Assembly (NCBI RefSeq): GCF_024684275.1
Contig: NZ_JAIKXF010000021.1
Span: forward strand, 1-46,789
Source: Ruminococcus sp.
GTDB lineage: Bacteria > Bacillota_A > Clostridia > Oscillospirales > Ruminococcaceae
Reading direction: 5' to 3'
Length of the DNA: 46,789 nucleotides
Below the pieces are notes generated by a model, which had not been told where the DNA came from, searched no databases, and saw only the letters and a list, made by a program, of their open reading frames with translations. Each line of letters opens with the position of its first letter. Position 1 is the first letter of the stretch. The position numbers and the translations under genes are program-made. This document shows positions 1 through 46,789 of the stretch, piece by piece.

Positions 1-368
1 AAATCGGGGTGGAGCTTTACTCCGTGAAGCCCGAATCTTTTTATCTGCTCAATGTCGGCTTCAATATTTTCAGAATCCGCATGAGTGGTGCCGAAGCCGT
101 AAAAGCATTCGTGCTGGTCGCATTTTTTTGCGATAAATGTATTTATAGCATCTGTCTGACGCGGAGTAGTAGCAGTAGAGCAAACAAGGTATTTTGATAC
201 TCCGATCTTGCTTCCTGCCTCAATGAGCTTGTCTGTCAGACCACAGTTGTTCATCGGTATATCATAGAAATGACCGATACTTTCAGTAGCCGTTTCGGCT
301 ATCTTATGAGGAAATATATGGGCATGAGCATCAATGATCTCATATTTTCCATAAGCCTCGGGGTTCAT
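1..368 (-). CDS. Amidohydrolase-family metal-dependent hydrolase (3' end outside window)
   Basis: The first 122 codons of a minus-strand gene are visible; the rest lies left of the window. The N-terminus has the strand-1 metal-binding signature D-A-H-A-H followed by IFPHK, and further on GLHGVKLHPD, the strand-loop typical of the amidohydrolase_2 (PF04909) TIM-barrel family. Enzymes of this family hydrolyse or decarboxylate small ring or amide substrates with one metal ion; the substrate cannot be told from this part. The start at 368 is chosen because GGAGATGG lies just upstream on the minus strand. It is the last visible gene of a minus-strand series, separated from the GNAT gene by a terminator-like hairpin, so it probably has its own promoter. 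Confidence 0.75.
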   Translation of the reverse strand, partial: MNPEAYGKYEIIDAHAHIFPHKIAETATESIGHFYDIPMNNCGLTDKLIEAGSKIGVSKYLVCSTATTPRQTDAINTFIAKKCDQHECFYGFGTTHADSENIEADIEQIKRFGLHGVKLHPD

Positions 369-430
369 AGATCCATCTCCTAAAAACAAATTCAATGAAT
401 ATTATAACCTATCTGCCGTTAAAAGTCAAG

Positions 431-459
431 AAAAACGCCTATACAAATAAACAATAGGC
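431..459 (-). terminator. Rho-independent terminator after the GNAT gene
   Basis: On the minus strand GCCTAT pairs with ATAGGC across an 11-nt loop, and the stem is followed by GTTTTT. It lies just past the stop codon of the acetyltransferase at 465 and would end the three-gene M42/GNAT transcript. Confidence 0.6.
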
Positions 460-464
460 TGTTA

Positions 465-1262
465 TTATTTTTCCTCAAGACGTCCCTTTGCGGCGCTGTC
501 CTTCTTGATGTCGATACGTTCAAGGACTATCTCGCGTCCTGCGATACGGAAGCCTATCTCCTCATAGAAGCTTACACGGACGTCAAGAGCAAGGAGGTAC
601 GCACGTTTTCCGAGCCCGTTGAAGAATTTGGCGAGCCATTTGAGAAACTCCCTTGCGTAGCCTCTGCCTCTTGCAGCCTTATTTGTAGCCACCTGTCCGA
701 TGAGGACTGTGCTGCCTATGTCGAAAACTGCCGAAGCCGTAGTCGATTCGCGGTAGGTGAAAACTCTGCTTATGCCGTGGCGGCAGCGGTGTGAGGTATC
801 GGTGTACCACAGTGAGAAATCCGCGATATTCGGGAATCCCTCGCTTAGTATCTTGTATACGTCAGGAAGATTCGGGTTGAACTCAACGTGCTCCTCGATA
901 GCCTCAAGCGGCGTATCATCGGGGATAAGCTCGAATATTGTGCGGTTGAGGACCTGATAGCGGTCGGGGATCTTTATGCCCTCAAGTATCTTCTGGTCAC
1001 CCTCGATACGGAAGGGAACGTTCATGCTTACAAAGAGGTCTATCTCCTCATTTGGCTCTAAATCGCCGTCACCGCAGATGATAAGGGTGGAGTTTATGAT
1101 AAACATGAAGCCCACGCCTGTTTCATCGGTTATCTTGTAGAAGCGGCAGAATTCATAATTCGGACCGTAGGCTCGCATATACGCCAGCATTTTCTTGCCC
1201 GACAGAGTCTTATTGAGCAGTGTACGGTCCAGCTCGTGCTCGTGTTCGATGAGTGTTATCAT
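465..1262 (-). CDS. GNAT family N-acetyltransferase
   Basis: 265 residues. The C-terminal half holds the acetyl-CoA-binding core of GNAT enzymes: a beta strand (STVLIGQVAT), then the pyrophosphate-binding loop ARGRGYAREFLKWL (Q/R-x-x-G-x-G/A type), and a final beta-alpha unit with the common 'FYEEIGF' ending near residue 230-240. The N-terminal about 120 residues are not a standard GNAT fold segment that I recognise and may bind the acceptor. Its start codon overlaps the stop of the upstream M42 peptidase by 4 nt (ATGA), so the two are translationally coupled. A role in acetylating peptides or amino acids released by the neighbouring peptidases is only an inference from this coupling; the acceptor substrate is unknown. 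Confidence 0.85.
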   Translation of the reverse strand: MITLIEHEHELDRTLLNKTLSGKKMLAYMRAYGPNYEFCRFYKITDETGVGFMFIINSTLIICGDGDLEPNEEIDLFVSMNVPFRIEGDQKILEGIKIPDRYQVLNRTIFELIPDDTPLEAIEEHVEFNPNLPDVYKILSEGFPNIADFSLWYTDTSHRCRHGISRVFTYRESTTASAVFDIGSTVLIGQVATNKAARGRGYAREFLKWLAKFFNGLGKRAYLLALDVRVSFYEEIGFRIAGREIVLERIDIKKDSAAKGRLEEK

Positions 1263-2278
1263 ATCTCATGTATCCTTCCGATGAGTGATCTTACCAGTTT
1301 GTATGAGTTCTCCATGTCGGCGTATTCGATGACCGACGAAGGGGAGTGGAGGTATCTGCAAGGCAGGGAAACGGCTATGGTGCGGACTCCCTTGCCGCTG
1401 ATATGGATAGCTCCTGCGTCGTTGCCGCCTGCTATCATGGTCTTGGTCTGACATGGGAAGCCCTGCTCCTTTGCAATATCAAAGGCGAGGCTGTAGAGCT
1501 CCTTGTCGTATATCGTATGTCTGTCCATGAATGAAACTACAGGACCGCCGCCCAGCCCGCAGACGCGCTTAGCGCCCGATGCTCCGTCAATATCGGCGGC
1601 TGTGGTGGATTCAAGGACTATGGCATAGTCGGGAGCAACTGCGAATGCAGACGCAGTTGAGCCGCGGAGTCCTATTTCCTCCTGTACGTTGAAAACAAAG
1701 TATGTGTCGTATTCCAGCTCCTCATGGAGAAGTTCTATCATCATGGCGCAGCCTGCGCGGTCGTCGATAGCCTTTGCCTTAATGCGGCGGCTGCCAAGCT
1801 CGGTAAACTCTGAATCAAAGTATGCGCAGTCACCGAGAGATACGTATTTTTCGGTTTCTGCCTTGTCGACGGCGCCGATATCTATGTAGAGATTTTCGGT
1901 TTTGGGAGCCTTTTCGCGCTGCTCCTTTGTGAGATTATGGACGGCTGTAGAGCCTACAACGCCGCTGATACGGTTCTTGCCTATGCGAAGCTGTCTGCCG
2001 ATGACGACAGAGGGATCGATGCCGCCTACATTGCCGAAGCTGAGAGTGCCGTCGGGGCGGATATACGTTATCATGAAGCCTACCTCGTCCATGTGGGCGC
2101 ATATCATAAGCTTTTTCTCTGGAGCCTTTCTGCCTTTTTTGAAGCAGATGAGACTTCCCAGATTGTCCACCCTGTATTCGCAGACGTCCTTTATTTTGCT
2201 GATTATTAGCTCACGGACTGCGTTTTCGTCTCCTGAAACTCCGTTGGTGAGACACAGCTCTTTAAGAAGCTCTTTCAT
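1259..2278 (-). CDS. M42 family metallo-aminopeptidase (first paralogue)
   Basis: 339 residues, the normal length for peptidase family M42 (glutamyl aminopeptidase / tetrahedral TET aminopeptidase / former 'endoglucanase M' annotation). The di-metal site is recognisable: AHMDEVGF (His62, Asp64), the bridging Asp in AIDDRAGC, the catalytic Glu pair in QEEIGLRGS, and the last His in CRYLHSP. The residue usually shown as Asp in the 'VDV' strand is Glu here (IVLEST), a variant I recall from a clostridial M42 subgroup. Such enzymes are cytosolic, form dodecamers and trim N-terminal residues from peptides. The gene starts inside the stop of the second M42 gene (4-nt overlap) and ends inside the start of the GNAT gene. 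Confidence 0.9.
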   Translation of the reverse strand: MKELLKELCLTNGVSGDENAVRELIISKIKDVCEYRVDNLGSLICFKKGRKAPEKKLMICAHMDEVGFMITYIRPDGTLSFGNVGGIDPSVVIGRQLRIGKNRISGVVGSTAVHNLTKEQREKAPKTENLYIDIGAVDKAETEKYVSLGDCAYFDSEFTELGSRRIKAKAIDDRAGCAMMIELLHEELEYDTYFVFNVQEEIGLRGSTASAFAVAPDYAIVLESTTAADIDGASGAKRVCGLGGGPVVSFMDRHTIYDKELYSLAFDIAKEQGFPCQTKTMIAGGNDAGAIHISGKGVRTIAVSLPCRYLHSPSSVIEYADMENSYKLVRSLIGRIHEI

Positions 2279-3291
2279 TGCTTATCCTCCCTTATGTATG
2301 CAGCTAAAAGCTTAGCAGTCTGCTCAACATCTGTAAGGTCTATGACCTCAACAGGGGTGTGCATATTGCGCAGCGGTATTGAAACTGTGCAGGCTTTGGC
2401 ACCACAGCGGTTCACGGAGAATCTGTCCGCATTCGTGCCTGTGAGTCCGCTCATTATTTCTCTCTGAAATGGAATATCGGCAGCTATAGCTGAATTTATA
2501 AGTCCGTCGCTTATTTCCCGTGAAAGAGAGGGGGATATACCTATCATAGGGCCTTTCCCCAGATAGCCGCACTTGCTCTCTTCTTCGCCGACAGCGTAAG
2601 CAAAGCTTACATCAACAGCGATCGCGATGTCGGGATCGATCTCAAAGGCTCCTGTTTTGGCTCCGCGCTCGCCTACCTCCTCCTGAGTTGAGAATAATAC
2701 AGTGACATTATAGGCAAGAGGAGCGTCCTTCAGAAGCTCAAGCGTATAGAGTACAGAAGCAGCTCCGCAGCGATCATCGAGAGCACCTCCTGTTATACGG
2801 CTGCTGATGAGGTCTCGGCAGGTCACATCGAAGGTAACTGAGTCGCCGAGGGATACGGCTGACATCAGTTCTTCCTTTGTAAGCCCTGTATCAATAGCTG
2901 CGTCGCTCATTTCGAGGACTTCGCTTCCACCGTTGGTGAGGTGGGGCGGAATCGAACAAATAACGCCTTTTATATCACGACAGCCGTGAATCACCACAGG
3001 CTGAGCAGGCAGAAGTCTGCGGTCAATGCCGCCGATATTACCGATCTTGATGAAGCCGTCATCGGTGATATACGTGACAGCAAATCCGATCTGGTCTATA
3101 TGAGCGTCGAGCAGAAGTGAGGGGAGCCCCTCCTTGTGAGTGCCGAATTTACCTATAACATTGCCGTTTATTATCTCAGCGTCGGGGCAGTATTCGCGGA
3201 GCATTGACAGTGCAAGCTCTGCGGCAGGGCTTTCGCTGCCCGAAGTGCCTGCGGCTTCCGAGAGAGAAACGACAGTCGATCTGATATCCAT
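2275..3291 (-). CDS. M42 family metallo-aminopeptidase (second paralogue)
   Basis: 338 residues, a second M42 peptidase. Motifs: LLDAHIDQIGF (metal His and Asp), ALDDRCGAA (bridging Asp), TQEEVGERGA (catalytic Glu pair), AIAVDVSFA (the conventional Asp ligand, unlike the Glu in the downstream paralogue), and RNMHTPVEV (last His ligand). It is the first gene of the three-gene operon and follows a good sigma-A promoter at 3369-3397. Two different M42 subunits side by side could form separate homo-oligomers with different specificity or a hetero-oligomeric TET particle; sequence alone does not decide. The start is taken at 3291 (GAAAGGAAAATCCAC then ATG). Confidence 0.88.
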   Translation of the reverse strand: MDIRSTVVSLSEAAGTSGSESPAAELALSMLREYCPDAEIINGNVIGKFGTHKEGLPSLLLDAHIDQIGFAVTYITDDGFIKIGNIGGIDRRLLPAQPVVIHGCRDIKGVICSIPPHLTNGGSEVLEMSDAAIDTGLTKEELMSAVSLGDSVTFDVTCRDLISSRITGGALDDRCGAASVLYTLELLKDAPLAYNVTVLFSTQEEVGERGAKTGAFEIDPDIAIAVDVSFAYAVGEEESKCGYLGKGPMIGISPSLSREISDGLINSAIAADIPFQREIMSGLTGTNADRFSVNRCGAKACTVSIPLRNMHTPVEVIDLTDVEQTAKLLAAYIREDKQ

Positions 3292-3368
3292 GTGGATTTT
3301 CCTTTCATAAAACGTCAGTATATATTAATAGCTGTTTTGTACTTTGGGGCAAAACACATCTACATTAC

Positions 3369-3397
3369 ATTATAACAGAGTCTGGGAGTTTTTTCAA
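3369..3397 (-). promoter_or_regulatory. Sigma-A promoter of the M42-M42-GNAT operon
   Basis: On the minus strand TTGAAA (3392-3397) and TATAAT (3369-3374) are separated by exactly 17 nt. The site lies about 75 nt upstream of the M42 start at 3291. Confidence 0.75.
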
Positions 3398-3445
3398 TGC
3401 AAACACGTTGAATTTCAGAGAAATATTTTCAGAGATGCCCATATT

Positions 3446-3478
3446 AAAAAAGAGCAGCCGCTGCAAGGCTGCTCTTTT
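3446..3478 (-). terminator. Terminator of the metal-efflux operon
   Basis: AAAAGAGCAGCC pairs with GGCTGCTCTTTT (12 bp, 7-nt loop); on the minus strand it is followed by a T-rich run. It lies just beyond the stop codon of the P-type ATPase at 3498, and the A/T flanks on both sides could also stop transcription from the other direction. Confidence 0.85.
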
Positions 3479-3497
3479 GTGCTTTCTGACGATGAGT

Positions 3498-5357
3498 TTA
3501 ATTCTGTTCCTTTATCCTCATGGCTCTCATTGCGTTGAGAATAGCGATTACCGATACTCCCACATCTGCAAAGACAGCCAGCCACATATTTGCTATGCCG
3601 AGAGCCCCCAGCAGAAGGACGATAAACTTTACTCCGAGAGCAAATATGATATTCTGATATACTATTTTTAATGTACGCTTTGAGATATCCATAGCAAGGG
3701 ATATTTTTTCGGGATCGTCGTCCATGAGGACTATATCTGCGGCTTCTATGGCTGCGTCAGAGCCAAGAGAGCCCATTGCTATGCCCACATCAGCCCGTGA
3801 GAGCACTGGGGCGTCATTTATGCCGTCACCTACGAATACAAGGCTTCCCTTCGGAGACTTTTCTTCAAGGAGCTGCTCCACCTTTTCTACCTTATCCGCA
3901 GGAAGAAGCTCGCTGTAAGCCTTATCGAGCCCCAGCTCCTTCATGGCAGCCTCTGCTGCCGAGGAGGAATCTCCCGTAAGCATTACGGTCTGCTTTACGC
4001 CTCGTTCTTTCAGGCGCTTGATAGCATTTTTTGAAGAATCCTTTACCTTGTCGGCTATGACGATGTGGCCTGAGTACTGACCGTTGTCGGATATGTGTAC
4101 CATAGTACCTGCCTTATCACAGGGGATTACCTCTACGCCCATTTTGTCCATGAGCTTGGAATTTCCTGCGCATATCTCATGCTGGTCGATAACTGCTTTT
4201 ATGCCGTGACCTGAAATTTCTTCATTTGAGCTGATCCTGCTTCTGTCAGTCTCTCTGCCGTATTTCGAGGATATAGAGTGAGCGATTGGGTGGTCTGAGT
4301 AGCTTTCCGCATATGCTGCAAGCTCAAGGAGCTTATCCTCGTCTATACCGTGCGGATGTATCTCGTCGACCTCAAATACACCCTTTGTAAGGGTGCCTGT
4401 CTTGTCAAAGACTACTATCTCAGCATTTGCGAGGACTTCAAGGAAGTTTCCGCCCTTTATGAGTATTCCCTTTTTGCTTGCGCCGCCTATGCCGCCGAAG
4501 AAGCTGAGGGGGACTGATATGACCAGTGCGCATGGGCAGGAGATGACAAGGAAAATAAGCGCTCTGTGTATCCACATTGCCCAGCTTCCGCCTGTGATAA
4601 GAGGTGGAAGAACTGCCAGCAGCAGAGCTGATATTACTACAGCAGGGGTATAATATTTTGCAAATTTTGTGATGAAATTCTCTGCTTTTGCTTTTTTAGA
4701 GGCTGAATTCTCGACGAGGTCAAGTATCTTTGATACTGTAGAGTCCTCGTATTCCTTGGTGACTTCGACTTTAAGCACACCGCTTTGATTTATGCAGCCG
4801 CTTATCACGCTGTCACCTGCTCTGACAGTGCGCGGAACGCTTTCACCTGTAAGAGCAGAGGTGTCTACAGAGGAAGTACCGTCAACGACTATGCCGTCAA
4901 GAGGTATTCTTTCGCCGGGTTTTATGACAATGAGCTGTCCCTGCTCTACCTCCTCGGGATCAGCCTCTGTCAGCTTGCCGTCGATCTCGATATTTGCATG
5001 ATCGGGGCGTATATCCATGAGAGAAGCAATGTTTTTTCTTGATTTGCCCACGGCGATGCTCTGGAAAAGCTCGCCTGTCTGATAGAAAAGCATTACCGCA
5101 GCTGCCTCGGGGTATTCCCTTACGGCGAGAGCTCCGATAGTAGCGACAGCCATAAGGAAATTCTCGTCAAATACCTGTCCGTTTCTGATATTGCGTATTG
5201 CTTTCCACAGAACGTCCCAGCCTATGATACCATAGGGAACAAGAAATGCCGCCAGCCTTAAAAGGCTTTTTTCTTCAAGTGGCAGCAATGCGGCGGCTAT
5301 CAGAAGAACGGCTGCTGCGATTATCCTTATAAGAATATTTTTCTGCTTTTTGCTCAT
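3498..5357 (-). CDS. Zn/Cd/Pb-type P1B-ATPase metal exporter
   Basis: 619 residues. Ordered motifs: N-terminal membrane helices (about 8-50 and 66-95), actuator TGES (170-173), CPC in SCPCALVISVP (274-276) in the metal-binding helix, phosphorylation site DKTGTLT (Asp318), the HP dipeptide in SDHPIAHS, hinge GDGINDAP, and a last helix with DVGVSVIAILNAMR. CPC followed by ALVISVPLSFFGG, with a Asp-x-Gly late in the last membrane pair, is the pattern of the CadA/ZntA (P1B-2) group that expels Zn2+, Cd2+ and Pb2+. The usual N-terminal HMA domain is absent; it is encoded as a separate protein just upstream (5362-5586), only 4 nt away, so the pair is probably co-translated. The operon also has a SmtB-like repressor, which supports zinc or cadmium as the signal. 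Confidence 0.92.
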   Translation of the reverse strand: MSKKQKNILIRIIAAAVLLIAAALLPLEEKSLLRLAAFLVPYGIIGWDVLWKAIRNIRNGQVFDENFLMAVATIGALAVREYPEAAAVMLFYQTGELFQSIAVGKSRKNIASLMDIRPDHANIEIDGKLTEADPEEVEQGQLIVIKPGERIPLDGIVVDGTSSVDTSALTGESVPRTVRAGDSVISGCINQSGVLKVEVTKEYEDSTVSKILDLVENSASKKAKAENFITKFAKYYTPAVVISALLLAVLPPLITGGSWAMWIHRALIFLVISCPCALVISVPLSFFGGIGGASKKGILIKGGNFLEVLANAEIVVFDKTGTLTKGVFEVDEIHPHGIDEDKLLELAAYAESYSDHPIAHSISSKYGRETDRSRISSNEEISGHGIKAVIDQHEICAGNSKLMDKMGVEVIPCDKAGTMVHISDNGQYSGHIVIADKVKDSSKNAIKRLKERGVKQTVMLTGDSSSAAEAAMKELGLDKAYSELLPADKVEKVEQLLEEKSPKGSLVFVGDGINDAPVLSRADVGIAMGSLGSDAAIEAADIVLMDDDPEKISLAMDISKRTLKIVYQNIIFALGVKFIVLLLGALGIANMWLAVFADVGVSVIAILNAMRAMRIKEQN

Positions 5358-5361
5358 AGCT

Positions 5362-5586
5362 TTATTTCAGGACTATCTCGCAGTCAGGCTCTACCTTTTT
5401 ACACAGCTTGACTACTTTTTTCATCAGCTCGTCAAAGTCGGTGCCGTCAGCAGCCTTGATAGTCATTTTCTGCGTCATGAAGCTGACAACTGCGTCCTCT
5501 ACCTCGGGAAGCTCCTTTATTCCGTTTTCCATTTTTGCTGCACAGTTAGCACAGTCAAGATCAATAAGCTTAAATACTTTTTTCAT
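5362..5586 (-). CDS. Stand-alone heavy-metal-associated (HMA) domain protein
   Basis: 74 residues, one ferredoxin-like HMA domain. The metal site is D-C-A-N-C-A-A (Cys13 and Cys16), with an Asp just before the first Cys. In zinc/cadmium-handling HMA domains an acidic residue next to the CxxC pair is common, whereas copper domains usually read GMTCxxC. The protein would carry the metal in the cytosol and hand it to the ATPase encoded immediately downstream. The start is preceded by AAAGGA at normal distance. This is either a domain split off from the ATPase N-terminus or an independent chaperone gene; both arrangements are known in Firmicutes. Confidence 0.88.
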   Translation of the reverse strand: MKKVFKLIDLDCANCAAKMENGIKELPEVEDAVVSFMTQKMTIKAADGTDFDELMKKVVKLCKKVEPDCEIVLK

Positions 5587-5612
5587 AATAATTATCCTTT
5601 CTTTTAAGAGGT

Positions 5613-5969
5613 CTATTCCATTATATGCTCCATACCCATGCCGATTATATGCCTTACGTGTTCATCGGCGAGGGAATAGAATATTGTTTTGCCGTCACGG
5701 CGGGCTCTGACCAGCTTGTTGTTTTTCAGGACTCTCAGCTGATGCGAACAGGCTGTAGGGGTGAGACTCAGAAACTGCGCAAGATCGCTTACGCACAGCT
5801 CATCGGATTCCAGCAGGGTATACAGTATGCGTATCCTTGTACTGTCGCCGAATACCTTGAACAGCTCTGCAAGATCGTAAAGCCTTTCGTCGGCAGGCAT
5901 TTCAGCGCTTAGCTTCATGGCTTTTTCAGCTGTTATAGCATAATAGCTCGTATCCTGTTTTTCTGCCAT
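5613..5969 (-). CDS. ArsR/SmtB-family zinc-responsive repressor
   Basis: 118 residues, winged helix. The recognition part is TPTACSHQLRVLKNNKLV and the wing GKTIFYSL. Two metal sites can be read. The alpha-5 site is Asp102, His104, His115, Glu118, with spacings 2, 11 and 3 that match the zinc ligands of cyanobacterial SmtB (D-x-H...H-x2-E). An alpha-3 type Cys59 (ELCVSDLA) sits where CadC and SmtB carry a cysteine. The protein should bind DNA without metal and release it on zinc (possibly cadmium) binding. It is the first gene of the efflux operon, and a 12-2-12 operator lies between its promoter and its start codon (GGAAAGGAAG upstream), so it very likely regulates itself, the HMA protein and the ATPase. 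Confidence 0.92.
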   Translation of the reverse strand: MAEKQDTSYYAITAEKAMKLSAEMPADERLYDLAELFKVFGDSTRIRILYTLLESDELCVSDLAQFLSLTPTACSHQLRVLKNNKLVRARRDGKTIFYSLADEHVRHIIGMGMEHIME

Positions 5970-6010
5970 ATCTGCACTTCCTTTCCGGATAGCATGATCT
6001 CAAACGATTG

Positions 6011-6060
6011 AACATTTGAATATCTATTCATATATTAGCATATATTTTTCTGTTTGTCAA
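6011..6060 (-). promoter_or_regulatory. Promoter and 12-2-12 SmtB-type operator of the efflux operon
   Basis: On the minus strand the -35 is TTGACA (6055-6060) and the -10 is TAATAT (6032-6037), 17 nt apart. Overlapping the -10 and the start point is an inverted repeat with arms AACATTTGAATA (6011-6022) and TATTCATATATT (6025-6036), 2 nt apart. The arms match at 10 of 12 positions and share TGAATA, the core of known SmtB/CadC/CzrA operators. Repressor bound here would block RNA polymerase. Confidence 0.85.
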
Positions 6061-6130
6061 GGGGCATTTTATTTTTTTATGATATATTTGAAATCCAGAA
6101 CTAAGAGTTAAGAATGTAGAGGCTGGTCCT

Positions 6131-6337
6131 CGACAGCCCTTTAGGAGACGCCCTCTCTTGCAGGGCGTCTCCTCTAAAAAAACAGTCCACTGGACTGTTT
6201 TTTTATTCACCTCTTGCGGAGCGCCTTCGATTCTTGGGCGCTGCCCAAACCTGCCAGAGGCTCTGCCTCTGGACACCGCCTAAGGAACACGTCCCTTAGG
6301 AATCCCGTTCAGGTTGTCATGAAGTAGTTTGGGTACC
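6131..6337 (+). repeat. Mosaic intergenic repeat, copy 1
   Basis: The first of three copies in the window. Modules in order: GGAGACGCCC/GGGCGTCTCC hairpin (6144-6172), a palindrome with 7 A, CAGTCC, ACT, GGACTG and 7 T (6176-6204, which could end transcription both ways), GGAGCGCCTTCG, a degenerate TGGGCGCTGCCCA hairpin, AGAGGCTCTGCCTCT, and AAGGAACACGTCCCTT. Copies 2 (23186) and 3 (30342) have the same module order and orientation. It lies between the divergent efflux operon and the DUF3343 gene. No convincing gene lies within it; the 82-codon frame across it consists of repeat sequence. Confidence 0.85.
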
Positions 6338-6344
6338 GATTTTT

Positions 6345-6409
6345 CTACTCACTACTCGCTACTCACTAATCACTAATAACTAAGCACTGACCACTAAGCA
6401 CTAAAAACT
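6345..6409 (+). repeat. Degenerate short tandem repeat (ACTCACTA / TAAGCACTA type)
   Basis: About 65 nt made of imperfect units built on CACTA: TACTCACTACTCGCTACTCA, then CACTAA variants with 7-10 nt period. It directly follows mosaic repeat copy 1. No hairpin or gene is apparent in it. A related low-complexity style (GTTGAGA units) marks the arms of the element at 29527-29644. Confidence 0.7.
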
Positions 6410-6480
6410 CCGCAGCGCATATAATATAATGTACCGCAATATTGCTGGCTGCGCAGTCTGAGCAGTCAGGGGTGATACTT

Positions 6481-6714
6481 TTGACGAAATGTATACTGGA
6501 TATGCCGTCCTACACATACGCTGTCAAGGGACAGCGCCTGCTGAGACAGCGCGGTTATCCCTCTGCTGTAAAGCGGCGGAGCAAGGAAAGCAAAAACGGC
6601 TGCGGCTACTCGCTGTACGTCAGTGACCGCTGCGGCAGGGCAGCTGAGATACTTGACAGCTATTCCGTACCCTATACTATAAGGAGGGACGGTTCTGATG
6701 ATGATAAACTTTGA
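6481..6714 (+). CDS. DUF3343 protein, putative sulfur/selenium carrier
   Basis: About 77 residues. The pattern SYTYAVKGQRLLRQRGYPSA, then CGYSLYV, then AAEILDSYSVPY matches DUF3343, a small family with one conserved Cys in a CG[YF] motif, thought to be a carrier of activated sulfur or selenium. The chosen start is TTG at 6481, preceded by AGGGGTG at the right distance; GTG at 6472 is an alternative, and a longer reading from TTG 6442 lacks a ribosome site. The gene overlaps the following cysteine desulfurase by 17 nt. This pairing (DUF3343 plus class V aminotransferase) recurs in Firmicutes and suggests persulfide or selenide passes between the two proteins. Confidence 0.75.
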   Translation: MTKCILDMPSYTYAVKGQRLLRQRGYPSAVKRRSKESKNGCGYSLYVSDRCGRAAEILDSYSVPYTIRRDGSDDDKL

Positions 6715-7837
6715 CAACGCTGCGACGACCTATCCCAAGCCGCTGAGTGTGAGAAGGGCGGCTGCCGACGCCATAATGAACTTCGGCGGAAATGCAGGCA
6801 GAGGCGGACATCAGCTCGCTATGCGCACCTCTGAGGCGTATTACAACGCCCGTGAAGCAGCGGCGGACTTCTTTGGTGCAGAGCCTGAGAACACGATTTT
6901 TACCTTAAACTGTACCTATGCGCTGAATATGGCTGTACAGGGGGTTATGGCACAGGGCGGGCATATGATAATCAGCAGTCTGGAGCATAATTCCGCTGCT
7001 CGTCCTGCTGCGGCTCTTGCTATGAAAAAGCAGATAACTCTGTCTGTAGCTGAGGTATATCCCGACAGTGAGCGAACTATCGAAAGCTTCCGCAGGCTTA
7101 TGCGAAGCGATACAAGGGTTGTGGTCTGCACTCTTGCAAGCAATGTTACGGGACAGCTTCTGCCTTACCGCGAGATAGGTGAGCTGTGCCGTCAGCGCGG
7201 AGTCTGCTTTATCGCGGACGGTGCGCAGGCTTGCGGCATTTACGATATTAAGCTGTCTGACGGCATAAATATACTCTGTACCCCGGGGCACAAGGGGCTC
7301 TACGGCATAACGGGCACGGGACTTCTCATTACCGACGGGAAGTACCCCATAGCTCCAATAATACAGGGCGGTACAGGCAGCGAATCTCTCAGCCTTTTTC
7401 AGCCTGCTGTCCTTCCCGACAGCCTTGAAAGCGGAACTCCAAACATCATAGGTGCAGTTACCGTAGGCGAGGGGATACGCTTTATAAAAGGACGCGGCAT
7501 GGACAGTATCCGAACCCATGAGGAGCGGCTCTGCCGCAGGTTTATCTCAGAGCTCAGCCGAACAGAGGGCATCACGATTTACCGTGATGAGGGAGCAGAG
7601 TATGCTCCCATAGTGTCCTTCAATGCCTATGGTATCAGCTCTGAGGACGCAGCGGCTAAACTCAGCGAAAAGGGCTTTTGCCTGCGCGCAGGCTATCACT
7701 GTGCGGCTCTTGCTCACGCCTCGCTGGGCACAAAGGGCGGAACTGTCCGCTTTGCTCCCTCTGTATTCAATACGGAAGCAGAGGTGCTGAAACTTGTATA
7801 TTATGTTAAGACATTGAAAAATTTACAAAATTCTTAA
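6698..7837 (+). CDS. Cysteine desulfurase, class V aminotransferase fold
   Basis: 379 residues. PLP-binding residues: Asp174 in ADGAQ and Schiff-base Lys199 in CTPGHKGLYG. The N-terminal INFDNAATTYPKP and the active-site Cys335 in AGYHCAALAH are typical of SufS-type (group II) desulfurases, which strip sulfur (or selenium) from cysteine as an enzyme-bound persulfide. No SufU, SufB or tRNA-thiolation gene follows, so it does not look like the housekeeping Fe-S desulfurase; it resembles the class commonly annotated 'aminotransferase class V-fold PLP-dependent enzyme' beside DUF3343. AAGGAGGG lies about 10 nt before ATG 6698 and ATG 6701; either could be used. The cargo acceptor is probably the DUF3343 protein encoded upstream. 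Confidence 0.88.
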   Translation: MMINFDNAATTYPKPLSVRRAAADAIMNFGGNAGRGGHQLAMRTSEAYYNAREAAADFFGAEPENTIFTLNCTYALNMAVQGVMAQGGHMIISSLEHNSAARPAAALAMKKQITLSVAEVYPDSERTIESFRRLMRSDTRVVVCTLASNVTGQLLPYREIGELCRQRGVCFIADGAQACGIYDIKLSDGINILCTPGHKGLYGITGTGLLITDGKYPIAPIIQGGTGSESLSLFQPAVLPDSLESGTPNIIGAVTVGEGIRFIKGRGMDSIRTHEERLCRRFISELSRTEGITIYRDEGAEYAPIVSFNAYGISSEDAAAKLSEKGFCLRAGYHCAALAHASLGTKGGTVRFAPSVFNTEAEVLKLVYYVKTLKNLQNS

Positions 7838-7844
7838 AAAACTA

Positions 7845-7921
7845 TTGAAATTATCTGAATTTGTGGTACAATAATATTATGCAGTATTGTGCAGTCAGCT
7901 ATGAGGACGCAAGTCCTCATA
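7845..7921 (+). promoter_or_regulatory. Promoter and leader hairpin of cdaA-cdaR
   Basis: TTGAAA (7845-7850) and TACAAT (7867-7872) are 16 nt apart. The leader then folds a clean hairpin, TATGAGGAC / GTCCTCATA (7900-7921), capped by a GCAA tetraloop. It is not followed by a T-run, so it is more likely to protect the 5' end or control processing than to terminate. Confidence 0.6.
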
Positions 7922-7975
7922 CTTACATAGATAAACTTATAATAAATATGTGTAATTCCCCAGGGGGGTGTATAG

Positions 7976-8884
7976 ATGTTCATTTCTCAGCATAAGTTCT
8001 TTAACTCCTCTCCGCAGGAGATACTGGACGCTTTTATAAGCGTTATCAGTACATTCAAATTCAACGACGTTATCGACGTTGTTATCCTTACATATGTAAT
8101 ATATCTGCTGCTGAAGCTTATACGTGAGACTCGCGCAGGACAGCTCGTAAAGGGTATCATACTTCTTGTTGCAGGCTATTTCATAAGCATAGCCCTTGAG
8201 CTCCATGTAGTCAGCTATCTGCTGGAAAAGACTCTCAGCATGGGTGTTCTCGCAATGATAGTACTCTTCCAGCCTGAGCTGAGAAGAGCCCTTGAAAAGG
8301 CAGGACGAACCAAGTTCGGCATACGCTTTTTCGGCCTCGGACAGGATAACGACGAGATGAAGCAGCGCTGGAATCCTGCTATCGAAGCTATATGTGATTC
8401 CTGTGTGGAACTTTCGGCTTCCTGTACAGGTGCTCTCATAGTTGTAGAGCGTCAGGTAAGACTTGGCGAACAGATAGAAACAGGTACTATACTTAATGCC
8501 ACACCCAGCAAAGAGGTGTTCGGCAATATATTCTATCCCAAAACGCCTCTCCATGACGGAGCTGTTATTATGCGCGACGGTATTATCCTTGCGGCAGCCT
8601 GCTTCCTCCCGAAGCCTGCCAAAGACGCCCTCATCAATAAGAAGCTGGGCTCACGCCACAGAGCAGCTATCGGCATGAGCGAGAATTCTGACGCTATAGT
8701 TATCGTTGTTTCAGAGGAAACAGGCCAGATTTCCGTTGCTCTCAACGGTGATCTTACCAGAGATTATACCCGTGATAAGCTGAAGGCTCTCCTTGAGGAG
8801 CAGCTTTTCAAGGATAAAACAGAAATTTCCATCGGCAAAAAGAAGATTTTTTCTTCACGCTCCGAAAGGAGGAAGAAAAAATGA
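7976..8884 (+). CDS. cdaA: Diadenylate cyclase CdaA (c-di-AMP synthase)
   Basis: 302 residues. The N-terminus has three hydrophobic helices (about 33-50, 56-75, 78-98), which place the enzyme at the membrane. The DisA_N catalytic domain follows, with DGA (194-196) in LHDGAVIMRDG and RHRAAIG (227-233), the residues that bind and condense two ATP molecules. c-di-AMP controls potassium and osmolyte transport and cell-wall homeostasis in Firmicutes. GGGGGGTG precedes the start. The 4-nt overlap with the next gene reproduces the standard cdaA-cdaR pair; glmM, the usual third gene, is missing because a strong terminator follows cdaR. Confidence 0.95.
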   Translation: MFISQHKFFNSSPQEILDAFISVISTFKFNDVIDVVILTYVIYLLLKLIRETRAGQLVKGIILLVAGYFISIALELHVVSYLLEKTLSMGVLAMIVLFQPELRRALEKAGRTKFGIRFFGLGQDNDEMKQRWNPAIEAICDSCVELSASCTGALIVVERQVRLGEQIETGTILNATPSKEVFGNIFYPKTPLHDGAVIMRDGIILAAACFLPKPAKDALINKKLGSRHRAAIGMSENSDAIVIVVSEETGQISVALNGDLTRDYTRDKLKALLEEQLFKDKTEISIGKKKIFSSRSERRKKK

Positions 8885-10230
8885 ATGAAAACAAAAAACG
8901 CGGCATTACCGAGACCACAAATAACGCCACATTGCTGCTTATCGCTATAATATGCGCTGTTGCAGCGTGGTTCATCGTGGCTATGACCATATATCCTTCG
9001 GAATCCAAAACGGTTACCGATGTTCCGCTGGTCATTGATATAGCAGGTTCATCTGCCGCAGAAAACGGGCTCTCTGTTACCAACAAGAGCGTTGAGAAGG
9101 TGACCGTCAGCTTCGATTGCAGCCGTACCGACTACAACCGCTTAAACGCCGACGATCTCAGAGCCTATGTGGATTTCAGCAATATCACCACCGAGGGCAA
9201 AAAGACTCTTACTATACAGGCGGAATCCGTCAACGGTGCAGAGCTCTCAAATCTTCAGATATATCCTGATACCGTTGATGTTGAGCTGTATAAATTCGAG
9301 ATGAAGACCATAAATGTCAAGCCAAAGCTGCTTAACATTTCCCTTGCTGAGGGTAAGGTCTTTGGTGATATAAAGTGTCAGCCGGAGGAGATAACCCTTA
9401 CAGGTCCTTCCTCTCAGCTTGCTCAGATAACCGAGTGCTATGCAGTGTCAGAGAAGGCTCTTTCAGACCTTGACACCAGCTACAGCGGTCTTAACAGCGA
9501 CAGGCTGGAATTCCTTGACGCTGAGGGCAATCCGATCATTGATACCAGATTTATTTCATCTGATCCTGCTACTGTAAACATAAGTATGCAGGTGCTGACT
9601 CAGAAGACATTGCCGTTCAAGGTAAATCTCAAGCTGCCCTCTAATTCAGACTTTGATAAGGACAGTATCAAGTTCAATATAACTCCTGCTGAGCTTACGA
9701 TTGCTTCCGGCTCGTCAGATGTTACTCTCACCGATGATCCTCTGGAGATACCGATCTCGCTGAGCACAGTTGATATAGGCTACTCAAAGGACTTCAGCGT
9801 TGAGAATATGCTGTCCGGCAAGAATGTTATCAACGTTTCGGGCGTAGAGAACGTAAAGGTCACCCTTGATGATGAGGGACTTGCTTCTAAGGAGATATCT
9901 CTGGCAGGTGAAAAGGTCGGTCTGCTGCACGTTCCAAGCGACGGGTATAACTATTCTATCGAAAGCGCAAAGCTCAAGGTAAAGCTCATCGGTCCTGCTG
10001 ACGTGATAAATGACATCACTGCGGCTGATCTGGACGCTACCGTGAACTTCCTGGGTGAGGATACCTCAAAGAATCCTGACCTGTTTGCATATGACGTTCA
10101 GGTATCATGCAGTACACATAATAATGTATGGTGCTTCAACGCTCCGCAGGTAAATATCAGGAAAACTCCTAAAGAGGGTGCTGCAAGGCAGTCAGCTCCG
10201 ACAGGCTCCTCAAACAGGACAAATCAGTAA
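8881..10230 (+). CDS. cdaR: CdaR (YbbR-domain regulator of CdaA)
   Basis: 449 residues. One membrane helix (about 17-38) anchors the protein, and the rest is outside the cell. The extracellular part contains successive YbbR repeats of about 85 residues, each ending in a pattern such as 'INVKPKL', 'LPFKVNLKLPSN' or 'KEISLAGEKVG' followed by a V-x-L-x-G-P strand (ITLTGPSS, VKLIGPAD). CdaR binds CdaA in the membrane and modulates c-di-AMP output in other Firmicutes. It overlaps cdaA by 4 nt. The C-terminal tail (about 25 residues, Ser/Thr/Asn rich) is probably disordered. Confidence 0.92.
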   Translation: MNENKKRGITETTNNATLLLIAIICAVAAWFIVAMTIYPSESKTVTDVPLVIDIAGSSAAENGLSVTNKSVEKVTVSFDCSRTDYNRLNADDLRAYVDFSNITTEGKKTLTIQAESVNGAELSNLQIYPDTVDVELYKFEMKTINVKPKLLNISLAEGKVFGDIKCQPEEITLTGPSSQLAQITECYAVSEKALSDLDTSYSGLNSDRLEFLDAEGNPIIDTRFISSDPATVNISMQVLTQKTLPFKVNLKLPSNSDFDKDSIKFNITPAELTIASGSSDVTLTDDPLEIPISLSTVDIGYSKDFSVENMLSGKNVINVSGVENVKVTLDDEGLASKEISLAGEKVGLLHVPSDGYNYSIESAKLKVKLIGPADVINDITAADLDATVNFLGEDTSKNPDLFAYDVQVSCSTHNNVWCFNAPQVNIRKTPKEGAARQSAPTGSSNRTNQ

Positions 10231-10239
10231 TATAAGCGA

Positions 10240-10276
10240 AACGGTCATAAAGGAATACCCTTTATGACCGTTTTTT
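10240..10276 (+). terminator. Terminator of cdaA-cdaR
   Basis: A 14-bp perfect stem (AACGGTCATAAAGG / CCTTTATGACCGTT) with loop AATAC is followed by six T. It starts 10 nt after the cdaR stop codon. Confidence 0.95.
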
Positions 10277-10280
10277 ATAA

Positions 10281-10605
10281 GAGCAGGCGATATTTGTTAG
10301 CCTTAGCTGTCAACTAGAACAACGTATATATGGCAAAAGCTTGCACAATTCCCAAGAGGCTGCCATTAGCTGACGGGATAATTTTATATAAAACTACAAA
10401 AAAACTACAAAATCCGCTGTTTTTGTTCTTAACATCTTCCAATTTTATACAACATATGATATAATTATATCTATGATTTTATGGCTGTATTGTTAATAAA
10501 TTACGCAAAAATACATATACGCGGATATACAGCCGATTATGCTTTCCAAAACCGACAAAAAAGAGGAATGTGGGGTGCGGAAGGCAAATATTGAAGGAGA
10601 AAAAA
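10281..10605 (+). other. AT-rich leader of the dockerin peptidase gene
   Basis: 325 nt without a gene. A -10 like TATAAT lies at 10460-10465, but no matching -35 is seen 17 nt upstream, so the promoter may need an activator. GAAGGAG at about 10593 is the ribosome site of the next gene. I looked for c-di-AMP (ydaO) and c-di-GMP riboswitch cores and saw none. Confidence 0.5.
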
Positions 10606-12921
10606 ATGAGAGCAAATAGAATTATTGCGTCTGTGCTGTCAGCTGCCATGTGCGTCGGTGCGCTCACCTCGGTCAGTGCCAATGCAGAGGGCGATTTGTC
10701 AGCAGGCGGCGCTGCTGTCGGCATCGAGGCAGCAGTCAAAGCCGATGAAAAAGGCGGGGCGGCTACTTCATCAAGCAACAACAATACTGCAACAACTCCT
10801 GCTGAAACTTCGTCTGCATCTGTTATAACCATAAAGCTGGGAGATGTGAACAACGACGGAAGTATCGACGCCGCAGATGCGTCAACTGTACTTTCTGCCT
10901 ATGCCAATACATCATCAGGCAGAGCTATCGGACTTACGGCAGCTCAGATCGTGGCGGCTGATGTGGATAACAACGGAAGTGTCAATGCTGTTGATGCTTC
11001 AAATATCCTGTCCTATTATGCCTACCGCGCAGTAAAGGGTAAGCGTTCGCTGGAGGAATACCTCAGTGATCCTGAAAAGGCTATGAACGAGCTCAGGACA
11101 CAGATAGCAGGCACAACGACTACAGCTGCGGTTTCTGTTACAACAACATCAACAGTGACAACAGCTGTTACCACAACAAAGCCCATCCCACTCACAAATC
11201 CCTCAACTTCATCTACAACCACAGCGGTAACTTCCACAAAGCCTATACCCATTACTAATCCGCTGACAACTACAACGACTACAACGGCAGTTCCCGCAAC
11301 GACTACGACGGCGGCTCCTACAACGACTACGACGGCAGCTCCTACAACGACTACGACGGCAGCTCCTACAACAACTACAACGGCTGCTCCTGCCACATCA
11401 ACAACAACTACTAAGGCTCCAGATCCGAATAAGGTCTCGGAGATAAAACTGAGCAAGACAGAGATAAATCTAAGCGTAGGCAGTATAGGTGATATTTCAA
11501 TGGTAACTATGCTGCCGAGTACAGCTCCCAACAAAAATGAGATATGGAAAAGCGACGATGAGTATGTGGCTATCGTAAACCATGAGGGCTGGATAACTCC
11601 CGTAGGCGAGGGACACTGTACAGTCACAGTACAGAGTGCGGATAATCCTCTTGTTTTTAAAGAGATAAAGGTAAATGTGAGCGATCCCAACAAAGTCAGG
11701 GAGATAAAGCTCAGCAAGAACGAAATATCTATTCCTGTGGGCGGCAAGGACATCTCAATGGTAACTATGCTCCCTGTCAGTGCACAGAATAAGGATGAGA
11801 TATGGGTAAGCACTGATGAGAAGATAGCTGCTGTTGACGATGAGGGATTGATAAGCGGTAATGCTGTCGGACACTGTGTGGTAACAGTATACAGCAAATC
11901 AAATCCGGATGTTCATGCCTCAATAAAAGTAACTGTTACCGATCCTAATCAGGTTTCCGAGATAAAGCTGAGCAAGTACGAAATGGATATTCTTGTGGGA
12001 ACCCTTGATATATCCTATGTAACTATGCTGCCAAAGACAGCTCCTGATAAGTCAGAGCTGTGGATAAGCTCTGACAACACCATTGCTAAGGTAGACAAGT
12101 GGGGAAATGTTTACGGTGTATCCGCAGGTGTATGCACCATAACGGTCTACAGTCAGTCCAATACCAATGTAAAGGCTGATATTAAGGTAACTGTTCACAA
12201 CAAGCCTGTTGTTATGCTGACGTCGACCACAACAACAACTTCAACAAGCACAACAACTACAACGACTTCCACCACAAATACGACAACAACAACTACTACA
12301 ACCTCGGCTGCAACCTCAACAACTATTGCCACAACTACAAAAACGCCGCCTGCTGCAAGCTCAACCACTTCGGCGCCTCAGCACCTTATGATAACACGAA
12401 ACGGTGCTACATATGTAGACGGAATCCTTATCGTAAACAAGTCCTACAGCGTTTCTAAGGACTTCAATGCAGGGGGCGGACTCAACGAGAATGCTCTTGC
12501 CATGTTCAATAAGCTCTCAGGCGAAGCGGCGCTCCACGGACTGAAGATAACCTGTTCATCGGGCTATCGCTCATACGAAAATCAGGAGAAGATATACAAT
12601 AACTATGTTGCTGCAGACGGTATCCTGAAGGCTGATACCTATTCCGCGAGACCAGGACATTCTGAGCACCAGACAGGGCTTGCTATCGACGTAAACTCCA
12701 TTAGCGCCGAGTTTGCAGATACTCCCGAGTGCAGATGGCTCGAAAAGAATGCTCACAAGTACGGCTTCATAATCCGCTACCCAAAGGGCAAGGAGGCTTT
12801 AACGGGCTTCCAGTACGAGCCGTGGCATATCAGATACTTAGGCGTAGATACTGCCACAGCTGTTTACAACAGCGGTCTCTGTCTTGAAGAATATCTTGGC
12901 GTAACATCATCATACAATTAA
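10606..12921 (+). CDS. Secreted dockerin / Big2 / VanY D-Ala-D-Ala carboxypeptidase
   Basis: 771 residues, modular. (1) Signal peptide, about 1-27, ending SANA. (2) N-terminal dockerin, about 75-145, with both calcium loops complete: DVNNDGSIDAAD (79-91 region) and DVDNNGSVNAVD. (3) Thr/Pro linker with 24-nt repeats in the DNA. (4) Three similar Ig-like Big2 repeats, each starting EIKLSK and ending in V-T-V strands. (5) A second Thr-rich linker. (6) VanY-type peptidase, about 594-771, with SSGYRSYENQ, zinc ligands His and Asp in GHSEHQTGLAIDV, and catalytic Glu with the third zinc His in EPWHIRYLG. It would trim D-alanyl ends of peptidoglycan peptides outside the cell. ATG 10606 follows GAAGGAG; an in-frame extension to 10570 has no signal peptide at its front and is rejected. 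Linking a wall peptidase to a dockerin is unusual. Confidence 0.9.
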   Translation: MRANRIIASVLSAAMCVGALTSVSANAEGDLSAGGAAVGIEAAVKADEKGGAATSSSNNNTATTPAETSSASVITIKLGDVNNDGSIDAADASTVLSAYANTSSGRAIGLTAAQIVAADVDNNGSVNAVDASNILSYYAYRAVKGKRSLEEYLSDPEKAMNELRTQIAGTTTTAAVSVTTTSTVTTAVTTTKPIPLTNPSTSSTTTAVTSTKPIPITNPLTTTTTTTAVPATTTTAAPTTTTTAAPTTTTTAAPTTTTTAAPATSTTTTKAPDPNKVSEIKLSKTEINLSVGSIGDISMVTMLPSTAPNKNEIWKSDDEYVAIVNHEGWITPVGEGHCTVTVQSADNPLVFKEIKVNVSDPNKVREIKLSKNEISIPVGGKDISMVTMLPVSAQNKDEIWVSTDEKIAAVDDEGLISGNAVGHCVVTVYSKSNPDVHASIKVTVTDPNQVSEIKLSKYEMDILVGTLDISYVTMLPKTAPDKSELWISSDNTIAKVDKWGNVYGVSAGVCTITVYSQSNTNVKADIKVTVHNKPVVMLTSTTTTTSTSTTTTTTSTTNTTTTTTTTSAATSTTIATTTKTPPAASSTTSAPQHLMITRNGATYVDGILIVNKSYSVSKDFNAGGGLNENALAMFNKLSGEAALHGLKITCSSGYRSYENQEKIYNNYVAADGILKADTYSARPGHSEHQTGLAIDVNSISAEFADTPECRWLEKNAHKYGFIIRYPKGKEALTGFQYEPWHIRYLGVDTATAVYNSGLCLEEYLGVTSSYN
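11275..11394 (+). repeat. 24-nt tandem repeat in linker region (5 units)
   Basis: Five units of a 24-nt repeat, each close to ACGACTACGACGGCAGCTCC plus TACA, encode a repeating Ala-Ala-Pro-Thr(5) linker. Units at 11323 and 11347 are identical; the first and last have diverged. Copy number could vary between strains by slippage. Confidence 0.85.
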
Positions 12922-12926
12922 CATTT

Positions 12927-12966
12927 AAGCTGCCGATGAGATAAAGCTCTCAACGGCAGCTTTTTT
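12927..12966 (+). terminator. Terminator of the dockerin-VanY gene
   Basis: AAGCTGCCG pairs with CGGCAGCTT across an 18-nt loop and is followed by a run of T. It lies 5 nt past the stop codon. Confidence 0.85.
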
Positions 12967-13198
12967 ATATAAAAGCAGCCGTCAGCAGCTCCGTCATATG
13001 TCCGGAAGCTGCTCACGGGAAAAACTCCACCTCCTGACGACGCAGTGCATAGTGCCGCTTACAATATATTATGCAGAAAAGCAAAAAAGGTACAAAGAAA
13101 AATATTACAGTAATTATTGTCAGAATTGTGTAACCGCTCTGACACAGTCAGTAATACTTTCATATCCAAACTGTATACAAACCGAAATCGCTCTGTTA

Positions 13199-13227
13199 TT
13201 GAAAATCGTGCCACAATGAAGTATAAT
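13199..13227 (+). promoter_or_regulatory. Orphan sigma-A promoter between peptidase and cellulase genes
   Basis: TTGAAA (13199-13204) and TATAAT (13222-13227) are 17 nt apart. Nothing downstream on the plus strand reads as a convincing gene before two terminator hairpins. The 230 nt between the dockerin-VanY terminator and this promoter show no gene or other clear feature. Confidence 0.65.
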
Positions 13228-13233
13228 ATAGAC

Positions 13234-13400
13234 AAGGAAAAGGTAATAAACAAGAAAAGACCTTCATTGTTTCTCATTTATGCGTCGAACGATACCTCCC
13301 GACGCGAGATAAGAGCGGTGTCCGCACACCACTGCTCCATGAACACACCTTTCGGAAAGAAAGACCGCCGGCGCAATAGTGTCGGCGGTCCTCTTCTTTT
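13234..13400 (+). ncRNA. Candidate small RNA of unknown family
   Basis: The interval from the orphan promoter to the hairpin GACCGCCG / CGGCGGTC (13363-13390), which is followed by CTCTTCTTTTT, would give a transcript of about 165 nt. Inside it two further stems can be drawn: GCGTCG/CGACGC (about 13281-13304) and GGTGT/ACACC closed by CCGC (about 13317-13330). The frame crossing it (115 codons from 13117) begins upstream of the promoter and has no ribosome site. I do not recognise 6S, SRP, tmRNA or a riboswitch. Confidence 0.35.
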
Positions 13401-13408
13401 TATGACGC

Positions 13409-13446
13409 AAAAAAATCGGCACGGTAAATCCGTGCCGATTTTTTTT
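13409..13446 (-). terminator. Bidirectional terminator after the GH5 operon
   Basis: AAAAATCGGCACGG pairs with CCGTGCCGATTTTT (14 bp, 5-nt loop) with A/T runs on both sides. It touches the stop codon of the cellulase at 13445 and would also stop plus-strand transcripts from the orphan promoter. Confidence 0.85.
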
Positions 13447-15838
13447 ATTTGGATATTGCTGTAGGTGGAGTGAGGCTGGTACGCTTTCCGAGGAGGAAAA
13501 GCTGTATCTGCAAAGCGTCATCAGTTGTTACGCTCTTGTTTCCTGTTGTTACAGCACCTTTTTCCAGTCCCTTTTCTGTGATGTGGTTCTTATCAGTACC
13601 ATTGAGACCGTACTTATTCGGGTTAGCAAGGCTCTGCATTATGAGAACAACGTCTGACATATCAACGCTGCCGTCGTTATTTGCGTCGCCCCATACCAGA
13701 GCGTCAGTTTTTTCAGCGTTTGGAGGTGTTGTTGTGCCGTTGTCCTTGATAGTTACCTTGTAGGAGATATCTACGTCGTAGCAGTATGTATATCTGTAAT
13801 AATCGCCTGCGCCGCCTGTTATATTCACAGTGTATTCACCTGCGGGGAGTGTATTGAACTTATCAAAAGCAACTTTCTTTCCTGAACCGTCAGAAATAGT
13901 TACATTAGAGGTATGGATATCAGCGTCAGTATATCTTCCACCGCCTGTGCCAGCTCCTTGCATGGGGGTTCCGCTGAACTGAAGACCGCTGAGGTCGAGT
14001 TCCTCGCCGACATTATAAACTGTCTTTGTAGGATATGACTCAACGCTCTTGAATTTATATCCCGGGTGAGTTGAAGGTATAGGTTCTGTTGTAGTTACAG
14101 TGGTAGTTGTCGCTGTAACCTTGGGTGAAGTTGTAGTAGAAGTAGAAGTAGTAGTAGGTGGATTTGTTCTTGAAGTTGATGAAGTAGTTGTGGGCTTTGC
14201 TGTTGTGGTAGTCGTTGAAGGCTTTGTTGTGTTTGTGACAGGTGCTGTAGTTGTGGTAGTAGTCTTAGGATCAACTATAACAGGCTGTCCGCCGCCTGCC
14301 TTGCCGCCGTCGAGGTTGCTCTTTGCACCTGATGAATAGAAGCCGTTTAGTGAGAGACCATTTGCGCCGAGGGCTGTCTGGTGGTCAAGACCGATGTACT
14401 TTCCTGCGTCTGTCTGCCAGAGTGACTCCTCAAAGAGATTATACTTGTTCTTGTCCCAGTTCATGAATGTTGGGTCAAGAAGTCCGCCTGTATCACCTGA
14501 GTTAGGATTGATGCACCAGAAGGTGTGGTTGATATGATTATCTATCATATAATCGCGGAGAAGCTCCATCCATTTCTGGTTAGCGCCCTTATCCATGTGT
14601 CCGCCCCACTCGCCGATAAGCAGGGGAGCGATGTTTTCCTTGTTGATGTAAGCCCATGTATCGTACCAGTAGTCATCAAGGAGAGTCTGAGTAGTGAAGT
14701 CCTTGTCGAACCATGACTGTGCATAAACTGACGGGCCGTAATCGTGAGGAGAGTAAACTATCTGACCTGAATCGGGGAGTACAGGAAGGTCCTTGACTCC
14801 TCTGAGGTTTCCGCCCCACCATGCGCCGTACCATTTCTCTTCGCCGGGCTGTGGCTGGAACTTGTCAGCGTCGCCCCATTTTACGCCCTTGTCAAGCATA
14901 GGTGACTGCTCAATGCCCTCAATGAGGATAAGAGCGTGAGGATTTACTGCAAGGACAGACTTTGCACACTCCTCTGCGGAGTACTTCCAGTTGTTCTTGT
15001 CTGTTGAATCGTCCCACTTAGCCATATTTGCAGGGCATTCTGTACCGTTGTAGCCGCGCTTGCCGTGAGGCTCATTCTTGAGGTCGTAAGCAAGGATAGT
15101 ATCGTCGTTGGCGTACTTCTTAGCCAGCCATGTGATAGAGTCCTTCCAGTCGTCCCATGTTATTTCCTTCTTTGAGAAATGACCTGTAGCCATACCGTCG
15201 CAGTCTTCGGCAGTGGGTTCATAGTACCAGAGGTTGTAGTTATGTCCCGAGTTGTGGGAAGCAGGGCTGTGGACGTCGATAAGCGCCTTGATGCCGTACT
15301 TCTTGCACTTCTGCATGATGATGTCGAATATAGCCATTGAGTCCTTTAAGGTCTTGCCGTCTGACTCAACGAACTCTCTGTTGATATTGCCGTACTTTCC
15401 TGCGGGGGTAACAGTACCGTCCTCTCCCACCTCGTCCTGGGGAGGATTGTAGCTTGCCTGCACAGAGCTTACGGGAAGCGGTGCTCCGTCCATCCATGAG
15501 AGCAGAAGCTCTGTAGAGATAGGGAAGCGGATAATGTTTATACCGTGGTCTGCAACGCTCTGGAGAAGGTCATCAACGTCTCTTGCGTAGAGACCGTGGG
15601 GGACGTTCTCGGTACAGTTCAGACCGAACCAGTTTGCACCTGTGAGCCATACCTCATTGCCATTCATGTCGTAGAGGCGGCTTCCCTTTGCGTGGAGCCA
15701 GTCGTCATTTGTATCGTCTGCTGCCAGTGCCTTTCCCAGTGTATCGGGGGAGGTCGCTGACGGATCGAAAGCAGCGCCTGAAACGGTCAGTGCTGCGGCG
15801 GCAGCAACTGCTGCCACTGAACGAAATATCTTGTTCAT
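13445..15838 (-). CDS. GH5 endoglucanase with Ig-like domain and dockerin
   Basis: 797 residues. Signal peptide about 1-40; GH5 catalytic domain about 45-500; Thr/Ser/Pro linker about 525-600; Ig-like Big_3 domain about 610-705 (VYNVGEELDLSGLQFSG); C-terminal dockerin about 718-795. The acid/base is Glu256 in YDLKNEPHGK and the nucleophile Glu410 in LLIGEWGGHMD; the WWGGNL and YSPHDYGPSVY motifs place it with the Acidothermus E1-like subfamily (GH5_1) of beta-1,4-endoglucanases. The dockerin has a good first loop (DANNDGSVDMSD) and a long insert, but the second loop is degenerate and its first ligand position is Val. It is the second gene of a tandem with the paralogue at 15907 and would work outside the cell on a cellulosome-like scaffold. 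Confidence 0.93.
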   Translation of the reverse strand: MNKIFRSVAAVAAAAALTVSGAAFDPSATSPDTLGKALAADDTNDDWLHAKGSRLYDMNGNEVWLTGANWFGLNCTENVPHGLYARDVDDLLQSVADHGINIIRFPISTELLLSWMDGAPLPVSSVQASYNPPQDEVGEDGTVTPAGKYGNINREFVESDGKTLKDSMAIFDIIMQKCKKYGIKALIDVHSPASHNSGHNYNLWYYEPTAEDCDGMATGHFSKKEITWDDWKDSITWLAKKYANDDTILAYDLKNEPHGKRGYNGTECPANMAKWDDSTDKNNWKYSAEECAKSVLAVNPHALILIEGIEQSPMLDKGVKWGDADKFQPQPGEEKWYGAWWGGNLRGVKDLPVLPDSGQIVYSPHDYGPSVYAQSWFDKDFTTQTLLDDYWYDTWAYINKENIAPLLIGEWGGHMDKGANQKWMELLRDYMIDNHINHTFWCINPNSGDTGGLLDPTFMNWDKNKYNLFEESLWQTDAGKYIGLDHQTALGANGLSLNGFYSSGAKSNLDGGKAGGGQPVIVDPKTTTTTTAPVTNTTKPSTTTTTAKPTTTSSTSRTNPPTTTSTSTTTSPKVTATTTTVTTTEPIPSTHPGYKFKSVESYPTKTVYNVGEELDLSGLQFSGTPMQGAGTGGGRYTDADIHTSNVTISDGSGKKVAFDKFNTLPAGEYTVNITGGAGDYYRYTYCYDVDISYKVTIKDNGTTTPPNAEKTDALVWGDANNDGSVDMSDVVLIMQSLANPNKYGLNGTDKNHITEKGLEKGAVTTGNKSVTTDDALQIQLFLLGKRTSLTPPTAISK

Positions 15839-15866
15839 TTTATTTCCCTCTCATAAATATATTTTT

Positions 15867-15893
15867 GCTGCGCAGCACCCTGAAGCTGCGCAG
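15867..15893 (-). other. Hairpin between the two GH5 genes
   Basis: CTGCGCAGC (15868-15876) pairs with GCTGCGCAG (15885-15893), a 9-bp GC-rich stem in the 68-nt gap of the operon. On the minus strand CAAAAATATATTT follows, which is not a clean U-run. It may attenuate or stabilise the mRNA so that the two cellulases are made in different amounts. Confidence 0.6.
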
Positions 15894-15906
15894 TCAAATA
15901 CTTTGT

Positions 15907-17742
15907 TCAGCCCTCAACGGGGAGCTTTGTATATTTTCCAAGCAGATAGAGCTGGATAGCAAGAGCGTCATCTGTAGTTACGCCATTGTTTCCGACAACA
16001 TCTGCATTCTTCTGTCCGTTCTCGGTGAGATGATTCTTGTCGCTGCCGCTTATGCCGTATTTGTTCGGATTAGCCAGAGACTGCATTATGAGAACAACGT
16101 CTGACATATCAACTGTACCGTCGCAGTTAGCATCTCCGAAAGAGCGATTACTGACTTCGGGAGTTGTTGTTACGGTAGTAGTTGTGCTTGAAGTCGATGT
16201 TGTTGAGCCCGAAGAAGTAGTTGTTGTGACAACAGGCTTTGTAGTAGTTGTTGTCTTTGCAGGATCGGCGTTTATTGTCTTGCCGCTTGATGTCTTTCCG
16301 CCGTCAAGGTTGCTTCCCTCAGAAGCTGCATAGTTAGCATAGAAGTCATTCAGTGAGATACCGTTCTTGCCGAGGGCTACCTGATGGTCAAGACCGATGT
16401 ATTTACCGCTCTTGGTCTGCCAGAGAGCTTCCTCAAAGAGCTTGTACTTAGGCTCGTTCCACTTGATGGTAGTGCCTTTTCCTGCCTGGAATCCGAGATC
16501 GTCCCAGAGTCCGCCTGTATCGCCTGAGTTAGTGTTGAGACACCAGAAGGTGTGGTTGATATGGTGCTTTATCATATAGTCGCGGAGGAGAGTCATCCAT
16601 TTCTGATTCTCAGCGCCGTCCATATGACCGCCCCACTCGCCGATGAGCTCAGGGCCGATGTCCTCAGCATTTATGTATGCCCATGTTTCGTACCAGTAGT
16701 CCTTAAGAAGAGTTTCCTCAGTGAAGTTCTTGTCGAACCATGTCTGAGCGTAAACCGACGGACCGTAGTCGTGAGGTGAATAAACTATCTGTGAAGTACC
16801 CTGCTTAGGCTTGATGGGGTAATCTCTTGCGCCGCGGAAGTTACCGCCCCACCATGCACCGATGTAAGGCGAGTTGTCACGTCTGTCGGGCATACCCCAG
16901 TAGTCGCCCTCCATAGCTCCGCTCATTGACTGCTCAACGCCTTCAACGAGGATAAGAGCGTGTGGGTTTACGTCAAGGATAGCTTCTGCACAGCGTGTAG
17001 CGGCATAAGCCCAGTTGTTCTCGTCCTTTGAACCGTCCCATTTAGCAGCTGCTTCACCTTCCTGTCCCTTGCCGTGAGGCTCGTTCTTGAGGTCGTAGCC
17101 GATAAGTGTATCGTCGTCCTTGTACTTGTCAGCAAGCCATACAAGTGAGTCTATCCACACATCTGTGGTAACTCCTGCCTTGCCGTACCAGAGGTTATAG
17201 TTATGTCCCGAGTTGTCTGTGTGCGGGCTGTGGATATCGATGAATGCTTTGATACCGTGCTCCTTGCACTTTTTCATCATGATGTCGAATACCTGCATAC
17301 TGTCAACAGGTGTCTTGCCGTCTTCAGCACAGAAATCAGCGTTGATCGTAAATGCAGGGTCTGTGTTGCATGAGAAGCTGTTTACCGGATTGGGCTTGCC
17401 CTTCATCCATGAGACGATGAGCTCTGTGGAGATAGGGAAGCGGATAATGTTGATACCGCGGTCAGCTATCTCGGTGAGACAGTCGTCAGCGTCAGCGCTC
17501 CAGAGGTAGTGAGGGCAGGCTTCGTTGCAGTTGAAGCCGAACCAGTTTGCACCTGTGAGCCATACCTCGTTGCCGTTCATGTCGTAGAGACGGCTTCCTT
17601 CAGCGTGGAGCCAGTCGTCGTTGTTTGTGTCAACAGCCTGTGCTGTCAGGTTTTGTGTCTGACCAAAGGAAGGTGCTGCTCCCGTAATGGTCAGTGCAGC
17701 AGCGCATATCAGCGCTGAAGCAGTGCGTGTAAGCTTTTTCAT
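15907..17742 (-). CDS. GH5 endoglucanase with dockerin
   Basis: 611 residues. Signal peptide about 1-37; GH5_1-type catalytic domain about 40-480; short Thr/Ser linker about 495-530; dockerin about 535-608. Catalytic residues are Glu221 (YDLKNEPHGK) and Glu369 (ELIGEWGGHMD). It is strongly similar along its catalytic domain to the protein of the following gene but lacks the Ig-like domain. The dockerin has loops DANCDGTVDMSD and DVVGNNGVTTDD separated by the long insert common in Ruminococcus dockerins. It is the promoter-proximal gene of the pair, with a dyad operator and promoter at 17806-17870. Tandem duplication followed by gain or loss of the Ig-like domain is the simplest history. Confidence 0.93.
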   Translation of the reverse strand: MKKLTRTASALICAAALTITGAAPSFGQTQNLTAQAVDTNNDDWLHAEGSRLYDMNGNEVWLTGANWFGFNCNEACPHYLWSADADDCLTEIADRGINIIRFPISTELIVSWMKGKPNPVNSFSCNTDPAFTINADFCAEDGKTPVDSMQVFDIMMKKCKEHGIKAFIDIHSPHTDNSGHNYNLWYGKAGVTTDVWIDSLVWLADKYKDDDTLIGYDLKNEPHGKGQEGEAAAKWDGSKDENNWAYAATRCAEAILDVNPHALILVEGVEQSMSGAMEGDYWGMPDRRDNSPYIGAWWGGNFRGARDYPIKPKQGTSQIVYSPHDYGPSVYAQTWFDKNFTEETLLKDYWYETWAYINAEDIGPELIGEWGGHMDGAENQKWMTLLRDYMIKHHINHTFWCLNTNSGDTGGLWDDLGFQAGKGTTIKWNEPKYKLFEEALWQTKSGKYIGLDHQVALGKNGISLNDFYANYAASEGSNLDGGKTSSGKTINADPAKTTTTTKPVVTTTTSSGSTTSTSSTTTTVTTTPEVSNRSFGDANCDGTVDMSDVVLIMQSLANPNKYGISGSDKNHLTENGQKNADVVGNNGVTTDDALAIQLYLLGKYTKLPVEG

Positions 17743-17805
17743 GTTATATTACCCCTCTCGATTTTTTCTCCGCTGAGCTTTTGATATGTATTTTTCAGCG
17801 AAGCA

Positions 17806-17870
17806 TAGTATACAATTATCCAGTATACTATAATCATATTCATTGTAGCATTTCCGCCTAAAAAAGTCAA
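17806..17870 (-). promoter_or_regulatory. Promoter and dyad operator of the GH5 operon
   Basis: On the minus strand TTGACT (17865-17870) and TACAAT (17842-17847) are 17 nt apart. Just downstream of the start point lies a perfect inverted repeat TAGTATAC-N9-GTATACTA (17806-17830), where a repressor would block transcription. The centre is not the CG of a LacI-type site. Confidence 0.7.
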
Positions 17871-17957
17871 TAGGAAATGCGCATTTTACAGCTGTTTATG
17901 CATAAAATGAAATATATTGTTCGCTAAAGTTAAAATTAAAAAATATTGATGACCTAC

Positions 17958-17986
17958 TTGACAAGTCGATATTGAGATGCTATAAT
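17958..17986 (+). promoter_or_regulatory. Sigma-A promoter of the trp operon
   Basis: Consensus TTGACA (17958-17963) and TATAAT (17981-17986) are 17 nt apart, just upstream of the T-box leader. Confidence 0.9.
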
Positions 17987-17992
17987 GAGAAA

Positions 17993-18290
17993 AACTAAAC
18001 CGATGACGCGGAGATAAAGCTGGTTATGCTTGTACAGAGAGCCTCTGGTGCTGAGAATGGGGCGAAAAACAGGTCAGCAAATGGACCGCCGAGGGTGCAG
18101 TCAAATGATCGCGGAGATGACGTTATATTGGCGGCGGTCAGAGTATTCTGCAACGTTAGGATGTGCGTTAAGCATCAGGGATATGATAGTATCCTGTTAA
18201 GCGCACGGCAATGCCGTGAATCAAGGTGGTACCGCGGATATAAGTATATTCGTCCTTGACAGACTAATATGGTCTGTCAAGGACTTTTTT
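17993..18290 (+). promoter_or_regulatory. Trp T-box riboswitch controlling trpE
   Basis: The leader holds the canonical T-box AAGGTGGTACCGCGG at 18223-18237, a stem I with AGAGAG and GGTGCTGAGAA elements (about 18036-18060), and a specifier region CAAATGGACC whose codon UGG (18082-18084) reads tryptophan. It ends in a terminator at 18252-18290. Uncharged tRNA-Trp would pair with UGG and with the T-box bulge, favour the antiterminator and let transcription continue into trpE. The specifier is assigned from its position and flanking AAA/ACC, not from a folded model. Confidence 0.93.
18252..18290 (+). terminator. T-box terminator hairpin
   Basis: GTCCTTGACAGAC pairs with GTCTGTCAAGGAC (13 bp) and is followed by six T. 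It is the OFF state of the leader, since its 5' arm starts just 14 nt after the T-box sequence. Confidence 0.95.
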
Positions 18291-18321
18291 GTTGCCTGAC
18301 AGACCGACGGAGGTGCTTTTT

Positions 18322-19788
18322 ATGAATTTTATGCCTGATCTCGAAACGATCAGCAGGATAGCTGAGAGCGGAAAATACGACATCGTTCCCGTAAGCTGTG
18401 AGATACTGTCGGATATATGCACTCCTATCGAGGCTATTATGAAGCTTAAAAATGTTTCCACTCACTGCTATATGCTTGAGTCGGTGGCAGACAAGGAAAA
18501 GTGGGGAAGATATACATTCCTCGGCTATGCTCCCAAGATGCAGATAACCGCTTCGGGAAACGAAATGACTATAGGTGACGTAAGGCTCACAACTGATGAT
18601 CCCTCAGTACAGATAAGACAGATACTTTCAAAATACAGAAGTCCTAAGTTTGACTATCTCCCGACATTTACAGGCGGTCTCGCAGGCTATTTTTCCTATG
18701 ATTTTCTCGCTTATACCGAGAAAACCCTGCGTATCGGAGTAAATGACACCGAGAGCTTCAAGGACGTTGACCTGATGCTCTTTGACAAGGTCATCGCCTT
18801 TGATAACTTCCGCCAGAAGCTCATACTCATTGCGAATATGAGACTTGAAGAAGGTGAAGTCGGCTATAATAAGGCAAAGAGGGAGCTTATGCATATGGCT
18901 GAGCTTCTCAGGAACGGCGAACCCATAAAGGAGCAGGCAGGTAAGCTCACAACTGATGTCACAGCCCTTTTCAGCAAGGAGGAGTACTGCGGCATGGTGG
19001 AAAAAGCCAAAAAGCATATCCACGAGGGCGATATATTCCAGATCGTCCTCTCAAACCGCCTCAGCGCGGGCTTTGAGGGAAGTCTTCTCAATACCTACCG
19101 TGTTCTCAGAACTATCAATCCGTCGCCCTATATGTTCTATTTCTCGGGTACAGACGTTGAGATAGCAGGCGCTTCTCCCGAAACTCTCGTCAAGCTTGAG
19201 GACGGAGTGCTCCACACATTCCCTCTTGCAGGAACTCGTCCAAGAGGAAAGACGGAGCAGGAGGATAAGGAGCTTGAAGAAGGGCTTCTTCGTGATGAAA
19301 AAGAGCTTGCCGAGCACAATATGCTGGTAGACCTGGGACGAAATGATTTAGGCAAGATAAGCAGATTCGGCACTGTAGAGGTGGAAAAGCTCCACAGTAT
19401 CGAGCGCTACTCACACGTAATGCACATCGGCTCTACTGTCCGCGGCGAGATAAGAGAAGAATTTGACGGACTTGACGCGGTCAGCGCTGTTCTCCCGGCA
19501 GGTACTCTTTCGGGAGCTCCAAAGATTCGCGCCTGCCAGCTCATTGCAGAGCTTGAAAACAACAAGCGCGGAATCTACGGCGGCGCTATCGGATATATCG
19601 ACTTTACGGGCAACCTCGATACCTGTATCGCTATACGTATCGCCTACAAGAAAAACGGCAAGGTCTTCGTAAGAAGCGGAGCAGGCATAGTTGCAGACTC
19701 TGTTCCCGAAAAGGAGTATCAGGAGTGCATAAACAAGGCGGCGGCTGTGGTCAACGCTCTTAAAATGGCAGAGGAGGCGGATTTATGA
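18322..19788 (+). CDS. trpE: Anthranilate synthase component I
   Basis: 488 residues. With the glutaminase TrpG it turns chorismate and glutamine into anthranilate. The chorismate-binding domain is full length: LAGTRPRGKTEQED, LVDLGRNDLGKI, YSHVMHIGSTVRG, VLPAGTLSGAPKIRA and GGAIGYI. The N-terminal part has CYMLESV, the counterpart of the LLES segment where tryptophan binds for feedback inhibition. The start is ATG 18322 because GGAGGTG precedes it; an upstream TTG at 18289 lies in the terminator. The trpG start overlaps its stop by 4 nt. Confidence 0.96.
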   Translation: MNFMPDLETISRIAESGKYDIVPVSCEILSDICTPIEAIMKLKNVSTHCYMLESVADKEKWGRYTFLGYAPKMQITASGNEMTIGDVRLTTDDPSVQIRQILSKYRSPKFDYLPTFTGGLAGYFSYDFLAYTEKTLRIGVNDTESFKDVDLMLFDKVIAFDNFRQKLILIANMRLEEGEVGYNKAKRELMHMAELLRNGEPIKEQAGKLTTDVTALFSKEEYCGMVEKAKKHIHEGDIFQIVLSNRLSAGFEGSLLNTYRVLRTINPSPYMFYFSGTDVEIAGASPETLVKLEDGVLHTFPLAGTRPRGKTEQEDKELEEGLLRDEKELAEHNMLVDLGRNDLGKISRFGTVEVEKLHSIERYSHVMHIGSTVRGEIREEFDGLDAVSAVLPAGTLSGAPKIRACQLIAELENNKRGIYGGAIGYIDFTGNLDTCIAIRIAYKKNGKVFVRSGAGIVADSVPEKEYQECINKAAAVVNALKMAEEADL

Positions 19789-20351
19789 TTCTTCTCATAG
19801 ATAATTACGACAGCTTTTCGTACAATCTTTATCAGATGATAGGCGCTATTGAGCCTGATATCAAGGTCATACGAAATGACGAGATGACAGTTTCCGAGAT
19901 AGCGAAGCTTGCTCCCGACAGGATAATCCTTTCCCCGGGTCCCGGACGTCCCGAGGACGCAGGAATAATAATCGAAGCCGCAAGGACGGTCTGCAAAAAA
20001 ATACCTACTCTTGGCGTTTGTCTCGGGCATCAGGCTATATGCGCCGCTTACGGTGCAACAGTTACCTACGCAAAGGAGCTCATGCACGGTAAGCAGTCCG
20101 TTATCAGCTTCATGAACGACTGCCCTCTGTTCAGGGGAATAGACGAGGGTGCTCCCGTGGCGAGATACCACTCCCTTGCGGCAGACGCGGCTACACTGCC
20201 CGATTGTCTCGAAGTTACTGCACTTGCCGATGACGGCGAGGTCATGGCGGTCCAGCACAGGGAATACCCCATATACGGCGTTCAGTTCCACCCCGAGTCG
20301 ATCATGACTCCCGACGGAAGGATAATGCTGAAAAACTTTATTGAGCTTTGA
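19785..20351 (+). CDS. trpG: Anthranilate synthase component II (glutamine amidotransferase)
   Basis: 188 residues, a class I glutaminase. Nucleophile Cys in LGVCLGHQAI, His-Glu in VQFHPESIMT, oxyanion segment LSPGPGRPEDAG. It supplies ammonia to TrpE. Clostridial TrpG proteins can also serve PabB; no pabB is seen here. Its translation is coupled to trpE by the ATGA overlap. Confidence 0.95.
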   Translation: MILLIDNYDSFSYNLYQMIGAIEPDIKVIRNDEMTVSEIAKLAPDRIILSPGPGRPEDAGIIIEAARTVCKKIPTLGVCLGHQAICAAYGATVTYAKELMHGKQSVISFMNDCPLFRGIDEGAPVARYHSLAADAATLPDCLEVTALADDGEVMAVQHREYPIYGVQFHPESIMTPDGRIMLKNFIEL

Positions 20352-20388
20352 ATTATTCATTGCCGCAATAAAAAACGAGGTGACAGCT

Positions 20389-21171
20389 ATGGACTATCTT
20401 GATGAATTCTACAGAAATTACGACGAGGAGGGCAGGCTCCTCTCACAGTCGGGTCAGGTTGAGTACCTGACCACCATGAAGTATATCCGCGACTGTATCG
20501 GTGACCGCAGGGACGCAAGGCTCCTTGAAGTGGGCGCAGGCACGGGACGTTACAGCGTAACCCTTGCAAAAGAGGGCTTTGATGTAACGGCGGTGGAGTT
20601 GGTGGAGCATAATCTGGAAAAGCTCCGCGCAAAGCTGGACGGTACAGAGCCTATAAGGACTTTGCAGGGAAACGCCCTTGACCTTTCGGAACTTTCGGAT
20701 AACAGCTTCGATGTCACTCTGCTGCTGGGACCTATGTACCACCTGTTCACCCGTGAGGATATGCTCAGGGCGCTCTCAGAGGCGGTAAGGGTCACCCGAA
20801 AGGGCGGATACATACTGGCGGCATACTGCATGAACGAAGCGGCTGTGCTCCAGCACGCCTTTCTTCACGGGAACCTGAGAAGGGTACTGGAAAATGATAT
20901 GCTGGCAGAGGAGTGGCACTGCAAGAGCGAACCAAAGGAGCTCTTCTCACTGGTGAGGACGGAGGAGATAGCGGCGCTGAATGCGGAACTCCCCGTTGAG
21001 AGAATAAAGCTCATAGCAACGGACGGAGCGGCTAACTACATGAGCGAATGTATCGATAGCATGGACAGCTTCACCTTTGACAAGTTCATGGAATACCACT
21101 TCGCAACTTGCGAAAGAGCCGACCTTATGGGCGCTTCAAACCATACACTTGATATACTGAGAAAAATATAA
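20389..21171 (+). CDS. Class I SAM-dependent methyltransferase in the trp operon
   Basis: 260 residues. The SAM-binding motif I is LLEVGAGTGRYSVTLA (about residue 45), followed by an acidic strand end (VTAVELVE), DNSFDVTLLLGPMYHL and ARVTRKGGYIL-like post-motif strands, that is, a methyltransferase type 11/25 core. The start is ATG 20389 behind GAGGTGA; the frame remains open 16 codons further back without a ribosome site. It lies between trpG and trpB on the same strand, with 37 and 21 nt gaps, so it should be co-transcribed. No tryptophan-pathway step needs a methyltransferase; the substrate is unknown, and the 'GPMYHL' segment is common in small-molecule or tRNA-like methyltransferases of Firmicutes. 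Confidence 0.8.
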   Translation: MDYLDEFYRNYDEEGRLLSQSGQVEYLTTMKYIRDCIGDRRDARLLEVGAGTGRYSVTLAKEGFDVTAVELVEHNLEKLRAKLDGTEPIRTLQGNALDLSELSDNSFDVTLLLGPMYHLFTREDMLRALSEAVRVTRKGGYILAAYCMNEAAVLQHAFLHGNLRRVLENDMLAEEWHCKSEPKELFSLVRTEEIAALNAELPVERIKLIATDGAANYMSECIDSMDSFTFDKFMEYHFATCERADLMGASNHTLDILRKI

Positions 21172-21192
21172 ATGATAGAAAGGAAAGATATT

Positions 21193-22383
21193 ATGTCACA
21201 GTCAAAAGGACGATTCGGCGTTCACGGCGGTCAGTACATACCCGAAACGCTGATGAATGCGGTCATAGAGCTTGAACAGGCTTACGACCACTATAAGAAT
21301 GACCCGGATTTCAACCGCGAGCTCACTGAGCTCCTCAACAACTACGCAGGCAGACCTTCTCTGCTGTACCGCGCAGATAAGCTCACAAGGGAGCTTGGAG
21401 GCGCTAAGATATACCTCAAGCGCGAGGACCTGAATCACACGGGCTCACACAAGATAAACAACGTTCTCGGTCAGGCTCTCCTTGCAAAGAAAATGGGCAA
21501 GACCAGACTTATCGCTGAGACAGGTGCAGGTCAGCACGGCGTTGCAACTGCTACCGCCGCCGCTCTCCTTGATATGGAGTGCGTGGTGTTCATGGGCGAG
21601 GAGGACACAAAGCGTCAGGCTCTCAACGTTTACCGCATGAAGCTTCTCGGCGCTGACGTTATCCCCGTAAAGAGCGGTACTGCTACCCTAAAGGACGCTG
21701 TTTCCGAGGCGATGCGCGAGTGGACATCTCGTATCTCTGATACGCATTACTGTCTCGGCTCGGTTATGGGACCACACCCATTCCCCACAATAGTCCGCGA
21801 TTTTCAGGCTGTTATCTCCCGTGAGGCAAGAGCACAGATACTGGAGGCTGAGGGCAGACTTCCCGACGCAGTTATCGCCTGTGTTGGCGGCGGCTCCAAC
21901 GCTATCGGCAGCTTCTACCACTTTATCCCAGATGAAGGAGTCCGTCTTATCGGCTGTGAAGCCGCAGGCAGAGGTATCGACACATTCGAGACCGCCGCAA
22001 CTGTAAATACAGGAAGAATAGGTATTTTCCACGGTATGAAGTCCTACTTCTGTCAGGACGAGTACGGTCAGATAGCTCCTGTTTACTCTATCTCAGCAGG
22101 TCTTGACTACCCCGGCGTAGGTCCCGAACACGCAAATCTCCACGATATGGGCAGGGCTGAGTACGTTCCCGTTACCGATGACGAGGCTGTAAACGCCTTT
22201 GAGTATCTCTCACGCACCGAGGGAATTATCCCTGCTATCGAGTCGGCTCATGCGGTAGCTTACGCTATGAAGCTTGCTCCCACTATGGACAAGGACAAGA
22301 TTATCATCGTAACAGTTTCGGGACGCGGCGACAAGGACTGCGCTGCCATCGCAAGATACAGAGGGGAGGATATCTATGAGTAA
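21193..22383 (+). CDS. trpB: Tryptophan synthase beta chain
   Basis: 396 residues from ATG 21193 (AAAGGA upstream; the frame also has ATG 21172, but family members begin near [16 protein letters not shown]). PLP lysine in HTGSHKINN, the phosphate loop [10 protein letters not shown], and [10 protein letters not shown] are present. Canonical TrpB1 length. It condenses indole with serine, and its partner TrpA follows with an 8-nt overlap. Confidence 0.96.
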
Positions 22384-23152
22384 TATCAAGTCAGCCTTTG
22401 CAAACGGCAAGGCATTCATACCATTTATAACCTGCGGTGATCCTGACCTTGAAACTACCGCAAAGGTAGTTCGCGCGGCTGCCGAAAACGGCGCTGACCT
22501 TATAGAGCTGGGTATACCGTTTTCCGATCCCACTGCGGAGGGACCTGTTATACAGGGGGCAAATATCCGCGCCCTTGCAGGGGGAGTTACCACAGACAAG
22601 GTTTTTGAGCTTGTAAAGGAGCTCCGCAGAGATGTTAAGATACCATTTGTATTTATGACCTATGCAAATGTTGTGTATTCCTATGACGCAGAGCGTTTTA
22701 TGGCTCGCTGCTGTGAGACAGGAGTTGATGGTATCATACTTCCAGATCTTCCCTTTGAGGAAAAAGAGGAGTTCTCCGCTGTGGCAAAGCAGTACGGAGT
22801 TGATCTCATATCACTTATAGCTCCCACATCTGAGAATCGTATTGCCATGATAGCAAGGGAGGCTGAGGGCTTTATCTACATCGTTTCAAGTCTCGGAGTT
22901 ACAGGCGTGAGAAGTGAGATAAACACTAATATCGGTGATATAGTAAAGGTCATACGTGAGAACACACAGGTGCCCTGCGCTGTGGGATTTGGTATATCAA
23001 AGCCTGAGCAGGCAAAGACAATGGCAGGTCTTTCTGACGGAGCTATCGTCGGCTCGGCTATAATCAAGATACTTGAAAAATACGGCAGGGACGCTGCACC
23101 ATATGTAGGTAAATACGTTAAGGAAATGAAGGAAGCCGTTTCTAAAGCATAA
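22376..23152 (+). CDS. trpA: Tryptophan synthase alpha chain
   Basis: 258 residues, TIM barrel. It cleaves indole-3-glycerol phosphate and channels indole to TrpB. Visible signatures: catalytic Glu in [16 protein letters not shown], catalytic Asp in [10 protein letters not shown], and the phosphate grip GFGISKPEQ. It is the last gene before the mosaic repeat that separates it from trpD. Confidence 0.95.
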
Positions 23153-23185
23153 TGTTTGTAGGGGACTCTGAGGGCAGTGTTCCGC

Positions 23186-23411
23186 TGTAGGGGCGGATAT
23201 TATCCGCCCGATAAGGGGACGCCCTCACTTGCAGGGCGTCCCCTCTCGAAAAACAATTCACTGGATTGTTTTTCGATTCACCCCTTGCGGAGCGCCTTCG
23301 TAACTGTGGGGCTTTGCCCCACACCCCACCAGAGGCGCTGCCTCTGGACTCCGCCAAAGGAACATAGTCCCTTTGGAATCCCATTCATGGGTTCATCAAG
23401 TTATTTGGTAG
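23186..23411 (+). repeat. Mosaic intergenic repeat, copy 2, inside the trp operon
   Basis: Same module order as copies 1 and 3: GGGCGGATA/TATCCGCCC, GGGGACGCCC/GGGCGTCCCC (23215-23243), AACAATTCACTGGATTGTT, GAGCGCCTTCG, GGGGCTTTGCCCC, AGAGGCGCTGCCTCT, AAAGGAACATAGTCCCTTT. It fills nearly all of the trpA-trpD gap. An open frame runs through it into trpD, but trpD itself begins at 23441 behind GGAGG. Confidence 0.9.
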
Positions 23412-23440
23412 ATTTAAAAATAAAAATGGAGGAACTTAAA

Positions 23441-24460
23441 ATGATAAAAGAAGCAATCGCTAAGATCGTTGACAAGCAGGATCTTACATATGATGAGGCA
23501 TACAAGGTAATTTCAGAGATCATGGCAGGAGAGACTACTCCTACTCAGAACGCGGCTTTTCTTTCCGCACTTTCCACTAAGAGCACAAAGGCTGAGACTA
23601 TCGACGAGATAACAGGCTGCGCTGCTGCTATGCGTGACGCGGCTATCAAGTTCGAGAACGATATGGACTTGCTGGAGATCGTAGGTACAGGCGGAGATAA
23701 CGCCCATAGCTTCAATATCTCAACTACCTCCGCTTTCGTTATCGCGGCTTCGGGCATCAAGGTCTCAAAGCACGGCAACCGCGCAGCTTCTTCGCTTTCG
23801 GGAACTGCCGACTGTCTTGAGGCTCTGGGCGCAAATATCGATCTTGATCCCGACAAGTGCAGACAGCTTCTTGAAAGCACAGGATTCTGCTTCTTCTTTG
23901 CACAGAAGTATCATACATCAATGAAGTATGTAGGTCCTATCCGCAAGGAGCTGGGTTTCCGCACAGTATTCAATATCCTCGGACCGCTTACCAATCCTGC
24001 CTGCCCCAAGCATCATCTGCTCGGCGTTTATGACAGTGTTCTTCTTGAGCCTGTTGCTGAGGTACTTATGAAGCTGGGTTCAAATAACGGCATGGTAGTT
24101 TTCGGCAAGGATAAGCTGGACGAAATATCTCTCAGCGCTCCTACTGCTGTATGCGAGTATAAGGACGGCTGGATGAAGAATTATGAGATAACTCCCGAGC
24201 AGTTTGGCTTCGAGCGCTGCACAAAGGAGGACCTGAAGGGCGGTACTCCCGAGGAGAATGCGGCTATCACACGCGGTATCCTCGACGGCAGCATTCAGGG
24301 ACACAAGCGCAATGCTGTTCTGCTTAATGCAGGTGCGGCTATATATATCGGCGGCAAGGCAGAGACTATGGCTGAGGGTATTAAGAAGGCTGCTGAGCTT
24401 ATTGACAGCGGCGCTGCTCTGGCTGCTATGGATAAATTTATTGCTGAGTCACAGAACTGA
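23441..24460 (+). CDS. trpD: Anthranilate phosphoribosyltransferase
   Basis: 339 residues from ATG 23441 (ATGGAGGAACTTAAA upstream). The glycine-rich PRPP loop [14 protein letters not shown] and [15 protein letters not shown] are diagnostic. It joins anthranilate to PRPP. A reading that starts 88 codons earlier only adds translated repeat sequence. trpC follows after 8 nt. Confidence 0.95.
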
Positions 24461-24468
24461 GGTGGAGC

Positions 24469-25245
24469 ATGACTATTCTTGATAAGCTTGCAGACCACGC
24501 CCGTGAGAGGGTAGCTGAGGCTAAGAAAAAGCTCTCTCTCGACGAGGTGAAGCGTCTTGCGCTGGCCCTCCCAAAGGGCGGCTTTGAGTTTGAGAGGGCT
24601 CTGAAAAAGGACGACATAGCCTTTATCTGTGAGTGCAAAAAGGCTTCGCCATCAAAGGGCATAATTGCCGAGAAATTCCCATATTTACAGATAGCTAAGG
24701 ATTACGAGGCAGCAGGTGCGGACTGCATTTCTGTCCTTACCGAGCCGAAATGGTTCCTCGGAAGTGACGAGTATCTCCGTGAAATAGCATCAACTGTAAG
24801 TATTCCCTGTATACGCAAGGATTTTACCGTTGACGAGTATATGATATACGAAGCAAAGCTGCTGGGTGCAAAGGCTGTACTGCTTATATGCTCTATACTC
24901 TCTCAGAAGCAGATCGAAGAATATATCGGCATATGTGACGAACTGGGGCTGTCTGCTCTGGTAGAAGCTCACGACGAAGCGGAGCTTCGGACGGCTGTTG
25001 CCGCAGGGGCTCGCATAATAGGCGTGAACAACCGTAATCTGAAGGATTTTTCAGTAGATACAGGCAACAGCCGCAGGCTTCGGGAGCTTGCTCCCGAAGC
25101 AGTGAGCTTCGTATCCGAAAGCGGCGTTCAGTCCGCAGAGGATATAAGGCTTCTGCGCGAGGCTGGTGTGAACGCTGTGCTCATCGGCGAGACTCTCATG
25201 CGCGCGGCTGACAAAAAGGCAAAGCTCAATGAGCTGAAAGGATAA
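24469..25245 (+). CDS. trpC: Indole-3-glycerol phosphate synthase
   Basis: 258 residues, TIM barrel. The N-terminal segment FICECKKASPSKGII contains the catalytic Glu and Lys, followed by LTEPKWF, CIRKDF (Lys) and SESGV. It closes the indole ring by decarboxylation of CdRP. GAGGTGGAGC precedes the start, 8 nt after trpD. Confidence 0.95.
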   Translation: MTILDKLADHARERVAEAKKKLSLDEVKRLALALPKGGFEFERALKKDDIAFICECKKASPSKGIIAEKFPYLQIAKDYEAAGADCISVLTEPKWFLGSDEYLREIASTVSIPCIRKDFTVDEYMIYEAKLLGAKAVLLICSILSQKQIEEYIGICDELGLSALVEAHDEAELRTAVAAGARIIGVNNRNLKDFSVDTGNSRRLRELAPEAVSFVSESGVQSAEDIRLLREAGVNAVLIGETLMRAADKKAKLNELKG

Positions 25246-25246
25246 T

Positions 25247-25837
25247 ATGACTAAGATAAAAATGTGCGGACTGCGCCGTGAAGAAGATATTGAGTATGCG
25301 AATATACTTCTGCCCGAGTATATAGGCTACGTTTTCGCAAAAAAAAGCAGGCGCTGTGTGGCGCCTGAAATAGCTGAGAGGCTTACTAAGGTCCTCAGTA
25401 CTGAGATAACTCCTGTGGGAGTATTTGTTGACGAACCTATTGAAAATGTCATCGCTCTGACAGAGAGCGGTGCTATTAAAATGGCGCAGCTCCACGGAAA
25501 CGAGTCCGAGGACTATGCAGCGGAGCTCAGGAGGCACGGAATACCTGTGATACGTGCTTTTAAGGTCAGCTCAGAGGCAGACATAGAGGCGGCAAAGCGC
25601 TCCTACGCAGACTATATCCTTCTTGATTCGGGCAGCGGCTCTGGGGAGACCTTTGACTGGTCGCTTATTCAGAATGTGGGAAGGGATTTCTTCCTTGCAG
25701 GCGGACTTACTGCCGAAAATGTGGGCGAGGCTGTGAAAAAGCTGCGCCCCTTTGCGGTGGACGCAAGCTCCTGCCTTGAGACCGACGGCTTCAAGGACTT
25801 TGATAAAATGAAAGCCTTTGCGGAGGCTGTCCGCTGA
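25247..25837 (+). CDS. trpF: Phosphoribosylanthranilate isomerase
   Basis: 196 residues. KMCGLRREEDIEYA holds the catalytic Cys; MAQLHGNE, LLDSGSGSGETFDW (general acid Asp) and LAGGLTAENV follow. The last phosphate-binding strand reads VDASSCLET where SSGVE is usual. Last gene of the trp operon; its stop is 1 nt from the convergent sigE stop, so there is no room for a terminator between them. Confidence 0.93.
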   Translation: MTKIKMCGLRREEDIEYANILLPEYIGYVFAKKSRRCVAPEIAERLTKVLSTEITPVGVFVDEPIENVIALTESGAIKMAQLHGNESEDYAAELRRHGIPVIRAFKVSSEADIEAAKRSYADYILLDSGSGSGETFDWSLIQNVGRDFFLAGGLTAENVGEAVKKLRPFAVDASSCLETDGFKDFDKMKAFAEAVR

Positions 25838-25838
25838 A

Positions 25839-26537
25839 TCAGTATACGCTCTCTATCTTTATACGGAGCTTTTTTATAATTTTCTTTTCAAGACGCGAAA
25901 TGTAGGACTGCGATATGCCAATGCTGTCGGCTACCTCTTTTTGCGTCTTTTCTTTTCCGTCGATGAGACCAAAGCGCATTTCCATTATCTCACGCTCGCG
26001 GTCACAGAGCTCCGACACAGCATTGCGGAGTATCTCACGCTCTGCCTCAGTCTCTATACCCTTGTTGACGATGTCGTCGTCAGTTCCGAGAATGTCTGAC
26101 AGGAGCAGCTCGTTGCCGTCGTAGTCGATATTCAGCGGCTCGTCTATGGAAAGATCGTTGCGGTACTGTGAGGACTTACGCAGGAACATGAGTATCTCGT
26201 TCTCAATACAACGCGAGGCATATGTGGCGAGCTTGATATTCTTTGTGGGACAGAATGTGTTTACAGCCTTGATAAGCCCGATAGTTCCGATAGATACAAG
26301 GTCCTCTATGCCGATGCCCGTGGACTCGAACTTTTTCGCTATGTAGACCACAAGGCGCAGATTATGCTCTATTAGGATATTACGTGCCTCGGGATCGCGT
26401 TCTGTGAGCCGCGCGAATACTTCTTCTTCCTCTGCCCGTGTCAGTGGCGGCGGCAGGGTGTCAGAGCCGTTCACGTAGAATACTTCTCCTGTGAAATGCT
26501 TTTTTAGGAATGCTTTTACTCTTTCGATGATGTTCAT
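25839..26537 (-). CDS. sigE: Sporulation sigma factor SigE (mother cell)
   Basis: 232 residues. Region 2 with [30 protein letters not shown] (quoted in two parts: core-binding LVVYIAKKF and DLVSIGTIG), [12 protein letters not shown] for -10 recognition, and region 4 with [21 protein letters not shown]. The N-terminus is a short pro-sequence (about 25 residues, Lys-rich, hydrophobic), as expected for pro-sigma-E that is held at the membrane until SpoIIGA cleaves it. Downstream of spoIIGA with a 30-nt gap, reproducing the B. subtilis spoIIG operon. Confidence 0.93.
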
Positions 26538-26567
26538 TGTTTTTCTCCTTCTTTCTATTGGTATTCG

Positions 26568-27383
26568 CTATATTTTCAGCAGCTTCGGGTTGAATACTGC
26601 CTTTCCGCCGCATTCTCCGAAGCCTATAAGTGCGTCCACTGCCTTGCGTTCACCACTGTCATCGCTGTATATCAGTACCTCATCAGGACGAAATACAGGG
26701 ATAAGTCCGCTGCCTGATACTGCCGTGCAGGGCAGCAGACGGAATCCTTTCGGCAGCAGTGATATGTCCAGCTCTTTTCCTGTAAGCTCTGAAAATGTCT
26801 CATCTGAGCAGATTATCACGGGAGAGCCTGTGAAATAGTCCACAAGTACATTCCCTGTGTCTGCAAGTCCGCTGAGGTTCAGAATTTTTTTGCCTGAGCG
26901 GACGAGGACATGATAGCTGCCCACAGGAGCTTTGTCTGTTATTATCCGTATGAGCCGAAGTGCAAAATACAGAGCGGCTGTGGTCACTATAAGGATAAGC
27001 AGCGAGAAATCTATGTAGAAGCTGCCGTTGCGGTAGTGCATGGAGCGCGGCTTCAGCAGGGAATAAGCTCCGTAAACTGTGCCTGCAAGGACAAAATTTG
27101 CGGCAAAAAAGGCAAGAGTGTTGATAAACAGCCGTTTTTTTCCTCTTATGCCGAATGAGATCATGACTACGCTCACTGCCGCCATAAGTTTTATCAGCAG
27201 CGGAATGACCGTTCCAAGCTCGGGCAGTAGTATGGTCAGTGAAAAGAGACTTCCCCAGACAGCTCCGGATACGCAGCGCCATGTCCGCAGAGGGGAGTGG
27301 GTGAGACCTGCCGTTATGCGCAGCAGAAAGTAATTCACATAGATATTCAGCACTATAAGTACGTCAATGTATATCGTTTCCAA
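26568..27383 (-). CDS. spoIIGA: Sigma-E processing peptidase SpoIIGA
   Basis: 271 residues. Five hydrophobic helices occupy about residues 5-150, and the C-terminal cytoplasmic half carries the aspartic-protease motif LADTGN (Asp175), as in SpoIIGA, a half-site aspartyl protease that dimerises and is activated by SpoIIR. GGGAGGTGC lies just upstream of ATG 27383. Paired with sigE it forms the spoIIG operon behind a promoter with unusually long spacing. Confidence 0.9.
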   Translation of the reverse strand: METIYIDVLIVLNIYVNYFLLRITAGLTHSPLRTWRCVSGAVWGSLFSLTILLPELGTVIPLLIKLMAAVSVVMISFGIRGKKRLFINTLAFFAANFVLAGTVYGAYSLLKPRSMHYRNGSFYIDFSLLILIVTTAALYFALRLIRIITDKAPVGSYHVLVRSGKKILNLSGLADTGNVLVDYFTGSPVIICSDETFSELTGKELDISLLPKGFRLLPCTAVSGSGLIPVFRPDEVLIYSDDSGERKAVDALIGFGECGGKAVFNPKLLKI

Positions 27384-27405
27384 GCCGCACCTCCCTCATA
27401 TTAGT

Positions 27406-27438
27406 ATTATAATGCAGACAGGCTGAGAAATATGTCAA
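27406..27438 (-). promoter_or_regulatory. spoIIG promoter with 21-nt spacer
   Basis: On the minus strand TTGACA (27433-27438) and TATAAT (27406-27411) are 21 nt apart instead of 17. The B. subtilis spoIIG promoter is known for 22 nt and needs phosphorylated Spo0A. CTTGACA at the -35 matches 5 of 7 positions of the 0A box TTCGACA. Confidence 0.6.
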
Positions 27439-27461
27439 GGCGTGTCAGCCGCAGAAAAAAC

Positions 27462-27492
27462 AAAAAGGCAGAAGCTTCATTGAAGCTTCTGC
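27462..27492 (-). terminator. Terminator downstream of the 35-residue protein gene
   Basis: GCAGAAGCTTC pairs with GAAGCTTCTGC (11 bp, 3-nt loop), and on the minus strand is followed by CTTTTTG. It ends the helicase/small-protein transcript ahead of spoIIGA. Confidence 0.85.
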
Positions 27493-27579
27493 ACATATTG
27501 TTTGCATATCTTATTTTTATTGGACGAAGGTGGGCGCAGCGGCGCCACGCCTCACGCCCTTATATTATCCTTTAGCTGA

Positions 27580-27687
27580 TCATCTAAGGAAGGGAAGTGC
27601 TGCTGCGCCAAGTATCATGATACCAGCCATAACAAGTATCAGTATCCTCATTGCCGTGGATTTCTGCGGTTTGCTGCTTTTGCTCAT
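27580..27687 (-). CDS. 35-residue membrane protein (possibly DUF4044)
   Basis: ATG at 27687 follows AGAGGTGATATAA, a strong ribosome site. The product has a basic N-terminus (MSKSSKPQKSTAMR), one membrane helix (about 14-31) and ends at 27580. The size and form resemble DUF4044, a family of about 35-residue Firmicute proteins; I am not certain. It lies 12 nt after the helicase gene on the same strand and before a terminator, so it is co-transcribed with the helicase. Function unknown. Confidence 0.65.
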   Translation of the reverse strand: MSKSSKPQKSTAMRILILVMAGIMILGAAALPFLR

Positions 27688-27699
27688 TTATATCACCTC

Positions 27700-29421
27700 T
27701 CAGTGTCTTTTCTTCATGCGCTTTTTGCGGTTCGGTATGTAGTCGGAGTATATCTCCGATTTTTTCTTATTGCCGTATGCGGACTTCTTGCAGTCGAATC
27801 GTGGTTTGTCGTCGGGACGACGGTTTCTGCGGGCACCTGAATCTCCGCCCTTGTAGAGCTTTACCTCCACCTTGCTGCCGTTTATCTTCATAGAGTCTGT
27901 GCTGTCGATGATGTATTCATATTCAGCTTCCGGGACTTCTACGGTGGTGTGCTCGTCAAAGATGTCTATCTTGCCGAAGTCTCTGCCTGTCATTCCCGTT
28001 GCGTCAACGAGAGCTCCAAGAATAAAATTCGGAGCAATACGGCGGTTCCTGCCGATATTAATTACTATCTTGACGGTCTTTGCACCGCTGTTTCTGCCCT
28101 TTTTAAGCGGCTTTGTGTTTTCAAAGTCGGGGAGTGTCTCAGTTTCTGCACGAAGCTGCTTTTCGAGTACCCTTGCGGCTGCCTCGCGGTAGTCTATGCC
28201 CTGAGAAGCCAGTCTGTCAAGTATATCATATGCGTTGTGACCTGCCTGAGCCTCGGCTATCTCCTTTATCATGGATTCCTTTTTCATTGCTATGATGTCG
28301 GATTTTTCGGGGAGTGGCATCTCACGTATCTCGGCATGAGTATATTTCTCGATAGCGCGCAGGTCGAAAAGCTGACGTCTGCCGCTTATAAGGGTATAGG
28401 CTGTACCTGTTCTGCCTGCTCTGCCTGTTCTGCCGATACGGTGAATGTAGTACTCGTTGTCCTGGGGCAGGTCATAGTTGAACACAGCGTCAACTCCGCT
28501 GACGTCGATGCCGCGGGCAGCTACGTCTGTAGCAACAAGTATCTCGGCAGCCCTGTTCTTGAAGCTGTTCATCACCTGTGTACGCTGTATCTGCTTCATA
28601 TCGCCGTGAAGTCCTGCTGCGCGGAAACCGCTCTTTACAAGCTCCTCGGTCAGCTGGTCTACCATTACCTTTGTGTTGCAGAAAACCATTGCGGAGGTCG
28701 GCTTGTAAGCCGCAAGGAGGAGCTTCAAAGCGTCGGTCTTGCGTCCCATAGCCACCTCAAAGTAGAATTGCTCGATGAGCTCTACTGTTTTCTGAGCTGA
28801 CTTAATCTTGATATGTACAGGATCGTTCTGGTATTTCTCGGTGAGCGCCATTATCTCCTTTGGCATTGTGGCTGAAAAGAGTACTGTCTGTCTATCCTCG
28901 GGAACATCTGCGAGTATTGACTCAATGTCCTCGCGGAAGCCCATATTCAGCATTTCGTCGGCTTCGTCAAGTATTACTGTGCGGATATTTTCAAGTTTCA
29001 GTGTCCTCCTGCGGATATGGTCCATGACACGTCCGGGAGTTCCGATGATTATATTTGCGCCGCGTTTCAGCTCGCGTATCTGTTTTTCCATGCTTGCGCC
29101 GCCGTAAACCGCTGAGGTCTTTACGCCCTCTTTGAATTTGGCAAATTTGCGGAGCTCCTCGGCTGCCTGCATTGCAAGCTCACGGGTGGGGCAGAGGATA
29201 AGCACGACTGCGGACTTGCGGTCGGCTTCGGTTATGCTCTCTACGGCAGGGATACCGAAAGCGGCTGTCTTTCCAGTGCCTGTGTTGGAGCGTCCCACAA
29301 CATCGCGTCCTTCAAGGAGCAGGGGGATACTCTGCTGCTGTATCTCCGTCATCTCCGTATATCCCAGCTCGTCAACAGCACGGAGAAGCTCCTGCGATAA
29401 ATTCAGTTCATTAAAATGCAT
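27700..29421 (-). CDS. DEAD-box RNA helicase with DbpA-type RNA-binding domain
   Basis: 573 residues. Motifs: F and Q motif at the start (HFNELNLS...QQSIPLLL), Walker A SNTGTGKT, PTRELAMQ, DEAD in ILDEADEML, SAT, then the second RecA domain with HGDMKQ, ATDVAARGID and HRIGRTGRAGRTG. After a linker, residues about 455-530 form a DbpA_CTD RNA-binding fold (VINIGRNRRIAPNFILGAL), and the tail is Arg/Lys-rich. This is the CshA/DeaD/DbpA class involved in ribosome assembly and RNA decay, often induced by cold. It may bind 23S rRNA as DbpA does. The promoter lies at 29466-29494. Confidence 0.92.
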   Translation of the reverse strand: MHFNELNLSQELLRAVDELGYTEMTEIQQQSIPLLLEGRDVVGRSNTGTGKTAAFGIPAVESITEADRKSAVVLILCPTRELAMQAAEELRKFAKFKEGVKTSAVYGGASMEKQIRELKRGANIIIGTPGRVMDHIRRRTLKLENIRTVILDEADEMLNMGFREDIESILADVPEDRQTVLFSATMPKEIMALTEKYQNDPVHIKIKSAQKTVELIEQFYFEVAMGRKTDALKLLLAAYKPTSAMVFCNTKVMVDQLTEELVKSGFRAAGLHGDMKQIQRTQVMNSFKNRAAEILVATDVAARGIDVSGVDAVFNYDLPQDNEYYIHRIGRTGRAGRTGTAYTLISGRRQLFDLRAIEKYTHAEIREMPLPEKSDIIAMKKESMIKEIAEAQAGHNAYDILDRLASQGIDYREAAARVLEKQLRAETETLPDFENTKPLKKGRNSGAKTVKIVINIGRNRRIAPNFILGALVDATGMTGRDFGKIDIFDEHTTVEVPEAEYEYIIDSTDSMKINGSKVEVKLYKGGDSGARRNRRPDDKPRFDCKKSAYGNKKKSEIYSDYIPNRKKRMKKRH

Positions 29422-29465
29422 TTCGTTACCTTTCTTCCTTCATGATTACAATTACAATACTCTTT

Positions 29466-29494
29466 ATAATAGCACAAAAACGAAAAAAGGTCAA
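29466..29494 (-). promoter_or_regulatory. Promoter of the helicase gene
   Basis: On the minus strand TTGACC (29489-29494) and TATTAT (29466-29471) are 17 nt apart; the leader to ATG 29421 is about 40 nt. Confidence 0.7.
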
Positions 29495-29496
29495 GT

Positions 29497-29526
29497 AAAA
29501 AATGACGACCTTTGGTCGCCATTTTT
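29497..29526. terminator. Bidirectional terminator-like hairpin
   Basis: AAAATGACGACC / GGTCGCCATTTTT with a TTT loop (one C/A mismatch). It lies between the helicase promoter and the repeat element, and may end transcripts of the GrpB gene running leftwards. Confidence 0.55.
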
Positions 29527-29644
29527 AGTTGAGAGTTGAGAGCTGAGAGTTGAAAGTTATGTTGTCGCCTGCGGCGACAAAATTTAAATAACGTGAGCGA
29601 AGCGAACTCATTAACTCTCAATTCTACACTCTAAACTCTCAACT
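29527..29644. mobile_element. MITE-like element with imperfect 33-nt inverted ends
   Basis: The left end (AGTTGAGAGTTGAGAGCTGA and on to 29559) is an imperfect inverted copy of the right end (29611-29644, AACTCTCAACT at its border). Both arms are built of GTTGAGA/TCTCAAC units. The middle holds a perfect palindrome TTGTCGCC-TGC-GGCGACAA (29562-29580). About 118 nt, no coding capacity. It lies between the helicase promoter and the grpB-like gene; an additional near-perfect hairpin (29647-29673) abuts it and includes the grpB-like stop codon. Confidence 0.5.
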
Positions 29645-29667
29645 AATCATAATTTAGCAAAGCTGAA

Positions 29668-30201
29668 TTATGATTTGCAGCGCCAATCGTGGGCTTTTTT
29701 CAGTATTTCAGCTATGAGTCCGCTTTTCAGCTCAGTATACCTGTTTCTGTCGTCGGGATACAGCCTTGCAAGCTTCTCCTTTAGCTGTGAATACGCCTGT
29801 GCTTCTGCTTTGTGGCAGTTCAGATAATCGCGCAGGTTTATGTAGTTGTTCCACGGCTCTGAGCCGTAGATAACTGTGTGGATATGATGAGTTCTGGAAT
29901 CCTCATCTCCGCAGACATAGAGATACTGTTGTGGGACGTCCTGTCCGCGGAAGATGAAGCCGTTTTTTTCAAGTATTTCATTTTTCTCAAAAATATCACT
30001 GAAATAGCGAACTCCCACAGCTATGTCGATTATTGGCTTTGCACAGATATTTCTGACAGATGTGCTGCCGATATGCTGTATATCCACAGCGGTGTTCCCG
30101 AGTATCTCACGAAGCTTTGATATTGTCTGCTGTGCAGCCACTTCCCATTGCCGGTCATGGGGCTCAACTGCTACTGTGCCGCGGCGAAGTCCGAGTTTCA
30201 T
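29668..30201 (-). CDS. GrpB family (UPF0157) protein
   Basis: 177 residues. The signature VDIQHIGSTSVRNICAKPIIDIAVGV (in two halves: QHIGSTSV and KPIIDIAV) and later a Y-L-Y-V-C-G-D strand identify the GrpB/UPF0157 family, which has a nucleotidyltransferase-like fold and unproved function. AAGGAGATAAAAAC precedes ATG 30201. It is flanked on both sides by repeats (29527-29644 and 30293-30590) and seems to be a single-gene unit. Neighbour aroC on the same strand is separated by repeat copy 3, so linkage to chorismate synthesis is not implied. Confidence 0.88.
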   Translation of the reverse strand: MKLGLRRGTVAVEPHDRQWEVAAQQTISKLREILGNTAVDIQHIGSTSVRNICAKPIIDIAVGVRYFSDIFEKNEILEKNGFIFRGQDVPQQYLYVCGDEDSRTHHIHTVIYGSEPWNNYINLRDYLNCHKAEAQAYSQLKEKLARLYPDDRNRYTELKSGLIAEILKKAHDWRCKS

Positions 30202-30292
30202 GTTTTTATCTCCTTACGCATTTTGTCTGATGTGGGACAATTTGTCTATAAATTGCTCAATATCCTCTGCAAAGATATTCTTCTGATACTAA

Positions 30293-30318
30293 AATGTGTC
30301 GGTAGATACCGACACATT
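30293..30318. repeat. Perfect 12-bp palindrome
   Basis: AATGTGTCGGTA and TACCGACACATT enclose GA. Neither side has a long T-run. It lies 90 nt upstream of the GrpB-family gene and 23 nt before mosaic repeat copy 3; it may be an operator or part of the repeat. Confidence 0.55.
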
Positions 30319-30341
30319 CAGAATGGCAATAGTTCTATTTA

Positions 30342-30590
30342 TTAAGGGACGCCTTCACTTGCAAGGCGTCCCTCTTTCAAAAACAGTCCACTGGACTGTT
30401 TTTGAAATTCACCCTTGCGAAGCGCTTTTGTAACTGCGGGGCTTTGCCCCACACCCCACCAGAGGCGCCGCCTCTGACCTAACAGGTACGTCCCCTCTGT
30501 CGCTTCGCGACATCTCCCCATTTTATGGGGAGTCACTCCGCCAAAGGAACACAGTCCCTTTGGAATCCCTTTCATGGGTAGAATGACTTT
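30342..30590 (+). repeat. Mosaic intergenic repeat, copy 3, with extra modules
   Basis: Same order as copies 1 and 2: GGGACGCC/GGCGTCCC, CAGTCCACTGGACTG, GAAGCGCTTTTG, GGGGCTTTGCCCC, AGAGGCGCCGCCTCT, then AAAGGAACACAGTCCCTTT. Between the last two modules about 60 nt are inserted, with hairpins GTCGCTTCGCGAC and CTCCCCATTTTATGGGGAG. It ends 3 nt before the aroC stop codon, so aroC mRNA runs into it; the palindromes may act as its terminator. Confidence 0.9.
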
Positions 30591-30592
30591 AA

Positions 30593-31690
30593 TTATGAAT
30601 TAGCTGCAAGCCAGTCTGTGCCAAAGCGCTGCGAAAGCTGGTCGCAGAGCACGAGCGCGGTTATGCTGTCGGCTACTACTCTTGCGCGGTGAACGATAGC
30701 AGGATCGTGACGTCCCTTTATCTGCAATGTGGTGTTGTCCATAGTGCGCATATCTATGGTCTGCTGCTCCTTGTAAATGGAGGGGGTAGGCTTGATAGCA
30801 GTTCTGAAAAGTATTGGCATACCTGTAGTTATACCGCCGAGGATTCCGCCGTTATTGTTGGTAGCAGCGGTGAGTGTGCCGTTTTCTGTGCGGAAGTTGT
30901 CGTTGCACTGACTTCCGCGCATATCAGCAGCTGCAAAGCCTGCGCCGAATTCGACTCCCTTGACCGCAGGGATACCGAAAAGTGCATGGGCGAGAACGCT
31001 TTCGACAGTGTCGAACCACGGCTCGCCAACGCCTGCGGGAACTCCTGTGATGATAGTCTCAAGACGGCCTCCTACGCTGTCGCCGTCCTCCTTTGCGGCT
31101 GTTATTGCAGCCTGCATCGCCTGTGCCTTTTCGTCGTCGAGAACTGCAAATTCCATAGTGTTGAGCCTGTTGATGTCTGCCTGAATATCGTCAAATGTAC
31201 GGTCGAAAACTCCGCCGCATGAGAGGATATGAGTTGCAATATTTATGCCTTTTTTCCTGAGAGCGCTTATTGCTACAGCACCTGCGGCTACGACGCCTGC
31301 GGTTATCCTGCCCGAGAAGTGTCCGCCGCCGCGGAAGTCTTGGAAGCCGTGATACTTCATCTGTGCAGAGTAGTCGGCGTGTCCGGGACGAGCCTTGTAT
31401 GCAAGCTCGCCGTAATCCTTGCTGCGTGTGTCCTCATTCTCTATGATAAAGGTTATGGGCGTACCGGTAGTTCTGCCGTTAAATACTCCGCTGACTATCC
31501 TTACCTTGTCGCCCTCGCGGCGCGGTGTGGAAAGAGCTCCCACTGACTGGCGGAGCTTCATCTGAGCGGCGATGAACTCCTCGTTCACCTCTATTCCGGA
31601 AGCCAAGCCGTCAAGGACAGCTCCGATGGCAGTGCCGTGGCTCTCGCCGAAAACTGTTATGGAAACGCTTGAACCGAATGTATTCTTCAT
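30593..31690 (-). CDS. aroC: Chorismate synthase
   Basis: 365 residues. NTFGSSVSITVFGESHG at the N-terminus, RPGHADY, and FRGGGHFSGRITAGVVAAGA are the FMN- and EPSP-binding signatures. It makes chorismate, the substrate of TrpE 11 kb upstream in this window. Own consensus promoter at 31741-31769. Start ATG 31690 follows AAGGGAGATAAAAGC. Confidence 0.96.
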   Translation of the reverse strand: MKNTFGSSVSITVFGESHGTAIGAVLDGLASGIEVNEEFIAAQMKLRQSVGALSTPRREGDKVRIVSGVFNGRTTGTPITFIIENEDTRSKDYGELAYKARPGHADYSAQMKYHGFQDFRGGGHFSGRITAGVVAAGAVAISALRKKGINIATHILSCGGVFDRTFDDIQADINRLNTMEFAVLDDEKAQAMQAAITAAKEDGDSVGGRLETIITGVPAGVGEPWFDTVESVLAHALFGIPAVKGVEFGAGFAAADMRGSQCNDNFRTENGTLTAATNNNGGILGGITTGMPILFRTAIKPTPSIYKEQQTIDMRTMDNTTLQIKGRHDPAIVHRARVVADSITALVLCDQLSQRFGTDWLAANS

Positions 31691-31740
31691 GCTTTTATCT
31701 CCCTTGAAAGGTTTATATCCCTTGATATTTCAACATATAA

Positions 31741-31769
31741 ATTATACCATCTGACTTTAAAAGTGTCAA
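31741..31769 (-). promoter_or_regulatory. Consensus promoter of aroC
   Basis: Minus strand TTGACA (31764-31769) and TATAAT (31741-31746) with a 17-nt spacer, perfect at all twelve positions. Confidence 0.9.
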
Positions 31770-31862
31770 CACGGCATTTCAACGATTTGCAGATGAAAAG
31801 TGCTAAAGTAAATGGTTATTTTGTATAGGTCCGGCACAGCCTCTTTGGTCAATTCTACATCA

Positions 31863-31891
31863 TTGACTTTGCCTGTATATCGTGATATAAT
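31863..31891 (+). promoter_or_regulatory. Promoter of glgB
   Basis: TTGACT (31863-31868) and TATAAT (31886-31891), 17-nt spacer, about 30 nt upstream of the chosen start. It is divergent from the aroC promoter. Confidence 0.85.
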
Positions 31892-31928
31892 CAACAAAAA
31901 GGGATATATGACTTTTGGAGTTGATAGT

Positions 31929-33716
31929 ATGGACATAAGAAATTTTTATGAGGGTAATGAGTTTGAAGCCTATGAGTATCTCGGCGCCCATTTAAGCGGT
32001 GAGGGGACGGTGTTCCGCACATATGCGCCCAATGCGTCAAAGGTCTCGGTTATCGGCGATTTCAGCGATTGGGAGCCTGTTCCCATGAAGCCCGTTGAGG
32101 ACGGGCGGTTCTTTGAGCTTTCTCTTGATGAGGCTAAGGAGGAAATGCGCTATAAATACCGTATCTACGACAAAAATGGCGATTTTATAGATCACTGCGA
32201 TCCATATGGCTTCGGTATGGAGCTTCGTCCCGGGACCTGCTCTGTTATCCGCAGTATTACAGACTATGAGTTCGGTGATGAGAAATGGTTGGGGGAGCGC
32301 TCGGTCTGCCTTGACAGAGCACTGAATATCTATGAAATTCATCTGGGTTCATGGAAAAGGCGCTCAGATGAGGACGAGGAGGGCTGGTTCAGCTACAGCG
32401 AGATATCCGACGAGCTGGTGAAGTATGTCTGCGGAATGGGCTATAATTATATCGAGCTGATGCCACTCAGCGAGCACCCATGCGACGAGTCGTGGGGCTA
32501 TCAGAGCACGGGATTTTTTGCGCCTACTGCGCGATACGGGACACCAAATGAACTTATGGAGCTTGTGGATAAATGCCATAAAAACGGTATCGGCGTTATC
32601 ATGGACTTCGTGCCTGTCCACTTTGCAGTTGACCACTATGGGCTCACGGAATACGACGGAACTAAGCTCTATGAATACCCAAGCGACGATATAGGCTATA
32701 ACGAGTGGGGAAGCCGTAATTTCAACCACTCAAAAGGCGAGGTAAGGTCGTTTATACAGTCTGCCGCTGATTACTGGCTGAGGGTTTATCATTTTGACGG
32801 TCTGCGCATGGACGCGGTACGCAATATGATATACTGGAACGGTGATGAGCGCCGCGGCGAGAACAAAAAGGCAATAGAATTCCTTAGATCCATGAACAGC
32901 GGACTTAAAGCACGGCACTCCACCGCTATCATAGCCGCTGAGGATTCTTCGGCATATCCGAAAGTGACAGCTCCTGTTTTTGCAGGCGGACTGGGCTTTG
33001 ACTACAAGTGGGATCTTGGCTGGATGCACGATACTCTTGAGTATTTTCAGAGCGCTCCTATGTACCGTTCAAGAGATTACCATAAGCTGACATTTTCTAT
33101 GCTTTACTTCTATAACGAGCGGTTCATTATGCCGCTTTCCCATGATGAGGTCGTTCACGGAAAGGCTACTGTTGCACAGAAAATGAACGGTCAGTATCAG
33201 GAGAAATTTCCGCAGGCAAGGGCTATGTATATGTATATGATAGCCCACCCCGGGAAGAAGCTCAACTTCATGGGAAGTGAGTTTGCTCAGCTCCGCGAAT
33301 GGGACGAGAAGCGTCAGCAGGACTGGGATATGCTGAAATATCCGCTTCACGACTCATTCCGTGAGTATATAAAACGGTTGAATGAGATATATCTTGAGCA
33401 AAGTGCGCTTCATTATGACTATGACACGGGTAATTTCGAGTGGTCGGACTGCAATTCAGTGGAAAGGTGCGTTTACGCTATACGCAGGAAATCCGCTGAC
33501 GGCGATATATTGGCAGTTTTTAATTTCTCAGACTGGTCACAGTTCGGTTACTCGGTCCGTATCGGCGCAGAGTACAAGGCGGAGCTTCTTATTGACTCAG
33601 ACGATCAGCTCTACAGCGGTTCTACGCCGCATGGCAGTACTAAATTTTTATGTGCAGAAGGCAGTATAAGTATGGATATTCCGCCTTTCAGCGGCAGAAT
33701 GTTCCTTCTGACATAA
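31929..33716 (+). CDS. glgB: 1,4-alpha-glucan branching enzyme (GH13)
   Basis: 595 residues from ATG 31929, which has GGAG 9 nt upstream; an earlier in-frame ATG lies upstream of, or inside, the promoter. N-terminal CBM48 (FRTYAPNASKVSVIGDFSDWE), then the GH13 barrel with LMPLSEHP, nucleophile Asp in DGLRMDAVRNM, acid/base Glu in AAEDSS, and LSHDEVVHGK for the transition-state Asp-Glu pair region. It forms alpha-1,6 branches in glycogen. It lacks the longer N1 domain of some enterobacterial GlgB. No other glg gene is adjacent, and a terminator follows at once, so it is a single-gene unit. Confidence 0.93.
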   Translation: MDIRNFYEGNEFEAYEYLGAHLSGEGTVFRTYAPNASKVSVIGDFSDWEPVPMKPVEDGRFFELSLDEAKEEMRYKYRIYDKNGDFIDHCDPYGFGMELRPGTCSVIRSITDYEFGDEKWLGERSVCLDRALNIYEIHLGSWKRRSDEDEEGWFSYSEISDELVKYVCGMGYNYIELMPLSEHPCDESWGYQSTGFFAPTARYGTPNELMELVDKCHKNGIGVIMDFVPVHFAVDHYGLTEYDGTKLYEYPSDDIGYNEWGSRNFNHSKGEVRSFIQSAADYWLRVYHFDGLRMDAVRNMIYWNGDERRGENKKAIEFLRSMNSGLKARHSTAIIAAEDSSAYPKVTAPVFAGGLGFDYKWDLGWMHDTLEYFQSAPMYRSRDYHKLTFSMLYFYNERFIMPLSHDEVVHGKATVAQKMNGQYQEKFPQARAMYMYMIAHPGKKLNFMGSEFAQLREWDEKRQQDWDMLKYPLHDSFREYIKRLNEIYLEQSALHYDYDTGNFEWSDCNSVERCVYAIRRKSADGDILAVFNFSDWSQFGYSVRIGAEYKAELLIDSDDQLYSGSTPHGSTKFLCAEGSISMDIPPFSGRMFLLT

Positions 33717-33722
33717 TAATTA

Positions 33723-33750
33723 AAAGAGCAGGGGAGAACCTGCTCTTTTT
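33723..33750 (+). terminator. Terminator of glgB
   Basis: AAAGAGCAGG / CCTGCTCTTT with a GGAGAA loop, followed by TT. It starts 6 nt after the stop codon. Confidence 0.92.
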
Positions 33751-33778
33751 GTTATAATATTATTTTTTTACAAATCCC

Positions 33779-33807
33779 TTGATTTTACTTTCTCAGTATG
33801 GTATAAT
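33779..33807 (+). promoter_or_regulatory. tRNA promoter
   Basis: TTGATT (33779-33784) and TATAAT (33802-33807), 17-nt spacer. It precedes the orphan tRNA half and could drive both the half and the complete tRNA gene. Confidence 0.8.
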
Positions 33808-33823
33808 ATCATAGTAATTTTAT

Positions 33824-33863
33824 GCAGTGGTATCGAAGTGGTCATAACGGACATGACTCGAAA
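33824..33863 (+). pseudogene. Orphan 5' half of tRNA-Ser(CGA)
   Basis: 40 nt that match the first 40 nt of the complete tRNA at 33992 at 38 positions, including 33 consecutive identical bases (33831-33863 against 33999-34031). The match stops directly after the anticodon loop CTCGAAA. The remaining 128 nt to the intact gene show no tRNA 3' half. A break at the anticodon loop is a common crossover point for tRNA-targeting tyrosine integrases. Confidence 0.85.
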
Positions 33864-33952
33864 CATAGTCGGTTTTGAGCTTGCCACACTTTGATTTATC
33901 CCTGTTCTGCGTGGCTTCAGCCGTGTTCATATTTGCATTTCAAATTGGCTGT

Positions 33953-33974
33953 CTCGCAGTTTTCTCGCAGTTTT
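33953..33974 (+). repeat. Tandem CTCGCAGTTTT pair
   Basis: Two perfect 11-nt units, CTCGCAGTTTT, lie in the gap between the tRNA half and the complete tRNA. The core CTCGCAGTTTTCTCGCA recurs inverted with 15 of 17 matches at 34177-34193 on the other side of the tRNA, near the integrase end; integrase arm-type sites are one explanation. Confidence 0.6.
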
Positions 33975-33991
33975 ATTGTTAAATTAAATAC

Positions 33992-34080
33992 GCAGCGATA
34001 TCGAAGTGGTCATAACGGACATGACTCGAAATCATGATGCCCCTTGAGGGACGTGGGTTCGAATCCCACTCGCTGCGCCA
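33992..34080 (+). tRNA. tRNA-Ser (anticodon CGA)
   Basis: 89 nt. Acceptor GCAGCGA pairs with TCGCTGC; anticodon stem CATGA/TCATG with loop CTCGAAA, so anticodon CGA (codon UCG); long variable arm typical of serine tRNA; T-arm GTGGG-TTCGAAT-CCCAC; encoded CCA end. It is followed by a terminator at 34104-34140. Confidence 0.95.
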
Positions 34081-34103
34081 ATTGAAATTCGGCGTTTGCC
34101 GCG

Positions 34104-34140
34104 TAGTTCCGCCTTTTGCGAGGGGCGGAACTATTTTATT
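34104..34140 (+). terminator. Terminator of tRNA-Ser
   Basis: TAGTTCCGCC pairs with GGCGGAACTA (10 bp) and is followed by TTTTATT. Confidence 0.9.
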
Positions 34141-34176
34141 ATAACGCAGTTGTTTGCATTACGACCGACTTGTTTT

Positions 34177-34193
34177 TGCAAGAAAACTGCAAG
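34177..34193 (-). repeat. Inverted partner of the CTCGCAGTTTT motif
   Basis: On the minus strand CTTGCAGTTTTCTTGCA, 15 of 17 matches to 33953-33969. It lies between the tRNA terminator and the 3' end of the broken integrase gene, where core or arm sites of an integrase often lie. Confidence 0.5.
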
Positions 34194-34209
34194 TGCCTTT
34201 CAGTTAATG

Positions 34210-35130
34210 TTATACGGCTGTTGCTTCAGCCGATTCGTTTGAGAGCGCTTTGGCTATCGCCTCGGCACTCATTTTCTTGCTTTCGCTGTCCACATGGCTG
34301 TACACGTTGCTCGTTGTACTTATGTCGCTATGACCGAGCCATTCCTGTATCAGCTTCATCTGCACTCCGTTTGCAAGGAGGAGACTGGCACAGCTGTGTC
34401 TCAGGTCATGGAAACGTATCTTCCGCAGACCGTTCTGCCTGAGCACTATCGGGAAGTGGTCTGATACATAGTTGGGACGTATCAGTTCTCCCACAGCGTC
34501 CACGCAGATGTATTCCTTGTACTTCTTGCAGTAACCTCTGCCGAAGGCTTTCTTCATTTCAGCCTGCTTTTCACGCTCGGCGATGAGTGCCTGCTCGACT
34601 ACGGGTATCAGCGGAAGCGTTCTGTATGACGATTTTGTTTTCATTACATCGTAGCCTGTCACTCCGTCCTCGTCCTGCAACACCTTGTGCTGATGCTTAT
34701 GGTCTTACCGACGAAGTCCACCGCCGACCATTTAAGTCCGATGACCTCGCTGCGGCGCAGTCCGTAGTAGGCAGCAATCACGATTACGATATGCAGCGGA
34801 TCGTTCTTTGTGCAGTCGATGAGCTGCTTTATCTCCTCAGCGTTGTAGTAGCTGCCGATGAACTGCACCGACTTCGGGCGGTCAGCCTGATCGACGGGAT
34901 TCGTCGGAATAATACGCCGCTTCATAGCAGATTTGAATGCAAGGTGCAGGAGCGAGTGATGTCGCTGGCAGGAAGTACCTTTCATACCTCTGCCGCGGAG
35001 ATAAGCATAATACTCGTTTATCTCATCGCCTGTGATCTCCTTGACCTTGACCTTCATCTTCTTGAAGAATGGTATCATGTGTACGTCCATGTACCGCTTG
35101 TAACTTGTGTATGTGGACTTAGTGATGTTG
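34210..35130 (-). pseudogene. Tyrosine recombinase (phage/ICE integrase), frameshifted and N-terminally truncated
   Basis: The C-terminal part (34210-34683) carries HDLRHSCASLL, LGHSDISTTSNVYSHV, that is His-x-x-Arg, His and nucleophile Tyr. The N-terminal part (34659-35090) has a core-binding SAM-like domain and the first catalytic Arg in YYGLRRSEVIGLKW. The two parts are in different frames: near 34680 one base is missing relative to the expected Ser-His-Lys-Val-Leu-Gln reading. Further upstream the frame hits a stop at about 35130, so the N-terminal arm-binding domain is gone. The gene points at the 3' end of tRNA-Ser(CGA), the usual position of an integrase that uses that tRNA as attachment site. 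Not functional as it stands. Confidence 0.85.
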
Positions 35131-35319
35131 CCCTTTTATATCAAGGGGGAGTCAAAGATAACAGACAGTCTTGTGTGCAATTTTCTTGTTAAGAAAGGCT
35201 GGTTCACACCTCCATTCGATACTGCCGACAAATTGAGAAAGCGGTTACAAAAGGTTTATGATATTACCGATCTTGCAGTTGAAGGCTCAATGATATATTT
35301 CAGTGCAGTAAAAAGATAG
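35128..35319 (+). pseudogene. C-terminal remnant of an unknown protein
   Basis: About 63 codons (from LPFYIKGESKI to MIYFSAVKR then stop) that read like real coding sequence and begin exactly where the integrase frame breaks off, with no convincing start signal. The codon choice and mixed charged/hydrophobic pattern suggest the end of a larger protein. I do not recognise the family. Stop is 31 nt before the next gene, so the two may once have been an operon. Confidence 0.45.
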
Positions 35320-35350
35320 TGATAAATTGCAATTCAAGGAGTTGATAAGA

Positions 35351-35860
35351 ATGGTTTTTAGCTTCCTATATGGTCTGATCGGGATCATACTCCTTACCGC
35401 CTTCTGCCTGATCGGTGCATTTTCAGCGCCGCAGATCGCATACTGGTGTATGACGCCAAAGGCAAAAAAACTGCTTGAGGAACATGGTATCAGCAGAAAA
35501 TTCAGCCGGAAGGGTAAAATCTCGCTTGCTATATTAACTGTGATCATCGGCGTTCTGTATATCATAACGATCATATCAGCAGGCAGACAAGGCGTGACCT
35601 CAGGCATGGATTTCAAACTGTTGACGCTTCGCTTTGTGATCTTCTTCTGGATGATCTCGATTTTTGATGCGCTTGTTCTTGACTGGTGGATGTTCACAAG
35701 AACAAAAATATTCGGTATGCTCATCAAACAGAAAACCGGCAAAACACCGGCAGTCTGGAGCGTAGAACCGCAATGGGACGGAAAAGAGATCCCGAAGCTG
35801 ATCGTAGAGGTCGCTGTTTCGGCAGTGCTGGCGTGGATCTTTCTATGGATATATCAGTGA
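35351..35860 (+). CDS. Hypothetical membrane protein
   Basis: 169 residues from ATG 35351 (AAGGAGTTGATAAGA upstream). Four membrane helices: about 3-25, 57-78, 92-113 and 148-168, with a cytosolic loop between helices 1 and 2 (PKAKKLLEEHGIS) and a soluble part with PAVWSVEPQWDG. No family recognised. It lies among integration remnants and ends toward the convergent P-type ATPase gene, separated by a shared terminator. It could be a passenger of the former mobile element. Confidence 0.7.
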   Translation: MVFSFLYGLIGIILLTAFCLIGAFSAPQIAYWCMTPKAKKLLEEHGISRKFSRKGKISLAILTVIIGVLYIITIISAGRQGVTSGMDFKLLTLRFVIFFWMISIFDALVLDWWMFTRTKIFGMLIKQKTGKTPAVWSVEPQWDGKEIPKLIVEVAVSAVLAWIFLWIYQ

Positions 35861-35869
35861 TAGAGTATA

Positions 35870-35905
35870 ATAAAAGGCGGTGCTGTGAGTTCCACATAGC
35901 ACCGC
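35870..35905. terminator. Shared terminator between convergent genes
   Basis: GCGGTGCT (35877-35884) pairs with AGCACCGC (35898-35905) over a 13-nt loop. The minus-strand side is followed by CTTTTATTAT, and the plus-strand side by TTATATTT. It ends the long minus-strand iron-type operon. Confidence 0.75.
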
Positions 35906-35937
35906 TTATATTTGTACTGTCCTATATTGCCTGCCTT

Positions 35938-38007
35938 TTATACCGTAAGATCGGTCATACTTTTCAGACCGATCGCCAATGTCGAAGCATTATGCAGCAA
36001 AGCAGATGTCGCAGGCGGAAGTACGCCGAGTACTCCAAGTCCGATAAGTCCGCCGTTGAATCCGATAATAGTGCGGTAATTCCGGCTGATACGCTTCATC
36101 AGTGCGTTGCTCAAACGTTTAAGCTCAACAAGTGCATAGAGGTCATCTGCCGAGATAGTAATATCCGCAATTTCACGGGCTATGGCAGCTCCTGTACTTA
36201 TGGCTATGCCTGCGTCAGCCTCACTAAGAGCAGGAGAATCGTTCACACCGTCGCCTATCATTATGACCTTGCGCCCTGCTTCGTGTTCGGTGCGTATGAA
36301 CGCTGCCTTTTCCTCGGGGAGAACCTCTGCATGGTATTCGTCAACACCGACCTTTTCAGCAACAGCTTTAGCGGTGCTCTCATTGTCGCCCGTCATCATT
36401 ACCACACGGGATATACCGTATTCATGCAGCTTCTGCACAACATCAGCGGCTTCTTCACGGAGCGGGTCTTCAATGCATATCACTGCTGCGACTTCACCGC
36501 CGATGGCAAGATAAAGGTGAGAATACTCCATCGGCAAATGCCTGAAGATACGCTCATCAGGCGGAGTACAGCCCTCGTCCTCAATGATGAAATGATGACT
36601 TCCTATGAGTACACGTTCGCCTTCGACCATACTCGAAATACCGTGAGCGACAACATATTCTACCCTTGAATGGAACTCCTCGTGTTCAAGTCCTCTCTCA
36701 GCAGCCGCAGCAACTACTGCGTTTGCGATAGAGTGGGGATAATGCTCCTCTAAGCAGGCTGCAAGTCTCAGCATTTCTGTTTCATCACGACCGCCGAACG
36801 GAATGATCTGTGCTACACGCGGCTGCGAATGTGTCAGTGTGCCGGTCTTATCAAATACGATCGTATCTGCATCGGCCACCGCTTCGAGGAATTTGCCGCC
36901 CTTGACCGTAATACCTGCTTCTGCGCACTGGCGCATCGCAGAGAGCACCGAGATCGGCATGGCGAGCTTCAATGCACAGGAGAAATCCACCATCAGGATC
37001 GACACAGCCTTTGTTGCATTGCGTGTCAGCAGCCAGGTCAGCAGCGTTCCGCCCAGACACCACGGCACGAGCTTGTCAGCAAGATGTGAAGCCTTGCTCT
37101 CTGCTGATGATTTCATATGCTCCGATTCTTCGATCATTTTCACGATGCGGTCATACCGTCCGCTGCCTGCGGTATTCTCGACCTGTACTGTGCATTCGCC
37201 GTCCTCGACAACAGTTCCTGCGTAGACATAAGCGCCCTCAGATTTGTGAACCGGTACGGATTCGCCAGTCATAGATGCCTGATTGATCATCGCATCGCCG
37301 GCGATCACCTTTCCGTCCAGCGGGATCATTGAGCCGGTACGCACAATGACACGGTCGCCCTTCTGGATCTGTGTGACGGGAACAAGCATCTCCTGTCCGT
37401 CCTCCGTCTGCATCCATACCTGTTCCACACCGAGCGACATGGTTCTTGCGAGATCATCGACAGATTTCTTGTGCGTCCATTCATCGAGAATATCACCGAT
37501 CTTCAGAAGGAACATCACGCTTCCGGCAGTATTGAAATCATCGCGCAGCATCGACACAGTGATCGCAACAGCATCGAGCACCTCGACTTCCAGTTTTCCG
37601 TGCATCAGGCATTTCAGCCCTCTGCGGAGATATTTCAGCGCTGTGAAAAAAGAAATCAGCCGGCGGAAAGGCAGTGGCAGCAGGAATTTGTGGATAACAC
37701 GCCGCATGACCGCAGATGCCAGCTTTTCTTCGTATTCACGGTTCAGCACTCTGCCTGTCTGTGCCGGAACAAGCGCTTCCGTTTCCTCATTGTACCGAAA
37801 ATGCGCGAGTGCAGACAGCACCGTTTTCCGATCACAGCAGTAATACAAGATCACGTCACAAGTGCGGTCATATACCTGAACTTTGGTGATGCCGCTGACC
37901 GCAGAAAGTGCATATTCAGCCATATCCGCCTGATGCAGCGTCATATAGTTCTGGCAGAAACGGACGCGGATACGCCCTTTTGATTCATGCAGTATCTTAC
38001 ATTTCAT
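35938..38007 (-). CDS. P1B-type ATPase without CPC, candidate ferrosome ATPase FezB
   Basis: 689 residues. N-terminal ferredoxin-like domain (about 1-75) without CxxC but with an Arg patch (KGRIRVRF). Helices about 105-175; TGES (248-251); the metal-helix motif is MVDFSCALKLAMP (Ser343-Cys344) instead of CPC; phosphorylation Asp386 in DKTGTLT; HP in YPHSIAN; GDGVNDSP. It is clearly not the CadA/ZntA or CopA type. The combination with the small glycine-zipper gene upstream and an AraC-type gene before that recalls fezX-fezA-fezB of C. difficile, where FezB (P1B-6 ATPase) is thought to load iron into ferrosome vesicles. The iron assignment is inference; manganese, zinc or cobalt remain possible. 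GAGGTG precedes the start. Confidence 0.85.
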   Translation of the reverse strand: MKCKILHESKGRIRVRFCQNYMTLHQADMAEYALSAVSGITKVQVYDRTCDVILYYCCDRKTVLSALAHFRYNEETEALVPAQTGRVLNREYEEKLASAVMRRVIHKFLLPLPFRRLISFFTALKYLRRGLKCLMHGKLEVEVLDAVAITVSMLRDDFNTAGSVMFLLKIGDILDEWTHKKSVDDLARTMSLGVEQVWMQTEDGQEMLVPVTQIQKGDRVIVRTGSMIPLDGKVIAGDAMINQASMTGESVPVHKSEGAYVYAGTVVEDGECTVQVENTAGSGRYDRIVKMIEESEHMKSSAESKASHLADKLVPWCLGGTLLTWLLTRNATKAVSILMVDFSCALKLAMPISVLSAMRQCAEAGITVKGGKFLEAVADADTIVFDKTGTLTHSQPRVAQIIPFGGRDETEMLRLAACLEEHYPHSIANAVVAAAAERGLEHEEFHSRVEYVVAHGISSMVEGERVLIGSHHFIIEDEGCTPPDERIFRHLPMEYSHLYLAIGGEVAAVICIEDPLREEAADVVQKLHEYGISRVVMMTGDNESTAKAVAEKVGVDEYHAEVLPEEKAAFIRTEHEAGRKVIMIGDGVNDSPALSEADAGIAISTGAAIAREIADITISADDLYALVELKRLSNALMKRISRNYRTIIGFNGGLIGLGVLGVLPPATSALLHNASTLAIGLKSMTDLTV

Positions 38008-38023
38008 TTACAACACCTCACAA

Positions 38024-38049
38024 TAAAACAGACCGCCGGAGCGGTCTGT
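38024..38049 (-). terminator. Hairpin between the DUF6110 and ATPase genes
   Basis: ACAGACCGC (38028-38036) pairs with GCGGTCTGT (38041-38049), 4-nt loop. On the minus strand TTTTATTG follows. It is a weak terminator or a 3'-end protector that could make the small protein more abundant than the ATPase. Confidence 0.6.
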
Positions 38050-38067
38050 ATCTGGTTATTCTTCTGC

Positions 38068-38361
38068 TTATTCAGTGGCAGCATCTTCAATGACAGTTTC
38101 AGCTGTATCCGCAATGGCAGCTTCTGCTTCGGCAGCAGCGCGTTCTGCGTTGATGTCCTTTGCATCGCTGAGAATATCATCGCAGTTCTCACGAACGGTT
38201 GTGACAGTTTCCATCACAGTGTCCTTTGCACGAAGGACAGCAGCAGTTGCGTTTGTATAGCATTTTTTTGCATCTTTGCTGCTCAGAATCTTGATGCCGG
38301 CTGTACCAAACAGCACACCGCCTGCAAATAAGCCAAGCTTTGCCCAAGGTAGACGGCTCAT
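38068..38361 (-). CDS. Small glycine-zipper protein, DUF6110-like, candidate FezA
   Basis: 97 residues from ATG 38361 (AGAGGTGATCTGT upstream). One N-terminal hydrophobic helix with regularly spaced glycines (GLFAGGVLFGTAG, about 9-22), then a charged amphipathic, probably coiled-coil part (about 30-97), rich in Ala/Glu. Glycine-zipper helices pack tightly in membranes. I match this to the DUF6110 family found next to P1B ATPases in clostridia, and to FezA, the ferrosome-associated membrane protein of C. difficile, from memory of size and order, not from alignment. Its own promoter candidate lies at 38384-38413. Confidence 0.75.
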   Translation of the reverse strand: MSRLPWAKLGLFAGGVLFGTAGIKILSSKDAKKCYTNATAAVLRAKDTVMETVTTVRENCDDILSDAKDINAERAAAEAEAAIADTAETVIEDAATE

Positions 38362-38383
38362 ACAGATCACCTCTTTTTTATTC

Positions 38384-38413
38384 CGGAGCAGTTGCTCCGT
38401 TTTAAACATTATA
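38384..38413 (-). promoter_or_regulatory. Internal promoter and palindrome before the DUF6110 gene
   Basis: On the minus strand an extended -10 TGCTATAAT (hexamer 38408-38413) has no clear -35. Directly downstream lies the perfect palindrome CGGAGCA-AC-TGCTCCG (38384-38399). It covers the predicted start point, so it may be an operator, or else a 5' hairpin of the transcript. Confidence 0.5.
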
Positions 38414-38433
38414 GCATAGTAATGATTTGCTTT

Positions 38434-38805
38434 CTACTCCAAACGGACACGGCGGTATTCTGTGGGCGTACAGTCCAGGACGCTGCAAAATGCCGCGGAA
38501 AATTTGCTTGCATTGTCATAGCCGCAGGCTTCGGCAATATCAATGACACGCAAATTAGTTATCTCTAACTCATGGGCAGCCCAAAGCATTTTCTCTTTGC
38601 GGATATGCGCAAATAATGGAGCGGCATAAATGCGGCGGTATGCCAGCTTGAGTTTTGTAGGAGAAACACCTGCACGGGCTGCAAGAAACGAGATCGTAAA
38701 ATGCTCCTGCTTATGCTCCATACAAAAGGAAAATGTACTTTTGGCAAGCTGTTGCTCAGCCGGAGTTGGCTCAGTTGTTTTGTGCGAAGTAGGTGTCTGT
38801 TTCAT
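38434..38805 (-). CDS. Stand-alone AraC-type DNA-binding domain
   Basis: 123 residues with only the two helix-turn-helix units of AraC regulators: the first around FTISFLAARAGVSPTKLKL and the second IDIAEACGYDNASKFSAAF followed by TPTEYR. There is no sensor domain. The second unit is nearly the same as that of the full-length AraC protein in this operon (44463-45440): GYDNASKFSAAF is identical. It could bind the same sites and compete with, or dimerise with, the full-length regulator. The start overlaps the EcfA stop by 4 nt. By position it corresponds to fezX in the fezXAB order. Confidence 0.85.
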   Translation of the reverse strand: MKQTPTSHKTTEPTPAEQQLAKSTFSFCMEHKQEHFTISFLAARAGVSPTKLKLAYRRIYAAPLFAHIRKEKMLWAAHELEITNLRVIDIAEACGYDNASKFSAAFCSVLDCTPTEYRRVRLE

Positions 38806-40253
38806 GTTGTTTCCTTTCCTTTGTATTCGCTTTCGATCCCGCCGTTTTCAATATGCAGAATATGTGTGCAGCAGCGGTCGATCAGTTCCATATCATGTGT
38901 CACGATCAGCACAGTGATTTCCTTATCCAGCGAGCGGAGAAGCTCCGCCGTACATTCCATACTGCGGAAATCCAGACCGCTTGTGGGCTCGTCAAATACA
39001 AGCAGCTTTTTGCCAGCAAGCAGCGCCGAAGCGATCGCAGCACGCTGCTTCTGTCCGCCGGAAAGTGACATTGGGTGTCGGTCTTTGTATTCTGAAATAT
39101 TCAGCTTTTGAAGAATATCCAATGCAGTTTGTTCTCCGGAATCTTCAGTACCGAGCATGACTTCCTCCAGTACCGTTTCCGCAAACAACTGATGATTCAC
39201 ATCCTGCATGACCATGTATGAAAGCCGCAGCATATCCTTTGAGCGATATGCTTTCCCGTTGATATTGACCGTGCCTTTGAAACGCTTTTGCAGTCCGCAC
39301 AGACATTTTGTGAACGTGGATTTTCCCGCACCGTTGTGGCCGACCACAGCAATTACTGCACCTATCGGTATAGCAAGCTCAGGAATATTGAGCACTTCCT
39401 GCTTTCCGTAGCCATATATGAAACCATTGAGCGTTATCATATCAATGTCCTCAAATGGTTTTATCTGTGTCAATCCTGTTTTGCTTTCAAGGTGATTATT
39501 GGCTGTCAGGACCGCCCGAAGCCCCATACTGCTGAACTTTTCCGCAGGCAGAGAAAAGAACGCTTCACCTGTAAATTCTGCTGAAATACCGCCGTTTTCC
39601 ATAAATAGTACTCTGTCACATGATCCGCTGAGCCAGCCCAGCCGGTGTTCCGCAATGACGATCGTTTTGCCCTGCGATTTCCATTTTCGGATTATCTCAC
39701 GCAGCTCGTCGATCGCATCAAGGTCAAGGTTGGAGGTAGGCTCATCAAGTACGATCAGTTCCGGCAGCATAGCCGCTACACCTGCACAGGCTATCTTCTG
39801 CTTTTCACCGCCTGACAGATTGAAAATGCTTCTGCCGAGCAGCTTTTGAATGTGCATATCTGCAGCGGTGCTGTCGATTCGCTGCTGAATAACAGATTCA
39901 GGCAAACCCATATTCTCACACCCGAATGCGAGCTCTGCTGTGGTATCCACGCAGAAAAACTGGCTTCTCGGATTCTGGAACACACTGCCGACGATGCCTG
40001 CAAGGTCTTCTATCGGGGTATCGCAGATATTCTTTCCCATGACGGACACATAACCGTCAAGCATACCCTCGTAATAGTGCGGTATCAAGCCGTTCAGTAA
40101 ACGTGTGACGGTTGTTTTTCCGCAGCCGGAGCTGCCGCAGAGCAAAACGCATTCACCGTGCCTTATTTCGAGGTCGAGAGCATTTAACGCTCCTTGCCCT
40201 CCATTTGCATATCTGAATGTGACGCCTCTCAGGACAGCCGCATTCTCGCTCAT
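38802..40253 (-). CDS. ECF/CbiO-type double ATPase (EcfA1-EcfA2 fusion)
   Basis: 483 residues from ATG 40253, whose ATGA overlaps the EcfT stop. Two complete ATP-binding cassettes in one chain: first Walker A GSSGCGKTT, signature LSGGEKQ, Walker B LIVLDEPTS; second Walker A GHNGAGKST, signature LSGGQKQ, Walker B LLVFDEPTS. Such fused ATPases power energy-coupling factor importers with an EcfT and an S component. A frame 32 codons longer runs into ecfT and is rejected. Energises uptake through the EcfT (40250) and MptD/Trep_Strep-type S component (45437). Confidence 0.92.
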   Translation of the reverse strand: MSENAAVLRGVTFRYANGGQGALNALDLEIRHGECVLLCGSSGCGKTTVTRLLNGLIPHYYEGMLDGYVSVMGKNICDTPIEDLAGIVGSVFQNPRSQFFCVDTTAELAFGCENMGLPESVIQQRIDSTAADMHIQKLLGRSIFNLSGGEKQKIACAGVAAMLPELIVLDEPTSNLDLDAIDELREIIRKWKSQGKTIVIAEHRLGWLSGSCDRVLFMENGGISAEFTGEAFFSLPAEKFSSMGLRAVLTANNHLESKTGLTQIKPFEDIDMITLNGFIYGYGKQEVLNIPELAIPIGAVIAVVGHNGAGKSTFTKCLCGLQKRFKGTVNINGKAYRSKDMLRLSYMVMQDVNHQLFAETVLEEVMLGTEDSGEQTALDILQKLNISEYKDRHPMSLSGGQKQRAAIASALLAGKKLLVFDEPTSGLDFRSMECTAELLRSLDKEITVLIVTHDMELIDRCCTHILHIENGGIESEYKGKETT

Positions 40254-40984
40254 TTTACCACTCCTGTCATACCAAGTATCCACAATATGTACACTGTCCC
40301 GCTGACTGCTGCTACGGCGAAGTCCTGCATATGAAATCCTATTCTGCAAATGTTCGTGCGCCGTACCTCCGTGCCAAGTCCGCGAGTCAGAGCCGCCGCC
40401 GAGAGTTCGCTGCCGATATTCACCGAGCAGACCATGAGCGGCACAAGGCGGTACTCTATGAACTTACCTGCATTTCTGCCGCCGATGCGAATGTCACGCA
40501 TTTTCATTGCAGTGCTGATCGCCCTGAATTCCTCCAGTACGGTCGGAAAGAAACGGAACATCACAGACAGCGGTATCGTGATCTGCTGCGGAATGTGCAT
40601 ACGGTGCATCGCTGCGATAAATTCGCTGACAGTCGTTGACGAGAGCATATATGCGCCCATGACAAGTCCGGGCATAAGCCGTACAAATATCAGGCAGCAC
40701 AGTCCGATAACGCTCAGTACGGCACCTGTGATATTGGGAACAATGAATATCTCTGCCGATTTGATCAGTGTATACAAGATACCGAATACAGCCGCCTTTC
40801 TGTATTGTTTTGCAGTCATAAGCAGTGCGACAGGAAGGATACTGATGACGATAGTGCCATAGTGGACTGCCAAAATATCACTGCCTGTACCGCCGAGCGC
40901 AAATACTACAAGCGTTATCATCACAAACAGCTTTGTCCGCGGATCGAGTACAAGACCTCTGTTTTCAATGTCTGCCGTAAACAT
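40250..40984 (-). CDS. ECF transporter transmembrane component EcfT (CbiQ family)
   Basis: 244 residues from ATG 40984, which follows GGAGACTGTGAA and comes just after the stop of the ABC gene at 40986. Four to five membrane helices, followed by the two coupling motifs that touch the ATPases: RAISTAMKMRD and SAAALTRGLGTE, both of the Ala-x-x-x-Arg-Gly kind. It links the S component to the double ATPase. The longer frame from GTG 41011 overlaps the ABC gene and is less likely. Confidence 0.9.
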   Translation of the reverse strand: MFTADIENRGLVLDPRTKLFVMITLVVFALGGTGSDILAVHYGTIVISILPVALLMTAKQYRKAAVFGILYTLIKSAEIFIVPNITGAVLSVIGLCCLIFVRLMPGLVMGAYMLSSTTVSEFIAAMHRMHIPQQITIPLSVMFRFFPTVLEEFRAISTAMKMRDIRIGGRNAGKFIEYRLVPLMVCSVNIGSELSAAALTRGLGTEVRRTNICRIGFHMQDFAVAAVSGTVYILWILGMTGVVK

Positions 40985-40985
40985 T

Positions 40986-42719
40986 TCACAGTCTCCACGA
41001 AGCAGCTTCACGCCTGCTTTCCACGAATCTCCGGTAAATGCCGTCCGACTGCATAAGCGTATCGTGTGTACCTTGCTGTGCTATCCTGCCACTGTCTATA
41101 ACAAGTATCTGATCGGCATTGCGGACGGTTTTGAGCCTGTGTGCTATCATAATAATGGTCTTTTCTCTGGTCAGTTCGTCAATTGCCTTCATCAGGTCGG
41201 CTTCGTTTTCGGGATCAACATTTGCAGTCGCCTCATCAAGGACTATTATCGGAGCGTCTTTCATAATAGCTCTTGCAATGGAAATACGCTGTTTTTCGCC
41301 GCCCGAAAGACTTGCTCCGCCTTCGCCGATGACAGTATCGTACCCGTCGGGAAGCTGCATGATAAAGTCATGGCAGCAAGCCTTTTTCGCCGCATCTATG
41401 ACCTTTTCCATGGGTGCATCAGGCTGTCCGAAGCGTATATTATTGGCTATGGTATCCGCAAACAGGTACACACGCTGGAACACAAAGCTGTAATTCTTCA
41501 TCAGAGCGTCCATACTGTATTCCCGCACATCTCTGCCGCCCAGCGTGACTGTTCCATCGTCCACGTCCCAGAAGCGTGAAAGCAGCGAAGTGAGTGTTGT
41601 TTTTCCTCCACCCGAAGGTCCGACGATAGCCGTAGTTGTGCGCTCGGGGATATGCAGTGAAATGCCGTCGATTATCTTTCTTTGCTCATATGCAAAGCCA
41701 ATATTTTCCGCTGTTATGTCAAAATGCTCTGGCTGAATATCCTCGCCCGAAATATCCATCTGCGGCGTTGCAAGGATCTCCTGCGCCTGCCTGACCGATA
41801 CATCGACTGTTCTAAGCAGAGCGGAATATTTGCCTGCATTGTCAAGCTGCGCATAGATCAGATAGGAGCTGATGATCATGATGATCGTTGTCAGCAAGTC
41901 CATTGTTTCGCCGATATGCAGCAGGATCGATACCAGCACGATGATCGTTCCGAGAGCTTTTAGCCAGAAGCTTTGCAGTGTCATATAGGGAATGAGCTTT
42001 AACTCCATAGCCGAATTGGCGAGTTCGTTCTCGTCTATCGCAACGTTAAGGTCTTTACTGCGTTTGCCGGTCAGTCGGAATGTCCTGACCTCGAAAATAC
42101 CCTGAATGTACTCGATGACTTTTGCAACGAGCGCAGAATCCTTCTCGAATTTCTGCTTCGCCATACTTGAGGATTCTTTCATCATACCGCTGTTTATCAG
42201 GAAGAATACCACAAGTCCGCCGCAGAGGATCAGTCCGATACGCCAGTCGAAGCACAGCAGCATAACGGTAATGACCGCAGTGGAAAGCAATCCCGAGCAA
42301 ACCAGCATAACTACTCTTGTGGCGACATTTTCAAGATTCTGCATAGTATTTGTCGTCACCGACATGATATGCCCGAGGCTGTTTTCGTTATAGTAGCCCA
42401 TGGGCAGATAACGCAGATGCTCCGCAAGCTGCATACGCTTGTTAGCACAGGTGTTGTAGCCGCCCTCAGTCTGGAGCATGGTCGCTTTGCTCTTTGCAAT
42501 GCCTGCACCGATCACGCTCACAAGCATGATGCAAAGGCAGGTCAGACAGGTTTTTGAGGTTACGTTTTTATCAAGGAGTGCCGAAATCATACAAGCGATA
42601 GCAGGTATTTTCAGTGCTTCAAACATCGCCTGCAAAAGGTTCAGGGCAATGGAAATATAGAAGCGTTTTCTGTCCTCCGCATTGCAGAAATCAAAGAAGT
42701 TTTTCAGTATCTTAAACAT
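40986..42719 (-). CDS. ABC half-transporter, IrtB/YbtQ-like
   Basis: 577 residues from ATG 42719 (GGTGAGGACA upstream), overlapping the previous gene by 8 nt. Six-helix type IV exporter-fold membrane domain (about 1-310), then an ATPase with Walker A GPSGGGKTT, Q-loop YSFVFQRVYLF, signature LSGGEKQR, Walker B IIVLDEATANVDPENE and H-loop AHRL. Pairs of such half-transporters with exporter fold import siderophores in mycobacteria (IrtAB) and Yersinia (YbtPQ). Here the partner is the gene just upstream. The combination with an ECF system and AraC regulator recalls the equibactin and yersiniabactin loci. Transported substrate not known. Confidence 0.88.
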   Translation of the reverse strand: MFKILKNFFDFCNAEDRKRFYISIALNLLQAMFEALKIPAIACMISALLDKNVTSKTCLTCLCIMLVSVIGAGIAKSKATMLQTEGGYNTCANKRMQLAEHLRYLPMGYYNENSLGHIMSVTTNTMQNLENVATRVVMLVCSGLLSTAVITVMLLCFDWRIGLILCGGLVVFFLINSGMMKESSSMAKQKFEKDSALVAKVIEYIQGIFEVRTFRLTGKRSKDLNVAIDENELANSAMELKLIPYMTLQSFWLKALGTIIVLVSILLHIGETMDLLTTIIMIISSYLIYAQLDNAGKYSALLRTVDVSVRQAQEILATPQMDISGEDIQPEHFDITAENIGFAYEQRKIIDGISLHIPERTTTAIVGPSGGGKTTLTSLLSRFWDVDDGTVTLGGRDVREYSMDALMKNYSFVFQRVYLFADTIANNIRFGQPDAPMEKVIDAAKKACCHDFIMQLPDGYDTVIGEGGASLSGGEKQRISIARAIMKDAPIIVLDEATANVDPENEADLMKAIDELTREKTIIMIAHRLKTVRNADQILVIDSGRIAQQGTHDTLMQSDGIYRRFVESRREAASWRL

Positions 42720-44463
42720 TGTCCTCACCGTCCTTTGCTGAAATATGTGCCGCCCACATTTTACTGTACAGACCGTTCTGTGCAAGAAGTTCTTCGTGCG
42801 TGCCCTGTTCTGCGATCATACCGTCCCTGATGACATAGAGCCTGTCGGCGTTCTTCACGGTCGAGAGCCTGTGTGCGATAACAATAAGCGTTTTGCCTTC
42901 CACGAGTTTTGCAACGCTCTTCTGAATGACTGCTTCATTTTCGGGATCTGTGTAAGCTGTTGCTTCATCGAGAATGATGATATCCGCGTTTTTGAGCATG
43001 GCTCTTGCAATAGAAATACGCTGACGCTCACCGCCCGAAAGATGTCCGCCTGATGAACCGACAACTGTATCATAGCCGCTTTCAAGGCTCATGATAAAAT
43101 CGTGGCAGCCGCATTTTCTTGCCGCTTCCTCAACCTCACTGTCGGTCGCAGACTGGTTTCCGAGACGGATATTCTCACGGACAGTCAGATCGAAGAGATA
43201 ATTATCCTGTGAAACATAGGCGATCTTATCATTGTAATCGTCAAGGGGAATATCCCTGATATCCACACCGCCGAGAGAAATACTTCCGCTGCTGACATCC
43301 CAGAGGCTTGCGATAAGCCTTGCAACGGTGGATTTGCCGCTGCCGGAAGGTCCGACAAGCGCGATAAATTCGCCCTTATGGATCGTCATTGAAATGCCGT
43401 GGATGATCTCCTTGTCATCATAGCCGAAATGTACATTGTCAAGTACAATATCTCCTCCGCTGATAGTTTTCGTCAGCTTTTCGGGGCGTACCATTTCGGG
43501 TGCATCTATGATATTTCTGACTTCTGTCACGATCGTGTCCATTTGAGCAATATCATCAGCATAGGACATGATACCGAGAAACGGTTCAATCAGACCTACT
43601 GTCAGAATAATGACGGTGATAAAATCGGCTGTGCTGATCGTTCCGTGCATGGTCATGATACCACCGATGGGCAGAACGGAAAGCATTGTCGCAGGCATGA
43701 TGCACATAGCAAAGGTCATATACACGTTGCATTTGCGCATCCAGTCAACGAAACTTGCGGCACTTTCTTTAGCGGCGGCAGCAAATTTCTCATAGCTGGA
43801 CTGTGCCTTGCCGAACACCTTGATGACCTCAATGCCGCCTATATATTCCGCTGTGACGGCATTGAGTGCCTTTGTGGCACGGACAGTCCTGCTGTAATTC
43901 TCCTCATATCCGAACATCATGAGCATATAGCAGATAAACCCCAGCGGCACCGTGATGAGCGCTGCAAGTCCCAGCTTCCAGTTCACCGTGAACGCATATA
44001 TCAGTATAATTATCGGAGCGCCGATGCCGGTCGTGAACTCAGGTAGAATATGTGCAAGCGTTGTTTCGATACTGTCGATACGCTCCACGATCGTGCTTTT
44101 CAGAGCGCCCGAAGGCTGAATGATAACATTGCCGAGAGGCATTTTTGCCAGCTTATCAAGAGCCTTTTTGCGTATCACTGCAAGTGTGTGAAATGTCGCA
44201 AGGTGTGAATTAGCCGTACTCAGTGCATGAAACAGCGAGTGTCCCAGCCACAGCGCAAGTATCACAGTACAATTGATGATGTATGCGCTTTTATCGGTGC
44301 TGCCTGCAAGCAGGTCTTTTACGATACGCGCAATAAAATAGTATGGCACGATACCGCAGAGCATACTGATCGCCGCAAGTATAACGCTTGCGGCAAACTT
44401 TCCTTTTCGCTCACCGGACTGCCTGAGCAGCCAGCCGAATGAGCCGTTTTTATCCTTTCCCAT
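42712..44463 (-). CDS. ABC half-transporter, IrtA/YbtP-like
   Basis: 583 residues. Six hydrophobic helices (about 20-310), then the ATPase: Walker A GPSGSGKST, signature LSGGERQR, Walker B IIILDEATAYTDPENE (Tyr-Thr before Asp where Ser-Val is usual), H-loop AHRLST. The start shares one base with the AraC stop (TAATG), so both are coupled. It should form a heterodimer with the next protein. No siderophore-interacting reductase domain, as in mycobacterial IrtA, is attached at the N-terminus. Confidence 0.88.
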   Translation of the reverse strand: MGKDKNGSFGWLLRQSGERKGKFAASVILAAISMLCGIVPYYFIARIVKDLLAGSTDKSAYIINCTVILALWLGHSLFHALSTANSHLATFHTLAVIRKKALDKLAKMPLGNVIIQPSGALKSTIVERIDSIETTLAHILPEFTTGIGAPIIILIYAFTVNWKLGLAALITVPLGFICYMLMMFGYEENYSRTVRATKALNAVTAEYIGGIEVIKVFGKAQSSYEKFAAAAKESAASFVDWMRKCNVYMTFAMCIMPATMLSVLPIGGIMTMHGTISTADFITVIILTVGLIEPFLGIMSYADDIAQMDTIVTEVRNIIDAPEMVRPEKLTKTISGGDIVLDNVHFGYDDKEIIHGISMTIHKGEFIALVGPSGSGKSTVARLIASLWDVSSGSISLGGVDIRDIPLDDYNDKIAYVSQDNYLFDLTVRENIRLGNQSATDSEVEEAARKCGCHDFIMSLESGYDTVVGSSGGHLSGGERQRISIARAMLKNADIIILDEATAYTDPENEAVIQKSVAKLVEGKTLIVIAHRLSTVKNADRLYVIRDGMIAEQGTHEELLAQNGLYSKMWAAHISAKDGEDNV

Positions 44464-45440
44464 TAAATATCCTCCTGTCTGTTACGATAATTCTGCGGTG
44501 TTGCGCCCATGACATCACGGAATGCCGCAGAGAATTTTGAAGCATTGTCATATCCTAGCCGCTGTGCAATGTCAGCGATATTCACTCTCCGATCAGAAAT
44601 CAGCATTTCTGCCGCCGTTTTCATCTTATAACTTTTGATGTACTGATACACAGGTGTGCCATATACTGCCTTAAACACCTTTCGCAGGGAAGCAGGCGGC
44701 ATTCCTGATATTTCGGAAAGCTCCTCGACCGTGAAAGTCTTATCGGGTCTGCTCGTGATAAGGGAATGTATCTCCTTGATCTTAGATGTCTGGCTTGCAG
44801 GAAAATACTGACGCTGTTCTGAATTTGCAGCGGTGTCAACGGCAGAAAGCAGCAGAAGCAGCTCTGCGATCTTCACCCTGAAAAAATCAAGCCTCATACT
44901 CTCAGGCGTATGGTACAGCTGTGAAAAAACAACATTCAGCTGTTCATTTGTACGGAGCAGAAATTCCTTATTCTCAGGGCAGAACTTTTTGCCAAGCATA
45001 TCCAGATCAACTGAAAGAAACGGCATCTCATGCCGGAGTGATTCCTGCGCTGCCCCTTGCATAAACCCTATGGTTATGCCGTGATAGTGGGAAAGCGGCA
45101 GTTCGACTCTGCCTGCATGATGCACACGCTTGTCAATACGCAGATCGCCTGCCTCCATATAGTAGCGCTCGCCGAGGGAGTTTTCATGCTCGATGCGTCC
45201 CTCCCGGCAGTGGTCTATACAAAGCACCGTATCCGCATTCTGATACTCCGATACACAGTGCTTCATATGAAAATCGTTATACATAAGATATATACCGTCA
45301 AACACGCGGTACATCGTCATAAAACCTTCGCCTGATCTATCCTCAAGGCGCAATACTCTGCAATTGCCCTCTGATGCGATCTCGTGAACATTAGAGCCGA
45401 AGCCGGCTTTGTCGAGTGTATCGAAAATGTCACGGCTCAT
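44463..45440 (-). CDS. AraC family regulator of the transport operon
   Basis: 325 residues. N-terminal about 1-215 is a sensor domain of the YbtA/PchR kind, without a cupin motif that I can confirm; the C-terminal about 225-325 has two HTH units: FTVEELSEISGMPPASLRKVF and IADIAQRLGYDNASKFSAAF followed by TPQNYR. Regulators of this type activate siderophore-uptake operons when the ligand is present. The gene follows the S-component gene with a 4-nt overlap and so controls, or is controlled with, the whole operon. Confidence 0.88.
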   Translation of the reverse strand: MSRDIFDTLDKAGFGSNVHEIASEGNCRVLRLEDRSGEGFMTMYRVFDGIYLMYNDFHMKHCVSEYQNADTVLCIDHCREGRIEHENSLGERYYMEAGDLRIDKRVHHAGRVELPLSHYHGITIGFMQGAAQESLRHEMPFLSVDLDMLGKKFCPENKEFLLRTNEQLNVVFSQLYHTPESMRLDFFRVKIAELLLLLSAVDTAANSEQRQYFPASQTSKIKEIHSLITSRPDKTFTVEELSEISGMPPASLRKVFKAVYGTPVYQYIKSYKMKTAAEMLISDRRVNIADIAQRLGYDNASKFSAAFRDVMGATPQNYRNRQEDI

Positions 45441-46003
45441 GCAATGCCTGCCTTTTCAAAATGCTTTTTCATCAAACGTCTTCCGATCAGTCCGCCGATG
45501 ATACCGCATACAAACGCTGCAATAAATGTAACCGGACACATCCATGTCGGCATTAGTTTTGTAACGGTGTCGATGTAGTCCTGTCCGAAATTCTGACGGG
45601 AAGCCCAGTATTTCTCCGCAGCAAAAAACAGCGGCAGATAGTTTGCAGCGACCCACAGGCTGAATATTCCGTTCGTGATTACAGCTTTTGCGGCACTCTT
45701 ATACTTTCCGCTTCTATAGATAAGCTCTGCGATCAGCCCGGTGAATACGGATACCGCAAGCGGCAGCCAGCTCATACCGGTCAGAAGCATAAGAATCCCC
45801 ATGATGATGCTCATGATCCATATCATACCGAATTTTCTGACCTTTGTCAGGAAGAGCATAAACGGTATTCCGCCGAGTATCGGGACAAGCACCGCCAGAA
45901 GCGGCAGGAAAATCGGTATAAAACCGAGCATTGCGATAATGAACACGATAACAAAATAGATCGCTGAGAAAATACCGATGTTGATCAGATCTTTACCTTT
46001 CAT
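45437..46003 (-). CDS. ECF S component, MptD/Trep_Strep family
   Basis: 188 residues, almost entirely hydrophobic: six helices (about 7-30, 32-52, 57-72, 75-95, 107-130, 155-178). N-terminal 'KDLINIGIFSAIYFVIVF' and the pattern 'LLAVLVPILGGIPFMLFLTKV' match the Trep_Strep / MptaS group of substrate-binding membrane proteins. It is the first gene of the operon and would capture the substrate for EcfT-EcfA, which lie four and five genes downstream. Family members near YbtPQ-like transporters are linked to metallophore or heme-type ligands; unproved here. TAGGAGGTAATT precedes the start. Confidence 0.85.
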   Translation of the reverse strand: MKGKDLINIGIFSAIYFVIVFIIAMLGFIPIFLPLLAVLVPILGGIPFMLFLTKVRKFGMIWIMSIIMGILMLLTGMSWLPLAVSVFTGLIAELIYRSGKYKSAAKAVITNGIFSLWVAANYLPLFFAAEKYWASRQNFGQDYIDTVTKLMPTWMCPVTFIAAFVCGIIGGLIGRRLMKKHFEKAGIA

Positions 46004-46019
46004 AATTACCTCCTATTTG

Positions 46020-46105
46020 GTTAGAGTCGACTAACTTTATGTCATAAAAATAAGTCTTCCTCCAAGACCATTACATATTATACCACAGACATAACGAGGT
46101 TTCAA
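46020..46105 (-). promoter_or_regulatory. Promoter and dyad of the ECF/ferrosome-like operon
   Basis: On the minus strand TTGAAA (46100-46105) and TATAAT (46077-46082), 17-nt spacer. Within the leader lies an imperfect dyad, GTTAGAGTCGACTAAC (46020-46035 on the plus strand), with arms GTTAG/CTAAC. The TTAG/CTAA arms resemble DtxR/IdeR-family iron boxes; a repressor there would block elongation. The identity of the regulator is a guess. Confidence 0.65.
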
Positions 46106-46342
46106 CTCCATTTTATTCTGGATGCTCCGATCTGATAATAATTTGAAATTCCCTGTCAGATCAGGCACAGTTATTTTTCTGACAATAAAAGTAAAAGCGT
46201 TTTTACTGACATGGCTAAAACGCTTAACTTTTTTTGATCAGCATTATTTTAGTTCAAAATCGTAAACAGCGGCGAATGCGCGTATTATCTTACTACCAAA
46301 GCAAACGACCGTAATAAAACGCCGTATAGTCTATCCTGAAAT

Positions 46343-46393
46343 TTGTGTAAACCACCAAAATAGTGTATAATAGAAGAGACACTACTTTGGTGG
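46343..46393 (+). promoter_or_regulatory. Promoter of the ChrA-family gene inside a 15-bp inverted repeat
   Basis: TTGTGT (46343-46348) and TATAAT (46366-46371), 17-nt spacer. CCACCAAAATAGTGT (46352-46366) and ACACTACTTTGGTGG (46379-46393) form an inverted repeat with one mismatch, which encloses most of the -10. It is a likely operator. Confidence 0.65.
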
Positions 46394-46487
46394 GTCAAAT
46401 TAAGATTACGTTTAATTTTTTCAGACTTTCTGCTTTTCGGCTTCCGTTCGGGCAGTTCGCTGAACATTTCTGATATGGGGTGATCTA

Positions 46488-46789
46488 ATGAACAAAAACC
46501 TTGACCTGTTCCTGACCTTTATGAAGATAGGAGCGTTTACCTTCGGCGGCGGTTATGCGATGATACCGCTGATACAGCGTGAGGTCTGTGACAATAAAAA
46601 ATGGCTGAGCAATGAGGACATACTTGAAGTCGTTGCAATAGCCGAATCCACACCGGGTCCGGTGGCGATCAATGCCGCAACCTTTGTGGGCAGCCGCACC
46701 GCAGGAACGCTCGGTGCTGTCTGTGCAACGCTTGGTGTTGTACTGCCGTCATTTCTGATAATTTCCGTCATCTCCTTTGTGCTGAAAGC
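46488..46789 (+). CDS. ChrA-family (chromate) transporter, 3' end outside window
   Basis: The first 100 codons are visible. FMKIGAFTFGGGYAMIPLI near the N-terminus and later ESTPGPVAINAATFVG are the signature repeats of the Chromate_transp (PF02417) family. In Firmicutes these come as pairs of short, one-domain proteins; a second chrA gene may follow. The ATG at 46488 follows GGGGTGATCTA. Chromate as substrate is the family label; the true physiological ion is not known. It is divergent from the ECF operon, with about 480 nt between the starts. Confidence 0.88.
   Translation, partial: MNKNLDLFLTFMKIGAFTFGGGYAMIPLIQREVCDNKKWLSNEDILEVVAIAESTPGPVAINAATFVGSRTAGTLGAVCATLGVVLPSFLIISVISFVLK

Follow-up and report, generated by a model that had tools for sequence, protein, structure and literature searches.

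Probable uptake and storage of iron in two units with a shared promoter box at a Ruminococcus sp. locus

The window, i.e. the whole stretch of 46,789 nucleotides that was analysed, contains a minus-strand run of nine genes that probably constitutes a locus for both iron uptake and iron storage, arranged as two transcription units within one regulon. An importer with AraC-type regulators is followed by a ferrosome-type pair, fezA and fezB. Coupling is tight over the first seven genes, the two units carry the same promoter box, a conserved hairpin lies between fezA and fezB, and the joined cluster recurs in another genome. The features are collected in Table 1.

Table 1. Coordinates of genes and regulatory elements in the window.
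Feature	Position	Strand	Basis
P1: AraC-box-like GGAGTTGAAA over -35, 17 nt, TATAAT with extended -10	46077..46109	-	exact element match
Inverted repeat AGTTAG-N6-CTAACC in 5' leader of S, one mismatch	46019..46036		probable iron-repressor operator (predicted)
S: ECF S component, Trep_Strep/MptD family, 188 aa	45437..46003	-	PF09605 217 bits; TIGR02185 172 bits
AraC: AraC-family regulator, 325 aa, beta-barrel sensor domain and HTH	44463..45440	-	HTH_18 74 bits
ABC1: half-ABC transporter 1 (YbtP/IrtA-like), 583 aa	42712..44463	-	ABC_membrane and ABC_tran
ABC2: half-ABC transporter 2 (YbtP/IrtA/YbtQ-like), 577 aa	40986..42719	-	ABC_membrane and ABC_tran; refined start
EcfT (CbiQ family), 244 aa	40250..40984	-	PF02361 (CbiQ) 60 bits
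EcfAA: fused EcfA-EcfA ATPase, 483 aa (refined start)	38802..40253	-	two ABC_tran stretches in one protein
sAraC: AraC DNA-binding domain alone, 123 aa	38434..38805	-	HTH_18 59 bits
P2: fezA promoter-like site GGAGTAGAAA-N17-TATAAT, extended -10	38408..38440	-	exact match; kept in relatives
fezA-like, DUF6110 membrane protein, 97 aa	38068..38361	-	PF19605 126 bits; start from ribosome-binding site
Terminator-like hairpin, putative attenuator, between fezA and fezB	38028..38049	-	conserved, covariation
fezB-like P1B-6-type ATPase, 689 aa	35938..38007	-	E1-E2_ATPase and Hydrolase; SCA in TM4, HN in TM6, N-terminal GRIRVR

All nine open reading frames were found present and intact in the ORF list after refinement of starts and checking of stops, and family profile matches bore out the identities given in the preliminary description. 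The ECF transporter parts are complete, comprising S (PF09605), EcfT (PF02361) and two ABC_tran stretches in EcfAA. With refined starts, the junctions from S to sAraC measure -4, -1, -8, +1, -4 and -4 nt, the last being the 4-nt EcfAA/sAraC overlap; the overlaps of 1–8 nt previously described for the first seven genes thus hold at five of six junctions and fail at the one of +1. Gaps of +72 nt (sAraC–fezA) and +60 nt (fezA–fezB) follow, and the likely fezA start is preceded by a GAGGTG ribosome-binding site. The dN/dS values were 0.08–0.14 against L291 for S, AraC (first 269 codons), ABC1, ABC2 and EcfT, 0.155 against L220 for EcfAA, and 0.06 and 0.10 against L001 for FezA and FezB, respectively. 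Outside the cluster, a tRNA-Ser gene (33992–34080) adjoins a broken integrase; exact 14-mers of the tRNA region, sought as the mark of a tRNA-attachment genomic island, do not recur on the opposite flank of the cluster.

The proposal that the half-transporters resemble YbtPQ/IrtAB agrees with their best half-length matches. Among the best 60 PDB matches, the best of half length was 6p6i_A, named YbtP by inference from its partner YbtQ (303 bits for ABC1 and 299 for ABC2), followed by IrtA (283 and 260 bits), and in the same set two-domain ABCB1 chains outscore 6p6i_A in summed bits, a ranking by match score and not by tree. Such a pair with YbtP as best half-length match recalls yersiniabactin ybtPQ/ybtA, as do an AraC-type regulator, repeats near the promoter and a putative iron-repressor site, according to passages of PMC8725597; the present locus differs in its Gram-positive host, its ECF partner, the putative storage genes downstream and the AraC-type genes, one inside the coupled block and one as its last member. 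Equibactin eqbHIJ-eqbKL of Streptococcus equi and the C. difficile 023_CTn1 siderophore cluster likewise combine a YbtPQ-like pair with an ABC transporter for uptake, which in 023_CTn1 is ECF-like, as described in parts of PMC3672683 and PMC6814731. The excerpt of PMC6814731 lists the 023_CTn1 genes as ABC, ABC, AraC, ABC ATPase, Ecf transporter and membrane protein, then thiazolinyl imide reductase, the AraC gene being a further likeness to our locus. In contrast to both systems, no biosynthesis genes were seen here, and fez genes follow instead. Since the YbtPQ-like EqbKL is, in the excerpt of PMC3672683, not needed for iron uptake in S. equi and may export, import by ABC1 and ABC2 is only putative.

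The importer could instead carry heme or another trace nutrient rather than a metallophore, which we regard as a serious possibility, if the less probable one. ECF import of heme is known from LhaSTA (passages of PMC7299338), CbiQ-family EcfT proteins also occur in cobalt systems (the CbiQ NCBIfam match here falls below its cut-off), and inspection of the window ORF lists revealed no NRPS, thiazolinyl imide reductase or metallophore synthesis genes. Against this, the same gene set precedes the thiazolinyl imide reductase in the siderophore cluster 023_CTn1, as excerpted in PMC6814731, and heme, too, would supply iron.

A tie to iron is also suggested by the inverted repeat in the leader of S, which, from its sequence and distribution, is probably the operator of an iron-dependent repressor. 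The window copy alone is no better than chance. Of 13 importer loci, 10 have the repeat at the same position, while L291, L337 and L338 lack it under the pattern used, and the perfect form GGTTAG-N6-CTAACC yielded 19 exact sites in 11 genomes versus one control match, including sites before feoB and an FTR1 gene. In R. albus, this form also precedes a DUF3793-flavodoxin-feoA-feoB-fezA-fezB-S-EcfT-EcfAA run, beside a DtxR-family gene. At P2 of the window, the repeat is absent.

The last two genes encode a DUF6110 protein, which we take to be of FezA type, and, adjoining it as the preliminary description had it, a CPC-less P1B ATPase; the match to PF19605 assigns the former to DUF6110. The ATPase has HN in TM6 and also SCA in TM4, the latter presumably a P1B-6 mark. 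The gene of this presumed FezA-type protein stands directly before fezB, as in fez clusters, and in the loci examined DUF6110 usually precedes a P1B-6-type ATPase. Of 96 ATPases linked to DUF6110, counted with duplicates, 84 have SCA, 11 CCA and one TCA, and 92 have HN, with four gaps; 21 other P1B ATPases showed PCA in 17 and HN in 13. HN in TM6 is given as a P1B-6 feature in passages of PMC9374683. FeoB was encoded within ~10 kb of fez at 14 of 47 loci (all DUF6110 loci above the cut-off save G259, i.e. 47 of 48) versus 1 of 40 control stretches; an S component near fez was not generally enriched (4/47 versus 2/40, two control stretches, L260 and L275, overlaying already known S genes). The 12 best listed plasmid matches to the ATPase, at 33–39% identity and from other phyla, were uninformative as to plasmid-borne fez.

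This arrangement, in which the gene of a small DUF6110 membrane protein immediately precedes that of a CPC-less P1B-6-type ATPase, together with the tie to iron loci, resembles the fez clusters of Clostridioides difficile and Desulfovibrio magneticus, the likeness being by description and not by alignment. The present locus has, in addition, an AraC-type regulator and an AraC-like box before fezA, the fezA–fezB hairpin and a physical link to an uptake operon, all of which the known clusters may have too. Alternatively, the pair might act as a PacL-CtpC-like metal efflux or membrane platform against iron overload during uptake, without any organelle, which we consider unlikely. Mycobacterial PacL-CtpC platforms also encode a small membrane partner with a P1B ATPase; passages of PMC9374683 describe DUF1490 (PacL) and DUF6110 as related, DUF6110 as typically encoded with P1B6 ATPases, and assembly of membrane platforms as a suggestion, and the NCBIfam families that match our ATPase best are heavy-metal translocating ones and include several exporters. 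As differences from those platforms, the ATPase here has SCA, not CPC, in TM4, and the same passages describe DUF6110 as without a metal-binding motif. Against an efflux role, FezA and FezB are needed for C. difficile ferrosomes according to passages of PMC12574912, the kinship of our pair with them again being descriptive.

The preliminary description had placed all nine genes behind one promoter. P1 (46105–46077) matches 11 of 12 consensus positions and has a further GGAG repeat 19 nt upstream (46128–46125). A second promoter-like site, P2 (38436–38408; 10 of 12 positions), lies directly before fezA, and a terminator-like hairpin separates fezA from fezB. The conserved P2 and the hairpin speak against a single promoter driving nine genes as stated, and of the proposed operon the coupling of the first seven genes stood. 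Since the region contained 20 promoter-like and 14 terminator-like sites compared with 15.9 and 10.1 in shuffles, such calls alone prove little, and conservation was taken as the evidence.

P1 and P2 share one promoter element, so that importer and fezA are linked by a common box. They are the only two matches to GGAGTWGAAA-N17-TATAAT in the 46.8-kb window, with 0.06 expected by chance when up to two mismatches were allowed. As the pattern was derived from P1 and P2 themselves, the independent test was a scan of ten related genomes, where nine of nine exact element matches fell at promoters of importers, importer remnants (G005, G008) or fezA. P1 has two GGAG copies and P2 a single one, with no further GGAG within 26 nt upstream. 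The P1 box, with a GGAG 19–20 nt upstream, is present in every one of the 13 loci with an AraC-type importer or its remnant whose promoter was examined (the window plus 12 others). Before fezA, the box tracks an upstream AraC gene, occurring at 9 of 22 loci with one versus 2 of 68 without, after removal of identical upstream stretches and with L014 misassigned by the distance rule, which overlooked the box and the AraC gene there. No GGAG box was found with this pattern at 79 of 90 fez loci.

AraC and sAraC are the candidate regulators for such a box. The AraC structure model (pLDDT 84.8; Foldseek matches to ToxT, Rns and AraC) has a barrel and an HTH, which, with GGAG repeats 19–20 nt apart before the -35, is as for YbtA/PchR-type regulators; its sensor domain has four invariant cysteines (27, 62, 78 and 154) in 25 aligned sequences. 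The gene preceding fezA, sAraC, which would take the place of fezX in the C. difficile order fezX-fezA-fezB, is also AraC-type and has 12 residues, GYDNASKFSAAF, in common with AraC. In relatives, a longer AraC (AraC2) occupies this place, with 268 aa in L333, and open frames of 270–308 aa were found there in L334, L336 and L343–L346; judged from these sequences, sAraC is a truncated counterpart. The absence of a sensor domain and the weak constraint (dN/dS 0.65 against L001 and 0.36 against L007; the value against L002 was 0.13) suggest that it may be decaying.

The fezA–fezB hairpin followed by a T-tract was found in 26 of 70 gaps versus 40 of 3500 shuffles, a low count because the finder skips stems running into the T-tract (L002, L006, L014, L333). 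The 26 include the window, the duplicate pairs L003/L145 and L007/L188, and the odd matches L042, L051 and L181; loci from one genome (L003/L145, L006/L186, L007/L188/L294, L011/L187, L014/L297) were kept, and 31 of 101 pairs (100 relatives plus the window) were dropped for gaps <15 nt, some perhaps through wrong starts. Compensatory changes in the stems were seen in 15 aligned sequences, picked from 24 inspected where the hairpin was visible at this place (without L004, L008, L009, L011, L012, L013, L336, L342 and L346).

A second genome (L333) has the complete joined arrangement of nine genes, in which EcfAA and the AraC gene again overlap by 4 nt. In the genus, it was complete in one (G701) of seven genomes with both modules; importer and fez lie ~8.5 kb apart on one strand in G592, 73 kb apart in G588 and on separate contigs in G001, G598, G680 and G684. 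G002 likewise has them on separate contigs. Partly deleted joined versions occur in three genomes (L007, L046, L014), of which L046 and L014 may be decaying or badly sequenced, as FezB is in two frames. The suggestion of a self-contained system was not borne out: besides the unlinked modules of G001 and G002, an EcfAA end of the window type is missing from 36 of the 43 genomes of the genus with DUF6110, and DUF6110 from 3 of the 10 with the importer. Importer and ferrosome module could be chance neighbours under separate regulation, with fezAB transcribed from P2 only, as the own promoter-like site of fezA, the unlinked genomes and the unrelated ABC permease 24 nt before sAraC in L001 would allow; we judge this the least likely of the alternatives, given that the box stands at both units even where they are unlinked (G001, G002), that the overlap is the same in L333, and that the three deleted versions have lost much of the importer yet keep P1 and AraC before fez.

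In the preferred reading of two units in one regulon, unit 1 (from P1: S, AraC, ABC1, ABC2, EcfT, EcfAA and sAraC) would mediate uptake of the equibactin/yersiniabactin-transporter kind, with iron, as metallophore or heme, as the putative substrate. An iron-dependent repressor acting at GGTTAG-N6-CTAACC would probably close P1, and AraC binding to the two GGAG repeats abutting the -35 would open it, by analogy with Fur and YbtA on yersiniabactin promoters. Unit 2 (from P2: fezA, then fezB through the attenuating hairpin) would be a ferrosome-type storage module leading to granule formation; because the same -35-proximal box stands at P2, AraC or sAraC probably switches on storage when uptake runs. 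From the conserved hairpin, FezA and FezB are predicted to differ in amount, attenuation presumably yielding more of the former. A feed-forward circuit is a more tentative extension, in which the AraC-type activator encoded last in the uptake operon would turn on the ferrosome promoter, so that building of the storage organelle would start as the iron carrier enters, before any excess, and fusion of the units would tighten a regulon already operating in trans in relatives.

Genes placed side by side and apparently under the same kind of switch suggest that uptake and storage of iron are controlled together. To our knowledge, only a few bacteria have been shown to form ferrosomes. Passages of a 2025 review (PMC12574912) ask whether they also occur in other pathogens or in commensals. 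As 43 of the 125 genomes sampled from this Ruminococcus genus encode DUF6110, storage of iron via a ferrosome-type module may occur in rumen fibre degraders, and the promoter box shared by uptake and storage suggests an answer, open to direct test, to the question of when ferrosomes form.

The preliminary description had tentatively placed metallophore-type uptake and ferrosome-type iron storage in one operon of nine minus-strand genes, all of which were confirmed as intact. Pfam and NCBIfam assigned them, in order, to an ECF S component (Trep_Strep/MptD), an AraC regulator, two half-ABC transporters (ABC1 and ABC2), a CbiQ-family EcfT, a fused EcfA pair (EcfAA), a 123-aa AraC DNA-binding domain (sAraC), a DUF6110 protein (126 bits in Pfam) and a heavy-metal P-type ATPase. 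Hereafter, the first six genes are called the importer and the last two fezA and fezB. With refined starts, successive junctions measured −4, −1, −8, +1, −4, −4, +72 and +60 nt, so that the first seven genes are tightly coupled and fezA and fezB are set apart. The single-operon claim fits the former but was weakened for the latter, both by their spacing and by a second promoter-like site before fezA.

Coordinates of the features discussed in the text
Feature	Sequence	Position	Detail
Nine-gene cluster	window	46003-35938	minus strand
Promoter-like site P1	window	46105-46077	before S gene
Promoter-like site P2	window	38436-38408	directly before fezA
fezA-leader palindrome	window	38399-38384	CGGAGCA-AC-TGCTCCG
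Tyrosine-integrase gene	window	34210-35090	two overlapping frames
tRNA-Ser(CGA)	window	33992-34080	
Partial tRNA-Ser copy	window	starts at 33831	at least 33 nt
Second P1B-like ATPase and ArsR-family regulator	window	3498-5969	
ABC1-ABC2-fezA-fezB	L296 (G073)	9191-15210	
S mini-protein	L007	7842-8030	62 aa
S mini-protein	L297	8050-8247	66 aa, as in L014
DUF2325 small-protein gene	L307 (G006)	1570-1851	Pfam match
DUF2325 small-protein gene	L308 (G008)		
Small HMA-domain protein	L152	12226-12492	Pfam HMA
Small HMA-domain protein	L046	13596-13856	Pfam HMA
Small HMA-domain protein	L333	19148-19408	
Small HMA-domain protein	L342	8105-8371	

The last two products are regarded here as putative FezA and FezB, partly on the basis of a review on C. 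difficile ferrosomes. In the window ATPase, TM4 contains SCA and TM6 contains HN. Among 96 DUF6110-linked ATPases of the surveyed loci, the TM4 motif was SCA, CCA or TCA in 84, 11 and 1 cases, respectively, and HN was present in all 92 with a readable TM6, compared with PCA in 17/21 and HN in 13/21 other P1B ATPases. According to the review (PMC12574912), C. difficile ferrosomes require both FezA and FezB. A second P1B-like ATPase, CadA-like by look and accompanied by an ArsR-family regulator, lies far from the fez locus.

The promoter-like sites P1 and P2 share the sequence GGAGTWGAAA-N17-TATAAT, with no other match in the window (0.06 expected at up to two mismatches). Because this GGAG-box pattern was derived from P1 and P2 themselves, the real test was a search of ten related genomes, selected for holding fez or the importer. 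The exact pattern GGAGNNGAAA-N14-TGNTATAAT matched nine times in these genomes, each time at a fezA or importer promoter; in G005 and G008, the importer-promoter matches precede an importer remnant only. In G001 and G002, fez and importer are found on separate contigs with a box at each, and in G001 each neighbours other genes. Allowing one mismatch yielded 35 matches, many of them unexplained, against two for a reversed control pattern. A second GGAG, 19 or 20 nt upstream, accompanied P1 in 13/13 AraC-type importer or remnant loci with the promoter available, and was absent at that spacing from P2 in both the window and L046. The box preceded fezA in 9/22 loci with an upstream AraC-type gene versus 2/68 without (p = 3e-5, uncorrected for kinship). 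Over 85 residues, AraC and sAraC show 44% identity, and they have the 12 residues GYDNASKFSAAF in common; AraC2 of L333 has GYCNASKFSGAF. AraC2 is the longer AraC-type protein of relatives, of which sAraC is a truncated counterpart. Members of the AraC family generally use their second HTH to contact the half-site proximal to −35. Taken together, the box, its association with AraC genes, the shared residues and this contact suggest that one or both regulators may act on P1 and P2. The fezA leader also contains a palindrome, similar to GGAGCAGATGCTCC in L002, as a possible second operator or RNA hairpin.

The stretch from the −10 element of P1 to the S gene contains an inverted repeat (GGTTAG-N6-CTAACC, with one mismatch in the window). 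With A/G and C/T tolerated at the ends, it is kept at this place in 10/13 importer loci (window, L007, L014, L046, L219, L220, L292, L333, L335 and L341) and was not found there in L291, L337 and L338, nor at P2 of the window. The exact repeat occurred at 19 sites in 11 genomes, three of which had none, versus one control match. The genes just downstream include feoB, an FTR1-family permease, pyruvate:ferredoxin oxidoreductase, DUF2325 and several S genes; some sites had no recognisable gene start nearby. In R. albus KH2T6 (L187/L011), the repeat precedes a run of DUF3793, flavodoxin, feoA, feoB, fezA, fezB, S, EcfT and EcfAA, with a divergent neighbour gene encoding an Fe_dep_repress domain. 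Given these iron genes and a half-site resembling that of DtxR, with a longer spacer here, the repeat is a probable operator for an iron-dependent repressor. The DUF2325 small-protein gene, behind the repeat at three sites in two genomes, is a probable member of this putative iron regulon.

A terminator-like hairpin with a T-tract was found in 26/70 fezA–fezB gaps versus 40/3500 shuffled gaps. Fifteen Ruminococcus-type sequences were chosen for their visible hairpin out of 24 examined; in these, 95.7% of cells pair, compared with 21–49% for slid partners. Two pairs are changed on both sides, a count reached by 77/500 shuffles, and pair 16/23 is broken in five sequences. The hairpin is read as a candidate attenuator, which would lower fezB relative to fezA.

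The close relative G001 (L291 plus L001) matches the importer at 88.1% DNA identity up to ~18 nt inside the window sAraC and carries an sAraC-fezA-fezB unit of 84.5% identity on another contig; the window thus joins two units. This joining is not unique. In G701 (L333), the nine-gene set is complete and identically ordered, and the 4-nt overlap of EcfAA with the following AraC gene recurs. Its second AraC is full-length (268 aa), P1 has the box, P2 has a variant of it (GGAGCGGAAG), and the hairpin is also present. In G592 (L334), where the retrieved sequence breaks off within ABC1, the importer genes to EcfAA, then FeoB, AraC2, fezA and fezB lie on one strand. Much of the importer is lost in L007, L046 and L014, with P1, AraC and fez kept and FezB in two frames in the latter two. 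In L007 and L014, the S gene is reduced to in-frame S mini-proteins before AraC; these, made of the first 46 and last ~20 residues, are perhaps coupling leaders only. Across 125 genomes of the genus, DUF6110 was found in 43, a window-type EcfAA end (>180 bits) in 10 and both in seven (p = 0.02). Adjoining the fez locus of the window, an integrase gene beside a tRNA gene and its partial copy are a possible remnant of an integrated element.

For both half-ABC proteins, the top half-length PDB match was 6p6i_A (303 and 299 bits), by inference YbtP; IrtA matched with 283 and 260 bits, and two-domain ABCB1 chains outscored both in summed score. A similar gene set is described next to a thiazolinyl imide reductase in 023_CTn1, a siderophore cluster of C. 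difficile (PMC6814731). In S. equi, iron uptake needed eqbHIJ, and the YbtPQ-like eqbKL were dispensable (PMC3672683), so import by ABC1/ABC2 is only putative. In a further, separate case, half-transporters are linked to fez in L296, a 15.2-kb contig without S, AraC or ECF match, in which ABC1 (86% identical to that of the window) and ABC2 directly precede a diverged fezA-fezB, with a one-mismatch box in front of ABC1.

DUF6110 scored above the cut-off in 25/197 family-wide and 24/391 class-wide genomes. The neighbourhoods of 47/48 such loci, each taken as a stretch no longer than 20 kb, were compared with 40 control stretches from the same genomes. FeoB was nearby in 14/47 versus 1/40, high-scoring half-ABC pairs in 8/47 versus 1/40 and a small HMA protein, possibly a metal chaperone, in 7/47 versus 0/40; no enrichment was found for the S component (4/47 versus 2/40) or EcfAA (2/47 versus 2/40). 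Searches on ferrosomes, FezB or DUF6110, and on ferrosomes together with Ruminococcus, AraC, ABC transporters or metallophores, in a literature collection with few subscription journals, showed no earlier account of an uptake–storage link among the entries listed. The uptake–storage interpretation as a whole was supported in part, with stronger evidence for a regulatory tie than for a shared operon. According to the neighbourhood counts, fez loci of the surveyed Clostridia tend toward iron genes, with the importer as one of several partners.
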